Below are positions 1 to 64,000 of a stretch of 64,000 nt of DNA, piece after piece. Position numbers and translations under genes: made by a program. The notes beneath the pieces are model-generated. The model saw only the letters and a program-made list of their open reading frames with translations, had not been told where the DNA came from and searched no databases. The stretch's first letter is position 1, and each line of letters starts with the position of its first letter. Source of the DNA: Vibrio crassostreae (GTDB lineage Bacteria; Pseudomonadota; Gammaproteobacteria; Enterobacterales; Vibrionaceae); NCBI RefSeq assembly GCF_024347415.1, contig NZ_AP025478.1, forward strand, positions 62,001 through 126,000. Reading direction: 5' to 3'.

Positions 1-130
1 TCCACTCCAGCATGTCAATCTCACCGATGGGGAAGATAGGGGCCACTTGGCCCAAGTTCTTTCCAGCGGCATTTGTCGTTGCCAGTCCAGCGACCAAAAG
101 AAAAAGGGGGGATTTAAGCGCTCGCCCCAA
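1..130 (-). CDS. traW: TraW-like conjugal transfer protein, N-terminal part only
   Basis: The leftmost bases encode on the minus strand a hydrophobic leader followed by a segment ending PIFPIGEIDMLEW, which resembles the start of mature TraW (an acidic-aromatic motif ending in D-M-L). TraW is a periplasmic factor for assembly of the F-type pilus. The gene runs off the left edge, so only about 43 codons are visible. The likeliest start is a TTG at 130, overlapping the end of traC by 17 bases; no ATG is available, so the start is uncertain. The position after traC fits F-like operons, where traW follows traC directly or after one or two small genes. TrhF or TrbI is less likely from the visible sequence. 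Confidence 0.5.
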   Translation of the reverse strand, partial: MGRALKSPLFLLVAGLATTNAAGKNLGQVAPIFPIGEIDMLEW

Positions 131-2663
131 TGGCTTGATTAAAGGCGTCAATGTCTTTGCCATAAAAGTGCCTGGAGGTTTGCTCAATGGCGCGCTCCAG
201 TGAGTGGCCTTGTTTATAAAGATTTTCACAATACTCAAACTCCTTAGGCTCGGTTGAGAACATGGCGCGTTTCACCGGAGAGGCGAAAAAGCGGTGATAG
301 GTGACATGGCCACCCGCTTTGATGCGCGCACTGCTGTATCCCGCTTCGGCAGACGGAGCGAAACTTTTAATGAGGCGCTGCTCAAACGGTGAGAAGGCAT
401 CCGGGTTTTGGATCAGATACTCATCAAACCCTTCCCCTTGACGAAGAATGATGTGGATATCGGAGTTGTTGTAGCAGGCTTTGGCTTCCTCGTTGCTAAA
501 GAAGTCTTCAATCCCTTGAGTCACTGTACAAAAAGCGCCGCCGAACTTACGGGCGGTGCGATAACCGGTGTTGATGAACTCCCTCGCTTGCTCGTTTGCC
601 CCAGAGAGGAGGCTCCAGGCTTCTTCAATGATGCACAGCTTTGGGGTAGAGCGAGAGCCAGCCAGGTACATCTGCTGGTTAATCGACACCATCAACGCAA
701 AAATCACGGGTCTGAGCACAGCAGGCGGAAACCCATCCAGCTCCAGCGTGGTGATTTCCACACTGGGGTCGAGCATGGAGGGCTTGTTGAACACATCTTT
801 GTACATGCCGTCGGTGCAGAACTTTTTCAGTTGCACCGCAATGTCTTTGATGCGTCGGTCGCTTTCTTCTCCAGCAACCTCAATCAAGGCGTCTCTGACA
901 TCATCCACCAAGGCTTGATTACCTTTACGCTCCCATGCCGTCACTATCGCATCGCCTAAGACGCTTTGTTGAAACGCCGTCAGTGGGACGTAGGGTGACG
1001 CGATGGTGGCAAACAACGCCGTGATATTATCGAGCGCTTCCATCATGGGGTCGACCGGTCTACCGTCATCATCCACAAACTCAAACTCAGCACTTTGCAT
1101 GGCGCCTAAATGCGTGAAGGGATTTAAGAAGATGTTGGCGTGCGTCATGTACGTCCCCCCAAGGCTGAGCGTCAATTTTTTATAGCTGGCCCCTTTATCG
1201 AGGATCCACACTTTACCACCCATGGCGTAAACCGTTTCGGCAATCTCTTGAACCAGAAAGCTTTTCCCTGCGCCTGAGCCGCCGGTCAGAGCGATATTTT
1301 GGTTATCACTGCCACAGGTGAAAGGGTTAAAGAAAGAAATTTGCTGGCGCATCGTGGGCAGCAATACGCCGCCTTTTAACTGACAAAAATCCATGATGAG
1401 AGGGAAGAGGTTCACCAGATTAGAGCTTTTTAACGTGCGAACTCGGCCGGCTTTTTTACAATCGCCCCACAACCCTTCGCTCATCATAAAAGGCAACGTT
1501 GAAAGCAGCGCTTGTGGCTGATTCATTTTCAGGGGAATGATATCAAGGCCAGCATGGCTGAATGACTCCTTCGCCGCTTGGGTGTCTTTTTTCTGGTGGG
1601 TCTTATCGGTAAACAGGGAGACCGTGAGTACCATAGACGCAATGGTAAACTCTTTAGACAACAGACCTTTTTGTAGGGCTTTTCGCTCTTTGAGCTCATC
1701 TTCCGCTGTTGGAGCCAGCAGCGCCATTTGGCTGTTCACCGTCTTGGTTAAGTCTTTTATCTTATTATCGTTATCCGCATTTTGCTTACCGGTTGGCTCA
1801 TTACGAAAGCTCAACGTGACGCGGTGAGGGCAAGTGATATTACGAGAAACGTTGCGAAGAGAAGAAAAGGCCTCAGGTAAGGCGTACAAGCGATAATCCC
1901 CAGGCAGACGAGAAAGTCCCAAATTGACCAGCCGTGTGCGCACCTCCTCCCCTTGGTCATTGGTATGACGGGTGGCGATATGGCCACGATGCGTTAACGC
2001 TTCGGTATCGGGAGAGAGGGCTTGCAGGTTCAAAGGCTCTAACGGGTTGTAGCCTTTTTCCTTTGGCCGGTCTTGTCGTTTATCAAAGTTTAAGATATCA
2101 CTCACATCGGTCAGCAACATCTCAGGCGTGACGGGCAGTAAATCAAAACCAAGCTGCGCCAGTCCTGTCTCTAGAGTCATTCGCGCATCAAGCAGCTCTT
2201 GTGGGTCTTTTTCCGTGGTGGAGACAAAAAAGAACGCGTCGTAATCGCGCAAATCAAAGCGATTGTTTTTTTGTCGGTGTAAAAAACCGTGCTGCGCGGC
2301 GTAGTGGGCGTAAATGGCGTCATCGTTAGCCAGCTTCTGGCAGATACCGCCTCGCTGACTGAGTAGAGCTTGGTTTCCTTCGAGATAGTGCGCCACTCGG
2401 TTGTGACCAAACAGCTGCACTTGATAGTCCCATTTATCCCCTGCAGGCAAATCCCCCATGAGGTGGCTTAACGACTGAATTAAATCGTCGTTAGCGCCCC
2501 CAAGGACACTGATTTTAAAGCCAAAACCGCGAGAGTGGGGATTGTCGAACACCCGCTCAATGGGATCGTAATCTCGATACGGCAGTTCATGGTGAAGGTG
2601 GTTTTGGGCTTGCTTGGCCTCTTGAAATAAGGCGGATAAGCCACAGCGTGAGGAGGAAAACAT
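114..2663 (-). CDS. traC: TraC, type IV secretion ATPase (VirB4 family)
   Basis: 849 residues, the usual length for F-type TraC. This cytoplasmic ATPase drives assembly and retraction of the conjugative pilus. A Walker A motif, GGSGAGKS, lies at about residue 460, and a Walker B-like stretch, LCIIEEAW, at about residue 674. The N-terminal half matches the TraC_F_IV layout, with an FFFVST strand. It is the seventh visible gene of a leftward operon (traA-L-E-K-B-V-C) and overlaps the next gene. It is separated from traV by about 150 bases, the only real gap in the operon; small genes such as traR or a disulfide isomerase often sit here in relatives, but none is visible. The ATG start has only a weak GGGA ribosome site. 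Confidence 0.93.
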   Translation of the reverse strand: MFSSSRCGLSALFQEAKQAQNHLHHELPYRDYDPIERVFDNPHSRGFGFKISVLGGANDDLIQSLSHLMGDLPAGDKWDYQVQLFGHNRVAHYLEGNQALLSQRGGICQKLANDDAIYAHYAAQHGFLHRQKNNRFDLRDYDAFFFVSTTEKDPQELLDARMTLETGLAQLGFDLLPVTPEMLLTDVSDILNFDKRQDRPKEKGYNPLEPLNLQALSPDTEALTHRGHIATRHTNDQGEEVRTRLVNLGLSRLPGDYRLYALPEAFSSLRNVSRNITCPHRVTLSFRNEPTGKQNADNDNKIKDLTKTVNSQMALLAPTAEDELKERKALQKGLLSKEFTIASMVLTVSLFTDKTHQKKDTQAAKESFSHAGLDIIPLKMNQPQALLSTLPFMMSEGLWGDCKKAGRVRTLKSSNLVNLFPLIMDFCQLKGGVLLPTMRQQISFFNPFTCGSDNQNIALTGGSGAGKSFLVQEIAETVYAMGGKVWILDKGASYKKLTLSLGGTYMTHANIFLNPFTHLGAMQSAEFEFVDDDGRPVDPMMEALDNITALFATIASPYVPLTAFQQSVLGDAIVTAWERKGNQALVDDVRDALIEVAGEESDRRIKDIAVQLKKFCTDGMYKDVFNKPSMLDPSVEITTLELDGFPPAVLRPVIFALMVSINQQMYLAGSRSTPKLCIIEEAWSLLSGANEQAREFINTGYRTARKFGGAFCTVTQGIEDFFSNEEAKACYNNSDIHIILRQGEGFDEYLIQNPDAFSPFEQRLIKSFAPSAEAGYSSARIKAGGHVTYHRFFASPVKRAMFSTEPKEFEYCENLYKQGHSLERAIEQTSRHFYGKDIDAFNQAIGASA

Positions 2664-2813
2664 GGGGGATCCCTTTTTCTATTTTAATGTTAGGGGGCGT
2701 GACACAATCTTGGACCGCTTGATGGATTCCCCCCTCATTGAGAGAAGGCTGAGACTGAATGTCGCGCGCCCATGATAAAAATGATGTTTAAGCTTCGTTT
2801 CTTTTTTTCCTAA
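2664..2813. repeat. Gap in tra operon carrying a 12-base IS1111-type end sequence
   Basis: The gap between traV and traC holds no gene. At 2722-2733 it contains ATGGATTCCCCC, identical to the 12-base terminal repeat seen at both ends of the IS110/IS1111-like element at 55716-56969. This could be the scar of a departed element, a preferred target, or chance. Confidence 0.35.
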
Positions 2814-3209
2814 TCAATCTTTCCAAATCGCGCGCGCAGGGCGCCCAGACCAACGGCTATCGTCTAAGACAAAGTAAACATCCATCGTATCGATGTAGTG
2901 ATTGTCTTTGTCGATGAAAGGGAAGACGGTGAGTTTTTTAACGTCTTCTTGGCTTCGCTCTGGCTCCCCCTCTCGATTGCGCCTTGGCAGTAAGGTAAAG
3001 GCGGAAGGTGGGGCGAGACGCGCTTGAGAAGAGACCGTGGCGTTACCACTGCCTCCGGTATAACCGTATAGGTTGTCTCGAACTTCGTTCATGGTGACGC
3101 AACCTGAAACGCCGCCGACCTGATCGCAACTGTATTCGCTCTCAAAGCCCGCGCTACAACCGGTCAGACCTAAGAGTATCGATAGTGAAAACAAAGCGTG
3201 CCTATTCAT
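2814..3209 (-). CDS. traV: TraV, outer-membrane lipoprotein of the conjugative core complex
   Basis: 131 residues starting with a lipoprotein signal peptide whose lipobox reads LTGC, with the modified cysteine at residue 18. The mature part has further cysteines (SCDQVGG and SGCV), as in TraV of F and related plasmids. TraV is the VirB7-like lipoprotein that anchors the TraB/TraK channel to the outer membrane. The ATG overlaps the end of traB by four bases (ATGA), indicating translational coupling. The domain order and position between traB and traC fit the F family. The length is shorter than F TraV (171 residues) but within the range of SXT and IncA/C relatives. Confidence 0.85.
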   Translation of the reverse strand: MNRHALFSLSILLGLTGCSAGFESEYSCDQVGGVSGCVTMNEVRDNLYGYTGGSGNATVSSQARLAPPSAFTLLPRRNREGEPERSQEDVKKLTVFPFIDKDNHYIDTMDVYFVLDDSRWSGRPARAIWKD

Positions 3210-4750
3210 GGTGATTCCTCACGCCCAAAGCCCACGCGGCTTAACCCTTGTTGGGTGATTTTTTGCGCTAAAGGGTTGATGGGGGCGGTTTGAGTGGTTG
3301 GTGGAAGAGAGGGGGTGTTGGTAATGACATCTAACAGTTGATTGCTGTTGGAGACTTGCTCACGCTGCTCATTCATACGCGTTTCGTATTCATCGGCCAG
3401 CAATGGATCTAATGGAAAGCCTTCCAAAAAGACAATATTGACGATGGCACCAGGATTGACTTCCACTATCGGATGATAGAGTTCGGCCAGTTTGATGTAG
3501 TAGTCCGCCAATTTGCTGCCAACGCTCTCCGTGGCGCCGCCAAGCAGATTCAAGCCAATTTTATCGCTGTTGATGCTTTGACTTGGGCCGAGCGCCGTCG
3601 GTGTCGTGGTTTGTGCCAGCGCTTTACCTGCATCCCCTACGCCTTGCAAGATCCCCGCAATGCCGGCCATTTGAACGATCTTACCGTTTTTCAAAATGGT
3701 GGTACCGCGAATACCATTGCGACCAAAGTTAAACACGGTCGCATTGACGGGGATATCGAGAATATCGCCATTGGGTTGTATGCAGCTCATTCTACTGGTG
3801 CGAGCGACGCCGCGGCTGGATGAGATCTCACCGTAGACGGCGCCGGTGATCGTGCAATCCTTCAATTTAGAGGCCTGACCGTTGGGTAAGACCCCCTGAT
3901 TGACTGTCTGAAAGACAATCGGTGAGGTATCCCCTTGTCCAGAGACGCCCCCATTAGCATCAGCGCCGCCGGTAATTACGGCGGTCACAAAGGTGCCGGT
4001 TGGCACGTAGTTATCGGTCGTGCGACGGGATTGTTTCTCCTCGACACTGGCTTGCCAGTGAAATTCAAAGCTATCAAAGGCATCACCACTAAAGGCCACA
4101 TCATCTTGCTCTTGGTACTGGAACTCATTCACCTTGGCGTTATCCATGTTGCTATTAATGGCCGGTCTTGGGGGCAGTTTGTATTGGCCAAAGGTGTCTC
4201 CCTGGTTGGTCTCGATGCCGTGTTGAGTCGAAGGATCGCCTGCCTTGAGGGTTGAGGCTAATTGCGTCTCAAGCTGCGCCTTGAGCGCGTCAACTTCATC
4301 GAGCTTTTGTTGCATCTGCTGCTCAAGCTCTGTCAGTTGCGATTTTGTATCGCGCTCATTGGCCTTTTTAATGTTCTCTAACTCAGAGGTTAAGCTTTGT
4401 CCAAAGCGACTTAATGTGCCTTCAAACCGCGCTAAGCTTTGTTCTATTTGGTTGATTTTGTCTTGTTGAAACGTCAGGGCGGACTGGTTGTCTTTGTCGG
4501 TAAAATCATCGGTGACGACAGCGCCAAATCCGACATCTTGAATGCCCTTGCTTGGCGCTTGGGGAGACAGTGTTAACCGCCAAACAACAAAAGCCAGGGC
4601 GGTCAATATCAGCAATACCGTGAGCGTAATGGTGCGATTGCGCTTTCTTGTCACGGCATTGATCGTGCCGCCGTCTTCAAAGTCCCCGTCGGTGTCTTTG
4701 AAGACGCGTTTCTTAAAACGGCCCAAGGCGTCTTTTTGTTTATCGAGCAT
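3206..4750 (-). CDS. traB: TraB, VirB10-like conjugative channel scaffold
   Basis: 514 residues. A single membrane segment lies near residues 39-62, followed by a charged coiled-coil stretch (about 90-165) and then a beta-rich C-terminal half typical of TraB/VirB10, containing a PTGTFV motif and the conserved glycine-rich core. TraB spans the periplasm and links the inner-membrane ATPases to TraK and TraV in the outer membrane. It is the longest structural component after TraC in this operon. Its start overlaps the end of traK by 11 bases and its stop overlaps traV, so the three core-complex genes are translationally coupled. Confidence 0.92.
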   Translation of the reverse strand: MLDKQKDALGRFKKRVFKDTDGDFEDGGTINAVTRKRNRTITLTVLLILTALAFVVWRLTLSPQAPSKGIQDVGFGAVVTDDFTDKDNQSALTFQQDKINQIEQSLARFEGTLSRFGQSLTSELENIKKANERDTKSQLTELEQQMQQKLDEVDALKAQLETQLASTLKAGDPSTQHGIETNQGDTFGQYKLPPRPAINSNMDNAKVNEFQYQEQDDVAFSGDAFDSFEFHWQASVEEKQSRRTTDNYVPTGTFVTAVITGGADANGGVSGQGDTSPIVFQTVNQGVLPNGQASKLKDCTITGAVYGEISSSRGVARTSRMSCIQPNGDILDIPVNATVFNFGRNGIRGTTILKNGKIVQMAGIAGILQGVGDAGKALAQTTTPTALGPSQSINSDKIGLNLLGGATESVGSKLADYYIKLAELYHPIVEVNPGAIVNIVFLEGFPLDPLLADEYETRMNEQREQVSNSNQLLDVITNTPSLPPTTQTAPINPLAQKITQQGLSRVGFGREESP

Positions 4751-5525
4751 GGGTGGCGCCTCCTCCAGTAATGAGATAGAGCGTGGTAGTTTGCCCAGGT
4801 TTTAATTGATAGGCATCGAGCGCGGCTGAGCGTGCGGAATAGCTGTAGAACTGCGCGGTGGTCAGCGCCATGTCACTGCGGCTTTGATTTTTGAGCTGAT
4901 AAACCACCCCAGAATAATGACGGCCCACGAAGACCGTTTGAGGGATGATGGCCAGTGACGCTTCATCTTTGGGTAAGGTTTTGGGGTCAACGTCGTGACG
5001 TTTAAAACCAGCAATGGGAGCGCCATCATGGACAAAACGTATCATGGCTTTGGTGAGCGCTGTCATGGCGGCGGGATAATCCGCCGCCTGCTCAATCGGG
5101 CTTTGCTGCTCTTTGTAATTTTGCGACCAAACAAACTCCGTGACCAAAGATGGTGTAGCTTTGGGGGTAATAAACAGCGCAAACAATCGCCCTTTCTCTG
5201 TCGTCAGGTGCGCGGTAAACGGTAAGGGAAGGTTAATTTTTAAGGTGATGGAGCCGGAAGCGTCTTTTTGGTTGCCCGTTGAGGTGCAAAACCCTTTCGG
5301 GCAGACGATCGAAATAATACGGTCATTGTTGACCAGTAAACGGTTCACGTTAATGGAAGAGAGTGACAAGGGGATCGTGTCGCCTTCGTCAAACTCATAG
5401 CTCACCATGGCGGCATTTTCAGCCAGGGCAAAAGAGGGGATGAAAAAGACCACCCAAAGCGCGATGGATAAAAAATAAGGGTGCCATTGCTGCGATGGGG
5501 TGAATGATTGCTCATAAAGATTCAT
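4740..5525 (-). CDS. traK: TraK, VirB9-like secretin of the conjugative core
   Basis: 261 residues from the ATG at 5525, which is preceded by a GAGG ribosome site. An upstream TTG at 5549 would add eight residues but is less likely. An N-terminal signal peptide ends near SFALAEN. The mature protein shows repeated beta-strand segments such as VNRLLVNNDRI and a C-terminal KPGQTTTLYLI stretch, typical of TraK. TraK sits in the outer membrane with TraV and TraB. It overlaps traE by 14 bases and traB by 11 bases, consistent with one transcript starting upstream of traA. Confidence 0.9.
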   Translation of the reverse strand: MNLYEQSFTPSQQWHPYFLSIALWVVFFIPSFALAENAAMVSYEFDEGDTIPLSLSSINVNRLLVNNDRIISIVCPKGFCTSTGNQKDASGSITLKINLPLPFTAHLTTEKGRLFALFITPKATPSLVTEFVWSQNYKEQQSPIEQAADYPAAMTALTKAMIRFVHDGAPIAGFKRHDVDPKTLPKDEASLAIIPQTVFVGRHYSGVVYQLKNQSRSDMALTTAQFYSYSARSAALDAYQLKPGQTTTLYLITGGGATHAR

Positions 5526-6087
5526 CGGTGTTGACCTCGACTTCTTCAATGGAGAGTAAACCTATGACGCCTTGGTCATAGCTAAAGTTGACTTGATACC
5601 ACTTCATCTCCGGATCTAGTGCGCGTTGGCCTACGTGCTTTTGGAGTTTCCCGTAGAGTTGTACTTGGAGAGTGTCGAGAGAAATTCGGACCGACTCGAC
5701 AGAAAATTGGCTGCTGATGTTATCTTTTTTAACCACCGTGGCTTCTCGAAGCAGCTTAGGTTGAACGTTGTACCAGCTTGTCTCGTCTAAATATTCAAGT
5801 AACTGACCAAACTGACGTCCAACGCTTGCCGGCGTGATGTTGAGTTTCAGGTAGAGAAGATAATCCGCCATTTGCTCAAGATAAGGATCATCGACCGCGC
5901 CATCCGAAACCGTAAAGGCTTGAGAGAGGGTGGGCGGGACTAGGGTTCGGCTTTGATGGGTAAGGGCTTGATAACTGGTGTAACCCAACACCAGGTTAGT
6001 GATAAGCATAACAAGAAAGCCTGCACTCAAAAAAAGATTGAGGAGGCTTTTGACGGCCAGCTTATCCCGTTTAACAAACGGATCCAT
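5512..6087 (-). CDS. traE: TraE, VirB5/VirB8-like pilus assembly protein
   Basis: 191 residues, close to F TraE (188). A short cytoplasmic tail is followed by one membrane segment (about residues 14-36) and a periplasmic domain with the family's pattern (LNITPASVGRQF and SQFSVESVRI). TraE is an inner-membrane protein needed for pilus biogenesis. Its position between traL and traK is the standard F order. An AAGGAGAC ribosome site precedes the ATG. Confidence 0.9.
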   Translation of the reverse strand: MDPFVKRDKLAVKSLLNLFLSAGFLVMLITNLVLGYTSYQALTHQSRTLVPPTLSQAFTVSDGAVDDPYLEQMADYLLYLKLNITPASVGRQFGQLLEYLDETSWYNVQPKLLREATVVKKDNISSQFSVESVRISLDTLQVQLYGKLQKHVGQRALDPEMKWYQVNFSYDQGVIGLLSIEEVEVNTDESL

Positions 6088-6101
6088 GATGAAGGGTCTC
6101 C

Positions 6102-6404
6102 TTAGAAAATCCAGTAACGACGACAGGCTGAGGGGGTACGCTTAAAGAGGGTGGGATGGACAAAGGAAGCCCCCCACCAATAAAGTGACAGGGTAACGAT
6201 GTTGTCACCGTATTGCGCTTTGATGTAACGTAATCCCCCAAACCAAGCCAGCGATAACGTCAGCCCTATCATTTCGTGTTTAAGCCAGAATGAGAGGCCA
6301 AAAATGCAGAGGGCAGGCACGAGTTCATCAACTCGGAACCCGAGCCAGCGACGACCTTTGTTCATGTGTTTTGGAATAGAAAAAAACTGATGAGGGTCTT
6401 CCAT
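6102..6404 (-). CDS. traL: TraL, small inner-membrane conjugation protein
   Basis: 100 residues beginning with the family's FFSIPKHMNKGRRWLGF-type motif, followed by two close hydrophobic segments. TraL is the VirB3-like partner of TraC at the inner membrane. It lies 9 bases from traA and 14 bases from traE, so it belongs to the same operon. Length matches F TraL (91 residues). Confidence 0.88.
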   Translation of the reverse strand: MEDPHQFFSIPKHMNKGRRWLGFRVDELVPALCIFGLSFWLKHEMIGLTLSLAWFGGLRYIKAQYGDNIVTLSLYWWGASFVHPTLFKRTPSACRRYWIF

Positions 6405-6413
6405 TGTGACTCC

Positions 6414-6701
6414 TTAGCCTAAGCCGACGAGTGGTGCTCCAACATTCCACAAGACTGAGCCGCCAATGAACCCGCCAACGGCCGCAAACCAGTTACGGCT
6501 CATCAGTCCAGTGACGACCGCCCCCGCAAGCCCAGTCCCCAGCATCGCGGTTTCAACCGCAGAGCCTTTGCCCGCCGAGTCTTTCATGGCTTGTTTACCT
6601 GACGCGAAGATATCGGCAGCCAGAGCGGGCTGAGTGATAAGAAGTGTCGAGACAGCAACGCCAAGCCCGACAAGGAGGGTGCGCTGGGTGCGTTTTTTCA
6701 T
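6414..6701 (-). CDS. traA: TraA, conjugative pilin precursor
   Basis: 95 residues. A long signal peptide ends at QPALA-ADIF, giving a mature pilin of about 66 residues with two hydrophobic helices separated by a short basic loop, the architecture of F-type pilins. It is the first visible gene of the tra operon. An AAGGAT ribosome site lies before the ATG, and the roughly 175 bases upstream presumably contain the operon promoter. The sequence differs from F pilin in detail, so the pilus serotype cannot be inferred. Confidence 0.85.
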   Translation of the reverse strand: MKKRTQRTLLVGLGVAVSTLLITQPALAADIFASGKQAMKDSAGKGSAVETAMLGTGLAGAVVTGLMSRNWFAAVGGFIGGSVLWNVGAPLVGLG

Positions 6702-6876
6702 AATAAATATCCTTATTGAGTGATAAATTTATCAAGTGTTTGGTCATGATGGAGTAAAAGACCTCCTTGCCTGAGAAGCTGGGAAGAAGGGTTAGGTTGT
6801 CCTAGGCAGACCGTGCAACGTGCAAATTAAACGGCGCGTAGGGAGAAAGGTTAAAATCGACAGGTATAGGCACGCA

Positions 6877-7245
6877 TCATAAAGAAAACAGAGAAGATTT
6901 CGCGTACTTCAAACCGCGATTACGACTCACATGTTGCTTCCAATTTTGAGCGCTAATGATGGTGTTCTTAAGCTTCCGATAACGTTTTTTACAAGCATTC
7001 TTTGAAGCTGGGAGAGTGAGACGGTTAACTGATTGAACTTGTTTTTGAACCGCAACAAAATGAACACCCTTCCAATAGAAAGGGAATGAAAGGTGTCCAG
7101 TAAAAGACAGTAAGGCGGCAAACGCCATGTGTTCACGCCCGACCGTTCCCAGTTCTTTGACGCTGACAAAATCCCCTTGTTCAACAAAGTGGCCTAATAC
7201 ATTCGCCGCCTCATCTGTACGACAATGTCCGTAGATAATCTGCAT
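6877..7245 (-). CDS. Small basic protein of unknown function upstream of the tra operon
   Basis: 122 residues, rich in Lys and Arg in its C-terminal half, with no membrane segment or recognised domain. The start is well supported: the ATG is preceded by AAAAAGGAGTGTGAACG, a strong ribosome site. It is transcribed in the same direction as traA and lies where F-like plasmids keep regulators or relaxosome proteins (traM, traJ, traY). That placement is the only hint of function; the sequence itself does not resemble those proteins in a way I can recognise. Confidence 0.55.
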   Translation of the reverse strand: MQIIYGHCRTDEAANVLGHFVEQGDFVSVKELGTVGREHMAFAALLSFTGHLSFPFYWKGVHFVAVQKQVQSVNRLTLPASKNACKKRYRKLKNTIISAQNWKQHVSRNRGLKYAKSSLFSL

Positions 7246-7266
7246 CGTTCACACTCCTTTTTAGGA

Positions 7267-7318
7267 CATTGTTTTGTTCTTTTAAAAAAGCAAAACAATG
7301 GGCTCTCTTTCAAGAGCC
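7267..7318. other. Pair of hairpins upstream of the 122-residue gene
   Basis: Perfect 10-base arms CATTGTTTTG and CAAAACAATG lie at 7267-7276 and 7291-7300, followed at once by GGCTCT/AGAGCC arms at 7301-7306 and 7313-7318. They could be a regulator-binding site or a terminator for rightward transcription. Confidence 0.4.
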
Positions 7319-8200
7319 GTGCTACAAACTGGCTTGAGCATTCTTGTAGTAGAATGCGCACATCCAAAGGGTGTGGTGTCTGGTATTCCCAAGTAACTCT
7401 ATTTCACCACTCAACCAGCGTGCTTAATTGAGTAGAAAAACAGCCTTGGACGTCGCCCCAGAGAGGGCTCCTGAATTTGTTAGGCATATTACGCAGGCCT
7501 GCGCCCCTCTGCGGCGCTTTTTGCAATCGTGAAGGCAGCCCACCTTCGAGGCCATCTGAAATAAGATCTCAGACGGCAATATCATTCGTTACAGCGACCA
7601 ATTGGGAAAACGTTTGAGATGATCTTCTAATCGAAGTTTCCCTTCGCGCTTTTTGGCCCGTTCTGCTCTTTTCGCCGATAGCGTTAACGTTTTATTCGCG
7701 TTTGCTGGTTTTATTCGCGTTTGCTGAAAGACTAAAAGCGATACCGACTTCCTTGTTATCAACCCTACATTCTGATTTCAAATTCATACAAAATCCTTTT
7801 CAATTAAGAAAAACCGAAACGACCGAGTTCAAACTGAAATATCGCTGAACCCTCTAATCGTTCAAAAGTGACCCAGAATTATTAAACTTATTTGCTTTTG
7901 TGATGGGTCTCTCAATCTTGCAATTTAACATAACAAATATAATACGCACCAAATTAAACTTTTGATTTTAATGGTTATTTTATTAAATTTAACGTTGCCT
8001 TTGTTTTTAATTTTAAATAATTAATCCATTAATTATTTTTATTGGGATTCTTTGATGTGCTATAAATTTTTCAAGGTTATTTGTTATCTCATTGTTATTT
8101 ATCTGCTATTTTTGGTTACGCATTATATTTGTTATGTTAAGGGAAAAATCCCAAGGCACACTTAGCGTTTGAAATATCAGGCGACGACACGCTATACTTA
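7319..8200. other. Gene-free region with inverted and tandem repeats; possible oriT
   Basis: No credible gene is present in nearly 900 bases. At 7551-7577 there is an inverted repeat (GCCATCTGA and TCAGACGGC, one mismatch), preceded by a GAAGG/CCTTC hairpin at 7531-7547. At 7689-7726 a 19-base unit containing ATTCGCGTTTGCTG is repeated exactly twice in tandem. From about 7900 the DNA becomes very AT-rich. In F-like plasmids oriT lies beside the start of the tra operon, so this is the natural place to look, but no nic sequence was recognised. Confidence 0.3.
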
Positions 8201-8218
8201 CCTGAGGTCTATAAGGTT

Positions 8219-8269
8219 AAAACACACGACATTGCTTACTCCTGTAGTGCCCAATGTCGTGTGTTTTTT
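8219..8269 (+). terminator. Long perfect hairpin followed by a T run
   Basis: Sixteen-base perfect arms (8219-8234 and 8252-8267, core ACACACGACATTG) enclose a 17-base loop and end in TTTTTT. It ends a gene-free stretch that begins with a plausible promoter around 8110-8140, so a short structured RNA of roughly 120 nt may end here. The A and T runs on both sides mean it could also work on the minus strand. Confidence 0.6.
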
Positions 8270-8319
8270 CTAGGATTTAGAGTGTGTTAGAGGTGGTACT
8301 CTGACTATATAGCACTCGC

Positions 8320-8355
8320 AAAAAAGCCGTCTCCCCAACAGTAGACGGCTTTTTT
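8320..8355 (-). ncRNA. Hairpin, possible antisense copy-control RNA of the downstream repA-like gene
   Basis: Thirteen-base perfect arms (core AAAAAAGCCGTCT) enclose a 10-base loop. Read on the minus strand the loop contains TTGGGG, which includes a YUNR (U-turn) pattern like the loops of IncFII and IncI antisense RNAs, and the stem ends in a T run. It lies about 220 bases upstream of a RepA-like gene, where CopA-type RNAs are found. It may equally be a plain bidirectional terminator. Confidence 0.35.
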
Positions 8356-8463
8356 GTGTCTAAAAAACCAGCGTTTGATTTCTTTTCTCGGTTGAGATAG
8401 GTTGAAATTTCACCGTTTGGACGACCAATCCGAACAGCTCTAAAAACTGTTGGACCTCAAAAT

Positions 8464-8547
8464 ATGACTCCTTTGACTCAGCCTTGGCGTGGGCTAAGCC
8501 CAACCAACACATTCTCAATCACACCGCTTGTTTATCCCTCGGGATGA
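8464..8547 (+). CDS. Possible 27-codon leader peptide upstream of the repA-like gene
   Basis: A 27-codon frame (MTPLTQPWRGL...) ends at a TGA that overlaps, as ATGA, the ATG of a six-codon frame (MKCCVF, 8544-8564) lying just before the repA-like start. IncFII and IncI plasmids use a similar leader (tap, repY) whose translation opens the repA ribosome site. The ribosome site is weak and the peptide is not recognised, so the case rests on layout. Confidence 0.3.
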   Translation: MTPLTQPWRGLSPTNTFSITPLVYPSG

Positions 8548-8573
8548 AGTGCTGTGTGTTTTAAACGTGGACG

Positions 8574-9416
8574 GTGAATGTTATGAAGACGCCTGGACAC
8601 GACTCCTCCCCTCCCCCGCTCGATAAATCGAGTTACGATGCGGAGTATCGCCGTAAGCGTAAGGATCGGAAACTGGATTTGATTGAATTGTATCAACGTG
8701 TCGTTGACGAAGAGAACGCGCGGAACCCTAAGACGCCTTTTGAGATCGGATTCAAGTCTCGCCGGTTGCTTCGAAGCGGTAAGGTAGAAACCCTACCGCC
8801 AGAATACGCGCGGATCTTAAAAGGGTGTGAAGAATTTATTACCAACCCCAATCGTTTCCCGTCACTTAATGCATGGGGCGGTGAAGCGGTGAATAATGTG
8901 CAGTGTCGCACCTTAATTGCGAAAGTATTAGCGTGCACTCTGCCGAACACAGACCTCATTGGAGGGCGCATCGGTTTGCCCACCGAAGCGGGATTGAAAA
9001 CCATCAGCTACGACCAGCTTCAAGAAGATTATGCGTTGCGCTTTGGAGAGTTTATTTCGCCGAAGTCCTTTGCTAAAGCGGTGAAGTATCTAAAGCGTGC
9101 CAGCTATTTTCACAGTGAGCGGATCAATGTGTGTGTCGACCAAGACGAAGGGACGATACGCAGTGCACCCGCGTACAAACAGTTTACACCTCGCTTCTTT
9201 AATGACTTAAAAGTCGTGCGTTACACCAACATCAGCGAATTGATCCTCGCAACACGGGAACGCCAGACCAAGAAAGGACTGAGCTTTCAGTGGCTCTCTT
9301 TCCGTAAGATCGCGTCAGGGATACAAGAGATCTTCAATGCGTCAACGTTAAACACCTATGCGCAATCAACCTCAGCCTTCTTTAGTGAGTATCAACCGGA
9401 CCTGGCCCCTAATTAA
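8574..9416 (+). CDS. Probable plasmid replication initiator, IncFII RepA-like
   Basis: 280 residues from a GTG at 8574, or 277 from the ATG at 8583. The C-terminal half has the pattern TIRSAPAYKQFTPRFF followed by a basic helix, which resembles RepA/RepZ proteins of the IncFII and IncI families that melt the origin and load the host replisome. The N-terminus is very basic (YRRKRKDRK). Supporting context is the hairpin-rich leader upstream with overlapping small frames, and a gene-free stretch downstream that could hold the origin. The identification is by eye and is not certain; another plasmid DNA-binding protein remains possible. If correct, this is a second replicon besides the iteron system at 59-61 kb. 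Confidence 0.5.
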   Translation: MNVMKTPGHDSSPPPLDKSSYDAEYRRKRKDRKLDLIELYQRVVDEENARNPKTPFEIGFKSRRLLRSGKVETLPPEYARILKGCEEFITNPNRFPSLNAWGGEAVNNVQCRTLIAKVLACTLPNTDLIGGRIGLPTEAGLKTISYDQLQEDYALRFGEFISPKSFAKAVKYLKRASYFHSERINVCVDQDEGTIRSAPAYKQFTPRFFNDLKVVRYTNISELILATRERQTKKGLSFQWLSFRKIASGIQEIFNASTLNTYAQSTSAFFSEYQPDLAPN

Positions 9417-10138
9417 AAAGACACGTTCGTCTCCGCGAAGGCGGAGGGATCAGCACGTCTGAACCTTAGCCTACCCTGCTCTATCTCTCATTTTTCTGGT
9501 TTCTCCCAACAGGTTATTCAGGGTTATCTTGCGCACGCAGTCTCATTCGGAAGGGATTTCTCTATTCACGGTTTTTTATAAGAAAGGCCGTGCAAGAAAG
9601 GAAGGATAAAAAAGACCGCTAGAATGGCCATCAATAAGGGGCTGCGCTTATGAACACTACGTATAAAGATAAATATAATTAAATCAATAGAAAAATAAAT
9701 ACTTAAGGACAAGCAAAAAAAACGGCGCGGCAACCTTCTTTTGTCATACGACAGGAACCTTCTTCGATTAAACGCTGAGTCAGGTGGCTCCCTTTCATCA
9801 TCTCCTTACTTAACGTCCACCTTCATCCGGATGGTATGGCTTAGCAGGGCGAGGGTTTTTAGTGCTGTCAATATTGCAGCCTAAAAAGAGCAGTATGGCG
9901 CTGTGAGAGGCTTTCTTCTTAATTTCATTAAATGGTCACGGTTCTTATTCAGCCGCTTAAGCTTGCTGCTTTACAAAATGAATGGCCCCTTGAATACTAA
10001 GATTAGCGTTTCGATTTATCAGCGTCAGAGGGTAATTCAAACTCAAGGAACATAAATTAGTATTACTTCGAGGTGTTTCTCTTCTTACGCTGTTAGCCTA
10101 GAAAAACACATGGGTTACTAGAAGAGAAAAGGACGGAT
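9417..10138. other. Gene-free stretch downstream of the repA-like gene
   Basis: About 720 bases with no credible gene. Near 9430-9450 a GC-rich hairpin (CTCCGC, GAAG loop, GCGGAG) nested in ACGT-ended flanks may terminate the repA-like transcript. IncFII origins lie just downstream of repA, but no clear DnaA box was found. Confidence 0.3.
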
Positions 10139-11089
10139 ATGACACTTCCTATTTTTCACTCAAACAACGTTCCACATTCTCAGTCGGATTATTTATCTGA
10201 GCTCTGGAGGAAGATTGAAAAAAATGAACGGCGTAATCAAAGGGCTGAGCTCAAGGTCAATCAGCTTTTTTCTGAATACAAAGATAAACTGACTCCCCAT
10301 GATAAAAAGCTCGACCATCTTCACTGTGCCTGGGTTAAGCACTTGATGTCATTTTTGACCTCAAAAAAACTCAAAACCAATATCCGCAATCGCTTGATGC
10401 AAGCGATTGAACAGGAGTTAATTGACTTGCTTGATCGCCCTTTTATCAATGATAGAGACAAAGTCGAGGCGTTGTGCGAAGAGTATGAAACCTATCATAA
10501 TAAAGTATTTCAGAAAGAGAAACAGCAAGCGCTCAATGCAGCTTGTCGAGAATTTGAAAACGGCATGAAGGAGATGTTCGGCGCTGATATTGATTTACCC
10601 CACAAAAAAATCCGTGAAATTCTGGCTTCTGGTGATCCATTCGCCATTGAAGCTTTTATCAGTGCCTTATGGGCCTCTTTTGTTAAACATAATAACGACT
10701 CGTTTTCACCACGGGCCCAAAATGAGGACGATTGGGACGATTTTGAATTCGATTATTTTGAGAGTGAAGACGACGACTCGCTTAACATCAAAGAAATGTT
10801 CCGAGGTACTCAACTCAACAAAATGTACAAACGCATTGCGAGTGTTATCCATCCAGATAAAGAGTCTGACCCGTTAAAGAAAGAAAATAAACATAGTTTA
10901 ATGCAGAAACTGGCGGTGGCCAAACGAGAGAATGATGTGATGACCTTAGTCCGAATGCTGACAGAATATGTCCCCGACTCTGATTACCTTCTTGATGAAA
11001 CGACTCTTATGAGAATGGGTCATTTGCTCGAAATGAAGCTTTTAAATAATCTAGCTCTATCAGAGACTATTTTTTACAGACAGCCCTAA
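10139..11089 (+). CDS. J-domain-containing protein
   Basis: 316 residues. Near residues 226-275 a stretch reading MYKRIASVIHPDKESDP contains the HPD signature of J-domains, which stimulate the ATPase of DnaK chaperones. The N-terminal 190 residues are helical and highly charged, and a very acidic linker (EDDWDDFEFDYFESEDDD) joins them to the J-domain, which sits near the C-terminus rather than at the N-terminus as in DnaJ. No zinc-finger or peptide-binding DnaJ domain is present, so it is a specialised co-chaperone. Several plasmid replication systems recruit DnaK/DnaJ to activate initiators, and the gene follows the repA-like gene, but that link is inference. A GGACGG ribosome site precedes the ATG. 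Confidence 0.7.
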   Translation: MTLPIFHSNNVPHSQSDYLSELWRKIEKNERRNQRAELKVNQLFSEYKDKLTPHDKKLDHLHCAWVKHLMSFLTSKKLKTNIRNRLMQAIEQELIDLLDRPFINDRDKVEALCEEYETYHNKVFQKEKQQALNAACREFENGMKEMFGADIDLPHKKIREILASGDPFAIEAFISALWASFVKHNNDSFSPRAQNEDDWDDFEFDYFESEDDDSLNIKEMFRGTQLNKMYKRIASVIHPDKESDPLKKENKHSLMQKLAVAKRENDVMTLVRMLTEYVPDSDYLLDETTLMRMGHLLEMKLLNNLALSETIFYRQP

Positions 11090-11343
11090 TGCAATTATTT
11101 CTTTCTATTGTTGCTGGGTTAATTTTGGTCAACAACCATTAAAGTCCGGTGCGCAGCGACCTAAACGAAATTCAATATACGTACGTAACCGAATTTCATT
11201 AGTAATGATATGTCAACTCTAAATATTAATTATGGATAAAACAACATGAGCAGGGAGCTCCTTTATGAACAGATTTTATATATTACTAATTAATTACATT
11301 TACAACTCAAATAAATAACAGATTAAAATCATCAAGGCTCCTT

Positions 11344-13140
11344 ATGAAAAATCGTACGATTGGCATCATTGGTATTGGCCCTCGAGGACTAAGCGTTTTA
11401 GAGCGTATAATCGCCCTCTCAATAGATACCCCTCATCAACCATTAGAGATAACGGTATTTGACCCAAACCTTCCAGGTTCTGGATGTCATGATGTCAAAC
11501 AACCGAATCATTTACTTGTAAATACCGTCAGCTCTCAAATAACTATGTTCGCCGATGAAAGTGTGAGTGAAGCTAAAAATGTAATTTCAGGACCTACTTT
11601 TTATCAATGGTTGTGCGAAAGGCCCAAAGATGAGTTAACTCCTAAAACAATCTCGCCGAACGAATACTATTCTCGTGCTCTGTTTGGTGAGTATCTAAAT
11701 TGGGTATTTCACTACCTTGTTGAGATGTCCTTTTCACATATCACGATCAACTATGTACCTTCTGAAGTTATTGATATCAACAAGTTGGATGATCATTCTT
11801 GGAATTTGCTTGATGACCGAAGCATCATCACCAATGTTGAATATCTCTACTTAACTACAGGGCATACGAAAGCCAAATATATAAATCCTGATACTGCCCA
11901 AGAAATTTTTAATCCATACCCAATAAAAGAAAAACTAAAAAATATCTCTTCAAATCAAACTGTCGCTCTCCAAGGGCTCGGATTGACGGCTTGCGACATT
12001 CTGGCAGAGTTGTCGATTGGACGTGGTGGAGAGTTCATCCGTCCTCAAAGAGGTAGCCTTCAATATTTACCTTCTGGAAATGAGCCCAAAATCATCGCAT
12101 ATTCACGTTCTGGTCTGCCTTTGTCCGGGAGAGCAGAAAACCAAAAAGGCACCTCTGAGCAGTACCATGCTAAGTTTCTAACACCTACGAAGGTAGCTAA
12201 CCTTAGAGAGCGAGGGGACGTCAATTTTATAAAAGACATACTGCCTTTGCTTATAAAAGATATGGAGTATGCGTACTACGAAAGCTACCTAAGCCAAAAA
12301 AAAGGGCTTATTGCGGCGCAAAAATTCTGTAACCAGTTTCTATACTCACAAACGAATGAACAGAAAGTTCTAGTAGCTAAAACCATTGCGATTGAAGATA
12401 GGTTTAGTTGGGAGAAACTCGCAGCACCAGTCCCAAGCTACGCGCTTGAATCTCCAGAAGTCTATATTGCTTGGCTAATAGATTACCTTGAGGCCGATAT
12501 TAAAGAAGCTAAAAAAGGGAACCTCAATAGCCCAATAAAATCTGCTAGCGACGTATTACGTGACTTAAGAGACATAATTCGAGATGTTATCGACTTTAAA
12601 GGCCTGACGGAAAAATCACATCGGTGGGTTGATTCTGTGTTTATACCTTTGATGAACCGGCTCGCCGTCGGTCCACCAAAAGAAAGAATAGAAGAGATGG
12701 TCGCTTTGCTAAAAAGTGGTGTACTCAAGTTAAATCTTGGCCCCTCGCCAGAAGTAATGAATTGTTCGAATACAAACTCGATAACTCTCAAATCAACGGT
12801 CTGGCCTGAACTACAAGAACAAGCCGACATAAAAATTCATGCCAATATCTCTATGCACAGCCCGGAAGACGATGGGACTGAGCTTTGGAAAAACCTTTTA
12901 GCTAATCAATATACAAGACTTTACTTCAATGGAGATTATCACCCCGGTGGTATTGATGTAACACCGAACATGAATGTGATCGATGCAAGCGGAATCGAGC
13001 AAAATAACATTTGGGCGTTGGGTATTCCAACAGAAGGCAATAAATTTTACACCTTTATCGTACCTAGACCTGGTGTTAACTCTACGGCAATTATCGATGC
13101 AGGTCGGTCGGTCAGCTCCCTATTTAAACAGTTGTCTTAG
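11344..13140 (+). CDS. FAD/NAD(P)-binding protein (NAD_binding_9 type)
   Basis: 598 residues. The N-terminus has a dinucleotide-binding Rossmann motif, GIIGIGPRGLSVLERI (residues 7-22), and a second one, GLGLTACDILAEL, near residue 212. The PRG variant and overall length fit the NAD_binding_9 group of flavoproteins such as YdhS. Members occur in natural-product and siderophore-like loci, but their reactions are mostly unknown. The gene starts after an AT-rich promoter-like region and is followed after 13 bases by an MFS transporter gene, so the two probably form an enzyme-plus-exporter operon. No substrate can be read from the sequence. Confidence 0.7.
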   Translation: MKNRTIGIIGIGPRGLSVLERIIALSIDTPHQPLEITVFDPNLPGSGCHDVKQPNHLLVNTVSSQITMFADESVSEAKNVISGPTFYQWLCERPKDELTPKTISPNEYYSRALFGEYLNWVFHYLVEMSFSHITINYVPSEVIDINKLDDHSWNLLDDRSIITNVEYLYLTTGHTKAKYINPDTAQEIFNPYPIKEKLKNISSNQTVALQGLGLTACDILAELSIGRGGEFIRPQRGSLQYLPSGNEPKIIAYSRSGLPLSGRAENQKGTSEQYHAKFLTPTKVANLRERGDVNFIKDILPLLIKDMEYAYYESYLSQKKGLIAAQKFCNQFLYSQTNEQKVLVAKTIAIEDRFSWEKLAAPVPSYALESPEVYIAWLIDYLEADIKEAKKGNLNSPIKSASDVLRDLRDIIRDVIDFKGLTEKSHRWVDSVFIPLMNRLAVGPPKERIEEMVALLKSGVLKLNLGPSPEVMNCSNTNSITLKSTVWPELQEQADIKIHANISMHSPEDDGTELWKNLLANQYTRLYFNGDYHPGGIDVTPNMNVIDASGIEQNNIWALGIPTEGNKFYTFIVPRPGVNSTAIIDAGRSVSSLFKQLS

Positions 13141-13153
13141 GCTCAGGCTCAAG

Positions 13154-14341
13154 ATGAACAATATGTCACAAGTTAAACTATTAAACCGCACCTCTTTCGC
13201 AGGGCTAGCAGCAATATTAGTCGGGAATGGCATTGGACGCTTTGCCTACATAGCCTTAATACCAGTGCTTATTCAGAGCAGTTGGTTCTCAAGCGAAGAG
13301 GCCTCCATTCTTGGCGCAGCAACGCTCATTGGTTATATCTTAGGGGCCCCTGCTTCAAGTTTTTTACAGAGGTATTATTTAATGGGCACACTCATACGTG
13401 CCTCTCTGTTATTAAGTAGCTTTAGCTACCTTGGTTGTGCTTTGAAATCTGCTCCCTTTGAATGGTTTTTGATATTGAGAACCATCGCTGGAGTCTCGGG
13501 AGCCGCTCTTATGGTGCTAGTCCCACCAATGATTGTTAGCCTTCACCCCCAAGAGATGAAAACAAGAATCAGTGGTGTAGTATTTTCAGGAATTGGTCTT
13601 GGTGCGATGATTTCAGGAACATTCATACCTCTACTTAGCTCTCTAAGTGTCGAAAGCGCATGGTTGGGTATGGGAGCGATCGCTTTCCTCGCCACTGTCT
13701 TAACATGGAACACATGGCCTCTCGAGGTTAAACCAAATCACTGTGCTAAAAGCCCATCAACGTTTACTGCCTTATCTAAGTATGAGCGCGTCAGTATTAG
13801 CTGCGTACTTTTGGCTTATGCCTTTAACGCTATTGGTTATTTACCTCATTCTCTCTTTTGGGTCGACTATATTGTTCGTGAGCTAGGAATGAGTTTGAGG
13901 AGTGGTGGCTTTTACTGGGCAATGTTTGGCATCGGTGCTGCTGTTGGACCAGTAATTACCGGTATATTAGGTGATAAGTTCGGACTTAAAAAAGCACTAT
14001 TGGTGGCATTTTCGTGTAAAGCAATAGGGGTAGCACTCCCCTTGCTAAGTACAAATAAGATTGCACTTTTTGCTTCATCTATACTCGTTGGTATGTTTAC
14101 CCCTGGCACCGTAACACTCGTATCAACTTACACCTTAGAAATAGTTGGAACACAGCTCCATACGAAATCTTGGGGGGCAATGACAATGGCTTTTGCTATA
14201 TCGCAAGGCGTAGGTGCCGTTGTGATGGCTTATTACGCCCCACAACTCACCAGCTATAACGCCCTATTTATAATCAGTGCGAGTGCCCTCATTTTATCGA
14301 TAGTCTGCATTGCATTTACATCAACCAAAAAGCAATCATAA
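13154..14341 (+). CDS. MFS transporter, YbfB/YjiJ-like
   Basis: 395 residues with about twelve membrane segments. The opening segment GLAAILVGNGIGRFAYIALIPVLIQ matches the GxGRFAYxxLxP motif of the YbfB/YjiJ branch of the major facilitator superfamily, and a second-half GDKFGLKKAL loop matches the MFS motif between helices. The start was placed at 13154 because longer readings run into the previous gene; 13163 is also possible. The gene is 13 bases from the flavoprotein gene, so it probably exports the product of that enzyme. The family's substrates are poorly known. Confidence 0.8.
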   Translation: MNNMSQVKLLNRTSFAGLAAILVGNGIGRFAYIALIPVLIQSSWFSSEEASILGAATLIGYILGAPASSFLQRYYLMGTLIRASLLLSSFSYLGCALKSAPFEWFLILRTIAGVSGAALMVLVPPMIVSLHPQEMKTRISGVVFSGIGLGAMISGTFIPLLSSLSVESAWLGMGAIAFLATVLTWNTWPLEVKPNHCAKSPSTFTALSKYERVSISCVLLAYAFNAIGYLPHSLFWVDYIVRELGMSLRSGGFYWAMFGIGAAVGPVITGILGDKFGLKKALLVAFSCKAIGVALPLLSTNKIALFASSILVGMFTPGTVTLVSTYTLEIVGTQLHTKSWGAMTMAFAISQGVGAVVMAYYAPQLTSYNALFIISASALILSIVCIAFTSTKKQS

Positions 14342-14445
14342 ACACGCTCAAACGAGTTGTTGCTCATGAAACTCTCCCCCATTTCCCTCTAGAGCTGGAC
14401 GACCTTGACATACGTCAGACGTGATAAATTTTATCGCTCTTAGTC

Positions 14446-17400
14446 TTAGTCTTCTATCACGGCAGACGGCAAAGCGTACGCTCCTTTCTGTATCACCTTT
14501 TCAGCATAATCAAAGCCAACCCTAAATCGAAAAACCCCAACTGGGTTAATCGACTTGGCTCCCAGTTTAGAGAAAGCTTTCCCAGCTTTGGTTCGAAAAG
14601 AAGAAATCTGCGGATTGGTAGTGATACTGACCCGATTGTGACTGATGTCTTCCTCTGGGATAGAACCGGGGGCCTCTCCCACCAAGTAGTGGGCTCGCCC
14701 ATCTGCGCTGTATTGGACTCGCCCTGAAGGAGCCTCTGTCGCGGTTCTCCTGCGGAGCTTATCACCGCTTGTCGCGTATCGATATTCGAGCGATACTGGT
14801 AAGGTGATATTACCGTCGGCTTCGAAGAACATGGTTGGGCGCTTGTCCAATCCCTGAAAAGCCGTCTCTACCGCTTCGGTGAGATCTGACATAGCATGAC
14901 ACAGCGTCACTGGGTCTCTTTCGGCTATCACTCCCACCACAAAACCTACAGCGCATCCAGCCACTGCAGAGACGATATCGCCGGCCAACCAAGCCGCAAA
15001 ATCGTCCTTATCCTTGGTCGCAATTTCAACCACATAACTCCCAGAGGCGGGCGCCGCTTTTAATGATAGCTCCGGTTTGAAAGTAGTGCCCGGCGTCTTA
15101 CCTCTCATCAGTTTTTGCGTTTTCCACAAATTCAGTCTTGCTACCAGGCTGCCGGTGAATTTTTTGTAATAGATATCGTGTGAGCCCATGTAGCGCCAGT
15201 CGGTACTGTTGACCGACGTGAGCTGAAATGGCAGCTTACCACCATGCTTTCTCACCAGCATTGGCAGCAGATCAAAGCCAGCTTGTGATGCCTTCGCGTC
15301 TTTAAACTGTGGCATACTCCCACTGACCACCTTCAATGCATCTCGGAAAGCAATCGACATCCACATCGTCGGCATATTACAGTCCGTGTCTGTATCGGTT
15401 TTGCAGTAGCCATTAGCCGATTTTTTCCATGGATTGCCTTTCAGCGCCGGGCTTGGGGCATTGATAATCACTTCCAGCTCAAACACGTCAACCAACCCCC
15501 TGAGATCCTGACTAGTCACATCCAGACCTAAGCGCAATAGCCAGGAAAATTTGCCATCACCACTAATGTGCTCATTGACGGTGTAGTAGTCCGGCCAGCC
15601 TTCCAGTGTCGCAAAGCTGTTGTCAGAAAATTGTATTGTCTGTTTGTCGACATTCGGATGCTGAGGTAAGTCAGCCAGCAAGGATGGTAACGTAGCGGTA
15701 TGAAGCGATGGGTCAATCATAACCGCATCCCTGAAACGTGCGCCAGCATCTCCCGGTGACTCACAATGACTGACGTTGACCTCAAAAATTTTACACCGCC
15801 ACCAATTGACTAGATGACCCAATTCTTCGAAATAGAATTTATAGAAATCCGCACTGTTGCGTGACACCAGATCAGAGTTAATAACGATCATCGCGTGTTG
15901 CTCGGTAAAGACCAGACCGGCGGGACGCTTGCCTATGGCTGTAGAATCCACCCAATAGGGTTGGCGCTGCTGATAGTACGCTGGGTCGGCAATGACTTTA
16001 TACAGTTCATTGGTGACCTGCTCGCGTGTCCATGATGTATAATCAGGGTTGGATTTAGCCACTTCTTCATATCCTGTTCCAAAGGAATGATTGAAAATGG
16101 TCGCCAGTTTTGTGGCGAAGAGGCTGCCGCCACTCGCATACTCAATCTCAGTCAAAGAACTGGCATCAAAGACCGTCGGGTGGGCCAAAAACGAGGTGTA
16201 GTTGCTATTCTGAGGCGTAAACTTTTGCTGGACATTGACTTCCTGCTCACTGTCGCCTTGCCAGAAGTCATAGTTGATACGTTGAGCTTGGGAACGCCAA
16301 GCCACCAGGTTTTCATAGTCAGACTGGATAAGGTTTACTTCACCCGATTTATCTCGCCACAGGCCCGCTTGACGAATGCTCTCAATCACCTCATCGCCTA
16401 AATCATTGATGGCATCGGAGACAACGTCTTGTAAGCCTTCGCCAATGGTCGAGTCGTTGCTTAAATCAGTCAGCACGTCAGTCAGAAACTTTATTTCCTT
16501 TTGGTTTAACGCCCCTGGTTCAGTGGTAAGCTCGACCACCCCTTCAACTGCTTCTCCCACCGGACCCGCTAACCCCAATAACATGCTTCTGAGATTTTTC
16601 GCGGATGGGTGGCGAGCATAATCGACAATGTGTTTGATTTCCGGACCAACCAGTGGCAGAGCTTCAAGCGTCTTCAACAGAATATGATCCGGGCTGGCTT
16701 CATTAAGGTACTTCGTCATTGCAGCCTGATAATCCGTTTTGGCTTGTTGCGCGCTTTTATCGTAGCCCGCTTTAAGTGTTTTAAGGTCATCTAAGGTCTT
16801 ACTTTCTTCCAAGAGTAGACCCGCAAAATGGGTTCCATCATTATTTGCCCAAGTTTCATGCAATTTATGCCAACGACTCCCACGCGCCAGTTGCACTTTT
16901 TCCCGGGAGGATTCTAAAAGCGCTTCATACTCTTGTTGGAGCTCGTCGAGTGCATCTCGTAAATCATCATACTCATCGGAAGTGACGCTGCATGCTATCG
17001 CCATCCACCATATCCACGACCACCCGCATTCATCCTTCTTTTCACGTTCTTTCCTGTCGACACGTTCTTGTAAGGGCGCGATGCGCGGTAGGTAAATGTC
17101 TTTAATCCTTTGTGCTTCATAGGCTTCCATCGTCGTGAAAAGGGTCTCCATGTTGCTCAATGTAGCGTCGATGTTGGCTTGCACCGTCTGGTGGCGGAAT
17201 GTTTGTCCCAGTGAGGCCGCTTTGGCACACCAATGCCCGGGTATATCGGTTAAGGTCTGATGGCAAGTGACGGGCTGAGCACGACGGACAATGTCCGGAT
17301 AGTCATTAATATTGCGTCCTTCCTCAAACCACTCGCCGCCAAGGAAAGTCCAAATTTTCCTATCGCCAGTCGAAAGTCGATGGACTGACCCGTTGGGTAA

Positions 17401-18759
17401 ATAGACGGTCACTGGTGACTCCGTCAAGCTCACATCCACTATGACACGCTTGCCTTGCTCGATAGGTGAATGATGTGTGTAAGTATCACCCGCCCTTGCA
17501 CCAGGTGGGATGAGTTGTGCTTCTCCGTTAGATTCTACTTGTAAATAAGAAGCTGAATGGTTTGAGACGGAATAGGTAATCGTCTGTTCCGAGGCTTCGG
17601 GCAGCACTAGACTCGCCAAGGTTCCTGTCCCTTGAAGGTTCCCATCGAATTTAAGAATTAATTGATTAATGTTGCTAAGATATTCCGCAATCAGATTAGT
17701 ATTGGCCCCCATCTCTTGCAAGATGAAAGGATTAGTAATCTCATTCTGCTGGGTGTAATCAAGCGGAGTGATACAGCGTTCTCCATCAATAGAATAACAT
17801 TGGGGCTTCCCTTGCAAGCTGTCCGAATACCAAGAATTGAGCTCCGATGAATTACCCGCAAACCATTTAAACTCGTTGTTTTTGGCCACATGGCATGAGT
17901 CGTCGATGCTTTCATAGCCAGTAAAACCTAATACGTTTTCATGGTTCTGCACTGCTGGGCGGGTAACAAAATCGTCGCTACTCCCACACTCAAGAATGGT
18001 CAGATGCTCGTAATTTAGCTCGTGGGTTGGCACATCAATGGTTGTTGTCCCGTCGTAGGTTAATAAACCAATCCGTTTTGAAGTCGGCATAACTGCATAC
18101 AGAAAACCCTCGCCAGCCTGACTGAGTGCTCTTTTTATTTTTAACTGAGGAAAATTTTCAGAAAAATCACCACTTGGAGGGGCACTTTCTAACCGGGGGT
18201 AATTAAATCTGAGGCCATCAATAAGCCAGCCATCAGACCAGAATGATATGCTGATTAAATCTTGCTGGATCTCGTGTTCATATTTGGTAGTGGTGAAGGC
18301 ATAATCGGTACTGCCAAAGGAATTCACCTCCCCGTTTTGATAGTGAAATTCGATTTTTACTATCGTCGGCTTTTCAGCACTTCCCCAGTAAAAATGGCCA
18401 CTATATATGCTCATCTTAATTAAACCAGCTGTGTCTAACGGCGAAATGACGCCACTCTCACCACCGATCCGGTAGATGCTTTCGTCAGATTCATAGGTGT
18501 AAACAAATCCGTCGATCGCGGCTCCGTGGCGAATTGACAACTCATTGAGCTTGCTCATCTCAATATTGACAGCGTATTTGGCATCAGTTCTGCCAAATTC
18601 ATAATGGGAAAAACTTTCGTTCGAAGGCTGAAACGCTGATGAAATAGTGCTGAATACCAAAAAAAATATACCCAGTAGTCCGTGAAACGTCTTTGTTCCT
18701 AAGAAAAATATACGTTCAATAACCATATTCTTACCCAATAGAAGAGCGATTGACATCAT
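14446..18759 (-). CDS. Giant secreted protein with a jacalin-like domain and EExGH motif
   Basis: 1437 residues (1426 from the second Met at 18726). A long signal peptide ends near STISSAFQ. Residues of about 45-190 look like a jacalin-type beta-prism lectin: repeated short strands with FGRTDAKYAVNI, GAAIDGFVYTYE and GGESGVISP. A charged coiled-coil region spans roughly 545-625. Near residue 980 the stretch FYFEELGHLVNWW, followed by GDAGARF, matches an EExGH...GDxGxxF pattern I associate with secreted bacterial proteins that may be zincin-like. The C-terminal third contains a small hydrophobic Gly/Ala segment (DIVSAVAGCAVGFVVG). No close family is recognised; a toxin or carbohydrate-binding hydrolase is plausible but unproven. 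Cysteines are few. It is transcribed alone, and a decayed relative lies at 25.3-25.7 kb. Confidence 0.75.
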   Translation of the reverse strand: MMSIALLLGKNMVIERIFFLGTKTFHGLLGIFFLVFSTISSAFQPSNESFSHYEFGRTDAKYAVNIEMSKLNELSIRHGAAIDGFVYTYESDESIYRIGGESGVISPLDTAGLIKMSIYSGHFYWGSAEKPTIVKIEFHYQNGEVNSFGSTDYAFTTTKYEHEIQQDLISISFWSDGWLIDGLRFNYPRLESAPPSGDFSENFPQLKIKRALSQAGEGFLYAVMPTSKRIGLLTYDGTTTIDVPTHELNYEHLTILECGSSDDFVTRPAVQNHENVLGFTGYESIDDSCHVAKNNEFKWFAGNSSELNSWYSDSLQGKPQCYSIDGERCITPLDYTQQNEITNPFILQEMGANTNLIAEYLSNINQLILKFDGNLQGTGTLASLVLPEASEQTITYSVSNHSASYLQVESNGEAQLIPPGARAGDTYTHHSPIEQGKRVIVDVSLTESPVTVYLPNGSVHRLSTGDRKIWTFLGGEWFEEGRNINDYPDIVRRAQPVTCHQTLTDIPGHWCAKAASLGQTFRHQTVQANIDATLSNMETLFTTMEAYEAQRIKDIYLPRIAPLQERVDRKEREKKDECGWSWIWWMAIACSVTSDEYDDLRDALDELQQEYEALLESSREKVQLARGSRWHKLHETWANNDGTHFAGLLLEESKTLDDLKTLKAGYDKSAQQAKTDYQAAMTKYLNEASPDHILLKTLEALPLVGPEIKHIVDYARHPSAKNLRSMLLGLAGPVGEAVEGVVELTTEPGALNQKEIKFLTDVLTDLSNDSTIGEGLQDVVSDAINDLGDEVIESIRQAGLWRDKSGEVNLIQSDYENLVAWRSQAQRINYDFWQGDSEQEVNVQQKFTPQNSNYTSFLAHPTVFDASSLTEIEYASGGSLFATKLATIFNHSFGTGYEEVAKSNPDYTSWTREQVTNELYKVIADPAYYQQRQPYWVDSTAIGKRPAGLVFTEQHAMIVINSDLVSRNSADFYKFYFEELGHLVNWWRCKIFEVNVSHCESPGDAGARFRDAVMIDPSLHTATLPSLLADLPQHPNVDKQTIQFSDNSFATLEGWPDYYTVNEHISGDGKFSWLLRLGLDVTSQDLRGLVDVFELEVIINAPSPALKGNPWKKSANGYCKTDTDTDCNMPTMWMSIAFRDALKVVSGSMPQFKDAKASQAGFDLLPMLVRKHGGKLPFQLTSVNSTDWRYMGSHDIYYKKFTGSLVARLNLWKTQKLMRGKTPGTTFKPELSLKAAPASGSYVVEIATKDKDDFAAWLAGDIVSAVAGCAVGFVVGVIAERDPVTLCHAMSDLTEAVETAFQGLDKRPTMFFEADGNITLPVSLEYRYATSGDKLRRRTATEAPSGRVQYSADGRAHYLVGEAPGSIPEEDISHNRVSITTNPQISSFRTKAGKAFSKLGAKSINPVGVFRFRVGFDYAEKVIQKGAYALPSAVIED

Positions 18760-19739
18760 TCTGTTGAGAATAGGAGAGCGAATAAATAAAGAGACATAAT
18801 TTATATATAATTAGGAATTCACCTTATAAATCTTAATTCATTCGTAAGCATCTTCGAATCGAATCCTTGACTTCCTAATATCGACACAAAGGCCGCCAAA
18901 GAAGGTGGTCTCTGTCGTTTTGAGCGGTTATTCATTTAAAGGCGCAAGTCAAACGGCTGAAATTCTTACCAGAGGAGAGCGAGGTGGTAAGCGATAACCC
19001 AACTTAATAAGACTTGGGATCTCAACCAAAAAGATTTAGAACACAAAGATTTCCAAATTTTTGGTGAGGTAGTTTGGTCAGGACAGAAAATGTAAGAGTA
19101 AGGAACCCCTAGAAAAACGTCAAAAGACTTCCAAAAAAAGAAAAAAGCACTTACTCATAGATTATGCAGAGAGAAAGCAATGGTATATTAATCAATTATA
19201 AACAACCTACTCTCGTGGATTTGATACTAAGATGAATAAACGACTTGTATGGCCAGCCAAACTGCAGCTAACGCGTCGAGGAAAAATTTCAAATTGTCTC
19301 ACCTAACATCTGTCAGAATAAATGGTGAAATGAGAAAACGGTTTCACATCTCGAGAAGGGACTCAACAGTAAGAAATCTGGTTTGAAGAAAGACTGAGAG
19401 AGGGGTGGGAGGTACGTGCTGAGACATTAATGCTTGAATAAGAAAGAATATTTGATGGTGGGCGACTAGGAAGAAGATAACGAAAAAATCCTTCGGTCAT
19501 CACAGTTGCTCGTCGTTAGCACGCCTCTGCCCAAACAGATTAACACCGATGAAGAATTCCCCTGAATTCAGTCCTAACCCACCCTTTTCTAATAGGGTTA
19601 AAAAGTGATCAGCTTTCCATTTTTATAATTTATTTTTTGAGGTCAAGTATTTTTCTAGAAACCAACATTAATTAAACCGCATAATAACATTTCATAACTC
19701 AACACTATTCATTGGATTTATAACTATAAAGAGTTAAGC
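18760..19739. other. Gene-free region between divergent genes
   Basis: About 980 bases with no credible gene or recognisable remnant. The last 170 bases are AT-rich and probably carry the promoter of the EAL-domain gene; the first 60 should carry that of the giant secreted protein. Confidence 0.5.
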
Positions 19740-21314
19740 ATGAGATCCAGACACCCTTGGTTAAACCGCTTATTCAGTCCCCACCCTCAATGGGTCTATA
19801 AGACTGGTGTTATGTTATTGGCCCTGTTGTTTAGCTTATTGGCTTCATTAGCAACCAGTCTTTATCAAGTTCATAATGAAATTAAGCATGACGTCGACTA
19901 CCTCGATCAAATCGTTTCTGTTGCGATTAAATATGGGCTTGAAAAACCCATTCTTTCTGAAGCCAGCGTCGCTAGCGGTGAATGCTCCACTGACACTATA
20001 GAGCAGTTAGAGAAGCTTTATGTGTCGCATCTACTTATGTCGATACCCATCGTTAATCTTGATAAGCAGAAACCTTATACCTATTGCTCTCCTTTCGGCG
20101 TTGAGCAATTTGAACAACGTAATTTTAAGAACTTACTCAGTACACAATTAAAAGGGGAAATGTGGCGTTTAGCGATTTATTCTCTCTCCACAACCCCAAA
20201 ACATCCCCCCTATTTATACGGTTCGAATGGACAATATGGCTTCCTCTTTCCATTACGCACGGAATACCTTTTTCTTGAAAATGATTTAGACCATCAACGC
20301 TCTATTCGTTTATCTTTACCAAAAGAAAATTACACTATCCTTGAAATAGGCAGTTTGCCCAATGCTGATCGCCTGTACTCGAACTCAGTTGCTTCAAACT
20401 ATCTTCCTCTTACCTTTGAATCCTCCGTCTCTGCCTCACGAGTGCTTTCGAAGTTTAAGCAAAACTTGTGGCCGGTCACCACTTTACTCTTTATGATTTC
20501 ACTCACCATTCTTTGGTTATGTGTTTCCTATTGGCACGCAAAAAAAGAAATTGCTCTTCAAAAAGCGGTTCGAGACGCCCAGTTTTTCCCCTATTATCAA
20601 CCCATTGTAGACGCACAAACAGGTAAAATGCTCGGTGTCGAAGCTTTACTCCGATGGCTTCCCTCTGATGGCCGCGTCATAGAACCAAGCAAGTTCATCC
20701 ATTATCTAGAGCAAAGTGGGGATATCATTCCAACAACAGAAAATCTCATTACAACCATTTACCGCGACTTATCGTCTTTGATGAGTCAAAACGCTGAGTT
20801 TTATTGCAGTGTCAACATCACTCCTCTGCACCTACAAAATGACGATTTTTACCACTATTTAAAGCGGTTTCAGCACGACTACTCAAAACTGACGCTTGAA
20901 TTGACAGAACGCCAACCGATTGAAAATTTGGCGTTTGCCAGTCAGCGCCTCGCCTTACTCAAAACATTAGGACTTAAAATAAGCCTTGATGATGCAGGTA
21001 CCGGTTATGGCGGAAACTCCTATTTGCATTATTTCGATATTGACACTATCAAAATAGACAAAATGTTTACACGCTCCATTGATGAAGGAAAATCCGCTGT
21101 TCTCGATGGGTATATTAAAATGGCTAAGCAGTTAGAAATGAATCTAGTAGCGGAAGGGGTTGAAAATAAGCTTGAAGCTAACGGGCTTTTATTAAGAGGC
21201 GTCTTTCAACATCAAGGTTACTATTACGCTAAACCTATGTCGATTGAAGATCTCCATCGCTGGGCTTTAGATTATGGTTATACTCACGAGCGGGTTAGTG
21301 AGGCGCTCAGCTAA
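19740..21314 (+). CDS. Cyclic-di-GMP phosphodiesterase, CSS-motif plus EAL domain
   Basis: 524 residues. Two membrane segments (about 22-45 and 242-264) bracket a periplasmic domain with two cysteines in CS contexts (GECST and YCSPFG), as in CSS-motif sensor domains of the PdeB/PdeC type that respond to thiol state. The C-terminal EAL domain has the expected catalytic motifs: EALLRW near residue 301, LELTER, LDDAGTGYGG, KIDK and VAEGVE, so it should hydrolyse c-di-GMP. The DDAGTGYGG variant departs slightly from the usual DDFGTGYSS. There is no GGDEF domain. On a plasmid such an enzyme could shift the host toward motility or alter biofilm formation. Confidence 0.88.
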   Translation: MRSRHPWLNRLFSPHPQWVYKTGVMLLALLFSLLASLATSLYQVHNEIKHDVDYLDQIVSVAIKYGLEKPILSEASVASGECSTDTIEQLEKLYVSHLLMSIPIVNLDKQKPYTYCSPFGVEQFEQRNFKNLLSTQLKGEMWRLAIYSLSTTPKHPPYLYGSNGQYGFLFPLRTEYLFLENDLDHQRSIRLSLPKENYTILEIGSLPNADRLYSNSVASNYLPLTFESSVSASRVLSKFKQNLWPVTTLLFMISLTILWLCVSYWHAKKEIALQKAVRDAQFFPYYQPIVDAQTGKMLGVEALLRWLPSDGRVIEPSKFIHYLEQSGDIIPTTENLITTIYRDLSSLMSQNAEFYCSVNITPLHLQNDDFYHYLKRFQHDYSKLTLELTERQPIENLAFASQRLALLKTLGLKISLDDAGTGYGGNSYLHYFDIDTIKIDKMFTRSIDEGKSAVLDGYIKMAKQLEMNLVAEGVENKLEANGLLLRGVFQHQGYYYAKPMSIEDLHRWALDYGYTHERVSEALS

Positions 21315-21908
21315 AAACATCACGTCACAGAGCTGCCTCTTCAACAACGAGAATAGGATGTTTCTAGGGCCCGTGACTTAGCCTATTGGAGCCCAGAAAA
21401 TGAACATGTCGAAAGTAAAGAATATAACCAAACTCTTTGCTAATTTGTGGTATTAATTAATTATAAAGTGGTCAACTAAGGCCCCTCACCTTCATTTCGA
21501 TTCATACTGACTACGTTGGTCCGCTTGTAGATTTGTTCGTGCAATGTGACTAGTTGAAAAATCCAAGATTCAGCCCCCCAAAAAGGAATTACGTTGTTTA
21601 GCTAAGGTTATCGGAGGAGGAGTGAAAGAAGATAAGTAAAAGGTAATCAACCATGCTGTGAGTCAGATACTTGGAAGAGCGCTGTCGGCTCATGCGAATA
21701 AGCGGAACGGCATTGGAGCATCAATATAACACCAGAAGAGCTTTGATTTTTGCTAATGTCTTCAGATTCTATTTGAGAATTACCTTCATCCCATCTCTAT
21801 AATTTATTAAATTAATTACAATCCATGACAGAGCTAATGGTTTAGCATTTTCAGATGTTTTTATTGATATTTTAAAAGCGGTATAAACTTTATTTGGAGG
21901 AAAAGGCC
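21315..21908. other. Gene-free region
   Basis: About 590 bases with no gene or repeat recognised. The final 100 bases are AT-rich and end in a strong GGAGG ribosome site for the small gene that follows. Confidence 0.5.
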
Positions 21909-22070
21909 GTGAAGAAAATACCCCATGCATCTTTAATGTTTTTGCTGTTATTTTTTGTTAATTCACAATCGTATGCCTGTATCAACTACAAAAATACACC
22001 TTCAGCACGTATTGGGAGTAACTATGACGATAATAGTACTTTGAAGATAAACATAAGAGGACAAGAATAA
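21909..22070 (+). CDS. Small secreted peptide, 53 residues
   Basis: A GTG start is preceded by TTTGGAGGAAAAGGCC, one of the best ribosome sites in this region. The product has a clear signal peptide (KKIPHASLMFLLLFFVNSQSYA) and a short polar remainder of about 30 residues with one cysteine. It is either a genuine small exported peptide or the 5' stub of a larger gene cut short by a TAA at 22068. No family is recognised. Confidence 0.45.
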   Translation: MKKIPHASLMFLLLFFVNSQSYACINYKNTPSARIGSNYDDNSTLKINIRGQE

Positions 22071-22287
22071 CGAGACACACATTGGTTAAATATAACCTAT
22101 TTAAAATCTCTCTGCTCTTCACCAGTTAGTTTGGCTAAGTTTTCAAAGCTAACTCTGGTTGCTTTACTTAAGACCCGCTCGATTCGTGCGCGAGCTACAT
22201 GAAAAGTGTGCCAACATTACTCCTCTCAGGAGTGCGGATGGAGTGGAGAAGAAAGTTCTAGCAATTCCAAAAGCTAAGGGATGAACA

Positions 22288-23076
22288 ATGATTCTTAATT
22301 ATAAAAAGAAAAAAATCTCTATTAATTCATTACTTTGGGTTATTTTGTTATCCGCATGTAGTGAAAGCGCCAGCACAACCTCAACAGATTCAACTGGCAG
22401 CGAGGACAATGCAGAAAATGTTCTTCCCCTCCCCGAGCCCGTTACATACAGTTCTGACGGGTTCTTTTTAAGTGATCATGCTCTACTATGGATGCTAGTT
22501 GATACTAAACGCGATAAAGAAGGAATCATTATTGGACTTTTTCGCTGGGATAGTTTTTATGTCACAGACAGTCATTCATGGGAAAATGAGCAATCATTGA
22601 CTACACAGGGATTGACATACGAAACAACAGATTGGCAAGGGAGCAGATTGTTTGATTATGGTTCTAACTTGATGTCTAACATTACATTTTTTGATGACTT
22701 TAAAGAAGTCTCCATCACCGCTCGTACACAGTACTATGTGTTTAATGAATCATTCACCAATAAAACACCAGCGCTTATAGAACTGTCCGAAGTTACAGGA
22801 ACACATACAAATTCTGATGATGGTTCAACTTGGTATTTACAAGAAGACGGGTATTTTATTTTCAATGGAGAATGCACAATCAGCGGCATTGCATCGAAAT
22901 CTGATTTTTACTATAACGTCGTTAATGTTGAAGCAACAAGTTGTTCCGACCTAACTAAAAATGGTGCTGATTATAATGGGATCGTAGTTGCCTTCAATTA
23001 TAAAGGTAAAAGATACCTCAATGGTTTATTCAAGAATAGTTCAGCGATTCTGCAAGCAAATGTAACCGTAAACTAA
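22288..23076 (+). CDS. Lipoprotein of unknown function
   Basis: 262 residues. A basic N-terminus (NYKKKKIS) and hydrophobic segment lead to the lipobox LLSAC, giving a lipid-anchored cysteine near residue 24, followed by a Ser/Thr-rich linker. The mature domain is polar and aromatic-rich with a beta-strand look (TWYLQEDGYFIFNG, GKRYLNGLF) and a cysteine pair near its end. No domain is recognised. The gene stands alone between two gene-poor stretches, and its base composition is AT-rich like theirs. Confidence 0.6.
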   Translation: MILNYKKKKISINSLLWVILLSACSESASTTSTDSTGSEDNAENVLPLPEPVTYSSDGFFLSDHALLWMLVDTKRDKEGIIIGLFRWDSFYVTDSHSWENEQSLTTQGLTYETTDWQGSRLFDYGSNLMSNITFFDDFKEVSITARTQYYVFNESFTNKTPALIELSEVTGTHTNSDDGSTWYLQEDGYFIFNGECTISGIASKSDFYYNVVNVEATSCSDLTKNGADYNGIVVAFNYKGKRYLNGLFKNSSAILQANVTVN

Positions 23077-23793
23077 ATTTTCTCCCATATACGAAGACAA
23101 CTTGTCAGGTGAGCTGAACAACTACATTCACTGCACATCGTAGTCACTAACTGGAAGCAAGGCAATCAAGCACACTAAACTAGTTGTTCTTGAATATCGG
23201 CACCTGTGTATATGTGTGTAGCTCCTACGATATTGCCTTTCTTTAAGATGTCAGAGCATATCAGCCCAAAAATTTTGAGAAGCATTGGATTGATGTCGTA
23301 CGTATAAGTAATCGTGCTTTACAAAAAAGTCGTCAAGCAAAGGCACGATGTTGATGTTTACTCTTGATATATATAAGATCCTAGTTTGGCAAATGAGCGT
23401 ACTTACTGCCTCCAAGAGCCTTGACGATAGCGAATCGAGGCTCTAATTATGGTGGGTTTACAATATTCTAAGTCTCTTTCTAATACTAAGCTCTTCGATC
23501 ACTCAGAAAGCACTTTGACTTAAAAGCTAGTTACCATATTACCCACATCTAATTTTCGGTCTCCCCCCTTTTCTCTTGCTTTTGACTTTCTCGATAGTAA
23601 AGAGCTTATCTGGCTTGCTTGATGGCCTCAGCTTTCTCCTTCTGTAAACACTACTAGCTTGAACCCAATTTAAGAACACCAAAAAGCCGTTCTATTTAAT
23701 AATTTATATTAATTTAATTTAATTTTTTGTTTATTCTATATTAATTAAACCATTAGAAATAAAAATGAGAATTATTACAACCAAGGTTTTTAA
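23077..23793. other. Gene-free region
   Basis: About 717 bases without a credible gene, repeat or hairpin. The last 100 bases are extremely AT-rich and presumably promote the CxxCH protein gene. Confidence 0.5.
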
Positions 23794-25086
23794 ATGGCAT
23801 ATTTAAATAAAATATTACCTGTTTCGTTTCTTGTATCCCCATTACTTTGTTATTCATCAGAGTTCTTGAATAGCAATGTTCTACCAAACTTCCCCTACTC
23901 AAATTCGATTGCTCAAAAAAAATCACTAGAGTTAGAAAAAAATGATGAAGTAATTGACTGTACTGGGGATCCCTCATGGATAGACTCCCCCCACTTACCC
24001 CTAGAGCCCCTAGAAACCAGTAATTCCTATATTAATTGCAGTTTTATGCGGTTTGCGTGGCAATCTTTCTCCTATTATACCAGCGACAAAATACCGGAAT
24101 CATTCTTGAATATGATGCCGAAGTACAGAATATTTAAAGAGGTTCCTGATAGTTGGGACAATAAAGGTGATCAAGGATCAGTACAAAGTGAGATCCTCCA
24201 AGCGGGCTCTAATTTCCCATTGAACGATAAGGAGGGAAATCCTGTATTTTATCAACAAAGTGTCAATAAAAAATTCTACGATGATATCGTCAAACACGGA
24301 TTGAACAATAGTCAATGTGTCGCTGATATTGATAGTGGGAAAACTTCGTTTGAAATATCTCCAGGTTCCACAGAAGTAAAAACTTCTTGGAAATTAATGT
24401 CTAATAATGACAACCCTGAAAAATTTTTCACTATTCAGAGAGATGTTGAGATAAACGGGACAGTAAGGAGTAATCTTCTAATGGGCTTAGTTGGGATTCA
24501 TATAGTGAGGAAAACCATTAATCACCCTGAATTCATTTGGACCACATTTGAACATAATGAAAACGCGCCTGATTGTGCTGATTTTCCTAACCTATCAATA
24601 TTTGAAAAATCAGGTAGTTGGACCTTCTTCAACCCTATGTCCTTTCAGAAATTTAATACTTATTTCCCTGGTAAACCAACTCAAGTGTGTAGAGAAACGC
24701 CCTATGGGGCTGGTGTTTTAACAAAAGCCGAAGTGGCTAAAGATATAAAAGAGCTTAACGAGGCAATGTCAGGGTATTACCTAGCACGTCAATCTGTTTG
24801 GTCTAACTATTTTCTTGTTGGGGCATCTTGGACAGTCTCAAACGAGAGCGAATCAAATGAAGGAGAAGTCCCTCCGACTTGGAAAAATGAAATAGGTGGT
24901 TCGAAGTTATTATCAAATAGCACAATGGAAACCTATGTCCAAAACCCTCAATGGTTTGCTTTAGCGCACCCTGAAGAAGATAGGGGCTGTTTTACTTGCC
25001 ATAATTATGACCCATTAACAAAAAGCTCCTTACATTTAAGTCATCTTTTTAATGCCTCAAAAGATTACGGTAAATGTCTTCTCTAA
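23794..25086 (+). CDS. Exported protein with one CxxCH haem-binding motif
   Basis: 430 residues with an N-terminal signal peptide (about 1-20). Near the C-terminus GCFTCHNY (about residue 399) is a c-type cytochrome motif, with possible axial histidines downstream (LHLSH). The body contains FIWTTFEHNENAP, a pattern I recall from proteins annotated as cytochrome c family in other gamma-proteobacteria. A periplasmic location is expected because CxxCH haem attachment occurs there. The large haem-free N-terminal part is unassigned. The gene stands alone, with AAGG before the ATG. Confidence 0.65.
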   Translation: MAYLNKILPVSFLVSPLLCYSSEFLNSNVLPNFPYSNSIAQKKSLELEKNDEVIDCTGDPSWIDSPHLPLEPLETSNSYINCSFMRFAWQSFSYYTSDKIPESFLNMMPKYRIFKEVPDSWDNKGDQGSVQSEILQAGSNFPLNDKEGNPVFYQQSVNKKFYDDIVKHGLNNSQCVADIDSGKTSFEISPGSTEVKTSWKLMSNNDNPEKFFTIQRDVEINGTVRSNLLMGLVGIHIVRKTINHPEFIWTTFEHNENAPDCADFPNLSIFEKSGSWTFFNPMSFQKFNTYFPGKPTQVCRETPYGAGVLTKAEVAKDIKELNEAMSGYYLARQSVWSNYFLVGASWTVSNESESNEGEVPPTWKNEIGGSKLLSNSTMETYVQNPQWFALAHPEEDRGCFTCHNYDPLTKSSLHLSHLFNASKDYGKCLL

Positions 25087-25269
25087 CGTCTCGGAGCTAC
25101 TCCCATTTTCTCAGCGTCAATATAAGGGCACTTACAAGCATTAACCAAAGGGGAACACAATAACTGTCGGGCACCAAATTTCAGACTGAATGAAAGCTCG
25201 CCTAAAAACTGCTGTTTTTCTCATAAAAACACGTTAATTCAAGGGCTAATTTCATTCTAACAATCATAA

Positions 25270-25670
25270 CCAAGTTGGAGGTCTCCCATAAATAACAAGG
25301 TTAGACAAATTACCTACGCGACATTGAAGCTCTTTGTCATCCTGACGAGCAACGTAGCTTGAGGCCTGAACACTCTCCCTGATGTTGCGGGTTGGTTGCG
25401 AACGTAGTTACCTGGCCAAGCAACCAATCTAGTGTTTAAATGATTGGCTCAAGCCTGCACTGTCTAACTGTGTGATGAATAAATTTATTGTATTTTTCCT
25501 GTCATAAGTTAGTAGACCAATTCGATTGGAGGTAAGCATGACACCCGCTCTCTTGATATCTAAAAACTCGAAAGAACCGGTAACCGTACCGACATTTTCA
25601 TTGCTGGGATAATTAAACCCTAATCCATTAGTCTCCTGTCCAGAGTTTAGAGCCCATGGGGTAATAATTG
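25270..25670 (-). pseudogene. Decayed fragment related to the giant jacalin-like protein
   Basis: Read on the minus strand, one frame between about 25670 and 25450 gives GLGFNYPSNENVG, then DIKRAGVML and SNRIGLLTYDRK. These line up with GLRFNYPR, QLKIKRAL and SKRIGLLTYDG of the giant protein (about residues 180-240) encoded at 14446-18759. Stop codons interrupt the frame further on. Farther downstream VARQDDKELQCRVGNLSNL resembles the next part of that protein. It is therefore the remains of a paralogue. Most of the gene is missing. Confidence 0.6.
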
Positions 25671-25754
25671 ATAGGTGGTTGTTTTATTTATTGTCGACTG
25701 TAGAATATTATTTTATGATGACCTCTTTCTGCCAATAAATAGCTCTCTTCTATA

Positions 25755-26324
25755 ATGTCAAAATATCCATCTCATCAACTGCTTAAATCGACTTTCGAGA
25801 ACGCTCTTCTTCACCTTTACTTCAAAGTGAGCAGTTCTCGTGGCTTTGTTAATGAAAAACAACGAAATAAAATCATTATTGATTTCTTTAAGACAAGAAT
25901 TAAACAAGATCGATATCAGCCTATCAAGAAAAAGCTTAAAACGGTCTGTCTTATGAAGGATAAATTTGGCTCAATCGAAAAGCACTTAGAAAGGATTTTA
26001 ACTCAAAAATCAACGATAGATAGAAAAAGCGATATTGATAATCTTTATTTATTATTAGAGCTTTTTGAGAAGGTAGGTTTAGATACAAAACTTGTCGAAG
26101 AGACTCCCATCCAAGAAGTAGATGTGGTTTATCTCGATAGAAGACACATTGATAACTGCTTTGATAATGATAATCGCCTAATAGCGCCAATCTCCTTGTT
26201 CATACATACAAACGAGCTCAATAAGTTTACTCAATGCTTAACAGAGCAATTTTACTTCAAATTTGAGCAACATCACATGAATCAAGAGTTAGGAAGCTAT
26301 CACTACCAACTTCATCCAATTTAG
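25755..26324 (+). CDS. DUF2913-like protein
   Basis: 189 residues, basic and without membrane segments. The opening ENALLHLYFKVSSSRGFV and the following KKKLKTVCLMKDKFGSIEKHLERIL resemble DUF2913 proteins, a family I know mainly from Vibrio and other gamma-proteobacteria and whose function is unknown. The C-terminal part (LIAPISLFIHTNELNKF) is more divergent. The ATG follows a TCTATA stretch with no obvious ribosome site, and the gene is not coupled to its neighbours. Confidence 0.55.
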   Translation: MSKYPSHQLLKSTFENALLHLYFKVSSSRGFVNEKQRNKIIIDFFKTRIKQDRYQPIKKKLKTVCLMKDKFGSIEKHLERILTQKSTIDRKSDIDNLYLLLELFEKVGLDTKLVEETPIQEVDVVYLDRRHIDNCFDNDNRLIAPISLFIHTNELNKFTQCLTEQFYFKFEQHHMNQELGSYHYQLHPI

Positions 26325-26574
26325 GACTTCACGGATAATTTTTGATAGATAAAGTAGCGGGTACCGGTGTTGTGGCTTCACAACAATTTGGCTCTAATTA
26401 AATATATAGCTATTAAGCCCTCCACAATTTTAACCTTTGTAATTAAGAAAAATTCCAAATCGTATCATGTCTGCTCTTGCTCATAAGACAAACCTCCATC
26501 ACTCCAACCTAGCTTTATTATTTATATTTAATAGATATAAATAATAAATTTATCTCTTTCAACCCTAGAACCAT

Positions 26575-26589
26575 TGTTACATTATAACA
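26575..26589. promoter_or_regulatory. Zur-like operator upstream of the metallophore operon
   Basis: TGTTACATTATAACA is a near-perfect palindrome matching the core of gamma-proteobacterial Zur boxes (TGTTATANTATAACA) with one difference. It lies 27 bases before the first gene of the cnt-like operon, where a repressor would block the promoter. Zur control fits the known zinc-starvation regulation of opine metallophores. Confidence 0.65.
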
Positions 26590-26616
26590 GTTAATGTTCT
26601 ATTTGAGGTCGAGGTA

Positions 26617-27741
26617 ATGAAAGAATACCTTTTAAAAGTAAAAGCACTTTTTTGGGCAACTTTGGTTTTGGGTGACATGGCCTCTGCTTCTGCAGCTCTT
26701 CAGTTCAAAGACGTGCTCGGTAGAGACATCTCTTTAGAAAAGCCGGCAGAAAAAATTTTCCTAGGTTTTTATTTTGAGGATTACCTAGCGATCGCTGGAC
26801 CAGATGCTTACAAAAAAGTGGCTATTTTCCCAAGACACTCTTGGAAAGATTACCGTCAATCTCAATGGATCACCTATAAAAAAATCATTCCTGAGTTAGA
26901 AACGATTATTGATTCAGGTTCTCTTTATACAGGTACTTTTGATTTCGAAAAACTCTTGTTAACTAAACCTGATGTTGCACTTCTTGCGGCGTGGCAATAT
27001 CAATCCCTTGGTGAAAAAGTTGAAATACTTGAAAAGAATGGTATCAGAGTTGTCGTTGTAGACTTCAATGCTCAAACGCTTGAAAAACACGTCATTAGCA
27101 CACGTGTTATAGGCAGAGTAATGGGGACAGAAGGACGCGCTTCATCGATTGCAACGGAATACGAAAACACAGTAAACATGGTTAAACAACGTGTTACGAG
27201 GCATCTGGAAAACCACGCAGCACGCCGTGTGTATGTGGAAGCAGGTACAGGTGGACCAAATGAATACGGTAAATCTTACTCGACGACAATGTGGGGCAAC
27301 CTTTTGACAATGGCGGGGGCCGATAACATTGCCCATGGAATGTTTGAAGGCTCTGCCCACCTAACGCCTGAATATATCTTGAGTCAAGATCCAGAGGTGA
27401 TCTTTATATCCGGTGCTCACTGGGCTAAAAATAACGACAGCGCCCTGCTTGGTTTCAATAGCACAATGGAAGAAGCGCAAACTAGATACCGCCCCTACCT
27501 AAATCGAGCTGGCTGGAATCAACTGACGGCAGTTAAAAATGGTGACGTCTACGGTATATACCACTCGGGAACACGTACTATTTACGACCACGTTTTTTTG
27601 TTGTATCTAGCAAAGTCTATTTACCCAGAAGCATTTAAAGATATTGAACCTAAGAAATTGCACCAAGAATTTTTTCGGAACTACATGCCGCAAGCACTCA
27701 AAGGCACTTTCATGATTAAGGTGGGCGTAACTCATGAATGA
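26617..27741 (+). CDS. Periplasmic binding protein for metal-metallophore complex
   Basis: 374 residues with a signal peptide ending at SASA-AL. The fold is that of class III binding proteins (FepB/BtuF type): an N-terminal lobe opening with DVLGRDISLEKPAEKIF, a linking helix, and a C-terminal lobe with GNLLTMAGADNIAHG and DPEVIFISGAHW. Such proteins bind metal chelates in the periplasm and hand them to a FecCD permease. It is the first gene of a six-gene operon with biosynthetic genes for an opine metallophore, so the likely ligand is the metal-loaded opine. A GAGGTCGAGGTA ribosome site precedes the ATG, and a Zur-like site lies just upstream. The stop overlaps the permease start by eight bases. 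I recall the partner role being called cntP in Yersinia. Confidence 0.82.
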   Translation: MKEYLLKVKALFWATLVLGDMASASAALQFKDVLGRDISLEKPAEKIFLGFYFEDYLAIAGPDAYKKVAIFPRHSWKDYRQSQWITYKKIIPELETIIDSGSLYTGTFDFEKLLLTKPDVALLAAWQYQSLGEKVEILEKNGIRVVVVDFNAQTLEKHVISTRVIGRVMGTEGRASSIATEYENTVNMVKQRVTRHLENHAARRVYVEAGTGGPNEYGKSYSTTMWGNLLTMAGADNIAHGMFEGSAHLTPEYILSQDPEVIFISGAHWAKNNDSALLGFNSTMEEAQTRYRPYLNRAGWNQLTAVKNGDVYGIYHSGTRTIYDHVFLLYLAKSIYPEAFKDIEPKKLHQEFFRNYMPQALKGTFMIKVGVTHE

Positions 27742-28798
27742 AAGCATTAAAGCATCGTCTGACCTGAATCATTCCAGCGGCGCTATTTATCAAAGAATGC
27801 AGAAGCAAAGGATTAAGATTTTGCTAGGCGCTTTTCTGGCAACGAGTTTTTCCGCTTTATTCGATCTTGGTATTGGCTCATCGTGGCTAGGCATTGAACA
27901 AGTTGTTGAAGCCCTCCTAGGTGGTCCCTCTGGTGACAGCTTATCAACACTTATTGTCTGGCAACTTCGGTTACCCATCACTCTCACCTGTCTTATGGTT
28001 GGCGCCTCACTCGGCCTCGCTGGCGGTCTGATGCAAACCCTCTTAGCCAACCCACTTGCCAGTCCGTATACCCTTGGTATCTCTGCTGCTGCTGGATTTG
28101 GTGCAGCCATAGCTTTTTTAACCGGTTTTTCAGTATTTGGTTTGCATTGGTTAGGCGTGCCGTTTGCCGCTTTCTTGACATCTGGATTAGCGAGTATGGC
28201 GATCTACATAATTGGTCGCAGCCGACATATGGACGCAAAAATCCTGATTTTGGCAGGTATTGTCGTTCTCTTCTTTTTCCAGGCTTTACAGTCATTAATT
28301 CAATATTTGGCATCACCAGAAGTGCTGCAGCAAATTGTTTTTTGGTTATTTGGCAGTCTCCTGAAGGCGAGTTGGTTGTCCTTCTTTGTTTCAGGAGCCG
28401 TTTTCCTGTTCGGTTTGGTCTTTGCGTTATCTAAGGTATGGGCACTCACCGCCCTCACTTTAGGCGAAGAGCGTGCACTCGCCTTGGGAGTAAAGACCAG
28501 CAAGTTAAGACTACAGATGTTTTTACTGTGTTCCTTATTAACTGCAGGAGCAGTGTCGTTTGTCGGAACCATTGGTTTCATTGGTTTGGTTGCCCCTCAC
28601 CTAGCAAGAATGCTAATAGGCGAAGATCAGCGTTTCTACTTACCTTTGGCGGCATTAATGGGAGCGTTGCTTTTATGTATCTCGTCTCTTGTTGCTAAGT
28701 TGATTGTCCCAGGCACTATCATACCAATTGGTATCGTCACCTCCTTAGTCGGTGTACCGATCCTTCTTTATTTTCTGATAAGCAGGAGGTTTATCTAA
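27734..28798 (+). CDS. FecCD-type ABC permease
   Basis: 354 residues with about ten membrane helices. It carries family motifs: RLPITLTCLMVGASLGLAGG, QTLLANPLASPYTLGIS and GTIGFIGLVAPHLARML, the last being the coupling region to the ATPase. It forms the inner-membrane channel, probably as a homodimer, for import of a metal chelate delivered by the upstream binding protein. The ATG overlaps the previous gene by eight bases and the stop shares a base with the next start (TAATG), so translation is coupled across the importer genes. Confidence 0.9.
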   Translation: MNESIKASSDLNHSSGAIYQRMQKQRIKILLGAFLATSFSALFDLGIGSSWLGIEQVVEALLGGPSGDSLSTLIVWQLRLPITLTCLMVGASLGLAGGLMQTLLANPLASPYTLGISAAAGFGAAIAFLTGFSVFGLHWLGVPFAAFLTSGLASMAIYIIGRSRHMDAKILILAGIVVLFFFQALQSLIQYLASPEVLQQIVFWLFGSLLKASWLSFFVSGAVFLFGLVFALSKVWALTALTLGEERALALGVKTSKLRLQMFLLCSLLTAGAVSFVGTIGFIGLVAPHLARMLIGEDQRFYLPLAALMGALLLCISSLVAKLIVPGTIIPIGIVTSLVGVPILLYFLISRRFI

Positions 28799-29565
28799 TG
28801 ACGTCACTTTCAATAGAAAATCTTGCCGTCCCAATTGGAAGAAAACTCGTTTTAAAGAAGGTAGATGCCCACTTTTTGGGTGGCGAATTTGCCGCCATTT
28901 TAGGGCCCAATGGCGCAGGAAAAACGACATTACTCAAAGCTATCCTGGGCATCATTCCTTCTGATGGGAAGATTAATTCAAGTGGGGAGGACGGGCTGAG
29001 CTTACCGCTACAATCCTTCTCGTACCTATGTCAACTCAACAAATCTCCCTGCCAATTAACGGTTATTGAGTTTGTCTTGTTGGGCTTGGTTCATCAACTA
29101 AGTTGGAACATCACATTTGAACAAGAACAAAAAGCAGACGCCATCCTTAATTATCTAGGTTTGAGAAATCTCGCCCCTAGACAGTTTTCTCAACTAAGTG
29201 GTGGTCAGCAACAGCTGGTTTCACTGGCGCAAGCTCTTGTTGCTGAGCCCAAGGTCTTGCTCTTAGATGAACCAACAAGCGCCTTAGATCTCAAGCATCA
29301 AGTCCAAATTTTAGACCTTGTTCGTCAATATACTCGAGCCAAAAATATCATCACAATTGCGGTCCTACACGACCTCTCTCTCGCTGCTCGATACTGCGAC
29401 CATCTTCTCTTAATGAATGATGGTGAAGTCCAATATTGCGGTAAACCAAAAGATGTGCTCGATTCTGAAAGGTTGGGGCAAATCTATCAGATTCATGTGG
29501 ACGTAGGTTGTTGCGTTCATGGACATACCCACGTCACCCCAGTTCGAGCTCTTGAAACGGATTAG
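28798..29565 (+). CDS. ABC transporter ATPase with a Cys/His-rich tail
   Basis: 255 residues. Motifs in order: Walker A GPNGAGKT (36-43), signature LSGGQQQ (about 134), Walker B VLLLDEP (about 152) and the switch histidine in VLHDLSLAARY. It powers the FecCD permease encoded before it. The C-terminus is unusual: after the normal fold it ends in a short tail, DVGCCVHGHTHVTPVRAL, containing two cysteines and three histidines close together, which could bind zinc and sense cytoplasmic metal. That role is inference. Eight bases separate its stop from the CntL-like gene. Confidence 0.88.
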   Translation: MTSLSIENLAVPIGRKLVLKKVDAHFLGGEFAAILGPNGAGKTTLLKAILGIIPSDGKINSSGEDGLSLPLQSFSYLCQLNKSPCQLTVIEFVLLGLVHQLSWNITFEQEQKADAILNYLGLRNLAPRQFSQLSGGQQQLVSLAQALVAEPKVLLLDEPTSALDLKHQVQILDLVRQYTRAKNIITIAVLHDLSLAARYCDHLLLMNDGEVQYCGKPKDVLDSERLGQIYQIHVDVGCCVHGHTHVTPVRALETD

Positions 29566-29573
29566 GCATTCTT

Positions 29574-30353
29574 ATGACCATGAATAAAAGGCATTATCAA
29601 TTATTAGTTTCTCTATCCACGTTTGAATCTCAAATTCAAACCCTGACTCACTACAGTCTTGAAAATTGTGAATGTTTTGTCCTTTTGCAAGATAAAATTG
29701 ATGAGTTATGTGCTTGGATCTTGCAAGAAAATTCTAAAACCCTTAGCGATGATTTTGAGACGTTCCCTGAGTACGGACGTCTAATCAAGCAGCTTCGCGA
29801 AACTGCTGTAAAAGCTCTGTGTTTATTGGAAAAACATCAGTCTCAGTGTGCCAGAGACCATCAAATCGACATCAGCGAATATTTATACCAACTTTCTGAA
29901 AACACAAAAATTGAACTAAAAAAAGCAGGAATTGAAAGCAACTCTCGAGTCCTGTTTATTGGCTCAGGGTCCTATCCGGTTTCTGCTTTTACTATATCTC
30001 AGATCACAGGCGCTCTCGTGCACGGTATCGACCTGGATGAGCAAGCAGTGAAAATGGCCAACCAACTCAACTTATCAACCACTTTTAGCTGCAAAGATCT
30101 AATCACTGAGTTTGCCTCTTTCCGGCCAACTCATGTTGTAGTAGCCTCTTTAGTGGAACATAAATGGGAGCTACTCAGACAGCTTAAACCTCATCTTAAC
30201 CACTCTCACCGAGTATTAGTTCGATTCGGTAATGGTTTAAAGTCCGCCTTCAATTACCCTTTCAACCCAAACCTAATTGATGGGTGGGAAACACAACAGA
30301 TCCATAACGATGCAGCGATATATAACACCGTCTTAATGGAGCGCGCAAAATGA
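29574..30353 (+). CDS. cntL: Nicotianamine-synthase-like aminobutanoyltransferase (CntL type)
   Basis: 259 residues. The C-terminal half has a methyltransferase-like SAM-binding fold with VLFIGSGSYPVSAFTIS near residue 125 and HGIDLDEQAVKMA after it, as in bacterial nicotianamine-synthase-like enzymes. CntL transfers one aminobutanoate group from S-adenosylmethionine to an amino acid, histidine in the known staphylopine, pseudopaline and yersinopine pathways. The N-terminal half is helical, with a cysteine-rich patch. No histidine racemase gene (cntK) is present in the operon, so an L-histidine backbone, as in pseudopaline and yersinopine, would be expected. The stop overlaps the dehydrogenase start by four bases. 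Confidence 0.8.
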   Translation: MTMNKRHYQLLVSLSTFESQIQTLTHYSLENCECFVLLQDKIDELCAWILQENSKTLSDDFETFPEYGRLIKQLRETAVKALCLLEKHQSQCARDHQIDISEYLYQLSENTKIELKKAGIESNSRVLFIGSGSYPVSAFTISQITGALVHGIDLDEQAVKMANQLNLSTTFSCKDLITEFASFRPTHVVVASLVEHKWELLRQLKPHLNHSHRVLVRFGNGLKSAFNYPFNPNLIDGWETQQIHNDAAIYNTVLMERAK

Positions 30354-31624
30354 CTCTTTCATTAGGAAAAGTGTTAATCGTAGGCACAGGGCCAGCCGCA
30401 TTTCAGACAGCAAAAATCATCAGAAACCAGTGCGAGCAACTTGGGTTAGTAAACCGCTCATCAGAGCGCTGGCAGCCGATGTTCGAAAGCTTACACAACG
30501 AACGTATTGCGCATATTATCGCTGCCAAATCCTCTTTGAAACGAATGGCAGGGCAGGTGATATTTGATGCGGTTTTTGAAGATTTACGCGATGTAAGCGG
30601 ACAATGGGATACGTTGGTTCTGGCCACCCCATCTCATGCTTATTCAGCGGTTCTATTGGCTTTACCTAAATCGTGTTTGAGTTCCGCAAAAATAGTAGTC
30701 CTCATTTCATCCTTATTTGGGGGGCACCGGATTGTGAAAGGCTTGTTTTCAGAACTGAATTTAACTCCCAACGTATTGATATTTTCCAATTACTTTGCGG
30801 CCACTAAATTTATAACGGAACAAGCTGGCGTTCGTGTCCTTACCAAAGCGGTTAAAAAACGTATTTATGCTTACTCAAGTAAAGAAAAATGCCCTGTCCT
30901 AGAGCTACTGACTCAAACTTTAGCGGGTATCGGTGTTGAAGTTGTCGAGTTGGAAAATGGGTTTAGCGTAGAAGGACGAAACATTACCTCTTTCGTTCAT
31001 CCCGCATTTTTTATTACCCCTTTCTCGCTCAATCATATCTTAAGTGAGACGAGAGAAGTTAAGTACATGTACAAACTTTTCCCTGAGGGACCGATCACAA
31101 CCGAAACCATCCACATTTTGGTTGAGCTATGGCGCGATATATCGAGATTGATGCTTCACTTTAACGGAACATCATTTAACTTGTTACAATTTCTCAATGA
31201 TGACAACTATCCTGTGCATCCAGAAACCATTCGTCGTCGTCAAATTGAGCAGTTTATGTCGCTCACTCCAATAGCGCAGGAATATTTGGTTTACGTCCGA
31301 TACAGCGCGATTCTGATCGATCCTTTTTCTAAGCCGGATGAAAATGGGTGCTACTTCAACTTCTCTGCCGTGCCCTATGCCCAAGGTAAGGTGGAAAAAG
31401 GCAAGTTGTCTTTACCTCGAATACCTAAAGAAGATATACAGAATCTTTACTGGCTTCAAGTCTTAGGCAGAGCGCATGGGATTGCCTTACCGAGCGTTAA
31501 CCGTGTGCTAGGCATATTCGAATCTTGGTTAAGTAGCTCTCAACTCCCTCACCATTTGATTGAAGAGTCCCGCACTCAAGCGCACCAATACCTTGGTTGG
31601 GTGCGTCTATCATACGACCTTTAA
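30350..31624 (+). CDS. cntM: Opine metallophore dehydrogenase (CntM type)
   Basis: 424 residues, the usual length for staphylopine-type opine dehydrogenases. The N-terminus has a Rossmann NAD(P)H site with GTGPAAFQTAKII (residues 12-24). The middle contains the HPAFFITPFSLN and FNGTSFNLLQFLND stretches of the family, and the C-terminal dimer region reads AQEYLVYVRYSAILIDPF. The enzyme reductively condenses the CntL product with an alpha-keto acid: pyruvate gives staphylopine or yersinopine, alpha-ketoglutarate gives pseudopaline. Which one is used here cannot be read off. It overlaps CntL by four bases and is followed after 11 bases by the exporter. A fragment of a second, related gene lies at 53.7 kb. 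Confidence 0.85.
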   Translation: MTLSLGKVLIVGTGPAAFQTAKIIRNQCEQLGLVNRSSERWQPMFESLHNERIAHIIAAKSSLKRMAGQVIFDAVFEDLRDVSGQWDTLVLATPSHAYSAVLLALPKSCLSSAKIVVLISSLFGGHRIVKGLFSELNLTPNVLIFSNYFAATKFITEQAGVRVLTKAVKKRIYAYSSKEKCPVLELLTQTLAGIGVEVVELENGFSVEGRNITSFVHPAFFITPFSLNHILSETREVKYMYKLFPEGPITTETIHILVELWRDISRLMLHFNGTSFNLLQFLNDDNYPVHPETIRRRQIEQFMSLTPIAQEYLVYVRYSAILIDPFSKPDENGCYFNFSAVPYAQGKVEKGKLSLPRIPKEDIQNLYWLQVLGRAHGIALPSVNRVLGIFESWLSSSQLPHHLIEESRTQAHQYLGWVRLSYDL

Positions 31625-31635
31625 AGAAACCCATC

Positions 31636-32481
31636 ATGAACAACGGTGTAGCGTTAACTATATTTTCTGCGTTCATTTTTAGTGTCATGAACGCACTTAT
31701 TAAAGCGGCCAGTTTGACGATTCCAAGCTCTGAAATTGTCTTCTTCCGAAGCGCAATAGGAACCGTTCTGATTTTAGGGTTAATGTGGAAAGCGAGTATC
31801 AGGTTTTCTACCACGGGCATACCAATGCTTTTGCTTCGTGGCCTGTTTGGGGCGTTTTATCTGCTCGCTTTTGTGTACGCGATTACCCACATGCCGCTAG
31901 CGGACGCCGTGATTTTGGCTTACCTGTCCCCGTTCTTCGTTATATTACTTTCCAACCTAATTTTGGGAGAAAAAGTCCCTAAAAAAGTAGCATTCCTTTT
32001 TCCGCTCGCTTTGGTTGGAGTTACCTTAATTGTAAATCCATTTAGCTTCGACACATTTAATTTGTATGCCCTCTCAGGGGTGGCGAGTGCTTTTTTTGCG
32101 GCGGCTGCCTCTATCACTATTCGTCACCTGAGTAAGAGGCACCATATTTACGAGATTGTGTTTTATTTTCTTTTCACTTCGATGTTGGTATCCGGTTACT
32201 TGATGAGAGATGAGTTTGTGGTTCCACAGGGCATTGCGTGGATTCATCTAATTGCCATTGGTCTTGTTTCGCTCATTGGGCAAATGTTCCTAACAAAGGC
32301 ATTCAGTCATGAAAACGCCGCTGTAGTTGCAGTCACCCGCTATATCGGCTTGGTTTTCAATATACTTTGGGGGGTTATTTTTTGGTATGAAATCCCTAGT
32401 TGGATGAGCACATGTGGCGTTATTATCATAATAACAACATCTATTTCCCTCTCGCTAAAGAAAAAAAATATTATTCCATGA
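31636..32481 (+). CDS. cntI: EamA-family exporter (CntI type)
   Basis: 281 residues with ten membrane segments in two EamA repeats (first ends near VNPF, second covers IWGVIF-type motifs near the C-terminus). In Pseudomonas, CntI of this family exports newly made pseudopaline from the cytoplasm. It is the last gene of the operon, starting 11 bases after the dehydrogenase. The start at 31636 was chosen because a longer reading begins inside cntM. No outer-membrane TonB-dependent receptor follows within the window, so re-uptake across the outer membrane would need a receptor encoded elsewhere. Confidence 0.82.
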   Translation: MNNGVALTIFSAFIFSVMNALIKAASLTIPSSEIVFFRSAIGTVLILGLMWKASIRFSTTGIPMLLLRGLFGAFYLLAFVYAITHMPLADAVILAYLSPFFVILLSNLILGEKVPKKVAFLFPLALVGVTLIVNPFSFDTFNLYALSGVASAFFAAAASITIRHLSKRHHIYEIVFYFLFTSMLVSGYLMRDEFVVPQGIAWIHLIAIGLVSLIGQMFLTKAFSHENAAVVAVTRYIGLVFNILWGVIFWYEIPSWMSTCGVIIIITTSISLSLKKKNIIP

Positions 32482-32699
32482 TCTGAGTACCACCTAGAAA
32501 ACAAACCAATCAAAGAGAGTAGGGAAAGATAAGGTCGACTGACTTCCAATAAATTATTAGTATTTTATAAGATATATAGTCATATTTAAAGACGAGCCTT
32601 TGACACAAGGGGACAAGGGGTTATCATGAAATCTAGAAAACGAATATTTCTTATTTTGTAGATTGGTGTGCTTTAAAAAGAAGCAAGGAGGTTTTAACA

Positions 32700-32921
32700 A
32701 TGGTTTATAGATTAGCACTATTTCGCCATCAGCACCCTATTTTAGGGGCAGGATGCGAATTATTTGTAGTCCTGATAGCTTTTTTATCGATAACCTTACC
32801 GCTGATATATGAGGAAAGCTTGTTGGTGCTGGGAGTATCTTCAGGACTTTCCATCATCTGCTTTACTCTATTTTTAATTTTTGCCAAAAGTGACAAGATC
32901 CGAAGGTCTCTGCCTAACTAA
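32700..32921 (+). CDS. Small membrane protein
   Basis: 73 residues with two hydrophobic segments (about 19-38 and 42-63) and a basic C-terminus (KSDKIRRSLPN). The start is convincing: AGCAAGGAGGTTTTAACA precedes the ATG. No family is recognised. It lies 218 bases after the metallophore exporter in the same direction; whether it is co-transcribed is unclear. Confidence 0.55.
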   Translation: MVYRLALFRHQHPILGAGCELFVVLIAFLSITLPLIYEESLLVLGVSSGLSIICFTLFLIFAKSDKIRRSLPN

Positions 32922-33067
32922 GTTAAATAAAGAAAAAACTATTGCCCTCCTCATGATGTGAGAAGTAATAAAAAGTTCATTTATAATTAAATTAACCATA
33001 AATAATTAGAATTTTAAATTAGATATTTATTTAATGAAATTCATTTCAATTATAATGAACTAAGACA

Positions 33068-36000
33068 ATGCTTAAGCGTATAATAACTATCCTCCATTTT
33101 TTCATCCTAATAACCCTAATAGGATGCAATCCGGAAGAAGTAGAAAATCCAACCATTGAACCAACGGCAATATTAACACGAATTGATATTATTCCCTCAC
33201 CTCTAAAAACACGAGGAACAAGTCAGTTAAAATTAGCTAAAGGTAACAAGCAAGCATTCATCGCCACAGGTCATTACTCTGATGGATCATCAAAGGTACT
33301 ATCAAATTTAAGCTTAAGCGCGTGGCGTTCAAGTAACGAGGAGACCGGGTTTTTTTCTAAATCGGGCGTATTTTCAACGGGGAATACAACTGGGGATGTC
33401 ACTGTTTATCTAATTAAAGACAACGTCACCAGTAACACGGTGAGCGTGGAGGTCAGCGCGGCGGTCATCACCACGCTGGCGGTCACACCGCCAGCGAGTG
33501 AGTTGGCAATGGGTCAAATGAGACCACTCACCGCTATCGCAACCTACAGTGACGGCACTTCCTCTGATGTGAGCGATTCCGTCACCTGGACCTCGGAGGC
33601 TCTAAGTACCGCGACAGTAACGCCGACTGGCCGACTGGCTGGCGTCGACGTCGGACACACAACGATAACCGCCACTAAAGACAACGTCACCAGTAACACG
33701 GTGAGCGTGGAGGTCAGCGCGGCGGTCATCACCACGCTGGCGGTCACACCGCCAGCGAGTGAGTTGGCAATGGGTCAAATGAGACCACTCACCGCTATCG
33801 CAACCTACAGTGACGGCACTTCCTCTGATGTGAGCGATTCCGTCACCTGGACCTCGGAGGCTCTAAGTACCGCGACAGTAACGCCGACTGGCCGACTGGC
33901 TGGCGTCGACGTCGGACACACAACGATAACCGCCACTAAAGACAACGTCACCAGTAACACGGTGAGCGTGGAGGTCAGCGCGGCGGTCATCACCACGCTG
34001 GCGGTCACACCGCCAGCGAGTGAGTTGGCAATGGGTCAAATGAGACCACTCACCGCTATCGCAACCTACAGTGACGGCACTTCCTCTGATGTGAGCGATT
34101 CCGTCACCTGGACCTCGGAGGCTCTAAGTACCGCGACAGTAACGCCGACTGGCCGACTGGCTGGCGTCGACGTCGGACACACAACGATAACCGCCACTAA
34201 AGACAACGTCACCAGTAACACGGTGAGCGTGGAGGTCAGCGCGGCGGTCATCACCACGCTGGCGGTCACACCGCCAGCGAGTGAGTTGGCAATGGGTCAA
34301 ATGAGACCACTCACCGCTATCGCAACCTACAGTGACGGCACTTCCTCTGATGTGAGCGATTCCGTCACCTGGACCTCGGAGGCTCTAAGTACCGCGACAG
34401 TAACGCCGACTGGCCGACTGGCTGGCGTCGACGTCGGACACACAACGATAACCGCCACTAAAGACAACGTCACCAGTAACACGGTGAGCGTGGAGGTCAG
34501 CGCGGCGGTCATCACCACGCTGGCGGTCACACCGCCAGCGAGTGAGTTGGCAATGGGTCAAATGAGACCACTCACCGCTATCGCAACCTACAGTGACGGC
34601 ACTTCCTCTGATGTGAGCGATTCCGTCACCTGGACCTCGGAGGCTCTAAGTACCGCGACAGTAACGCCGACTGGCCGACTGGCTGGCGTCGACGTCGGAC
34701 ACACAACGATAACCGCCACTAAAGACAACGTCACCAGTAACACGGTGAGCGTGGAGGTCAGCGCGGCGGTCATCACCACGCTGGCGGTCACACCGCCAGC
34801 GAGTGAGTTGGCAATGGGTCAAATGAGACCACTCACCGCTATCGCAACCTACAGTGACGGCACTTCCTCTGATGTGAGCGATTCCGTCACCTGGACCTCG
34901 GAGGCTCTAAGTACCGCGACAGTAACGCCGACTGGCCGACTGGCTGGCGTCGACGTCGGACACACAACGATAACCGCCACTAAAGACAACGTCACCAGTA
35001 ACACGGTGAGCGTGGAGGTCAGCGCGGCGGTCATCACCACGCTGGCGGTCACACCGCCAGCGAGTGAGTTGGCAATGGGTCAAATGAGACCACTCACCGC
35101 TATCGCAACCTACAGTGACGGCACTTCCTCTGATGTGAGCGATTCCGTCACCTGGACCTCGGAGGCTCTAAGTACCGCGACAGTAACGCCGACTGGCCGA
35201 CTGGCTGGCGTCGACGTCGGACACACAACGATAACCGCCACTAAAGACAACGTCACCAGTAACACGGTGAGCGTGGAGGTCAGCGCGGCGGTCATCACCA
35301 CGCTGGCGGTCACACCGCCAGCGAGTGAGTTGGCAATGGGTCAAATGAGACCACTCACCGCTATCGCAACCTACAGTGACGGCACTTCCTCTGATGTGAG
35401 CGATTCCGTCACCTGGACCTCGGAGGCTCTAAGTACCGCGACAGTAACGCCGACTGGCCGACTGGCTGGCGTCGACGTCGGACACACAACGATAACCGCC
35501 ACTAAAGACAACGTCACCAGTAACACGGTGAGCGTGGAGGTCAGCGCGGCGGTCATCACCACGCTGGCGGTCACACCGCCAGCGAGTGAGTTGGCAATGG
35601 GTCAAATGAGACCACTCACCGCTATCGCAACCTACAGTGACGGCACTTCCTCTGATGTGAGCGATTCCGTCACCTGGACCTCGGAGGCTCTAAGTACCGC
35701 GACAGTAACGCCGACTGGCCGACTGGCTGGCGTCGACGTCGGACACACAACGATAACCGCCACTAAAGACAACGTCACCAGTAACACGGTGAGCGTGGAG
35801 GTCAGCGCGGCGGTCATCACCACGCTGGCGGTCACACCGCCAGCGAGTGAGTTGGCAATGGGTCAAATGAGACCACTCACCGCTATCGCAACCTACAGTG
35901 ACGGCACTTCCTCTGATGTGAGCGATTCCGTCACCTGGACCTCGGAGGCTCTAAGTACCGCGACAGTAACGCCGACTGGCCGACTGGCTGGCGTCGACGT

Positions 36001-37555
36001 CGGACACACAACGATAACCGCCACTAAAGACAACGTCACCAGTAACACGGTGAGCGTGGAGGTCAGCGCGGCGGTCATCACCACGCTGGCGGTCACACCG
36101 CCAGCGAGTGAGTTGGCAATGGGTCAAATGAGACCACTCACCGCTATCGCAACCTACAGTGACGGCACTTCCTCTGATGTGAGCGATTCCGTCACCTGGA
36201 CCTCGGAGGCTCTAAGTACCGCGACAGTAACGCCGACTGGCCGACTGGCTGGCGTCGACGTCGGACACACAACGATAACCGCCACTAAAGACAACGTCAC
36301 CAGTAACACGGTGAGCGTGGAGGTCAGCGCGGCGGTCATCACCACGCTGGCGGTCACACCGCCAGCGAGTGAGTTGGCAATGGGTCAAATGAGACCACTC
36401 ACCGCTATCGCAACCTACAGTGACGGCACTTCCTCTGATGTGAGCGATTCCGTCACCTGGACCTCGGAGGCTCTAAGTACCGCGACAGTAACGCCGACTG
36501 GCCGACTGGCTGGCGTCGACGTCGGACACACAACGATAACCGCCACTAAAGACAACGTCACCAGTAACACGGTGAGCGTGGAGGTCAGCGCGGCGGTCAT
36601 CACCACGCTGGCGGTCACACCGCCAGCGAGTGAGTTGGCAATGGGTCAAATGAGACCACTCACCGCTATCGCAACCTACAGTGACGGCACTTCCTCTGAT
36701 GTGAGCGATTCCGTCACCTGGACCTCGGAGGCTCTAAGTACCGCGACAGTAACGCCGACTGGCCGACTGGCTGGCGTCGACGTCGGACACACAACGATAA
36801 CCGCCACTAAAGACAACGTCACCAGTAACACGGTGAGCGTGGAGGTCAGCGCGGCGGTCATCACCACGCTGGCGGTCACACCGCCAGCGAGTGAGTTGGC
36901 AATGGGTCAAATGAGACCACTCACCGCTATCGCAACCTACAGTGACGGCACTTCCTCTGATGTGAGCGATTCCGTCACCTGGACCTCGGAGGCTCTAAGT
37001 ACCGCGACAGTAACGCCGACTGGCCGACTGGCTGGCGTCGACGTCGGACACACAACGATAACCGCCACTAAAGACAACGTCACCAGTAACACGGTGAGCG
37101 TGGAGGTGTATATATGTAGGAACACTGGTGTTTCATGTACTGATGTATTCGAGGTTGGCAATGGGAAGTTGTTTACCAATTCACCATCAAGAATCGCTCT
37201 ACATAGCATCGGAGGAAGTGTAAATAATGGTTTTACGCAAGAAATCGGAACTTCTGGGCCTGCTGGAAATTTTGTTTGGTTCAATTGGGCGAATGCAAAC
37301 AGATTATGTGCCACCTATAGTAACGAGAGTTTAGCAGGACGTACTAATTGGCGTTTGGCAACAAGAAATGAGTTAAAGTTAGAGCTCTTCAATACATACG
37401 GCAATATGTTCAACGCGCGCGGTTGGCCAGTCAGGCTCAACTACTGGTCAAGCACAAGCCGTGGACCTGGCTTTTTAAATGTAAGCCTCAGGGGGGGCAA
37501 TGAAGGAGCGAGTCTAGAAGAAGAATTGTACGCGTCCTGCGTCTCAGTTCCTTAA
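33068..37555 (+). CDS. Surface lipoprotein with 14 identical Ig-like repeats and an Lcl-type C-terminal domain
   Basis: 1495 residues. A signal peptide ends in the lipobox TLIGC, so the protein is lipid-anchored at Cys20. A divergent Ig-like (BIG2) domain occupies about residues 35-116. Then come fourteen copies of an 87-residue BIG2 unit (about 117-1346), each with LTAIATYSDGTSSDVSD, WTSEALSTATV and HTTITATKDN. The C-terminal 145 residues form a DUF1566/Lcl-like domain: FVWFNWANANRLC, TNWRLATRNELKLEL and YWSSTS. Such proteins usually extend an adhesive or binding domain away from the cell. The repeat DNA is visibly GC-richer than its AT-rich flanks, suggesting separate origin or recent amplification. 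A terminator hairpin follows. Confidence 0.85.
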   Translation: MLKRIITILHFFILITLIGCNPEEVENPTIEPTAILTRIDIIPSPLKTRGTSQLKLAKGNKQAFIATGHYSDGSSKVLSNLSLSAWRSSNEETGFFSKSGVFSTGNTTGDVTVYLIKDNVTSNTVSVEVSAAVITTLAVTPPASELAMGQMRPLTAIATYSDGTSSDVSDSVTWTSEALSTATVTPTGRLAGVDVGHTTITATKDNVTSNTVSVEVSAAVITTLAVTPPASELAMGQMRPLTAIATYSDGTSSDVSDSVTWTSEALSTATVTPTGRLAGVDVGHTTITATKDNVTSNTVSVEVSAAVITTLAVTPPASELAMGQMRPLTAIATYSDGTSSDVSDSVTWTSEALSTATVTPTGRLAGVDVGHTTITATKDNVTSNTVSVEVSAAVITTLAVTPPASELAMGQMRPLTAIATYSDGTSSDVSDSVTWTSEALSTATVTPTGRLAGVDVGHTTITATKDNVTSNTVSVEVSAAVITTLAVTPPASELAMGQMRPLTAIATYSDGTSSDVSDSVTWTSEALSTATVTPTGRLAGVDVGHTTITATKDNVTSNTVSVEVSAAVITTLAVTPPASELAMGQMRPLTAIATYSDGTSSDVSDSVTWTSEALSTATVTPTGRLAGVDVGHTTITATKDNVTSNTVSVEVSAAVITTLAVTPPASELAMGQMRPLTAIATYSDGTSSDVSDSVTWTSEALSTATVTPTGRLAGVDVGHTTITATKDNVTSNTVSVEVSAAVITTLAVTPPASELAMGQMRPLTAIATYSDGTSSDVSDSVTWTSEALSTATVTPTGRLAGVDVGHTTITATKDNVTSNTVSVEVSAAVITTLAVTPPASELAMGQMRPLTAIATYSDGTSSDVSDSVTWTSEALSTATVTPTGRLAGVDVGHTTITATKDNVTSNTVSVEVSAAVITTLAVTPPASELAMGQMRPLTAIATYSDGTSSDVSDSVTWTSEALSTATVTPTGRLAGVDVGHTTITATKDNVTSNTVSVEVSAAVITTLAVTPPASELAMGQMRPLTAIATYSDGTSSDVSDSVTWTSEALSTATVTPTGRLAGVDVGHTTITATKDNVTSNTVSVEVSAAVITTLAVTPPASELAMGQMRPLTAIATYSDGTSSDVSDSVTWTSEALSTATVTPTGRLAGVDVGHTTITATKDNVTSNTVSVEVSAAVITTLAVTPPASELAMGQMRPLTAIATYSDGTSSDVSDSVTWTSEALSTATVTPTGRLAGVDVGHTTITATKDNVTSNTVSVEVSAAVITTLAVTPPASELAMGQMRPLTAIATYSDGTSSDVSDSVTWTSEALSTATVTPTGRLAGVDVGHTTITATKDNVTSNTVSVEVYICRNTGVSCTDVFEVGNGKLFTNSPSRIALHSIGGSVNNGFTQEIGTSGPAGNFVWFNWANANRLCATYSNESLAGRTNWRLATRNELKLELFNTYGNMFNARGWPVRLNYWSSTSRGPGFLNVSLRGGNEGASLEEELYASCVSVP
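33416..37107 (+). repeat. Tandem array: 14 full 261-bp repeats plus a 38-bp partial copy
   Basis: The unit begins AAAGACAACGTCACC and recurs every 261 bases without visible base differences; 3692 bases equal 14 x 261 + 38. The frame is preserved (87 codons). Such an array can expand or contract by recombination, and its copy number in an assembly should be treated with care. Confidence 0.95.
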
Positions 37556-37582
37556 CATTTAACGTATATGAGTTCAAAACCT

Positions 37583-37614
37583 ATAACCACCTGTTCGGCA
37601 GGTGGTTATCTTTT
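37583..37614 (+). terminator. Rho-independent terminator of the repeat lipoprotein gene
   Basis: Eleven-base arms ATAACCACCTG and CAGGTGGTTAT around a TTCGG loop are followed by CTTTTTC, 28 bases after the stop codon. Confidence 0.8.
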
Positions 37615-38023
37615 TCATCGATATACAGTCAGCTGGAACTGTTTCACATAAGCTTCCAAAAGGGTTATATTTTCGTTTTGATTTCTATCCTATAGACGGA
37701 TTGTTTCTTAATGAGTCTTATTACCTAAAAAGTTCATCACCTGTTTAGTCGTAAATACCATCTAGCCTACACGCTCAAAGACAAGTATGAGAGATTTGAA
37801 GGTAAGGTTGGAAAAGGTGTTAAAAGGGCCGAAAAGCAATCAGGCTCTTCAATAAAATTGCGCAGACACGTAGAAAATATAGGGAAATCATTTTAGGTTA
37901 GAAGATATTTTTAGATAAATTCAGGGAAAATAAAGAAGTCACCTGACACCATTCAAAGTGTCAAGAAAGACAGCCTAGAGTAGGAAGCTGCCTCCAAAAG
38001 AAGGCGGCTATTTTACGATTTTT
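37615..38023. other. Gene-free region between convergent genes
   Basis: About 410 bases with no credible gene. A short plus-strand frame near 37745-37900 (FSRKYHLAYTLKDKY...) has no start and was not identified. Near 37985-38015 AGGAAGCTGCC...GGCGGCT forms an imperfect hairpin that may terminate the leftward lipoprotein gene. Confidence 0.35.
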
Positions 38024-38820
38024 CTACTTGGCCCATGAAAACAAGAGGTTTCCTGAGGGATCGATAATCTCAAAGTCATATTGAATGGGTTGTTCTAGTT
38101 CGACCATAAGATTATCACTGATACCAAAGCCATTTCGATAAGATGAGCCTATTGTATTGATTATCCCTGTTTGAACATCTACTGGTAAGATGTTTCCCCC
38201 TGATTTCGAAAAAATATCTTTAAACATGACTCTCATGTATTGATAAGACCTTAAGTAAGAAGTCGTTCGATTGAGAAGGATTTCGTAATCTGACCCATCT
38301 TTTCTTTTAAATGCCAAGCGACCATTTGAGCCAACGGGAATTGCCATATCAAAAACTGGACCTCGAATGACATGTATTTTCATCGTATCGACAACATTAA
38401 AAAGGACGCTTGACAACTCTTGCATGTAATCTCTATCTAACAAATCAAATTGATATTGACCTAGCCCTTGAGTGTTCATGTACAACCGATTACCGCTTAA
38501 TATTATGGCAGCATTCTCAGTGTTTCTATCGGCCTTAAGGCGAATGTGAGAAGTAATATCTGTATTTTCACCTTTTTCATTTATAGCACTTACCGTTATT
38601 GGAATCCCCCATTTTAGGTAAGGTATATCTTCGAAAAGTAGCTGTTGACCATTTAATTCAATGTTTTTGGCAAGAGTCATTGAATGATGACTTTGATTAT
38701 AGATGTGAGTATCTGATGCTTCGATACTGTTGTAATCAACATCAATATCATAGGTTATTTGTTCCTCCCCTGAAATTGGAGGGTTAGGAGAGATGGTTGG
38801 AAGCTTCCTAAAAACGTTAG
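38024..38820 (-). pseudogene. C-terminal part of a lipoprotein split by a frameshift
   Basis: A 218-codon frame with an ATG at 38680 stays open further upstream, past the previous gene's stop, to about 38820, and the extra residues (PTISPNPPISGEEQITYDIDVDYN) look like real protein. It therefore reads as the continuation of the 598-residue lipoprotein that ends at 38755 in another frame. Adding one base to the five-A run at 38810-38814 (five T on the coding strand) would join them as NLTFFRKLPTISPN. The ATG at 38680 has no good ribosome site. The sequence is beta-rich and unassigned. Confidence 0.6.
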
Positions 38821-40551
38821 GTTTCCCCGTGAATCTACAATTAGGTCTTCAGAGCCTGAAACTGTGTACGGTCCCGTAAGCCAGTTTTTGCTATAATGGT
38901 TGAAAATGTCGTTCAGAAATGGAGAGACATTAACCTGCACCGATTGCTGGTTAAACTTATCATACACTATTCTATAAATCCCATTTTCTTCTGGATGAAG
39001 TAGTAAAGGCGTACCATAGTGGTCGACCACTCCATTTACTCCCATACTACTTATCGCTACAAAATCTATAGCTTGATAAGCATTGATATAACTTCGTTCT
39101 CGACAATCAAAGGTGAACAGCGATTCATACATTTGACTTTCTGGCACACCATAAATTTTATCATCAAATAATACCGCGGACCGTGGCTCAGAAAAACTTA
39201 AACTGCAGGTTGACCACCCTTTTCGGCCTTCACTTCCTGAGATCTCCCCTCCTGTGGAATTAATGAATGTTACACCTAAATTTCGGCCTGAAACATTAAT
39301 GTCATTCAATAATAAACGTGTGGGTAAATCCTTACTTCCCTTCGTATAGAGACTGTCCGCTACATCCAGCTTTAAACGTAATTCTGATTTATCTACATTC
39401 ACTTTGTAATAGTCGGAATTATTGGGAATGAATGCTGAGGGTTTATCCCCGTCAATTGAGAAAGAAACCAAAAAAGATCCCACCTCTTCGTTTTCGTTAG
39501 AAACTACGAGAAAACCGTCATCAACCCTAGCTGCTTTTTCGGATCCCACATCAAATTCAACTAAGGATGTCACGTCGATTCCATTACTTTTCACAACGAG
39601 ATGATACGGAACATCTATGTGGGCTTGCAAAGCCTCTGGAAAAGTTGGAAGGTTGGTCTCGATTCCGAACATTTTCACAAAATCACCTAACGTTACTATT
39701 TCATAGTTTAGAGTGGCTTCTACTAAATTAGGGTATTTGACTAAAACCTGCTTCTGGCCTAGGTTTTTTGGGTCCAACAGATAATCGTGGAGCTCAGCCA
39801 GAGATAGCTCTTTTCCCTCGACCTCGTAGGTTAAAATTTCGGCACTAACAGGGCGTACCTTATCATCTGTGCCAACATATGAGACCAACGGAGTAAATTC
39901 GACTCCAACTGGCAAAAAACGTTTTTGAGGATCGGTAATTAATCGGCTCCCTTCAATTTTTTGCTCTTTTATTTTAAAATATTTCGCATATTCACGACCA
40001 TTGACTTGAATATTTACTAGGAGCTCTTCTCCTTCCCTCTTATTTTCTCGGGTTGGAGTAATGAAAATATTGCCTACAGTGTCCTGTTGGACTAATTCTT
40101 CATTTGTGGGCTTTAATTTCACATCGCCCTGTTTTAATGGAAAACGACTAGACATGCCTAAAGCGTAACGGTGTCCTACTGTAAGTACATCATCAGCCAG
40201 CGCTACCCCTGTGTATAAATCGATGAAATTTAGATTTAAGAATGCTGTACTTAAGTCATTTGAATCTATTTTTAATCGATATACACTGCCATTCAGTTTG
40301 TTTTTTAGTTGCACTTCCCCATCTTTGAGCGCAACGACTTTCTTATCTTCAGTTAGTTTAATTAACTCTTTCCCTGAGATTACTTCTAACTTTATGTCCT
40401 CACTGCAACAGGCTGTTTGAGACCCCATCCTCACGATGTCTGAAACATCAACCATTTCATATTGAGAGAGAATAAATTCCTTCACAAACTCTGTCTTCCT
40501 CGGCTCTTGAACTGAAGCGGTATCCTCACAGCCGAATAGTAGCAGTAACAA
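38755..40551 (-). CDS. Large lipoprotein, N-terminal part, with an unusual start
   Basis: 598 residues from a TTG at 40551 with lipobox LLFGC. Upstream the frame remains open to an ATT at 40566, giving KSYFLLLLLFGC, a better lipoprotein signal because it supplies the basic residue; the in-frame codon before that is TGA, and an ATG lies out of frame at 40570. The start is thus either ATT, TTG, or damaged. The mature protein is acidic and beta-rich with Ig-like look (EILTYEVEGKELSLAELHDYL, VKYPNLVEATLNYEIV), but no domain is certain. It probably continued into the downstream fragment before a frameshift. Confidence 0.55.
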   Translation of the reverse strand: MLLLLFGCEDTASVQEPRKTEFVKEFILSQYEMVDVSDIVRMGSQTACCSEDIKLEVISGKELIKLTEDKKVVALKDGEVQLKNKLNGSVYRLKIDSNDLSTAFLNLNFIDLYTGVALADDVLTVGHRYALGMSSRFPLKQGDVKLKPTNEELVQQDTVGNIFITPTRENKREGEELLVNIQVNGREYAKYFKIKEQKIEGSRLITDPQKRFLPVGVEFTPLVSYVGTDDKVRPVSAEILTYEVEGKELSLAELHDYLLDPKNLGQKQVLVKYPNLVEATLNYEIVTLGDFVKMFGIETNLPTFPEALQAHIDVPYHLVVKSNGIDVTSLVEFDVGSEKAARVDDGFLVVSNENEEVGSFLVSFSIDGDKPSAFIPNNSDYYKVNVDKSELRLKLDVADSLYTKGSKDLPTRLLLNDINVSGRNLGVTFINSTGGEISGSEGRKGWSTCSLSFSEPRSAVLFDDKIYGVPESQMYESLFTFDCRERSYINAYQAIDFVAISSMGVNGVVDHYGTPLLLHPEENGIYRIVYDKFNQQSVQVNVSPFLNDIFNHYSKNWLTGPYTVSGSEDLIVDSRGNLTFLGSFQPSLLTLQFQGRNK

Positions 40552-40987
40552 AAAGTATGATTTAATTCATACCAACATTATTTTCACTCATTTACAATTA
40601 ATATGATTTTTTATCATAAATTTAAAATCATATTACAGGATATTTATTAATAATTAATTTAGATAAAGATGACTTCTAATTTAAGAATAAATTCACTTCT
40701 CGATATGTGGTCACGAAGTTAAGGGGCGATAGAGGAAGGCTCTAAAAATTAAGAGCAAAAGATTAATCCCAAATATTAAAGCTAGTGACTAGCCTAATTA
40801 ACTAAATATAGGATGCTATGTTTGGATTATCGATTTTTTCTTACTTCGCGTGGGAAACCATAAAACTAAGCAAGAAATTGTATTTCTTAACCATCAAGAA
40901 ATTATTTTTAATTATGATTAAATAATAATTATTTTTTCAAACTTTCTTATATTTTCGTTAGGCCACCCAAATAACTGGATTGAAAAA
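40552..40987. other. AT-rich intergenic region between divergent genes
   Basis: About 430 bases, very AT-rich, with no gene. It should carry the promoters for the leftward lipoprotein gene and for the rightward RidA gene. Confidence 0.5.
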
Positions 40988-41380
40988 ATGCGCAAAATCA
41001 TTGATACTCAAGCAGCCCCCAAAGCGATAGGTCCTTATTCTCAAGGGGTTATTTCTGGAGGGTTAATATTCACTTCGGGTCAATTACCCTTGAGCCCTCA
41101 AACGGGGTTTCTGGTTAAAAAAAACATTGAAAATCAGACAAGACAGTGCTTAGAAAATATGAGAGCAATTTTACTCCATGCAGACGCTGACGTATCAGAC
41201 GTAGTGAAAACAACCATTTACCTTACCGAGATAATGAGATTTTCAGTTGTTAATGAAATATATAATGATTTTTTCATCAAACACGGCGCCAATTATTTTC
41301 CCGCAAGAACCTGTATCGAAGTGTCGAAACTCCCTCTCAATGCCATGATTGAGATAGAGGCAGTTGCTGTTGCACCTTAA
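40988..41380 (+). CDS. RidA-family enamine/imine deaminase
   Basis: 130 residues, the full family length. It has the YjgF/RidA signatures: AIGPYSQGVISGGLIFTSGQ near the N-terminus, the arginine in FPARTCIEVSKLP (about residue 106) that binds the substrate carboxylate, and IEIEAVA at the end. RidA hydrolyses reactive 2-aminoacrylate and related enamines released by PLP enzymes. No threonine dehydratase is adjacent; tryptophanase, another PLP enzyme that goes through aminoacrylate, lies about 11 kb away. A functional link is inference. A GC-rich hairpin follows the gene. Confidence 0.9.
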   Translation: MRKIIDTQAAPKAIGPYSQGVISGGLIFTSGQLPLSPQTGFLVKKNIENQTRQCLENMRAILLHADADVSDVVKTTIYLTEIMRFSVVNEIYNDFFIKHGANYFPARTCIEVSKLPLNAMIEIEAVAVAP

Positions 41381-41406
41381 TTGTTACCGTTTAGTGATTT
41401 TTTTAG

Positions 41407-41436
41407 CCCCAGCCTAGGCGCTGGGGTGGTTTATTT
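41407..41436 (+). terminator. Terminator after the RidA gene
   Basis: CCCCAGC and GCTGGGG arms (41407-41413, 41420-41426) with a six-base loop, followed by TGGTTTATTTT. Confidence 0.65.
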
Positions 41437-41503
41437 TCATTAACTCATGATTTCATCGAACCTTACGGCCTGTACGATGAACGAGGCAGCTCGTCGAATA
41501 TAG

Positions 41504-42103
41504 GGGTATCCTTTAAGTGATCTAGAGTGCCTAGGTCGGAAATTATCCTCAACAGCGCGGAAGCAAATTGATGCCTTAAAATCAAACTTAGATAAGGCAT
41601 TCTATTGGTTTCAAGAAGGTGCAGTGCTCGACTTACTTACCATAGACTATTGCGCTAATAAAACTCAGGAGCATGTTGTGGGACGAATAAAACATCGAAA
41701 AGAAGACTCTAACAAGGCCATCGATGCCTCAGGAAGAAAAATAGAAAAGGCTATCCGAGGATTGGCTAAAGAAACAGGTCAAGTTATTCCAAAACCACAA
41801 GCGAAAGCTGACTTCGTAATCAAAGGTATCGGCATGCGAAGAGGTGAAGAGGCGTTAATCTACCGTATTCCCTCTCATTCTAAAAAAACGCCTTTCTATG
41901 AAAAAGGAGTGACTTTCCCTGAATTCCTATTAGCTTACTCACAATTAAAAGAATCGGGTTATTTTACAAGAGCTTGGTTTAATAAAAGTCTCTCTGCTTG
42001 TGCAAAAGAAGGGGCGTGTAATTTTACAACAATAGGCGGGGTTTTTAGCATTTTAGATATGGCAGAATACACATCAAGGGCGACCTATCAGTTAAAGGCA
42101 TAA
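41504..42103 (+). pseudogene. 5'-truncated gene of unknown function
   Basis: The frame is open from just after a TAG at 41501 and reads GYPLSDLECLGRKLSSTARKQ before the first usable start, a GTG at 41624. Because the protein-like sequence continues upstream of any start codon and no ribosome site is seen, the gene looks truncated at its 5' end. The remaining 200 residues are basic with a soluble look (GRKIEKAIRGLAKETGQVI). I do not recognise the family. It may be a casualty of an insertion or deletion at about 41.5 kb. Confidence 0.5.
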
Positions 42104-42354
42104 ATGTAACCCCCTACGCTTTGCCTTTCTCTTCACTAAACTTGCTAAACTAAATAGCCCGTATGAACACCGAACATAATAAACCCTTAGCGGATCTCCC
42201 GAGTTTAGGCGTCTTCCACCCGAGAGCGAACACCTCAATTATCGCGAAGTCGTGGTTAATCCTTGCCGTATTTTTACAAGTTAGAGAGTGACCAAGGTTA
42301 CAATGTCACATGAAAGCATTCATCCTTGGGCAGAATTTGAAAATTTTGGTGGTA

Positions 42355-42381
42355 AATAAGTGACACGGTGTGTCACTTATT
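42355..42381 (-). terminator. Terminator after the tryptophan permease gene
   Basis: Twelve-base perfect arms AATAAGTGACAC and GTGTCACTTATT around a GGT loop, 11 bases past the permease stop. No long T run follows, so it may act by structure or also bind a protein. Confidence 0.55.
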
Positions 42382-42392
42382 AATGAAGAAGA

Positions 42393-43673
42393 CTAGACGC
42401 CATCAAAAACGGGCAGAGCTTCGAACATGACGAGTACGTTGATAACAATGATGCCCACCCCGTAAATGAATACCCCAATCAACACCAATTCCCCTCCAGG
42501 TACTTGATAAGGCTTCACTTGCTGAGGCTGTTCCTCATTATCTTCTTGGTTGTTAGAAATGGCTTTCTTTAACCTAGATTTTCTAGCTAGCAATGCCGGT
42601 ACAATACACGCCCAAATTGCCGCGGCCGATGCGGCATAACCAATTGCGGCTAGAAAACCGAAAGGAAAGAGAAGAGAGAAAATCAGAGGTGGAATAAATG
42701 TGACTGCCCAAGTTTTGGTTCTGCCTTTCGAAGTGGTATCAAATTGGAATAAATCGGCCAAAAAATCGAATACCCCCAAGCCAACTCCTATAAAGCTCGA
42801 CAAAATAGCGGCCGCGGAAAAAGCGCTAATGACATTTGATAACCTCTCTTCTGCTAATACGGATTTTAGGCTAATGAGTAAGGTGTCTATATTGCCACCT
42901 TCGGAAATGATAGGTCCGAAATTTACTCTTGGTAAATTCCCATAAATACTCATTAACCAAACTGTGTAAGTAAAAAGAGCAATGATCGTTCCGCCCATGA
43001 TGGCTTTTTGTGCTAGCCTTTCCTCACGGTAGTAATCTCGTAATGTTGAGACGCTATGATGGTACCCAAACGCGGTCAAGGTAATGGGGAAAAAGACCCA
43101 CACGTATTGCGCATACTCAAATTTCAGATGAGCAGTATCTAGCAAAGTACTGAGATTGACGTTAAACCAAAGGCCTACGGTGCCAAAGCTAAAGGTAATG
43201 ATCATAAACAGCATTAACACAATCGAAATACGGTCGACCATTTTTGTTGAATGCCAAACTAGCCCAGAAAAGATAAAAACGAAAAAGATGGAGGCTAGTT
43301 GGGGGGCAATACCAAAATATTCATTCAAAATTAGTCCTGAAGAGGTGATGTAGGCATACAACAAGATCCCCCCGACAAAGTAAATCATTAGGTTATTAAA
43401 GAAATTAACCTCTTTACCTAACAAGTCTTTCGTTATAGAAGAGAAAGATGACCGGTAAGGATAATCTTTTAAAACTTCGAGTAATAAACAGCCACTGGTT
43501 GTCATGATGAACATCGTGAAGACTAAAGCCATTAAAGCACCGATAGTCCACACTCCAGCTCCTGCAGCAGGAAGGCCAAGCATACCAGCCCCCACGCAAA
43601 TGCATGCGACAATACAAGCCCCTCCGATAAGTGAAGGCGGTTTAGCGGTCATTGCTGGTTTCGTACTATCCAT
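42393..43673 (-). CDS. Aromatic amino acid (tryptophan) permease, Mtr/TnaB type
   Basis: 426 residues, about eleven membrane segments. The first helix reads GGACIVACICVGAGMLGLP, the motif of the hydroxy/aromatic amino acid permease family, and SSFSSITKDLLGKEVNFFNN matches Mtr closely. It imports tryptophan with a proton across the inner membrane. A tryptophanase gene lies 8 kb to the right in the same orientation, with the par genes and others between; in E. coli tnaA and tnaB are adjacent, so the pair may have been split. The C-terminus carries a Gln/Glu-rich loop (SNNQEDNEEQPQQ) before the last helix. Confidence 0.85.
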   Translation of the reverse strand: MDSTKPAMTAKPPSLIGGACIVACICVGAGMLGLPAAGAGVWTIGALMALVFTMFIMTTSGCLLLEVLKDYPYRSSFSSITKDLLGKEVNFFNNLMIYFVGGILLYAYITSSGLILNEYFGIAPQLASIFFVFIFSGLVWHSTKMVDRISIVLMLFMIITFSFGTVGLWFNVNLSTLLDTAHLKFEYAQYVWVFFPITLTAFGYHHSVSTLRDYYREERLAQKAIMGGTIIALFTYTVWLMSIYGNLPRVNFGPIISEGGNIDTLLISLKSVLAEERLSNVISAFSAAAILSSFIGVGLGVFDFLADLFQFDTTSKGRTKTWAVTFIPPLIFSLLFPFGFLAAIGYAASAAAIWACIVPALLARKSRLKKAISNNQEDNEEQPQQVKPYQVPGGELVLIGVFIYGVGIIVINVLVMFEALPVFDGV

Positions 43674-43893
43674 AAGTGGTTACCTCTCATTGGTTCGACA
43701 TTGCTTTTTATTTCTGTAACCCACTCCGTTGTGTTTGTTGGGAAGAATTTCTTAGGTCAAGTCAAAAAAGCACTAGAATCATGGACTCTAGCGCTTAACT
43801 TTTAAACAACAATAATAATTACGTACTAAATTAGAAAAATAATTAGACATGAAAAACTAACGATGATCGGGGTTTTTATATTGATAAAAGTAG

Positions 43894-44547
43894 TTATTCC
43901 CATGACCGGGAAAAATCCTGATCTTTAAAAGCTGCAGCAAGACCAGTGACCTGCTGCAAGCGTAAGACTTCATCTTGGTCCATCCCCAATTCGTAACAGA
44001 TTTTATTATTCGCCCACCCCATTTCTCTGAGTTGAATGATTAGGTTTGCTGTGAGCTCTACTTGGTGTGAACCACGAGCGAGGTTATGTCGAACAGATGC
44101 GGACATACACTTTTCTTCAGGCAAATTAAGCACCACCGCAGGGATATACCCCTTTAAGGTTTGCAGTTCAGGGTGATTCAATAATAATTGAAAACGATGG
44201 AAGCCATCTATGACGACGTATTTCTTCTCAGAAGTCTTCAAACGATTAACCAGAATAGGCATGGTTACCCCATTTTTCTCCATCGACGTTTTGAGAAGAT
44301 TACTTTCCGGTGGAGCCATCTTATTAGGGTTATATTGGTTAGCTTCTATTTCCTCAAGTGGGATAATTTCAACATGACAAGCAGGTGGTAGATCGGGGAT
44401 TAGCTCAATGAGCACCTTTGCGGCTTTATTGTAAATAGCCACCTTATTTATCACTTGTTTTTTTGAGTACTTAGGCACTTTCAAAGGCTTATTGGGACGG
44501 TGTTGGTACGCTAGCTCAGGTTCACTTTCCATTACGCTCTTCTCCAT
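43894..44547 (-). CDS. ibrB: IbrB-like ParB-domain protein
   Basis: 217 residues with a ParB/sulfiredoxin-type domain: IPLEEIEANQYNPNKM, then GVTMPILVNR and VVIDGFHRFQLL, the last matching the GxHR nucleotide-binding motif. It pairs with IbrA, whose gene overlaps its start by 26 bases. IbrB/IbrA pairs were described in E. coli as activators of eib genes in prophage-bearing strains, but their biochemical role is not settled. ATG at 44547 or 44532. This ParB-like domain is separate from the true partition ParB at 48.5 kb. Confidence 0.8.
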   Translation of the reverse strand: MEKSVMESEPELAYQHRPNKPLKVPKYSKKQVINKVAIYNKAAKVLIELIPDLPPACHVEIIPLEEIEANQYNPNKMAPPESNLLKTSMEKNGVTMPILVNRLKTSEKKYVVIDGFHRFQLLLNHPELQTLKGYIPAVVLNLPEEKCMSASVRHNLARGSHQVELTANLIIQLREMGWANNKICYELGMDQDEVLRLQQVTGLAAAFKDQDFSRSWE

Positions 44548-45763
44548 AGAGTGCGTGATATTGTTTTGCTAAGGACTTGTTGTACCCAAAAGAGAGCCCT
44601 CGGCACCAATAATCATTTTTAATCAGGACTTTACAAATTCTTCTCCAACTAGGAACTAGCTTCTTAGATTCCAATTTACTCTCTGCATAATCAGGAATAA
44701 ATGTTACGCCCTTTTGAGGGCCGTTTTTACGCCACCACTGTAAGAACTTAAAGATTCGATCTCGGTAATGTTTTTCAATATGCGGCGGCATGGTTGTCAG
44801 AAGGTATTTGCTGTATTGCCGGTAGCTAAGCCCCGGTGGTAATTCAAAGCGATAATAACCAAGGATACGCCCCTGACTTTTTGAGTATCGAGCGCCAAAA
44901 TTACATCCCTCAACTCTAGCGACTAATTTTTGCCAGGTATGCGGTTCCAAAATTTGATAAAGCCAAAGCCCTTTTCTTTGTTCATCCCCAAAAGGCTGGC
45001 AAAGCCGCTGCTGTGAAAGAGAAACACCGGCTTTATGCATTAAGTCGTAAATACGGTTGTAGTCCCAGTTAAAGCGACAATTAGCGATCCAAACATCTTG
45101 GGTTTTCCAATCATACAAAGGGTAAGCCATGTAGACATCACTCTGCATTTGAGTAGTCCAATATTTATCTTTAAATTTCTTTTTGGTTCGATTCTTAATG
45201 GTATTGAAACGATGTAAAGACTCCTCTGCTCGGATACCAATTAGCACTGCGATTGGAGTCCCTTTTTTTTGTTGGTACCAGTGCGCAAATTTGAACACGA
45301 AGTCTTCAAACTCCATCCCTTTTTGAAAAAATGGGAATACGTCTGATTCAAAAATCACACCTTCATGCAGTGGCCTTTCCCTAACCCACTGCGCTTCCTT
45401 GTCAGGATCCCAACAAAGCCATTTAGGTTGAAATTGTGAAATGGAATTTCTTAAACTGATTGGCAAACAAACCCAATACGGGTTTACTTCGCCAAGAAGG
45501 ATCATACGCTCTATGAAGGCATGGGTTTCTTGATATTGGGCTTCAAAGTCAACAATAAGAACGTCGACAGGCAATCGGCCACGCTTTCTTGATTCTTGAA
45601 TAACCAAATTTAAAAGAACGCCTGAATCTTTTCCCCCAGAGAACGAAACATAAAAGTGGCTAAAGTTATCGAGAAGGTACAATATTCGTCGTCGCGCCCC
45701 TTCGAGCACATTGTATTCTTGCTGAATCTTGTCCCGAGAGAATTGACCTTTTCTTTCTTTCAT
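44522..45763 (-). CDS. ibrA: IbrA-like PAPS-reductase-family protein (DUF3440)
   Basis: 413 residues. A PP-loop SGGKDSG at residues 42-48 defines the phosphoadenosine phosphosulfate reductase fold, which binds ATP or PAPS. The C-terminal half, with HKAGVSLSQQRLCQPFGDEQ and LPPHIEKHYRD-like stretches, fits DUF3440. Related PP-loop proteins act in DNA phosphorothioation (DndC) and in defence modules, but no dnd partners are present here. It is translated with the IbrB-like protein. Confidence 0.85.
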   Translation of the reverse strand: MKERKGQFSRDKIQQEYNVLEGARRRILYLLDNFSHFYVSFSGGKDSGVLLNLVIQESRKRGRLPVDVLIVDFEAQYQETHAFIERMILLGEVNPYWVCLPISLRNSISQFQPKWLCWDPDKEAQWVRERPLHEGVIFESDVFPFFQKGMEFEDFVFKFAHWYQQKKGTPIAVLIGIRAEESLHRFNTIKNRTKKKFKDKYWTTQMQSDVYMAYPLYDWKTQDVWIANCRFNWDYNRIYDLMHKAGVSLSQQRLCQPFGDEQRKGLWLYQILEPHTWQKLVARVEGCNFGARYSKSQGRILGYYRFELPPGLSYRQYSKYLLTTMPPHIEKHYRDRIFKFLQWWRKNGPQKGVTFIPDYAESKLESKKLVPSWRRICKVLIKNDYWCRGLSFGYNKSLAKQYHALYGEERNGK

Positions 45764-45927
45764 CGGTATGACCTTGCTAATTATGATCTTAGAATCACAT
45801 TCACATGAAATTCGTTTTTTATAACTTAATTACTGATAATTAAGTTGTTTTTTAAGGTTTGTATTTTAAGTTCTCATAACAGAACCACTCTGCCACGGTG
45901 TAAGATCAAGAGAGTGACTTGGTTACG

Positions 45928-47058
45928 TTAGAAACTGAAGTGAACATTACCCCTCATTCCAATAATCCAACTATCATCAGCTTTTGAGTTAAACGGTAAA
46001 GAGTGAAGATATTGCACATTAGGGGTTAACGAAAGCGCATCCCAATTCATGCGGTAATAGATTTCTGAGTTGTAAGAGTCATCGACATCAGAAGCGACAC
46101 TAGGCTTAGCCCATCCCAAGGCAAAACCAAGCAGACCAGTTCCAACTCCATCATACCCCGTCCCAAACACGACCGAGGATTTATAGAGAGCCTCAGGGCC
46201 TTTCGCAACACCGGCTCTAAAGAACGGTATCCATGAGCCCATTTGGTATATAGACGACCAATTTGCCCCATAGTTTTCGCTTACCTGCTCTTTTGGTCCA
46301 TCACTGTGCCACACCGTAAGGTGAGAGTTTTTCAAATAAAAATCCTCTTTCGATTCTACCCAACCTATTTCTAGGGACTTAAAATATTGGTTATCATTGA
46401 TGAACTGTTCAACACCATCGAAAGGTTGAGTTGAATCAGCTTTTGCATCAGAAAAGCTCGCATAAAAATAATAGTTTCCCGACATCATATGACGCAGAAC
46501 ACCGCCGAATGTCGATTCATCAGGGATAGGAATTGAACCTGAGCCGGTGCTGAATTGTAGGTTAGAAAAACCATAATAAGGGTTACCCAACTGGTAAGTG
46601 TCGACATAATCAGTTGCATCTAAAAAACCCACCATCATATCTGTAGATTGTTCATTAAAAGTTTGTGCCCAATATAGGTTCGTTAACCTTAAACCGATAT
46701 CACTGAAAGCCGGCTGTATTAAGCCAAATCCGCCTACATTCTTTATGACAAAATCCTTGGGTGTACTCTCTGTATAACCATGCTTATGATCGACCCTCAA
46801 CTGCAATGCACCAGTATCCCCTTCTTTTTGGTAAGCCCGCCAATTCAATGTAACCCGTGCAATACCAGCTGCCGCACTGCTGTCCTTGTTCGACAAGTTC
46901 TCACTAGACGTTAAACCGAACCCATAATAATCCACAGCTCCCTTTAAAACCTGGCCTTCAACCGCATGAGTCAACGTTGGCGTGACAAACATAATCGCTC
47001 CCACAAGCGGTAGCCAAAAACGCTTAGTCTTTTTCGTAAATAGAACATTCTCGCTCAT
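45928..47058 (-). CDS. Outer-membrane porin, carbohydrate-selective OprB type
   Basis: 376 residues with a signal peptide (cleavage near THA-VEG) and an amphipathic beta-barrel pattern ending in the terminal phenylalanine (GNVHFSF) that targets the outer membrane. Internal stretches such as LYWAQTFNEQSTDMMVGFLDATDY and MNWDALSLTPNVQYL match OprB-like porins, which pass sugars. The gene stands alone, oriented away from parA, with no sugar-metabolism genes beside it. Confidence 0.75.
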   Translation of the reverse strand: MSENVLFTKKTKRFWLPLVGAIMFVTPTLTHAVEGQVLKGAVDYYGFGLTSSENLSNKDSSAAAGIARVTLNWRAYQKEGDTGALQLRVDHKHGYTESTPKDFVIKNVGGFGLIQPAFSDIGLRLTNLYWAQTFNEQSTDMMVGFLDATDYVDTYQLGNPYYGFSNLQFSTGSGSIPIPDESTFGGVLRHMMSGNYYFYASFSDAKADSTQPFDGVEQFINDNQYFKSLEIGWVESKEDFYLKNSHLTVWHSDGPKEQVSENYGANWSSIYQMGSWIPFFRAGVAKGPEALYKSSVVFGTGYDGVGTGLLGFALGWAKPSVASDVDDSYNSEIYYRMNWDALSLTPNVQYLHSLPFNSKADDSWIIGMRGNVHFSF

Positions 47059-47214
47059 ATCAATAACTCCCTGTTGTTTTCATGGATTCATACGACTTAG
47101 CTCACCTTATATCGTTAAGGAAGTATTAAGATGCATTTGGAAAATGAATACTTGTAATTAATAAATAATTTAAGCAAGCAACTGTCTCCATTTGTCCTGA
47201 TCATTTAAACGAAA

Positions 47215-47254
47215 ATACCTCAATTTTTAGTATCAACATCAAAAATTGAGGTAT
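47215..47254. promoter_or_regulatory. Palindromic operator in the parA promoter
   Basis: Perfect 14-base arms ATACCTCAATTTTT and AAAAATTGAGGTAT are separated by 12 bases and lie 32 bases before the parA start. ParA proteins with an N-terminal helix-turn-helix repress their own operon, and this is the likely binding site. Confidence 0.75.
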
Positions 47255-47286
47255 ATACTGTTTATCATCCCTATATGGAGGCAGAA

Positions 47287-48486
47287 ATGGACAACCAACA
47301 CACTACAACCACATTTCAAGCGCTTAAAACCGGTGCAGACGCTTACATTCAACGTCGAAATCAACGTTTACTGGCCAATCATCGCAAAGAGCTGCGTAAT
47401 TTTACCCGAGCAGAGGCCTCGGCTTACCTTGGCATAGATGCTAAAACGCTTGATCGGTACGTTACTGCCGCGGCGATTGATCCTCGTCGTCATGAAGACT
47501 CACAGTGGTCGATCGATATTGCAGAAATGTACAAGGTACGTAACTTACTGCCAGACAATCTACGTAAAGACGCTAAGTTCATGCGCAGTAAGCAGCAAAA
47601 AACGCAAGTGATGGTTATCCAGAACCAAAAAGGCGGGGTTGGAAAAACCGTTTCTGCCGCGACTATTGCATCAGGTTTAGCGACCGAGTTTCATCAAGAA
47701 TACCGTGTTGGTCTAATTGACATGGATGGCCAAGCCACACTTTCGATGTATTACGCACCCGAAGCTGAGCAAGAAGGTAACTTATCTATTGGTGATTTGA
47801 TGATGAAAACCTTCGACCTTGATGAAGGTGAAACCGTTGAACAAGTCATCTCTGAAGCCTTTCTTGAAACGACTATCCCAAACTTACGCATTTTACCTGC
47901 CGCACAAAGTGACCGAGCGATGGAAGGTTGGTTTCATGAGCAAGTGTTCGGCCAAACCTTAGCTTCACCTTATTCACTACTAAAAGACATCATCGATAGT
48001 GTTAAAGACGAGTTCGATATCATCATTATCGACACCCCACCCTCTCTGGGCTATGCGACCTTTAACGCATATTTTGCGGCAACGAATGTGGTTTTTCCGT
48101 TATCGATTACCGAGAACGACATTGATGCGACCTGCTCTTACTTCAGTTACATCCCGCAGGTGTGGGCACTGTTAGAGAACGCTAACCATGAAGGCTACGA
48201 CTTCATGAAAATATTACTGACAAACCACCGTGATAGTTCAACCACGACCGAGTTAATGAATAACCTATACGATCAGTTCTCTCCTTACTTGTACTCAAAA
48301 GAGTTTAAGCACAGTGAAGCCGTCCGTCAGTCATCTTCCCTACTCTCAACGGTGTTTGATATGTCAAAAAGTGAATACCCGAAAAGTAAAGCGACGTTCC
48401 AAGGGGCGCAACAAAACAGCTATGAAGTGACAAGCCAGATCTTGCGCGATATTCTAAATGTTTGGCGTGAACAGGAGAACAAATAA
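47287..48486 (+). CDS. parA: ParA, partition ATPase (type Ia)
   Basis: 399 residues from the ATG at 47287, which has GGAGG five bases upstream; the ATG at 47275 would lie in front of that site. An N-terminal helix-turn-helix (TRAEASAYLGIDAKTLDRYV) precedes a deviant Walker A, KGGVGKT, near residue 115, a Walker B-like IIIIDTPPSLG and the LTNHRDSSTTTE stretch. This is the P1/P7 class of large ParA, which segregates plasmid copies and represses its own operon. The stop shares a base with the parB start. Confidence 0.93.
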   Translation: MDNQHTTTTFQALKTGADAYIQRRNQRLLANHRKELRNFTRAEASAYLGIDAKTLDRYVTAAAIDPRRHEDSQWSIDIAEMYKVRNLLPDNLRKDAKFMRSKQQKTQVMVIQNQKGGVGKTVSAATIASGLATEFHQEYRVGLIDMDGQATLSMYYAPEAEQEGNLSIGDLMMKTFDLDEGETVEQVISEAFLETTIPNLRILPAAQSDRAMEGWFHEQVFGQTLASPYSLLKDIIDSVKDEFDIIIIDTPPSLGYATFNAYFAATNVVFPLSITENDIDATCSYFSYIPQVWALLENANHEGYDFMKILLTNHRDSSTTTELMNNLYDQFSPYLYSKEFKHSEAVRQSSSLLSTVFDMSKSEYPKSKATFQGAQQNSYEVTSQILRDILNVWREQENK

Positions 48487-49559
48487 TGGCAAAGAAACGT
48501 GGTGGTAGCCCTTTAGGCAATGCTCCTGGTTCAGAGCAAGCGCAACAATCGGCGGCCAAAGCAAACTTAGACACTCTGACAAATCAACTCAGCACTGAGC
48601 TAGAAAAAAGTGGGCAGAACGCTGAAAATTACCTTAGAACAAAGTTTGGATTAGAGTCCGTTGGTCAAAAAATGGTTTGGCAATTAGCTTCTGGTTCAAC
48701 AGCGACCTTTAATGAAGTGACATTGTCATACGATCAGGTTAAGCAGAACTCATTTGTGACATTTGATGTTAATGGTCGTGACCAATCTTTGCTAACCAAA
48801 GAATCATTGGAAGATTTGAACTCATTAGAGTTTCAACAGTTCTATCCAGCGGTTGGCCGAGAAGTCGATGGACAGATTGATGTTCTGGATGGCTCTCGCC
48901 GCCGCGCTTGGTTCTTACTTCAAGAAGGTCGCGTAAAAAAATTCCGAATCCTCGTCACCCAAGACGAACTGTCTACCGCCGATGCCAAAGCTCTGGCTAA
49001 GCAGCTTCAAACCGCCAAAGAGCACAACCAACGTGAGATTGGCTTACAGTGTCAAACTTTGATGCAGAACGGTGAGATCACTCAAGAAGATACGGCAAAA
49101 ATTTTAAATATTAGCCGTCAAGCGGTCGGCCGTGCACTGAAAGCAGCTAGTATTGACAGTAAACTGATTGCCCTATTCCCTGTTGTCAATGACTTGTCTC
49201 ATACTGATTATTCACTCTTGGCTAAGGTGATGAAAACCTTTGCCGATGACAAACAGGCTTTGAGCAGTTTCATAAAAAAAATAGCCAGTAAAGTTGTCAA
49301 TGCTCAAGCTGAGCAGAGCCAAGAAGACACTAAAGACGTTCTGATTACTTGTATTAAAACTGAGCTAAAGATCGTTGAAGCCAAACAAGATTCAGACAAA
49401 TCGACCCTTACCTCTCTAGCAGAATTCGACAGTAAGGGAATGTTTGCTCGTAAGCGTGTTAAAGGCCGCAACTTCTCATATGAGTTTGGCCGTTTGTCGA
49501 AGGATATCCAAGTTGAACTCGATCACGCTATCCAATCAGTGTTAGGCAAACATCAATAA
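48486..49559 (+). CDS. parB: ParB, centromere-binding partition protein
   Basis: 357 residues. It contains a ParB N-terminal domain (FYPAVGREVDGQIDVLDGSRRRAW, with the GSRRR motif in place of GERR), a helix-turn-helix (QEDTAKILNISRQAVGRAL) and a C-terminal dimer domain. ParB binds parS sites and stimulates ParA. It is translationally coupled to parA. Within the gene, 49291-49315 matches in 24 of 25 positions a half of the 39-base palindrome found at 54.56 and 57.6 kb, so the gene may contain or have given rise to a parS-like sequence. Confidence 0.92.
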   Translation: MAKKRGGSPLGNAPGSEQAQQSAAKANLDTLTNQLSTELEKSGQNAENYLRTKFGLESVGQKMVWQLASGSTATFNEVTLSYDQVKQNSFVTFDVNGRDQSLLTKESLEDLNSLEFQQFYPAVGREVDGQIDVLDGSRRRAWFLLQEGRVKKFRILVTQDELSTADAKALAKQLQTAKEHNQREIGLQCQTLMQNGEITQEDTAKILNISRQAVGRALKAASIDSKLIALFPVVNDLSHTDYSLLAKVMKTFADDKQALSSFIKKIASKVVNAQAEQSQEDTKDVLITCIKTELKIVEAKQDSDKSTLTSLAEFDSKGMFARKRVKGRNFSYEFGRLSKDIQVELDHAIQSVLGKHQ

Positions 49560-49572
49560 TCCCGCAGATAAC

Positions 49573-49600
49573 AAAGGCTCTCACATCTGAGCCTTTCTCT
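49573..49600 (+). terminator. Terminator of the par operon
   Basis: AAAGGCTC and GAGCCTTT arms around TCACATCT, followed by CTCTTTC, 14 bases after the parB stop. Confidence 0.7.
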
Positions 49601-49860
49601 TTCGCCTAACCACTTCATAGTCTCTCAATAAAAAAATAGGACGACTACAAGTAACACGACTAAACCCTGATAAACAAAAAAGTTGGTTGGGGGGAACTTC
49701 GTTATTAGGCTTAAAAGTGACTTCGTCCTTTAAGTCCAAATAAGCATTAGCAAAGTGCAGAGTGTTTGGCTCATGCGAACCTAACGCTAGGAAGAATGCC
49801 CCTTACATAATGTAAAAACCATTAATTTATGACTAATAAATCATTCTATAGCCTTTATTC
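49601..49860. other. Intergenic region after the par operon
   Basis: No gene. P1-type parS lies downstream of parB, so this is one place for a centromere, but no clear box pattern was seen. Confidence 0.3.
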
Positions 49861-50493
49861 TTACGTCAAAAATGCCATCCCTCCCAAAATAACCAATATA
49901 CCGCCAGCCCATCGAACACCATAAGCTAACCAGTCTTGTTTCTGCATGGCCAATTTTCTTAACCCCGATGTCCCCAAAACACACAAAAGATCTGCACTAC
50001 TAAACACCAAATTCGTAAAGGTCCCTAAAATGAACAATTGTAATCCAACTGAAATTTCCGACTCTTTCACTACAAATTGAGGAAGGAAAGCAAAATAAAA
50101 GAGCGCGGCTTTAGGGTTAAGGACATCGACAACCACGCTATCCCAAAATATTTTCTGAGGGGGTCGTATTGAAGGGTCTTCAAACGCAGTATCAAAATGA
50201 AAATGGACATGAGAGATTATCTTTTGATAACCGAGATAGATAAGATAGATGGCCCCGACTTTCTGCACGATTTCTTGCAATAAAGGCGTGTTAATGAAGG
50301 CGGTAGCGAGACCAAAAGCAACAAGAGTGACATGAAAATATCCCCCCACGTGCAAGCCTAATACCGCGAATAGTCCGCTTTTTCTACCGCTAGAAACCGT
50401 CTGAGCGACACTATAAAGCATCGCTGGACCTGGCATAAAAGCGTAAAGAAGAACCACCGTAAAAAACATCAATAGCTCGCTATTTTCTAGCAT
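49861..50493 (-). CDS. LysE/RhtB-family amino acid exporter
   Basis: 210 residues, six membrane segments. The family motif FMPGPAMLYSVAQTVSSGRKSG lies in the first loop, and DVLNPKAALFYFAFLPQF in the middle is diagnostic. It exports amino acids or small amphipathic metabolites across the inner membrane. It stands alone between the par operon and a regulator gene; no substrate can be inferred. An AGGAGAG ribosome site precedes the ATG. Confidence 0.88.
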   Translation of the reverse strand: MLENSELLMFFTVVLLYAFMPGPAMLYSVAQTVSSGRKSGLFAVLGLHVGGYFHVTLVAFGLATAFINTPLLQEIVQKVGAIYLIYLGYQKIISHVHFHFDTAFEDPSIRPPQKIFWDSVVVDVLNPKAALFYFAFLPQFVVKESEISVGLQLFILGTFTNLVFSSADLLCVLGTSGLRKLAMQKQDWLAYGVRWAGGILVILGGMAFLT

Positions 50494-50899
50494 GACTCTC
50501 CTCCTTCATTTCCTCTTACGTTAAAAACAAGAGCCATCATCTCAAAAGATGCCGCCTCGACCTTATCAATGCTTCTGTTCTAGGTGAATAAAGATTTATG
50601 GTTTAAAAGAAGCAGCTAGGAGAGAAAAGAGGTTGCTATATTCATGGTTAGGCACCCACGCAACCTTTCTAAAATCACCTAAACATTAATTTATAAGGTA
50701 TTGTTTTGAATGGAATTTATATATAAATAATAATAATTTAATAAACAAAATTTAAGACCAATATTCTACCAATTAACCAAAAAATTAAACGTCTATTTTA
50801 AGTTATTAATAATCATTTTTTATTTATATAACCAAAATCTTATGGCTATAAATTAAATGGTTCTGGTATGAATAAATACTCAAAAGGAGTTGTGGGGTT
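50494..50899. other. AT-rich intergenic region
   Basis: About 400 bases, strongly AT-rich in its second half, with no gene or repeat recognised. Confidence 0.5.
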
Positions 50900-51076
50900 A
50901 TGGAGACACTTATATGCCGATCTTTCCAATCATTTATCGATTTCTGCGACAACAATATCGTTGAAGGGAAAAATGTTCACTGCACCTTTAAAGCCTCTAA
51001 GGATAAAGAAAGGTGTTGGATGAAGCTCTACTTGGAAGACAAAGGAGGAAAAGAACTCACGTTCAGCTTTCTATAA
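50900..51076 (+). CDS. Possible 58-residue protein
   Basis: The frame METLICRSFQSF...TFSFL has four cysteines and a balanced charged C-terminal half (KLYLEDKGGKELTF). AAGGAG lies 15 bases upstream, a long spacing. An overlapping frame from the ATG at 50868 (MNKYSKGVVG..., 51 residues) competes for the same region. No family is recognised, so either could be chance. Confidence 0.3.
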   Translation: METLICRSFQSFIDFCDNNIVEGKNVHCTFKASKDKERCWMKLYLEDKGGKELTFSFL

Positions 51077-51219
51077 AACTGATCTCACAAGCTTGTGTTC
51101 AAAAAAACTTCCACTTTCATTCAAACTTTATTCATAGATTTATTAAAAATATTCAAAATATGAGCCATTATATAAAAATCTAGAGAAACTCCCTTTCTCT
51201 AGAGATATGGAGAAACACT

Positions 51220-51861
51220 ATGTTAAGAGCACAACTCAACAATATAAAATTACCTATAGGCAATTGCGTATTGCAAAGAGACGAATCGGGGGCTCAATTA
51301 ATCCTCAGTAATCAAAAATCATTTTCAATCACTCTACCTGAAAGTTGCATACTAGAAACTCTTATCCAAAAAGAGCAATCCGTCTCGACTAAAGAAGAGC
51401 TTATTATTGCAGCTTGGGGGAATCCAGATATCATTGGCCCTAACTCTTTACCAGTCGCTATTACCAACCTCAGAAAAGTCTTAGAACTTGATAGTATCAA
51501 AATCGTTAATGTCCCAAGAAAAGGCTATAAGATGCATATCCCTGAGTTTGAGACTTCGCAAGACCCACCGAGACAGATAAAATCCCCTCGCCCTCATAAC
51601 TTCTCGTGTCCGCTAAAAAAAACGTCCAATAACTACCTAAGACTCTATCAATGGGCTCTTGTTGGCTTATCTTCTACGGTTCTCTCCGTACTAATAATTA
51701 TCTATTTCTACTTTTGGCACGAATTTGACATCGTCAATGTCAATGTCAATAACCAATCGAGCCAAATCTGTTTAACTAAAAAAGAGGAACTTAAATTTAT
51801 CACTACCGCTCAAAATAAGTTCACATCTCAATCCCAAGAGCGCTCTCACGCTAACCCATAG
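51220..51861 (+). CDS. ToxR/CadC-like membrane-anchored transcription regulator
   Basis: 213 residues. Residues of about 15-105 form a winged-helix OmpR/ToxR-type domain (ESCILETLIQKEQSVSTKEELI, AITNLRKVLELDSIKIVNVP, KGYKMH). A membrane segment follows (about 142-166, GLSSTVLSVLIIIYFYFW), then a short periplasmic tail of about 45 residues with one cysteine. ToxR-type proteins bind DNA while sensing the periplasm. It converges on the tryptophanase gene. Its targets are unknown; an AT-rich promoter precedes it. Confidence 0.8.
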   Translation: MLRAQLNNIKLPIGNCVLQRDESGAQLILSNQKSFSITLPESCILETLIQKEQSVSTKEELIIAAWGNPDIIGPNSLPVAITNLRKVLELDSIKIVNVPRKGYKMHIPEFETSQDPPRQIKSPRPHNFSCPLKKTSNNYLRLYQWALVGLSSTVLSVLIIIYFYFWHEFDIVNVNVNNQSSQICLTKKEELKFITTAQNKFTSQSQERSHANP

Positions 51862-51884
51862 TTCCCTAGTCTCAACGAGAGACA

Positions 51885-51907
51885 GCCCCTTTGTTTCCAA
51901 AAGGGGC
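51885..51907. terminator. Bidirectional hairpin between convergent genes
   Basis: GCCCCTTT and AAAGGGGC arms around a seven-base loop lie between the regulator and the tryptophanase gene stops. T runs are poor on both sides. Confidence 0.5.
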
Positions 51908-51912
51908 GCCAA

Positions 51913-53361
51913 TTAGAGCGCAGGTTCCAATGTGGCATTAAAATGTCTCAAAACTTTAGGCTCATAAGTAAACTTCAAACCTGAAATCGATGAAGCGCGT
52001 TTTTTCACTTCATTAAAAGCCGCAATAATGTAATCAAGGTGAGCTTGCGTATAGGTTGCTCTTGGAATGGCTAAACGAAATAATTCCGCAGGACAAGGAA
52101 GCTGCTCACCTGTTTCAAGATCACACCCTTGTAGTAAAGACCCGATTTCAGCCCCTCTAATACCTGCCACTTTATAGAGCTCACAAGATAAAGCATGGCC
52201 AGGAAATTGCCCAGGGGGAATATGCGGCAACAAAGCCCCAGCATCAACAAAAGCAGCATGACCTCCGGCTTGCTGGCAGCGAACCCCTAATACTTCTAAG
52301 CCACTCACTAAATATTCCACTTGCTGCAGGCGCGACGCTAGCCAGTCTTCTTCCATTCCATCATAAAGTCCAACAGCCAAACGTTCCATCGCCCCACCTT
52401 CGAGGCCTCCGTAGGTTGGAAAACCCTCCAATAACACGCATAACGTCTTACATTCCAACTGCACATCTAACAAGCTATCGTCTTTGAAGGAGAGTAACCC
52501 TCCAATAGGAACCATTGCATCTTTTTTCGCTGACATAGCAAAGAGATCCGCATATTTAAAAGCTTCTTTAGTGATCTCTTGAATGCTCCATTCTGAATAA
52601 CCCTCTTCGCGTTGCTTAATAAAATAAGCATTCTCAGCAAAACGCGCACAGTCCATAACAACCGGGATGTCATAAGATCTCGCCAACTCATAAACCGCCT
52701 TCAAATTCGCTATAGAGACCGGCTGCCCCCCTGCAGAATTGCAGGTGATCGTACTCACAATATAGGGAACATTTTTGGCTCCAACTTCTTCAACTCCAGC
52801 GGCTAGCGCTTTCAAATCAAAGTTGCCTTTAAAATCGGCTTTAATTTCAGTATTAAAGGCTTCGGGTGAGGGAACGTTGATCACTCGACAATTATTGTGC
52901 TGAGTGTGTCCTTGTGTGGTATCAAAAAAGTAATTTGAAAAAGCGGCCATTTTGTCTCGTTCTAACCCCTTATCTCGCTCACATTTATTAATCAAGGCGG
53001 GGACATATAACTGTTCAGCACCGCGCCCTTGGTGGGTGGGGATGGTAAACTGATAACCAAAGATATTTTTTACCGCTTGACTTAATGTCTTGTAACTTCG
53101 ACTCCCACTGTACGATTCATCGCCTCTCAACATGGCAGACTGCATTGCCTGTGTCACTGCACCTGTGCCACTATCAGTAAGCAAATCGATAAACACATCG
53201 TCGCTCTCTAGTAAAAACGGGTTATACCCCGCTTTCATCAGCGCCTGCTCTCGCTCTCGCTCCGTTGTCCTTTTCACTGGTTCAATAACTCTAATTCGAT
53301 AAGGCTCCGGCAAATAGTGCGAATCCATTGGGTGTTCTTGATTATTGCTAATTGCTGACAT
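51913..53361 (-). CDS. tnaA: Tryptophanase
   Basis: 482 residues, closely matching E. coli TnaA (471) along its length: [58 protein letters not shown] and [12 protein letters not shown]. The PLP lysine is in MSAKKDAM near residue 280. It cleaves tryptophan to indole, pyruvate and ammonia, so a host carrying this DNA could make indole. The start at 53361 has GGAGAG upstream and gives an 11-residue N-terminal extension. A tryptophan permease gene lies 8 kb away in the same orientation. No TnaC-like leader with the critical Trp and Pro was found upstream. Confidence 0.95.
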
Positions 53362-53692
53362 AGGTATCTCTCCAGAAATTTTCTATTCTTAAGATATTCG
53401 TTAAACACAAATTGAAAGTCATCCGTTAGTATATTTGCACTATATAGGGCCACTTCAAATGTTCCTATCCGTCACATAAAAATGAACTAATCAACGATGT
53501 TTGAATATTAATTTCAGCGTAAATTAACTATTAATAAACGATAGAAAGCTGCACTTAACGCCCCCAAAACAGAAATCGTCATACAGAAAAAACGTCTTCC
53601 CTACCCCCTTAATTTCAATTAATAAGAATAATTAAATAAACAATATACTTTTAAAGTATCACTCTGAGATTGTTCAAAGATCTACTGCTTCA
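53362..53692. other. tnaA upstream region
   Basis: About 330 AT-rich bases that should contain the leftward tnaA promoter. A 22-codon frame on the minus strand (MTISVLGALSAAFYRLLIVNLR) lacks the Trp-Asp-Pro residues of TnaC. Nothing else recognised. Confidence 0.4.
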
Positions 53693-53983
53693 TTGAAAGT
53701 CAATTTATCGCATACTTTAGCATTACCCGGCGGAGCCCAACTTAATGAAACGGAACAAGAGTACCTACTTTATGTTCGATATAGCACAATACCGATAGAG
53801 CCAGAGCCGTTTTCAGAATCGAATAGTAAAGATACCTTTGAGGTTTCAGCTAAGCCTTACCTCAAGGGAAAAATTAAGAAAGATAAACTACAACTTCTTA
53901 GAGCACAGCTAGAACATTTGCAGACGCTTTATTGGCTTGATCATCTGGTTCAACACTCAAGCCTTAAAACAACGCGCTTATGA
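53693..53983 (+). pseudogene. Fragment of a second CntM-type opine dehydrogenase
   Basis: A frame beginning only at a TTG encodes EQEYLLYVRYSTIPIEPEPF, then VSAKPYLKGKIKKDKLQL and LQTLYWLDHL. These align with AQEYLVYVRYSAILIDPF, FSAVPYAQGKVEKGKLSL and IQNLYWLQVL near the C-terminus of the intact dehydrogenase encoded at 30350-31624. Only about 80 of 424 residues remain, and the identity is partial, so it derives from a related but distinct dehydrogenase rather than from a recent copy. No ribosome site is present. Confidence 0.75.
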
Positions 53984-54111
53984 ATACTACGTTCATGCCA
54001 CCCCATTAATCACCAATAAATTATCCTTAATTACTAGTAAGCCTCCCTCGTGTTTGCTTAGCATTTTTATTTTTGTTTCCCAATAAGTAACCGAAGGAAA
54101 AGGAGATTAAG

Positions 54112-54540
54112 GTGCAAATAAGAAAAGCGACTCTCAACGACATATCCTCTATTAACACTCTGTGTCACGAACAACTGGCAGGGTGCCACAGTAAAATTAG
54201 CCATTACAGCAGAGAGCGAAACGAATACAGCTTGAATGATTACAACTTAAGTAAACTAAGAATTATTGACTTACTTTTCACCGAATCCTTGATGAAAGAG
54301 AAGCTCAATAATAAAAATACCTATTTTTTTGTCGCTGAAACAGAGAATAAACAAGTGGTAGGCTACCTAATGGTCAGTGTTCATTACCCTAAAAAAAAGC
54401 CAGCTATCCAACAACGAGATCCATCTTTCTATGCTTATATCGAACGATTTTATGTATCGTATAGATATCACGAGCAAGGTATTGAACTTGCATTACTCAA
54501 TAGCTTTGATTACTGGAAAAAACACAAATCTGCACACTAA
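54112..54540 (+). CDS. GNAT-family acetyltransferase
   Basis: 142 residues starting at a GTG with AAGGAGATTAAG upstream. The layout is that of GNAT N-acetyltransferases: IRKATLNDISSINTL at the N-terminus, YFFVAETENKQVVGYLMVSV as the central strands, and a motif A-like YRYHEQGIELALLNSF near the end. The last motif is short of the usual QxxGxG/A form and the C-terminus is clipped, so activity is uncertain. A degraded copy of its 3' part occurs at 57.4 kb, and a large palindrome follows both copies. Confidence 0.65.
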   Translation: MQIRKATLNDISSINTLCHEQLAGCHSKISHYSRERNEYSLNDYNLSKLRIIDLLFTESLMKEKLNNKNTYFFVAETENKQVVGYLMVSVHYPKKKPAIQQRDPSFYAYIERFYVSYRYHEQGIELALLNSFDYWKKHKSAH

Positions 54541-54560
54541 TGTTATCTTTAAAAACCGAT

Positions 54561-54599
54561 AAAAGTTGTCAATGCTCAGGCTGAGCATTGACAACTTTT
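54561..54599. repeat. 39-base perfect palindrome, copy 1
   Basis: Nineteen-base arms (inner part GTTGTCAATGCTCAG and CTGAGCATTGACAAC) flank a single G. It follows the GNAT gene and could serve as its terminator, but the same palindrome recurs at 57600-57634 and a 25-base match lies inside parB. Confidence 0.85.
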
Positions 54600-54694
54600 C
54601 CCCACAACTCAATCAGTCTAAAGTAATTATTTTTCCACTCAAAGTATCGTTCACCCCTTCTTAGCCCATACCTCCCATAGTGATCAACAAATTC

Positions 54695-55485
<791 letters not shown>

Positions 55486-55497
55486 GAAAGGGGGAAT

Positions 55498-55581
55498 TCA
55501 CACTATCTCCCCCCTAAAGAGTTAGTCGACTCGATAGGGGCCTGGACAAAATTGCAAAAAAATAGATGGGAGAGCCTGATG
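55498..55581 (+). pseudogene. Fragment shared with 57.77-57.85 kb, copy 1
   Basis: Plus-strand frame LPPKELVDSIGAWTKLQKNRW ends in unrelated sequence at about 55575. It matches the longer fragment at 57721-57942 and breaks off just before the IS110-like element region, so it is a duplicated and truncated gene piece. The protein family is unknown. Confidence 0.55.
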
Positions 55582-55715
55582 ATTAATGTGTCGATTACCA
55601 AAATTAAGCGCGTATTCAAACCAATTAGGTGCGGTTGTACCAGCGACAAAAACAGCGACACGAGGCGGTGACACTACAGCACAAATAGCGCCAGCAATCA
55701 CTATTAACGAATGAC

Positions 55716-56969
55716 ATGGATTCCCCCTACCGAGGATCTACCACACTTACTATGGTACTTAAATGCATCGGAGGCACCATGTCTGATTATTCTTATTTCT
55801 GCGGTATCGACCTAGCTAAAAACCACTTTAGCCTTCATGCCGTAGGCGTTGAAGCGCGTGGTGGTGCATATTATTGGACAAGAACACTCAATAAACTGGG
55901 GCATAACGCCCGTATCATGGCCGTTAAATACGTGGTTCCTTATCGAACTAAAGGGAAGAACGACCTTAATGATGCAGTAGCTATCTGCGAAGCTAGTCAG
56001 CGTCCATCGACTCGCTTTGTGCCCATAAAATCCCCCGAGCAACAAGCCATCCTATCCGTACATAGAATGAGAGAGCATTGGGTTCGTGAACACACCGCGC
56101 TTATAAATCGCATGCGTGCCCTGCTTTCTGAATTCGGATTAATCATTCCTGTTGGTCGCTCTTCATTGATGAAACAGGTTCCCTTAATGCTCGAAGATGC
56201 AGAAAATGAACTACCACTCCTCGCAAGAACAGTAATTGCCGATGCTTATCACCACCTTGACGAACTCAATCAACGTATCGTCGATATTGAGCAAGTCTTC
56301 GATTCTTTTGCTAAGGTCAGCGCAAATGTTCAACGAGTGATGAAGGTTCGAGGTATCAGGCCGCAAACTGCAACAGCGATACTCACTTCGATAGGTAATG
56401 GCTCTCAATTTGATGAAAGTCGCGATTTCTTGGCTAGGCTTAGTACTAAAGCAATATTCGACGGGAGGAAAACCTCGCTTAGGCCGGATAACCAAACACG
56501 GCGACCAATACTTACGAACACTATTATTTCACGGCGCAAGGACCGTGATTGCCAACCTTGGCGACAAGCAAGATAAGTCAGTGGTGTCGAAGCGTTCTAG
56601 AGCGGAGAGGAATGAACCGAGCGATAGTGGCACTTGCCGCGAAGAACGCACGAATTATATGGTCACTTTTACACAATCAAACCGAATATGAAAACTATGC
56701 TGCTTAAGTAGAAACCTAAGCAGCATAAAGAGTTAAACCCACCGGGTCATTGCAGACGCTAATGATGGAGATAGGTTAAGACCACTTGCGGAGAGCCTGT
56801 TAATGCGGCGGACACACTAGATGTCATCTAACGAATAAGGCACCGCAGTCGCGCAAGTCATCAGGGCCACGACGTATGCGAATCGTCGATAAGTAGGCCG
56901 AATGTAGAGCAGCAGTCCAAAATCCATCAACATAAGTTTAGCGGATGTTTGACAACCGGGGGAATCCAT
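55716..56969 (+). mobile_element. IS110-family element, IS1111-like group
   Basis: ATGGATTCCCCC at 55716-55727 and its exact inverse GGGGGAATCCAT at 56958-56969 bracket a transposase gene and about 250 bases of downstream sequence. Short terminal or subterminal inverted repeats are a mark of the IS1111 group within the IS110 family; true IS110 members lack them. The actual tips may lie a few bases outside the repeats. No target duplication was identified, as expected for this family. The transposase is broken. Confidence 0.7.
55779..56707 (+). pseudogene. IS110-family transposase with two frameshifts
   Basis: An ATG with GGAGG-like context starts SDYSYFCGIDLAKNHFSLHAV, the DEDD transposase domain (first Asp in GIDLAK, then GKNDLNDAVAICEA). 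The Transposase_20 region follows (VMKVRGIRPQTATAILTSIG). Near 56440 the frame shifts; the next frame gives GLVLKQYSTGGKPRLGRIT and YLRTLLFHGARTVI. Near 56575 it shifts again to a third frame reading GMNRAIVALAAKNARIIWSL and ending NYAA at 56707. With both repaired the protein would be about 310 residues, the usual length. As it stands it should be inactive. Confidence 0.85.
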
Positions 56970-57396
56970 ATAGCTCTTTTATTTCAAGCTAGCCTTCAGG
57001 AGCATATTCATCAGTGTTAGATTTCATGCCCGTAACTAGGTTTAGATCGAGCTTAAATTTACTCTTTTCTGAGTAGCACTTAAGCACAGTACTAAAAATA
57101 TCATCCGGATCCACTTTTGGTGCTGGCGTGAGGGAAAGGGTTGGGACAAAGATGTAGTGGGGGGCTTGACCTTTTAAGTAGGGGGCTCGTAGGGCTTAAT
57201 TTCTGATGGTGATACCTTAGCGTCTTCCCTAGGCACACTAATCCCCCGCTCATTGATGTTGGCTGTACTAAACGCGCATAAACTAATCCATATAAGGAAA
57301 ACACTAATTAGCACGCATCAACGATATTTTTGAAGACAATAAACATTTACGTGCGATCTTCGTCTTTCGGCCTGTCAACTTATACACATTATTAAG
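56970..57396. other. Gene-free region between IS remnant and duplicated segment
   Basis: About 430 bases with no credible gene or repeat. Confidence 0.4.
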
Positions 57397-57576
57397 ACTA
57401 CCTAATGGTCAGTGTTCATTCCCCTAAAAAAGCCAGCTATCCAGCAACGAGTTCCATCATCTTTCTAAGATTATATCGAACGATTCTATGTATAGTGTAG
57501 ATATTACGGAAAAGGTATTGAACTAGCACTACTCAATAGCTTTGATTACTGGAAAAAATACAAATCTGCATACTAA
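57397..57576 (+). pseudogene. Degraded duplicate of the 3' end of the GNAT gene
   Basis: CTACCTAATGGTCAGTGTTC and the following bases through GATTACTGGAAAAAA closely repeat 54362-54530, with small insertions, deletions and substitutions that break the frame. The duplicate ends in the same palindrome as the original. Confidence 0.75.
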
Positions 57577-57599
57577 GATCATCTTTCAAAAACCGATAA

Positions 57600-57634
57600 A
57601 AGTTGTCAATGCTCAGGCTGAGCATTGACAACTT
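57600..57634. repeat. Palindrome, copy 2
   Basis: Seventeen-base arms identical to the inner part of the palindrome at 54561-54599 around a central G. The outermost bases differ. Confidence 0.85.
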
Positions 57635-57720
57635 CCCCCCCCAATTAAATCAGTCTAAAGTAATTATTTTTTCACTCAGATCATCGAGTACACCTTCTTG
57701 GTACATACCTCCCCATTCGA

Positions 57721-57942
57721 AAAACAAAGAGGAGAAGCCTTGCAACCATTGAGGGGATAGAGGGTAATCCACATTATCCTCCCCTTAAAGAATTAGCCAA
57801 CTCGATAGGGGCCTGGACAAAATTGCAAAAAAATAGATGGGTTAACCTGATGATGCAAGGTAAAAAGCCCACACCAGACACTGTCATCGCCTCAGTCAAT
57901 ATGTGGCTAACACCACTCCAAGTAAATGCGGCATCGCGCTAA
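57721..57942 (+). pseudogene. C-terminal fragment of an unidentified gene
   Basis: An open frame without a start reads IEGNPHYPPLKELANSIGAW, TKLQKNRWVNLMMQGKKP and TVIASVNMWLTPLQVNAASR, ending in TAA at 57940. It looks like a genuine protein end. Part of it (SIGAWTKLQKNRW) recurs at 55498-55581. I do not recognise the family. Confidence 0.5.
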
Positions 57943-58928
57943 TCCCAATGTAAAGGCTAGGGCAGCGATTAATGTAGGAATGAACCATTTCATTGGTCTT
58001 GAATATCGTCAGTAGGGTGGGGGAAGTAAGCGAAGTTTTAAAATAATTGCTCATCTGCTCGGTATACCTAACCTCACACAACGGTCAAAATTTTTCGCTT
58101 CAGGTGCTAAAATATTTCAATGAGAAAAATCAACTCTTTTAAAAAGATATACTTGATCTGAGACACTCGCCCCCATTTTCCCCCTCTTTCGCTCTAGCCT
58201 CCAAAGAGGGGGAAAGCCCATAAAGGGATAGTCTGGCAGCCAGTAAATGAAATTGTACGCGTGGTATTTGAAAAACCAAGGTAGACGAAAAAGTACTGCC
58301 TAGTGAGCACTTATACTCCCATTGATAAAAAACATCGCTTTTCAAATCTAAAAAGTCATCATCTTAGCTTTATCGATATCCTAGTCAGGTAGTCCGCAAC
58401 AGTACTGTTAACTGATATGAAACTTACCAGAAATTCATTAAAGGGGGAGTATGAGCGACCTAAGCGCAACCCCCGGTGAAAAACAAAGAATCGCATCACG
58501 CTAAATTCGTAACGATTTCGCAAATAAGACGGTCAAAGTCGATACGTCTATAGAAAAGCCAACTTATATCAATCAAGACTCATCTCGATAATCAAAAAAA
58601 CTCTTTGTATTCGATAACTCTAGCAACACGAACAATGACATCCTATGGGTTAAGTCAGATAGTGAACGTGGAAATAATCGTAAGGTTAACCAGAGTCAAA
58701 AGCCTACTAGCGATATCGAACGAAGCATCAAAAAAAGTTAGCGGCTTAACTCTACTTCTTGGGGACTCGCTGTTTTTACTGCAAGATATTCCCGTTTTTT
58801 ATACGAACAACTTAAGATCAAATAGTTAAAAACTTCGTTTATTCATAGGTTGGATTAGTATCAGGTATTCGTAAGTAATCCATTTGAAAAGCTAATAGTA
58901 CATTCGCATTTTATCAATAAGGACATTA
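57943..58928. other. Gene-free region before the replication origin
   Basis: Nearly 1 kb with no credible gene. Short frames on both strands have neither ribosome sites nor protein-like composition. Confidence 0.45.
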
Positions 58929-58980
58929 ACTTAACAAGCAACATCAAAACTCTCTAGAGATTTGGTGTTGCTTGTTAAGT
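58929..58980. repeat. Large imperfect inverted repeat upstream of the iterons
   Basis: Fifteen-base perfect arms ACTTAACAAGCAACA and TGTTGCTTGTTAAGT (58929-58943, 58966-58980) continue with a few mismatches toward a CTCTCTAGAGA centre. It could be a terminator, a partition site or part of the origin. Confidence 0.5.
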
Positions 58981-59063
58981 CACCGACTGAACCTAAGTGA
59001 AGTTGGTATTATTTTGAAACTAGATCCTAAAGGTTCTAGTTTCTTAGTCGTCCTCAAAACCCT

Positions 59064-59420
59064 AAACATCTACCGAATTTATATAAATATTTACCGAACC
59101 AATATAAACATCTACCGATTCTTTATCGATATTAAACGATCATCAATGTAAACATTTACCGATCTTAGATTTTTTAGTATTAACATTAGCCGATCTTAAT
59201 GAGGGTTAAGATCATAAATTAAGTCTAAATTAGGATCGTTATAAAAAGTTGATTAAAAAATAGTCGGGAATAACAGCTAAACTCTTAATCTAATCTTAAG
59301 CTTGATCATCTAAAGATAACTAAACATTTACCGAATCTAGTAGTTATTTACCGATATTTACACATAAATTATGTGACGAACTATAGATATTTACCGAAAT
59401 GGTATAGATATTTACCGAAG
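59064..59420. repeat. Iteron array: nine ATTTACCGA-type repeats; probable origin of replication
   Basis: Nine copies of a motif near AAAYATTTACCGA, with variants CATCTACCGA and CATTAGCCGA, lie on the plus strand at about 59064, 59085, 59107, 59149, 59181, 59322, 59343, 59386 and 59406. They fall in two clusters separated by a very AT-rich stretch and end 55 bases before the initiator gene. This arrangement is typical of iteron-controlled plasmid origins; the promoter-proximal copies probably also mediate autorepression. Confidence 0.85.
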
Positions 59421-59474
59421 TTAATGAGTTGGGTAAGTTTCTCTGTTAAAATGATCGTATCGCACCCTTAGGTA

Positions 59475-60506
59475 ATGATCATGACGTTATCATCGAACTC
59501 TAGCTTGACGGTTATTAATGAAGAAGACCGAAAAAATCGGTTTATCTCTTCTATCCTGTTTTCGAGAGCTACCATTTTCCATCCAGCTTCACGCTTAACA
59601 TCGACCATGCAATCTAAGCTCATCGAGATCGCACAAAGTGGTGGTACTGACCCTAATTATCCGTTAGAAAGCGTGAACATAAACAGCTATGGAAAAAGTT
59701 TTAGAGTCGATCTACATGTTGATTACCTACTGCAACCTCATCGCGATATCTTAGAAACCATGTTGGCGTATGCGCAAACTATCCAACTGGACGATACTTC
59801 CTATGATGCTGGTGCACGGTTAACTTGGTCACAGGTATACCAAACCATCACTGATGGCGATATCTCAGATACCCAACAAGATGGTTTTGATTCATTTATC
59901 GATCGTGACGCTACCGTTCTATCAATGAGCATGTATGAATTAGCAACCCGAATGGGCATGGCGACTACTCGCGCGAACTACGATCAAATTGAGCGCCGTA
60001 TTACTCAATTAGCAACGGCGCACTTGGTTATCAATGAACTTGATGAAGAGCAAAACGTAGTAAGCAAAAAGCCCTTAGAGTTTATTCAAGATTACCGATT
60101 TTATTGTGACCGAAGTAAATTTAAAACAGGTCGTAAAAACAGTAAGAACCTCACTAACCATGTGTTCCTAGTGCCAGACATGCGTTTGTTGCAAGCGATA
60201 CGCGATCATGGCTACTATTACCGATTAGAACAACACAAAATGACCAACTACAGTAAACCGTCGGTTCGTTCATTCTTAAAATACATTACCACGCATAAAG
60301 CTGAATTCTTACACAACAAGAAGTTTGAGTGGGCACTCGATAGCTATATTCAATCTATTGCTTCGAAAGTCAGCCATAGCTTTCGTAGTGATCTCAGAAA
60401 AGATCTGTTAGCCAATGCCGTACAAATCGAAAAAGACTTCAGCCTTCAATTTCGCGATGTCGGTAATGGCATACAGATCTTCTACATTGGGGAAGGTGAG
60501 TCATGA
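59475..60506 (+). CDS. Plasmid replication initiator protein
   Basis: 343 residues. The middle region (LSMSMYELATRMGMATTRANYDQIERRITQLATAHLVI) looks like a winged-helix DNA-binding domain and is followed by YRFYCDRSKFKTGRK and a second helical domain. Together with the iterons just upstream and the helicase gene immediately downstream, this fits an iteron-binding initiator. I do not recognise a named Rep family with certainty. The gene overlaps the helicase gene by four bases (ATGA). The start is ATG at 59475 or 59481; the ribosome site (TTAGGT) is weak, consistent with low expression. Confidence 0.7.
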   Translation: MIMTLSSNSSLTVINEEDRKNRFISSILFSRATIFHPASRLTSTMQSKLIEIAQSGGTDPNYPLESVNINSYGKSFRVDLHVDYLLQPHRDILETMLAYAQTIQLDDTSYDAGARLTWSQVYQTITDGDISDTQQDGFDSFIDRDATVLSMSMYELATRMGMATTRANYDQIERRITQLATAHLVINELDEEQNVVSKKPLEFIQDYRFYCDRSKFKTGRKNSKNLTNHVFLVPDMRLLQAIRDHGYYYRLEQHKMTNYSKPSVRSFLKYITTHKAEFLHNKKFEWALDSYIQSIASKVSHSFRSDLRKDLLANAVQIEKDFSLQFRDVGNGIQIFYIGEGES

Positions 60507-61417
60507 TCACTCAATCTCTTGATAGCTTGATGTCTTCACCTGCAAGTCAGAACCTAAGTTTTAGTTTAAAAGGTTTACTTAAAGGACATGTAGGCATGTT
60601 GATTGCTGCACCGAACGTCGGTAAATCTCACCTGGCTCTTTGCATAGCAATGGAACACGCTTCTTCAATGTATTTACTCGGGATGAGTGCGGCCGACAAA
60701 CCCGCAAAAACCTTGGTATTGAGTTCAGAAGACGGAGCCGGTGTGATTCAATCTCGCATGAAAGAAAAGCTGGTTAATTGCACTGCCACTATAAAGTCAG
60801 AGCTAAAAAATAATCTCCACTTTCTTACTGATATCGAACCGATAGTGATTCCACCCGATAGCTCGGTCCAAGAACAGACAGTACATAAGCAGTATTTAGA
60901 ACAACTCAAACAAACCTTTTCTGAATTCGATTTAGTGATCGTCGACACCGTAACGGAATCAATAGGCCGTTGTGAGGAAGTAAAACACGATCGCTTAATC
61001 AAAAATGTTTTTCAGAGCCTTGCTAATGAATCAGGTGCCAGTTTGTTGCTTGTTCACCATGTGAATAAAGATGAGATCCGCGGTAACCAAGAAATTACCA
61101 TGGCATCAGGTGCAGGTTTAACATCAATAATGCGATTAACAAAGTGCTTGTTTACGTTAAAGAGAAACAAAGACTCTTTATCGATTAAATACCTTAAGAG
61201 CAATTATTTACCTGAAAATGAAAATCAAGAGTTCATGGTTGAAGTAAGACAAAACCTCACTATTAATCCACAGGTATTCAGCTTGAAATCTAAAGGGTCT
61301 AAGCTTGCTCGGTCCGCGCAAAGTATTAAGCAGAATCCTAAAAAAATTACGTTGCCTGGCACTATTCCAGAGCAAGAGGAAATAGAAGAGCGTAAAAACC
61401 TCAGAGACGTTTTGTAA
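60503..61417 (+). CDS. RepA-like replicative helicase / AAA ATPase
   Basis: 304 residues with Walker A APNVGKS (36-42), a Walker B strand FDLVIVDTVTES and a sensor-like LLLVHHVNKDE. This is the RecA-type fold of hexameric RepA helicases such as that of RSF1010 and of phage KaiC/AAA_25 relatives. It is translated with the initiator, so it probably unwinds or helps load the host helicase at the iteron origin. The basic C-terminus (SKLARSAQSIKQNPKKI) could bind DNA. A terminator follows. Confidence 0.75.
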   Translation: MITQSLDSLMSSPASQNLSFSLKGLLKGHVGMLIAAPNVGKSHLALCIAMEHASSMYLLGMSAADKPAKTLVLSSEDGAGVIQSRMKEKLVNCTATIKSELKNNLHFLTDIEPIVIPPDSSVQEQTVHKQYLEQLKQTFSEFDLVIVDTVTESIGRCEEVKHDRLIKNVFQSLANESGASLLLVHHVNKDEIRGNQEITMASGAGLTSIMRLTKCLFTLKRNKDSLSIKYLKSNYLPENENQEFMVEVRQNLTINPQVFSLKSKGSKLARSAQSIKQNPKKITLPGTIPEQEEIEERKNLRDVL

Positions 61418-61441
61418 GCGACCTCTATCACATTCAAACAA

Positions 61442-61467
61442 CACCGACATTCGGTGCTGTTTTTTTA
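61442..61467 (+). terminator. Terminator of the replication operon
   Basis: CACCGA and TCGGTG arms around a CAT loop, followed by CTGTTTTTTT, 25 bases after the helicase stop. Confidence 0.8.
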
Positions 61468-61553
61468 TCTGACACAACTCGCACTCTCTATTACTCGTTC
61501 ATGTTTTTTCGCTCAGATTGTCCAGTTTTGAGTGCTTTATTTAAGGGGGAATC

Positions 61554-62072
61554 ATGGCGAACTAGGCGTCTTTAAGAGTTTCATCAGACAGTCAAGATGT
61601 GGCAAATCAAAAGCACGGAATCTATGACTACACCAGTAAGGTTGGGAGAGGTAATTTAGTGTTTGCTGAAGTCAGTCGAATTGCACGTTCTACTTTACAA
61701 GTGCTTGAGGTTCTCGAAGTGTGTATGGAAAAGAAGATCAATGTCTATATCGCCAAACAGAATTTACAACTAGATGGTTCAATGCAATCTCGCATAACCG
61801 CAACGGTGCTAGGACTTGCGGCAGAGATAGAGCGTGAGTTTATCCCGATGAGGACTAAGGAAGTGCTTGCCGCTAGAAAGCAAAATGGCATGATTCTCGG
61901 AAGACCAAAGGGCCAAGCTGAGAAGTTGAAGCTCGATGTTAAACGTGAACAAATAGAGAAGTATTTAAAGATGGGCTTGGGGATTCGTCCTACAGCCAAA
62001 TTGATCGACGAAGCGCCGAGTACGCTGCGTGACTACATGAAGCGACGCGGGTTAACCCTTAAATTAGCTTAA
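61554..62072 (+). pseudogene. Serine recombinase with an in-frame amber codon at position 4
   Basis: An ATG at 61554 with AAGGGGG upstream opens MAN, then a TAG, then ASLRVSSDSQDVANQKHGIYDY, the N-terminus of a resolvase/invertase with the catalytic serine in RVSS. The frame continues intact (EVSRIARSTLQVLEV, ERE, LGRPKGQ) to a C-terminal helix-turn-helix (TAKLIDEAPSTLRDYMKRRGL). The only alternative start, a GTG at 61599, lies downstream of the catalytic serine, so a product from it would be inactive. The gene is therefore disabled by one base change unless the TAG is suppressed or a sequencing error. Confidence 0.8.
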
Positions 62073-62075
62073 GGG

Positions 62076-62378
62076 TTAAGAGAGTTGTGAAAAGTGCTTG
62101 GCAGGTGACATGTGCTTACCAAGAACGGCTGCAATCACAATGTGATTTTGCTTTTGGATGTAATAAATCACATGGTGCTTTAAAGGAAACCGGAAGTAGT
62201 TTTTTCCCAGTTCAGAAACTTCTATGCCAAGCAGCTGGTTGTTCGCCAGTAATTCCATTGATTGCTTGAGCTCTGAAAAGTAAGTCGTCCATTGTGTTTG
62301 CCCCCATCGCTCTAATGTATAGCGACGAATCTCAATGAGATCAGATTGCGCTGCAGAAGAAAGCTTGTAGTGCATCAT
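62076..62378 (-). CDS. ParE/RelE-family toxin
   Basis: 100 residues. The pattern YKLSSAAQSDLIEIRRYTLERWG, then YFRFPLKHHVIYYIQ and HIVIAAVLGKHMSP fits ParE-like toxins of type II toxin-antitoxin systems, which poison gyrase or cleave mRNA according to branch; the spacing favours ParE. The start shares bases with the antitoxin stop (TAATG), so the two are translated together with the antitoxin first. Confidence 0.88.
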   Translation of the reverse strand: MMHYKLSSAAQSDLIEIRRYTLERWGQTQWTTYFSELKQSMELLANNQLLGIEVSELGKNYFRFPLKHHVIYYIQKQNHIVIAAVLGKHMSPAKHFSQLS

Positions 62379-62638
62379 TAATCAAATTTACCTTGGTTAA
62401 GTGCGTTCATGAAGTCGTTACCGTCGACCAGGTTATCTGATAGAGCATCGGCCTCTGCTTGTTCGAAGCGTGATTTCACCACCATCAATTTGAGTGCTTC
62501 AAGTTGTTCATATTCTTCACAAGACATCATCACCGCAACGGGTGAACCGTTCTTATTAATTTGTACAGGTTCACGTTGAACCTTCATCAGTAAGTCACCA
62601 AATTTGGTTTTAGCTGTATTAGCAGTAAGTGATTGCAT
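62378..62638 (-). CDS. Phd/YefM-family antitoxin
   Basis: 86 residues from the ATG at 62638, which has AAAAGGAGAATATT upstream; an earlier start would add 38 residues unlike the family. The N-terminus (SLTANTAKTKFGDLLMKVQREPVQI) is the Phd/YefM DNA-binding fold, and the acidic C-terminus binds the toxin. The pair stabilises plasmids by killing or stalling plasmid-free cells and represses its own promoter. Confidence 0.9.
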   Translation of the reverse strand: MQSLTANTAKTKFGDLLMKVQREPVQINKNGSPVAVMMSCEEYEQLEALKLMVVKSRFEQAEADALSDNLVDGNDFMNALNQGKFD

Positions 62639-62723
62639 AATATTCTCCTTTTCGTTCATTATAAACGAATCGAACGATTTAACCAATTTGTATGATTCTG
62701 TGATTGAAGGTAATCTGATGTAG

Positions 62724-62842
62724 TGTCCATAAAGGTGTAACTTTATGGACATTGCTCACAATCATCTAATAACTGTTCAGTTAGTCTTTATAATTTAAAG
62801 TGAACATGTACACTTGTGTGTCAATATCTTTAAGTTCACTTT
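62724..62842. other. Inverted repeats between the antitoxin and resolvase genes; possible res site
   Basis: Perfect arms TGTCCATAAAG and CTTTATGGACA (62724-62734, 62741-62751) are followed by AAAGTGAAC and GTTCACTTT (62797-62805, 62834-62842). Spaced dyads directly upstream of a resolvase gene are typical of its recombination and self-repression sites. Confidence 0.5.
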
Positions 62843-62853
62843 TAGGCCATTTT

Positions 62854-63411
62854 ATGAAAATTGGTTATGCTCGTGTTAGCACCCAAGACCAAACGCTCGA
62901 TGTTCAACTTGAACAACTTAAACGTATTGGTTGTGACAAAATTTACCAAGAGCAAGCGAGCGGTAAATCCTCTGATAGAGAACAGCTTAACCTGTTGCTG
63001 GATTTTGCAAGGGAGGGAGATGTTATTCATGTTACCAAAGTCGACCGCATTGCTCGAAATACCATCGATGCTTTGCAAATTGCTGATCAGCTAGCGAAAA
63101 AGAAAGCCGGTTTAGTCTTTCATGATTTGGGGGATTTAGATATCAATAGCGATGTAGGTCGAGTTATTTACACTACCATATCGGCGTTTGCTGAAATGGA
63201 AAGAAAACGAATCTTACAGCGCTGTAATGAGGGAAGGGAGCGTGCACGCTCTGAAGGAAGGCATCTTGGCCGATTTCCTAATAAGACGCTTCATACACGT
63301 ATTCAAGAGCTTGCAGAGCAAGGTATGAATAAACATGCGATCAGTAAAGAGTTAGAATGCAGTCGAACTACTGTTTATAAAGTTCTAGAAGGTGTAAAGA
63401 TAAATAGTTGA
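62854..63411 (+). CDS. Serine recombinase / resolvase (Tn3 type)
   Basis: 185 residues from the ATG at 62854. The catalytic serine is residue 9 in YARVSTQDQ; the family continues with LDVQLEQLKRIGCDKIYQEQASG, VTKVDRIARN and FAEMERKRILQRC. A C-terminal helix-turn-helix (AISKELECSRTTVYKVL) binds DNA. Resolvases of this size resolve plasmid multimers or cointegrates or invert segments. Paired dyads upstream are the likely site. No Tn3 transposase is present in the window, so it probably serves the plasmid itself. Confidence 0.92.
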   Translation: MKIGYARVSTQDQTLDVQLEQLKRIGCDKIYQEQASGKSSDREQLNLLLDFAREGDVIHVTKVDRIARNTIDALQIADQLAKKKAGLVFHDLGDLDINSDVGRVIYTTISAFAEMERKRILQRCNEGRERARSEGRHLGRFPNKTLHTRIQELAEQGMNKHAISKELECSRTTVYKVLEGVKINS

Positions 63412-63582
63412 CACCTGTTACGTTACGCGTTACATTGCAAGGGTTGCAAATACCGACCTCTATGTGAACTGCGTAGGCAAAATATATTCAATAGCTAGGT
63501 ACGAGTTCTTTGATAACAAAAAAAATTAAAAGGAATATCAAATGGATATCATTAGCTTAATGAAAATATTTAACAACTGCCT

Positions 63583-63903
63583 ATGGAAGATCTCATTTTG
63601 GCTATCAAAAATTTTTCGCATAAAGGGCTTAAGCAATTTTACTATGACGGAAACGAAAGTGGCTTAAATCCAAATCACATCGATAGCATTGCGTTTATAC
63701 TGGATGCTGTAGAAGCTTCACACCACCCTAAAGATCTGAAAGCAATTTATAGAGATAAATTTTCTGAAAAGAAAGGTTCTGGTAAAGGGGTTTACAGTAT
63801 AAAAGTTAATGGAAATTGGCGAATAACTTTTCAAATACAAGATGAAGGCGCTGAATTTCTTGATTATATCGATTATCACGGGAAAAAAATAAAAGCCCGA
63901 TAG
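63583..63903 (+). CDS. higB: HigB-type toxin
   Basis: 106 residues. IKNFSHKGLKQFYYDGNESGLNP at the N-terminus, then LDAVEASHHPKDL and GVYSIKVNGNWRITFQI match HigB/RelE-family toxins that cut mRNA on the ribosome. The order toxin first, antitoxin second is the HigBA signature, and a start codon with an AGGAG ribosome site follows at 63993. The ATG at 63583 adds a few residues to the usual start; TTG at 63598 is an alternative. Confidence 0.88.
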   Translation: MEDLILAIKNFSHKGLKQFYYDGNESGLNPNHIDSIAFILDAVEASHHPKDLKAIYRDKFSEKKGSGKGVYSIKVNGNWRITFQIQDEGAEFLDYIDYHGKKIKAR

Positions 63904-63992
63904 CTGCCTAATAAAAGATTAGGTTACGGGTCACTATACATGTGACCTTAGCCTATCTCGTTACATACAAGATAGGCTTTAGGAGAGTAGAA

Positions 63993-64000
63993 ATGAGAAT
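63993..64000 (+). CDS. higA: Start of the probable HigA antitoxin, cut by the window edge
   Basis: Only the ATG and five bases are present, preceded by TTTAGGAGAGTAGAA. Its identity is inferred solely from position after HigB. Confidence 0.4.

Follow-up and report, generated by a model that had tools for sequence, protein, structure and literature searches.

Which compound the six genes at positions 26617–32481 of this Vibrio crassostreae plasmid produce, which metal it serves and whether the trait can move between hosts are the questions raised by the 64,000-nucleotide stretch analysed here (the window). We put the probability at roughly 0.82 that a conjugative Vibrio plasmid here carries the full operon for an opine-type zincophore, under Zur control and with pseudopaline, or a compound very close to it, as the product. 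Gene sets of this type have been described before, and the interest lies in the location on a transferable plasmid. Racemase-less FecCD/EamA zincophore clusters have already been mapped in vibrios, as 'cluster 6' of Morey and Kehl-Fie 2020 (PMC7438024), and the genes are annotated in RefSeq, which the initial annotation of this DNA had missed. As described there, cluster 6 shares with our operon a CntL gene directly before CntM, a FecCD importer, an EamA exporter, the lack of a racemase and vibrio hosts; plasmids go unmentioned in the main text of that paper, whereas the operon here is plasmid-borne. Our analysis adds a candidate Zur operator, the residue Ala151, a plasmid with two transfer regions and recurrence of the operon, negative results for a receptor, and what is left of a further opine dehydrogenase gene, CntM2.

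All six open reading frames lie intact and coupled on the + strand, where the initial annotation had placed them, and Pfam confirms their families. They encode a periplasmic binding protein (P; 26617–27741; Peripla_BP_2, PF01497, 1.4e-18), a FecCD permease (Q; 27734–28798; PF01032, 2.7e-84), an ABC ATPase (R; 28798–29565; ABC_tran, PF00005, 1.1e-27), a CntL-type nicotianamine-synthase-like enzyme (L; 29574–30353), a CntM-type opine dehydrogenase (M; 30350–31624) and an EamA exporter (I; 31636–32481; PF00892, 5.2e-29). The intergenic spacings in this order are -8, -1, +8, -4 and +11 bp, taking ATG 31636 as the EamA start; the previously listed start, 31597, is a TTG further upstream. CntL matches the Pfam NAS family (PF03059, 3.3e-07) with 30.4 bits, just over the cut-off of 27.1, and the NCBIfam CntL model at 1.7e-30 and 106.2 bits, under the curated equivalog cut-off of 350. 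CntM matches Staph_opine_DH (PF10100) at 8.3e-125 and NCBIfam staphylopine_DH at 6.7e-102 and 341.4 bits, under the equivalog cut-off of 675. Solved structures are also matched in sequence, by CntL to a CntL (4.6e-21) and by CntM to pseudopaline dehydrogenase (1.5e-82). Because Pfam, NCBIfam and solved-structure matches were all found, the possibility entertained in the initial annotation, that the products of 29574 and 30350 miss these families, falls away, and its reading of the locus as an operon for an opine metallophore, equipped with a dedicated FecCD importer, is supported.

The synthase gene stands directly upstream of the dehydrogenase gene, and the import (FecCD, Peripla_BP_2, ABC_tran) and export (EamA) genes lie within six open reading frames of cntM. 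Judged by sequence, the operon is a racemase-less FecCD/EamA opine zincophore cluster. It is the sole cntL/cntM set of the host genome and is under purifying selection. The P-Q-R-L-M-I order noted initially is kept on one Arsenophonus plasmid and in 16/16 distinct gammaproteobacterial operons compared, a set in which G116 was left out and G069 and G113 were taken as loci L007 and L008 (presumably V. hepatarius and V. pectenicida). An Rfam search of positions 22000–56000 gave no matches.

CntM offers a clue to the likely product. Its keto-acid position, equivalent to position 150 of SaCntM, is occupied by Ala151, as in pseudopaline dehydrogenase, which uses alpha-ketoglutarate, and alanine is found there in 15/15 primary CntM rows from loci (the residue table held 12 of 120 listed CntM relatives and 19 rows from loci). 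The residue at this position is, however, described as tuning the choice of keto acid without fixing it (PMC7438024). In line with the initial annotation, no histidine racemase is encoded in the operon, and a PF01678 search of the genome returned a single 286-aa open reading frame on another contig (C1), presumably DapF. Since alanine at the keto-acid position and the lack of a racemase both favour pseudopaline, this compound, built from L-histidine and alpha-ketoglutarate, is a better candidate than either yersinopine or an opine not seen before. The Pseudomonas aeruginosa pseudopaline system shares the alanine, the lack of a racemase and the EamA exporter, and its CntM is the closest characterised relative of ours.

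The initial annotation had suggested that the product could be a new opine. Such a compound would differ in its amino acid, in its keto acid or through subsequent modification. Our CntM is indeed only distantly related to characterised enzymes, the plasmid also carries a GNAT gene, and the paper that maps such clusters argues for unique compounds in many of them (PMC7438024). The uniform alanine in the primary CntM rows and the lack of any modification gene among the six operon genes weigh against this, and we regard a new opine as unlikely.

A yersinopine-type product, with CntM using pyruvate, was suggested by the layout of the Yersinia locus, which is described as having a FecCD importer, an EamA exporter and cntL directly before cntM, with no racemase; the Pseudomonas cluster is described in the same source as having no inner-membrane importer (PMC7438024). 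Our cluster has the FecCD importer and EamA exporter of the Yersinia type. However, yersinopine and staphylopine dehydrogenases carry aspartate at the keto-acid position. Aspartate is absent there from our CntM, and its best-scoring solved relative is pseudopaline dehydrogenase, with 281 bits vs 201 for yersinopine dehydrogenase. A yersinopine-type product is thus not the best reading and looks distinctly improbable.

In its uptake genes the operon differs from the pseudopaline cluster, having a FecCD importer and no receptor. The pseudopaline cluster includes a TonB receptor gene, CntO. No such gene is present in our cluster, and none of the ten PF00593 matches of the genome lies on the plasmid contig (C3), which extends the earlier remark that no TonB-dependent receptor is nearby. 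We also considered a host receptor under Zur: scanning the 300 bp ahead of the longest ATG frame at each of the ten PF00593 loci gave no site at up to 3 mismatches.

Zinc had initially been deduced from the gene types and now gains support from a candidate Zur-type operator, TGTTACATTATAACA, at 26575–26589 on the + strand. It ends 27 bp ahead of the first operon ATG, is the sole site with up to 2 mismatches in the window, and is the same in all 15 bases as the host znuA-znuC intergenic site. Comparable sites at up to 2 mismatches precede 14/16 related operons; those ahead of the G115 and G117 operons have 3 mismatches each. Across the genome, the pattern at 0-1 mismatch occurs at seven sites vs none for the reversed pattern, and at up to 2 mismatches it is not enriched (13 vs 22 for the reversed pattern). 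Of the other six strong sites, five adjoin znuA/znuC, zrgA, a zur-like gene, ribA and a ShyA-type endopeptidase gene, and one precedes rluE, for which we know of no role as a zinc gene. Given the match to the host znu site and the similar sites ahead of related operons, iron, nickel, cobalt or copper as the main metal is very improbable, even with several metals bound by opine metallophores and a FecCD importer family best known, from NCBIfam names, for iron-siderophore uptake. Zur targets reported for V. cholerae are the same kinds of genes as those beside the host sites (PMC8248653, PMC6381278). The gene set is probably zinc-regulated. A sigma-70 scan of 26320–33100 gave 11 sites vs 13.8 in shuffles, within range, and found nothing promoter-like ahead of the first gene; a terminator scan of the same region gave 8 vs 6.5, also within the shuffle range.

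When zinc drops, chromosomally encoded host Zur would leave the operator and the operon would be transcribed, presumably as one message. CntL would attach the aminobutanoate moiety of SAM to L-histidine, and CntM would reductively condense this product with alpha-ketoglutarate. The resulting opine, pseudopaline or a compound very close to it, would be exported by the EamA protein. To pass the outer membrane on its way back, the zinc complex may use a porin or a receptor whose gene lies elsewhere; the binding protein would then deliver it to the permease and ATPase for import.

The contig represents a plasmid of 237.5 kb that carries two F-type transfer regions, diverged from each other. Pfam identifies TraC, TraV, TraB (TrbI), TraK, TraE and TraL at 114–6404 on the - strand, and a second, diverged set of TraC/V/B/K/E/L is present on the same contig. 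TraI and TraD each occur twice; TraG_N, TraH, TraF, TraN and TrbC were found in the first transfer region, and the partition genes ParA and ParB lie at 47275–49559 on the + strand (Pfam). The replicon encodes relaxases, coupling proteins and mating-pair components, which places it among F-type (MOBF/MPF_F) conjugative plasmids, and from its gene content it is apparently self-transmissible, in agreement with the initial annotation of a conjugative element in a Vibrionaceae host. The same six genes in the same order occur on two other Vibrio plasmids typed conjugative (MOBF/MPF_F), that of V. cyclitrophicus ZF270 (NZ_CP135178.1; 97.8% DNA identity) and V. lentus p1 (NZ_AP025501.1; 83.5%). Unlike these, the plasmid of the window has two transfer regions.

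Outside the operon, 22 kb downstream, lies a remnant of a second opine dehydrogenase of the CntM2 type (53741–53950, + strand), 50% identical to CntM residues 305-373. Its partner follows, a GNAT acetyltransferase gene (54112–54540, + strand; PF00583, 1.5e-05) that is 84% identical beside CntM2 in relatives. Relatives, including the ZF270 plasmid and V. lentus p1, carry open CntM2 genes where the window has the remnant. CntM2 is an orphan CntM type already known. In two genomes, both drafts (G213 and G204, about 440 and 360 contigs), CntM2 occurs with the acetyltransferase but no CntL was detected. The substrate of CntM2 in these genomes is therefore probably something other than the CntL product, a result that bears on a question left open in the literature. 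No Zur-type site at up to 3 mismatches was found in the 500 bp upstream of five CntM2 copies (V. lentus p1, G125, G213, G204 and ZF270).

Our genus search covered 227 Vibrio genomes, and 291 CntM relatives were found among 8000 scored candidates. In a tree of 23 of the 120 listed relatives and 19 rows from loci, the operon CntM groups with Motiliproteus, apart from other Vibrio lineages. We tentatively propose that self-transmissible Vibrio plasmids spread zincophore production as an accessory trait, with an operon that came from outside Vibrio, plugs into the Zur control of each host and moves together with another opine pathway (CntM2 and the acetyltransferase) that needs no CntL and makes a product other than the classical zincophore. 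If a Zur-wired zincophore operon does reside on conjugative plasmids, zinc scavenging would be a trait open to gain and loss in coastal vibrios, and questions of public goods and cheating would become testable in pairs of plasmid-carrying and plasmid-free strains. Arsenophonus nasoniae plasmids likewise carry a Cnt-like operon, with the same six-gene order in the one record, out of four, that was examined; its CntM is 35.5% identical to ours, and the plasmid examined is typed mobilizable (MOBP).

The operon lies on contig C3, a 237,546 bp contig of a 5.80 Mb genome in four contigs, of which C1 (3.48 Mb) and C2 (1.95 Mb) look like two chromosomes; the window corresponds to C3 62001-126000. Genes for the F-type transfer proteins TraC, V, B, K, E and L fall inside the window, those for TraG_N, TraH, TraF, TraN, TrbC and TraD elsewhere on C3, and MOBF relaxases are also present on the contig; by gene content, the element carries conjugation genes, in line with the conjugative element proposed by the initial annotation. 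C3 holds two F-type transfer regions, at 38.9-71.8 kb and 144.7-184.0 kb, with window positions 1-9849 forming part of the first. The two are diverged copies, 83-93% identical in their main blocks, and we read C3 as a cointegrate of two related plasmids. ParA and ParB genes are located at 47275-49559. TrwC-type relaxase genes also occur outside C3, one on the fourth contig (C4:16410-17309) and one on the second-largest (C2:281842-282735), so the host contains several F-type elements. A long, internally repetitive stretch occupies C3 199.8-210.1 kb.

The predicted six-gene opine zincophore operon (26617..32481, + strand) is composed of coupled ORFs with gene-to-gene spacings of -8, -1, +8, -4 and +11 bp, taking ATG 31636 as the exporter start. 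Pfam and NCBIfam profiles place the products in the binding protein, FecCD permease, ABC ATPase, nicotianamine-synthase/CntL, staphylopine-dehydrogenase and EamA families, so that the synthase and dehydrogenase families claimed from the sequence are both matched. CntL barely exceeds the Pfam NAS cut-off (30.4 vs 27.1 bits) and matches the solved staphylococcal CntL at 4.6e-21. Among solved enzymes, CntM matches pseudopaline dehydrogenase with 281 bits, staphylopine dehydrogenase with up to 261 bits and yersinopine dehydrogenase with 201 bits, the last in two pieces. The staphylopine-specific NCBIfam cut-offs lie above the scores of both proteins, as one would anticipate for relatives distinct from the staphylopine enzymes. 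Downstream, a 1495-aa ORF with Big_2 domains (33068-37555) contains 14.1 copies of a 261-bp unit, 100% identical over 33415-37107.

A putative Zur-type operator, TGTTACATTATAACA (26575-26589), is separated by 27 bp from the operon's first ATG and is the only site in the window with at most two mismatches to the Zur-type pattern. With 0-1 mismatch, the palindrome occurs at seven sites in the genome, and the pattern read backwards at none. An identical 15-mer sits between the divergent host znuA and znuC, 27 bp before the znuC frame; the other five strong sites adjoin DUF2607-zrgA, a zur-like Fur-family gene, ribA, a ShyA-type endopeptidase gene (overlapping the start of its longest frame) and rluE. 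Zur targets given for V. cholerae in PMC8248653 and PMC6381278 include znuABC, zrg, ribA and shyB, and the site printed there, TGTTATGTTATAACA, stands in identical form before the Motiliproteus and Photobacterium operons. Sites before 16 operons, which are related and hence not independent, show 0-1 mismatch in 10, two in 4 and three in 2; shuffled upstream regions reach at most two mismatches in 29 of 4800 cases. Against zinc control, one of the seven strong sites precedes rluE, a promoter-like site could not be found ahead of the operon, and at up to two mismatches the genome count of 13 vs 22 for the reversed pattern amounts to no enrichment.

In agreement with the initial annotation, the operon encodes no histidine racemase, and the genome has a single gene of the DAP-epimerase fold, a 286-aa ORF on C1; L-histidine would therefore be the expected substrate. 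Position 150 of SaCntM has been used to predict keto-acid choice (PMC7438024). On an alignment to solved enzymes, the operon CntM has Ala151 at this position, like pseudopaline dehydrogenase, whereas staphylopine and yersinopine dehydrogenases have Asp. Ala is shared by all 15 primary CntM rows (the operon-type dehydrogenase) from loci and by 9 of 12 database rows. The predicted product is pseudopaline, although the residue is described as tuning keto-acid choice without fixing it (PMC7438024). The absence of a nearby TonB-dependent receptor holds for all of C3, which has none of the genome's 10 matches, and no Zur-type site with up to three mismatches occurs in the 300 bp upstream of these 10 loci. 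Being so small, the complex could possibly cross the outer membrane via a porin.

In a 42-row tree, the window CntM groups with the proteins of the V. cyclitrophicus ZF270 plasmid (NZ_CP135178.1; ZF270 below) and V. chagasii (100/100). V. lentus, V. qingdaonensis, V. atlanticus, V. fortis and other rows join next, then Motiliproteus (99/89), while the hepatarius-pectenicida-neptunius and G115-G117-G175 lineages of the genus are separate; support is weak at the deeper forks (81/81 and 84/80). This grouping is consistent with acquisition by a mobile element, leaving direction and donor aside. The dN/dS of the six genes is 0.10-0.18 against V. lentus plasmid p1 (NZ_AP025501.1) and 0.14-0.34, with few changes, against ZF270, with no internal stops in either comparison, a pattern of purifying selection and maintained function. 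Full CntM, besides a remnant, and CntL each occur once in the genome, making the plasmid copy the host's only complete set.

Operon DNA matches 11 of 72,556 plasmid records, two with at least 80% coverage: ZF270 (97.8% identity) and V. lentus p1 (83.5%). The typing of both is conjugative, MOBF/MPF_F. A 1.69 Mb replicon of Photobacterium sp. GJ3 matches at 67% over 48% of the operon. By protein, CntM relatives occur in 10 of the 72,556 records (these three, four from Arsenophonus nasoniae, and one each from Paenibacillus, Priestia and Staphylococcus epidermidis). Opine metallophore loci are thus seldom carried on plasmids, though this is not the sole case. For vibrios, clusters of this type have already been published (PMC7438024, whose main text does not contain the word 'plasmid'), and RefSeq records already name plasmid copies. 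No paper title in the literature searched, mostly without subscription papers, reports a plasmid-borne Vibrio zincophore; PMC11196684 deals with a bacillopaline-like cluster. Location, operator and lineage are what raise the interest of this operon over the known cluster kind.

The initial annotation likened the gene order to yersinopine-type loci; the order P-Q-R-L-M-I is shared by 16 of 16 distinct gammaproteobacterial operons compared. The one Arsenophonus nasoniae plasmid examined of the four has the identical order, whereas Alkalihalobacillus algicola has L-M-I without adjacent P-Q-R. CntM-family matches at 1e-10 occur in 16 of 227 genomes of the genus; we read 14 as primary cntM carriers and two (G204, G213) as having only CntM2, a second opine dehydrogenase type, a call resting on identity plus, for part of the genomes, operon comparison. 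In genome G099 (locus L074, 8139-9391) the match is divided between two frames near the start, where CntM may be frameshifted or diverged.

The window's 210-bp CntM2 remnant (53741-53950) lies between a beta-eliminating lyase gene (51913-53361, - strand; tryptophanase in relatives' records) and a GNAT gene (54112-54540). An open CntM2 gene adjoins tnaA and GNAT at the same place in V. lentus p1, ZF270, G125, G213 and G204; loci showing this arrangement are L013 (32928-34707), L067, L075, L076 and L085. Thr at position 150 (4/4 CntM2 rows from loci, 3/12 database rows) and the downstream acetyltransferase fit cluster 7 of PMC7438024. That CntM2 is a variant of the zincophore step seems disfavoured, since the draft genomes G213 and G204 give no CntL match at 0.001 and the 500 bp upstream of five CntM2 copies scanned contain no close Zur-type site. 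In V. ostreicida (L010, 2351-3745), the cnt operon is immediately preceded by a tnaA-like gene of 77% identity, a placement different from that in the window, where tnaA is beside CntM2.
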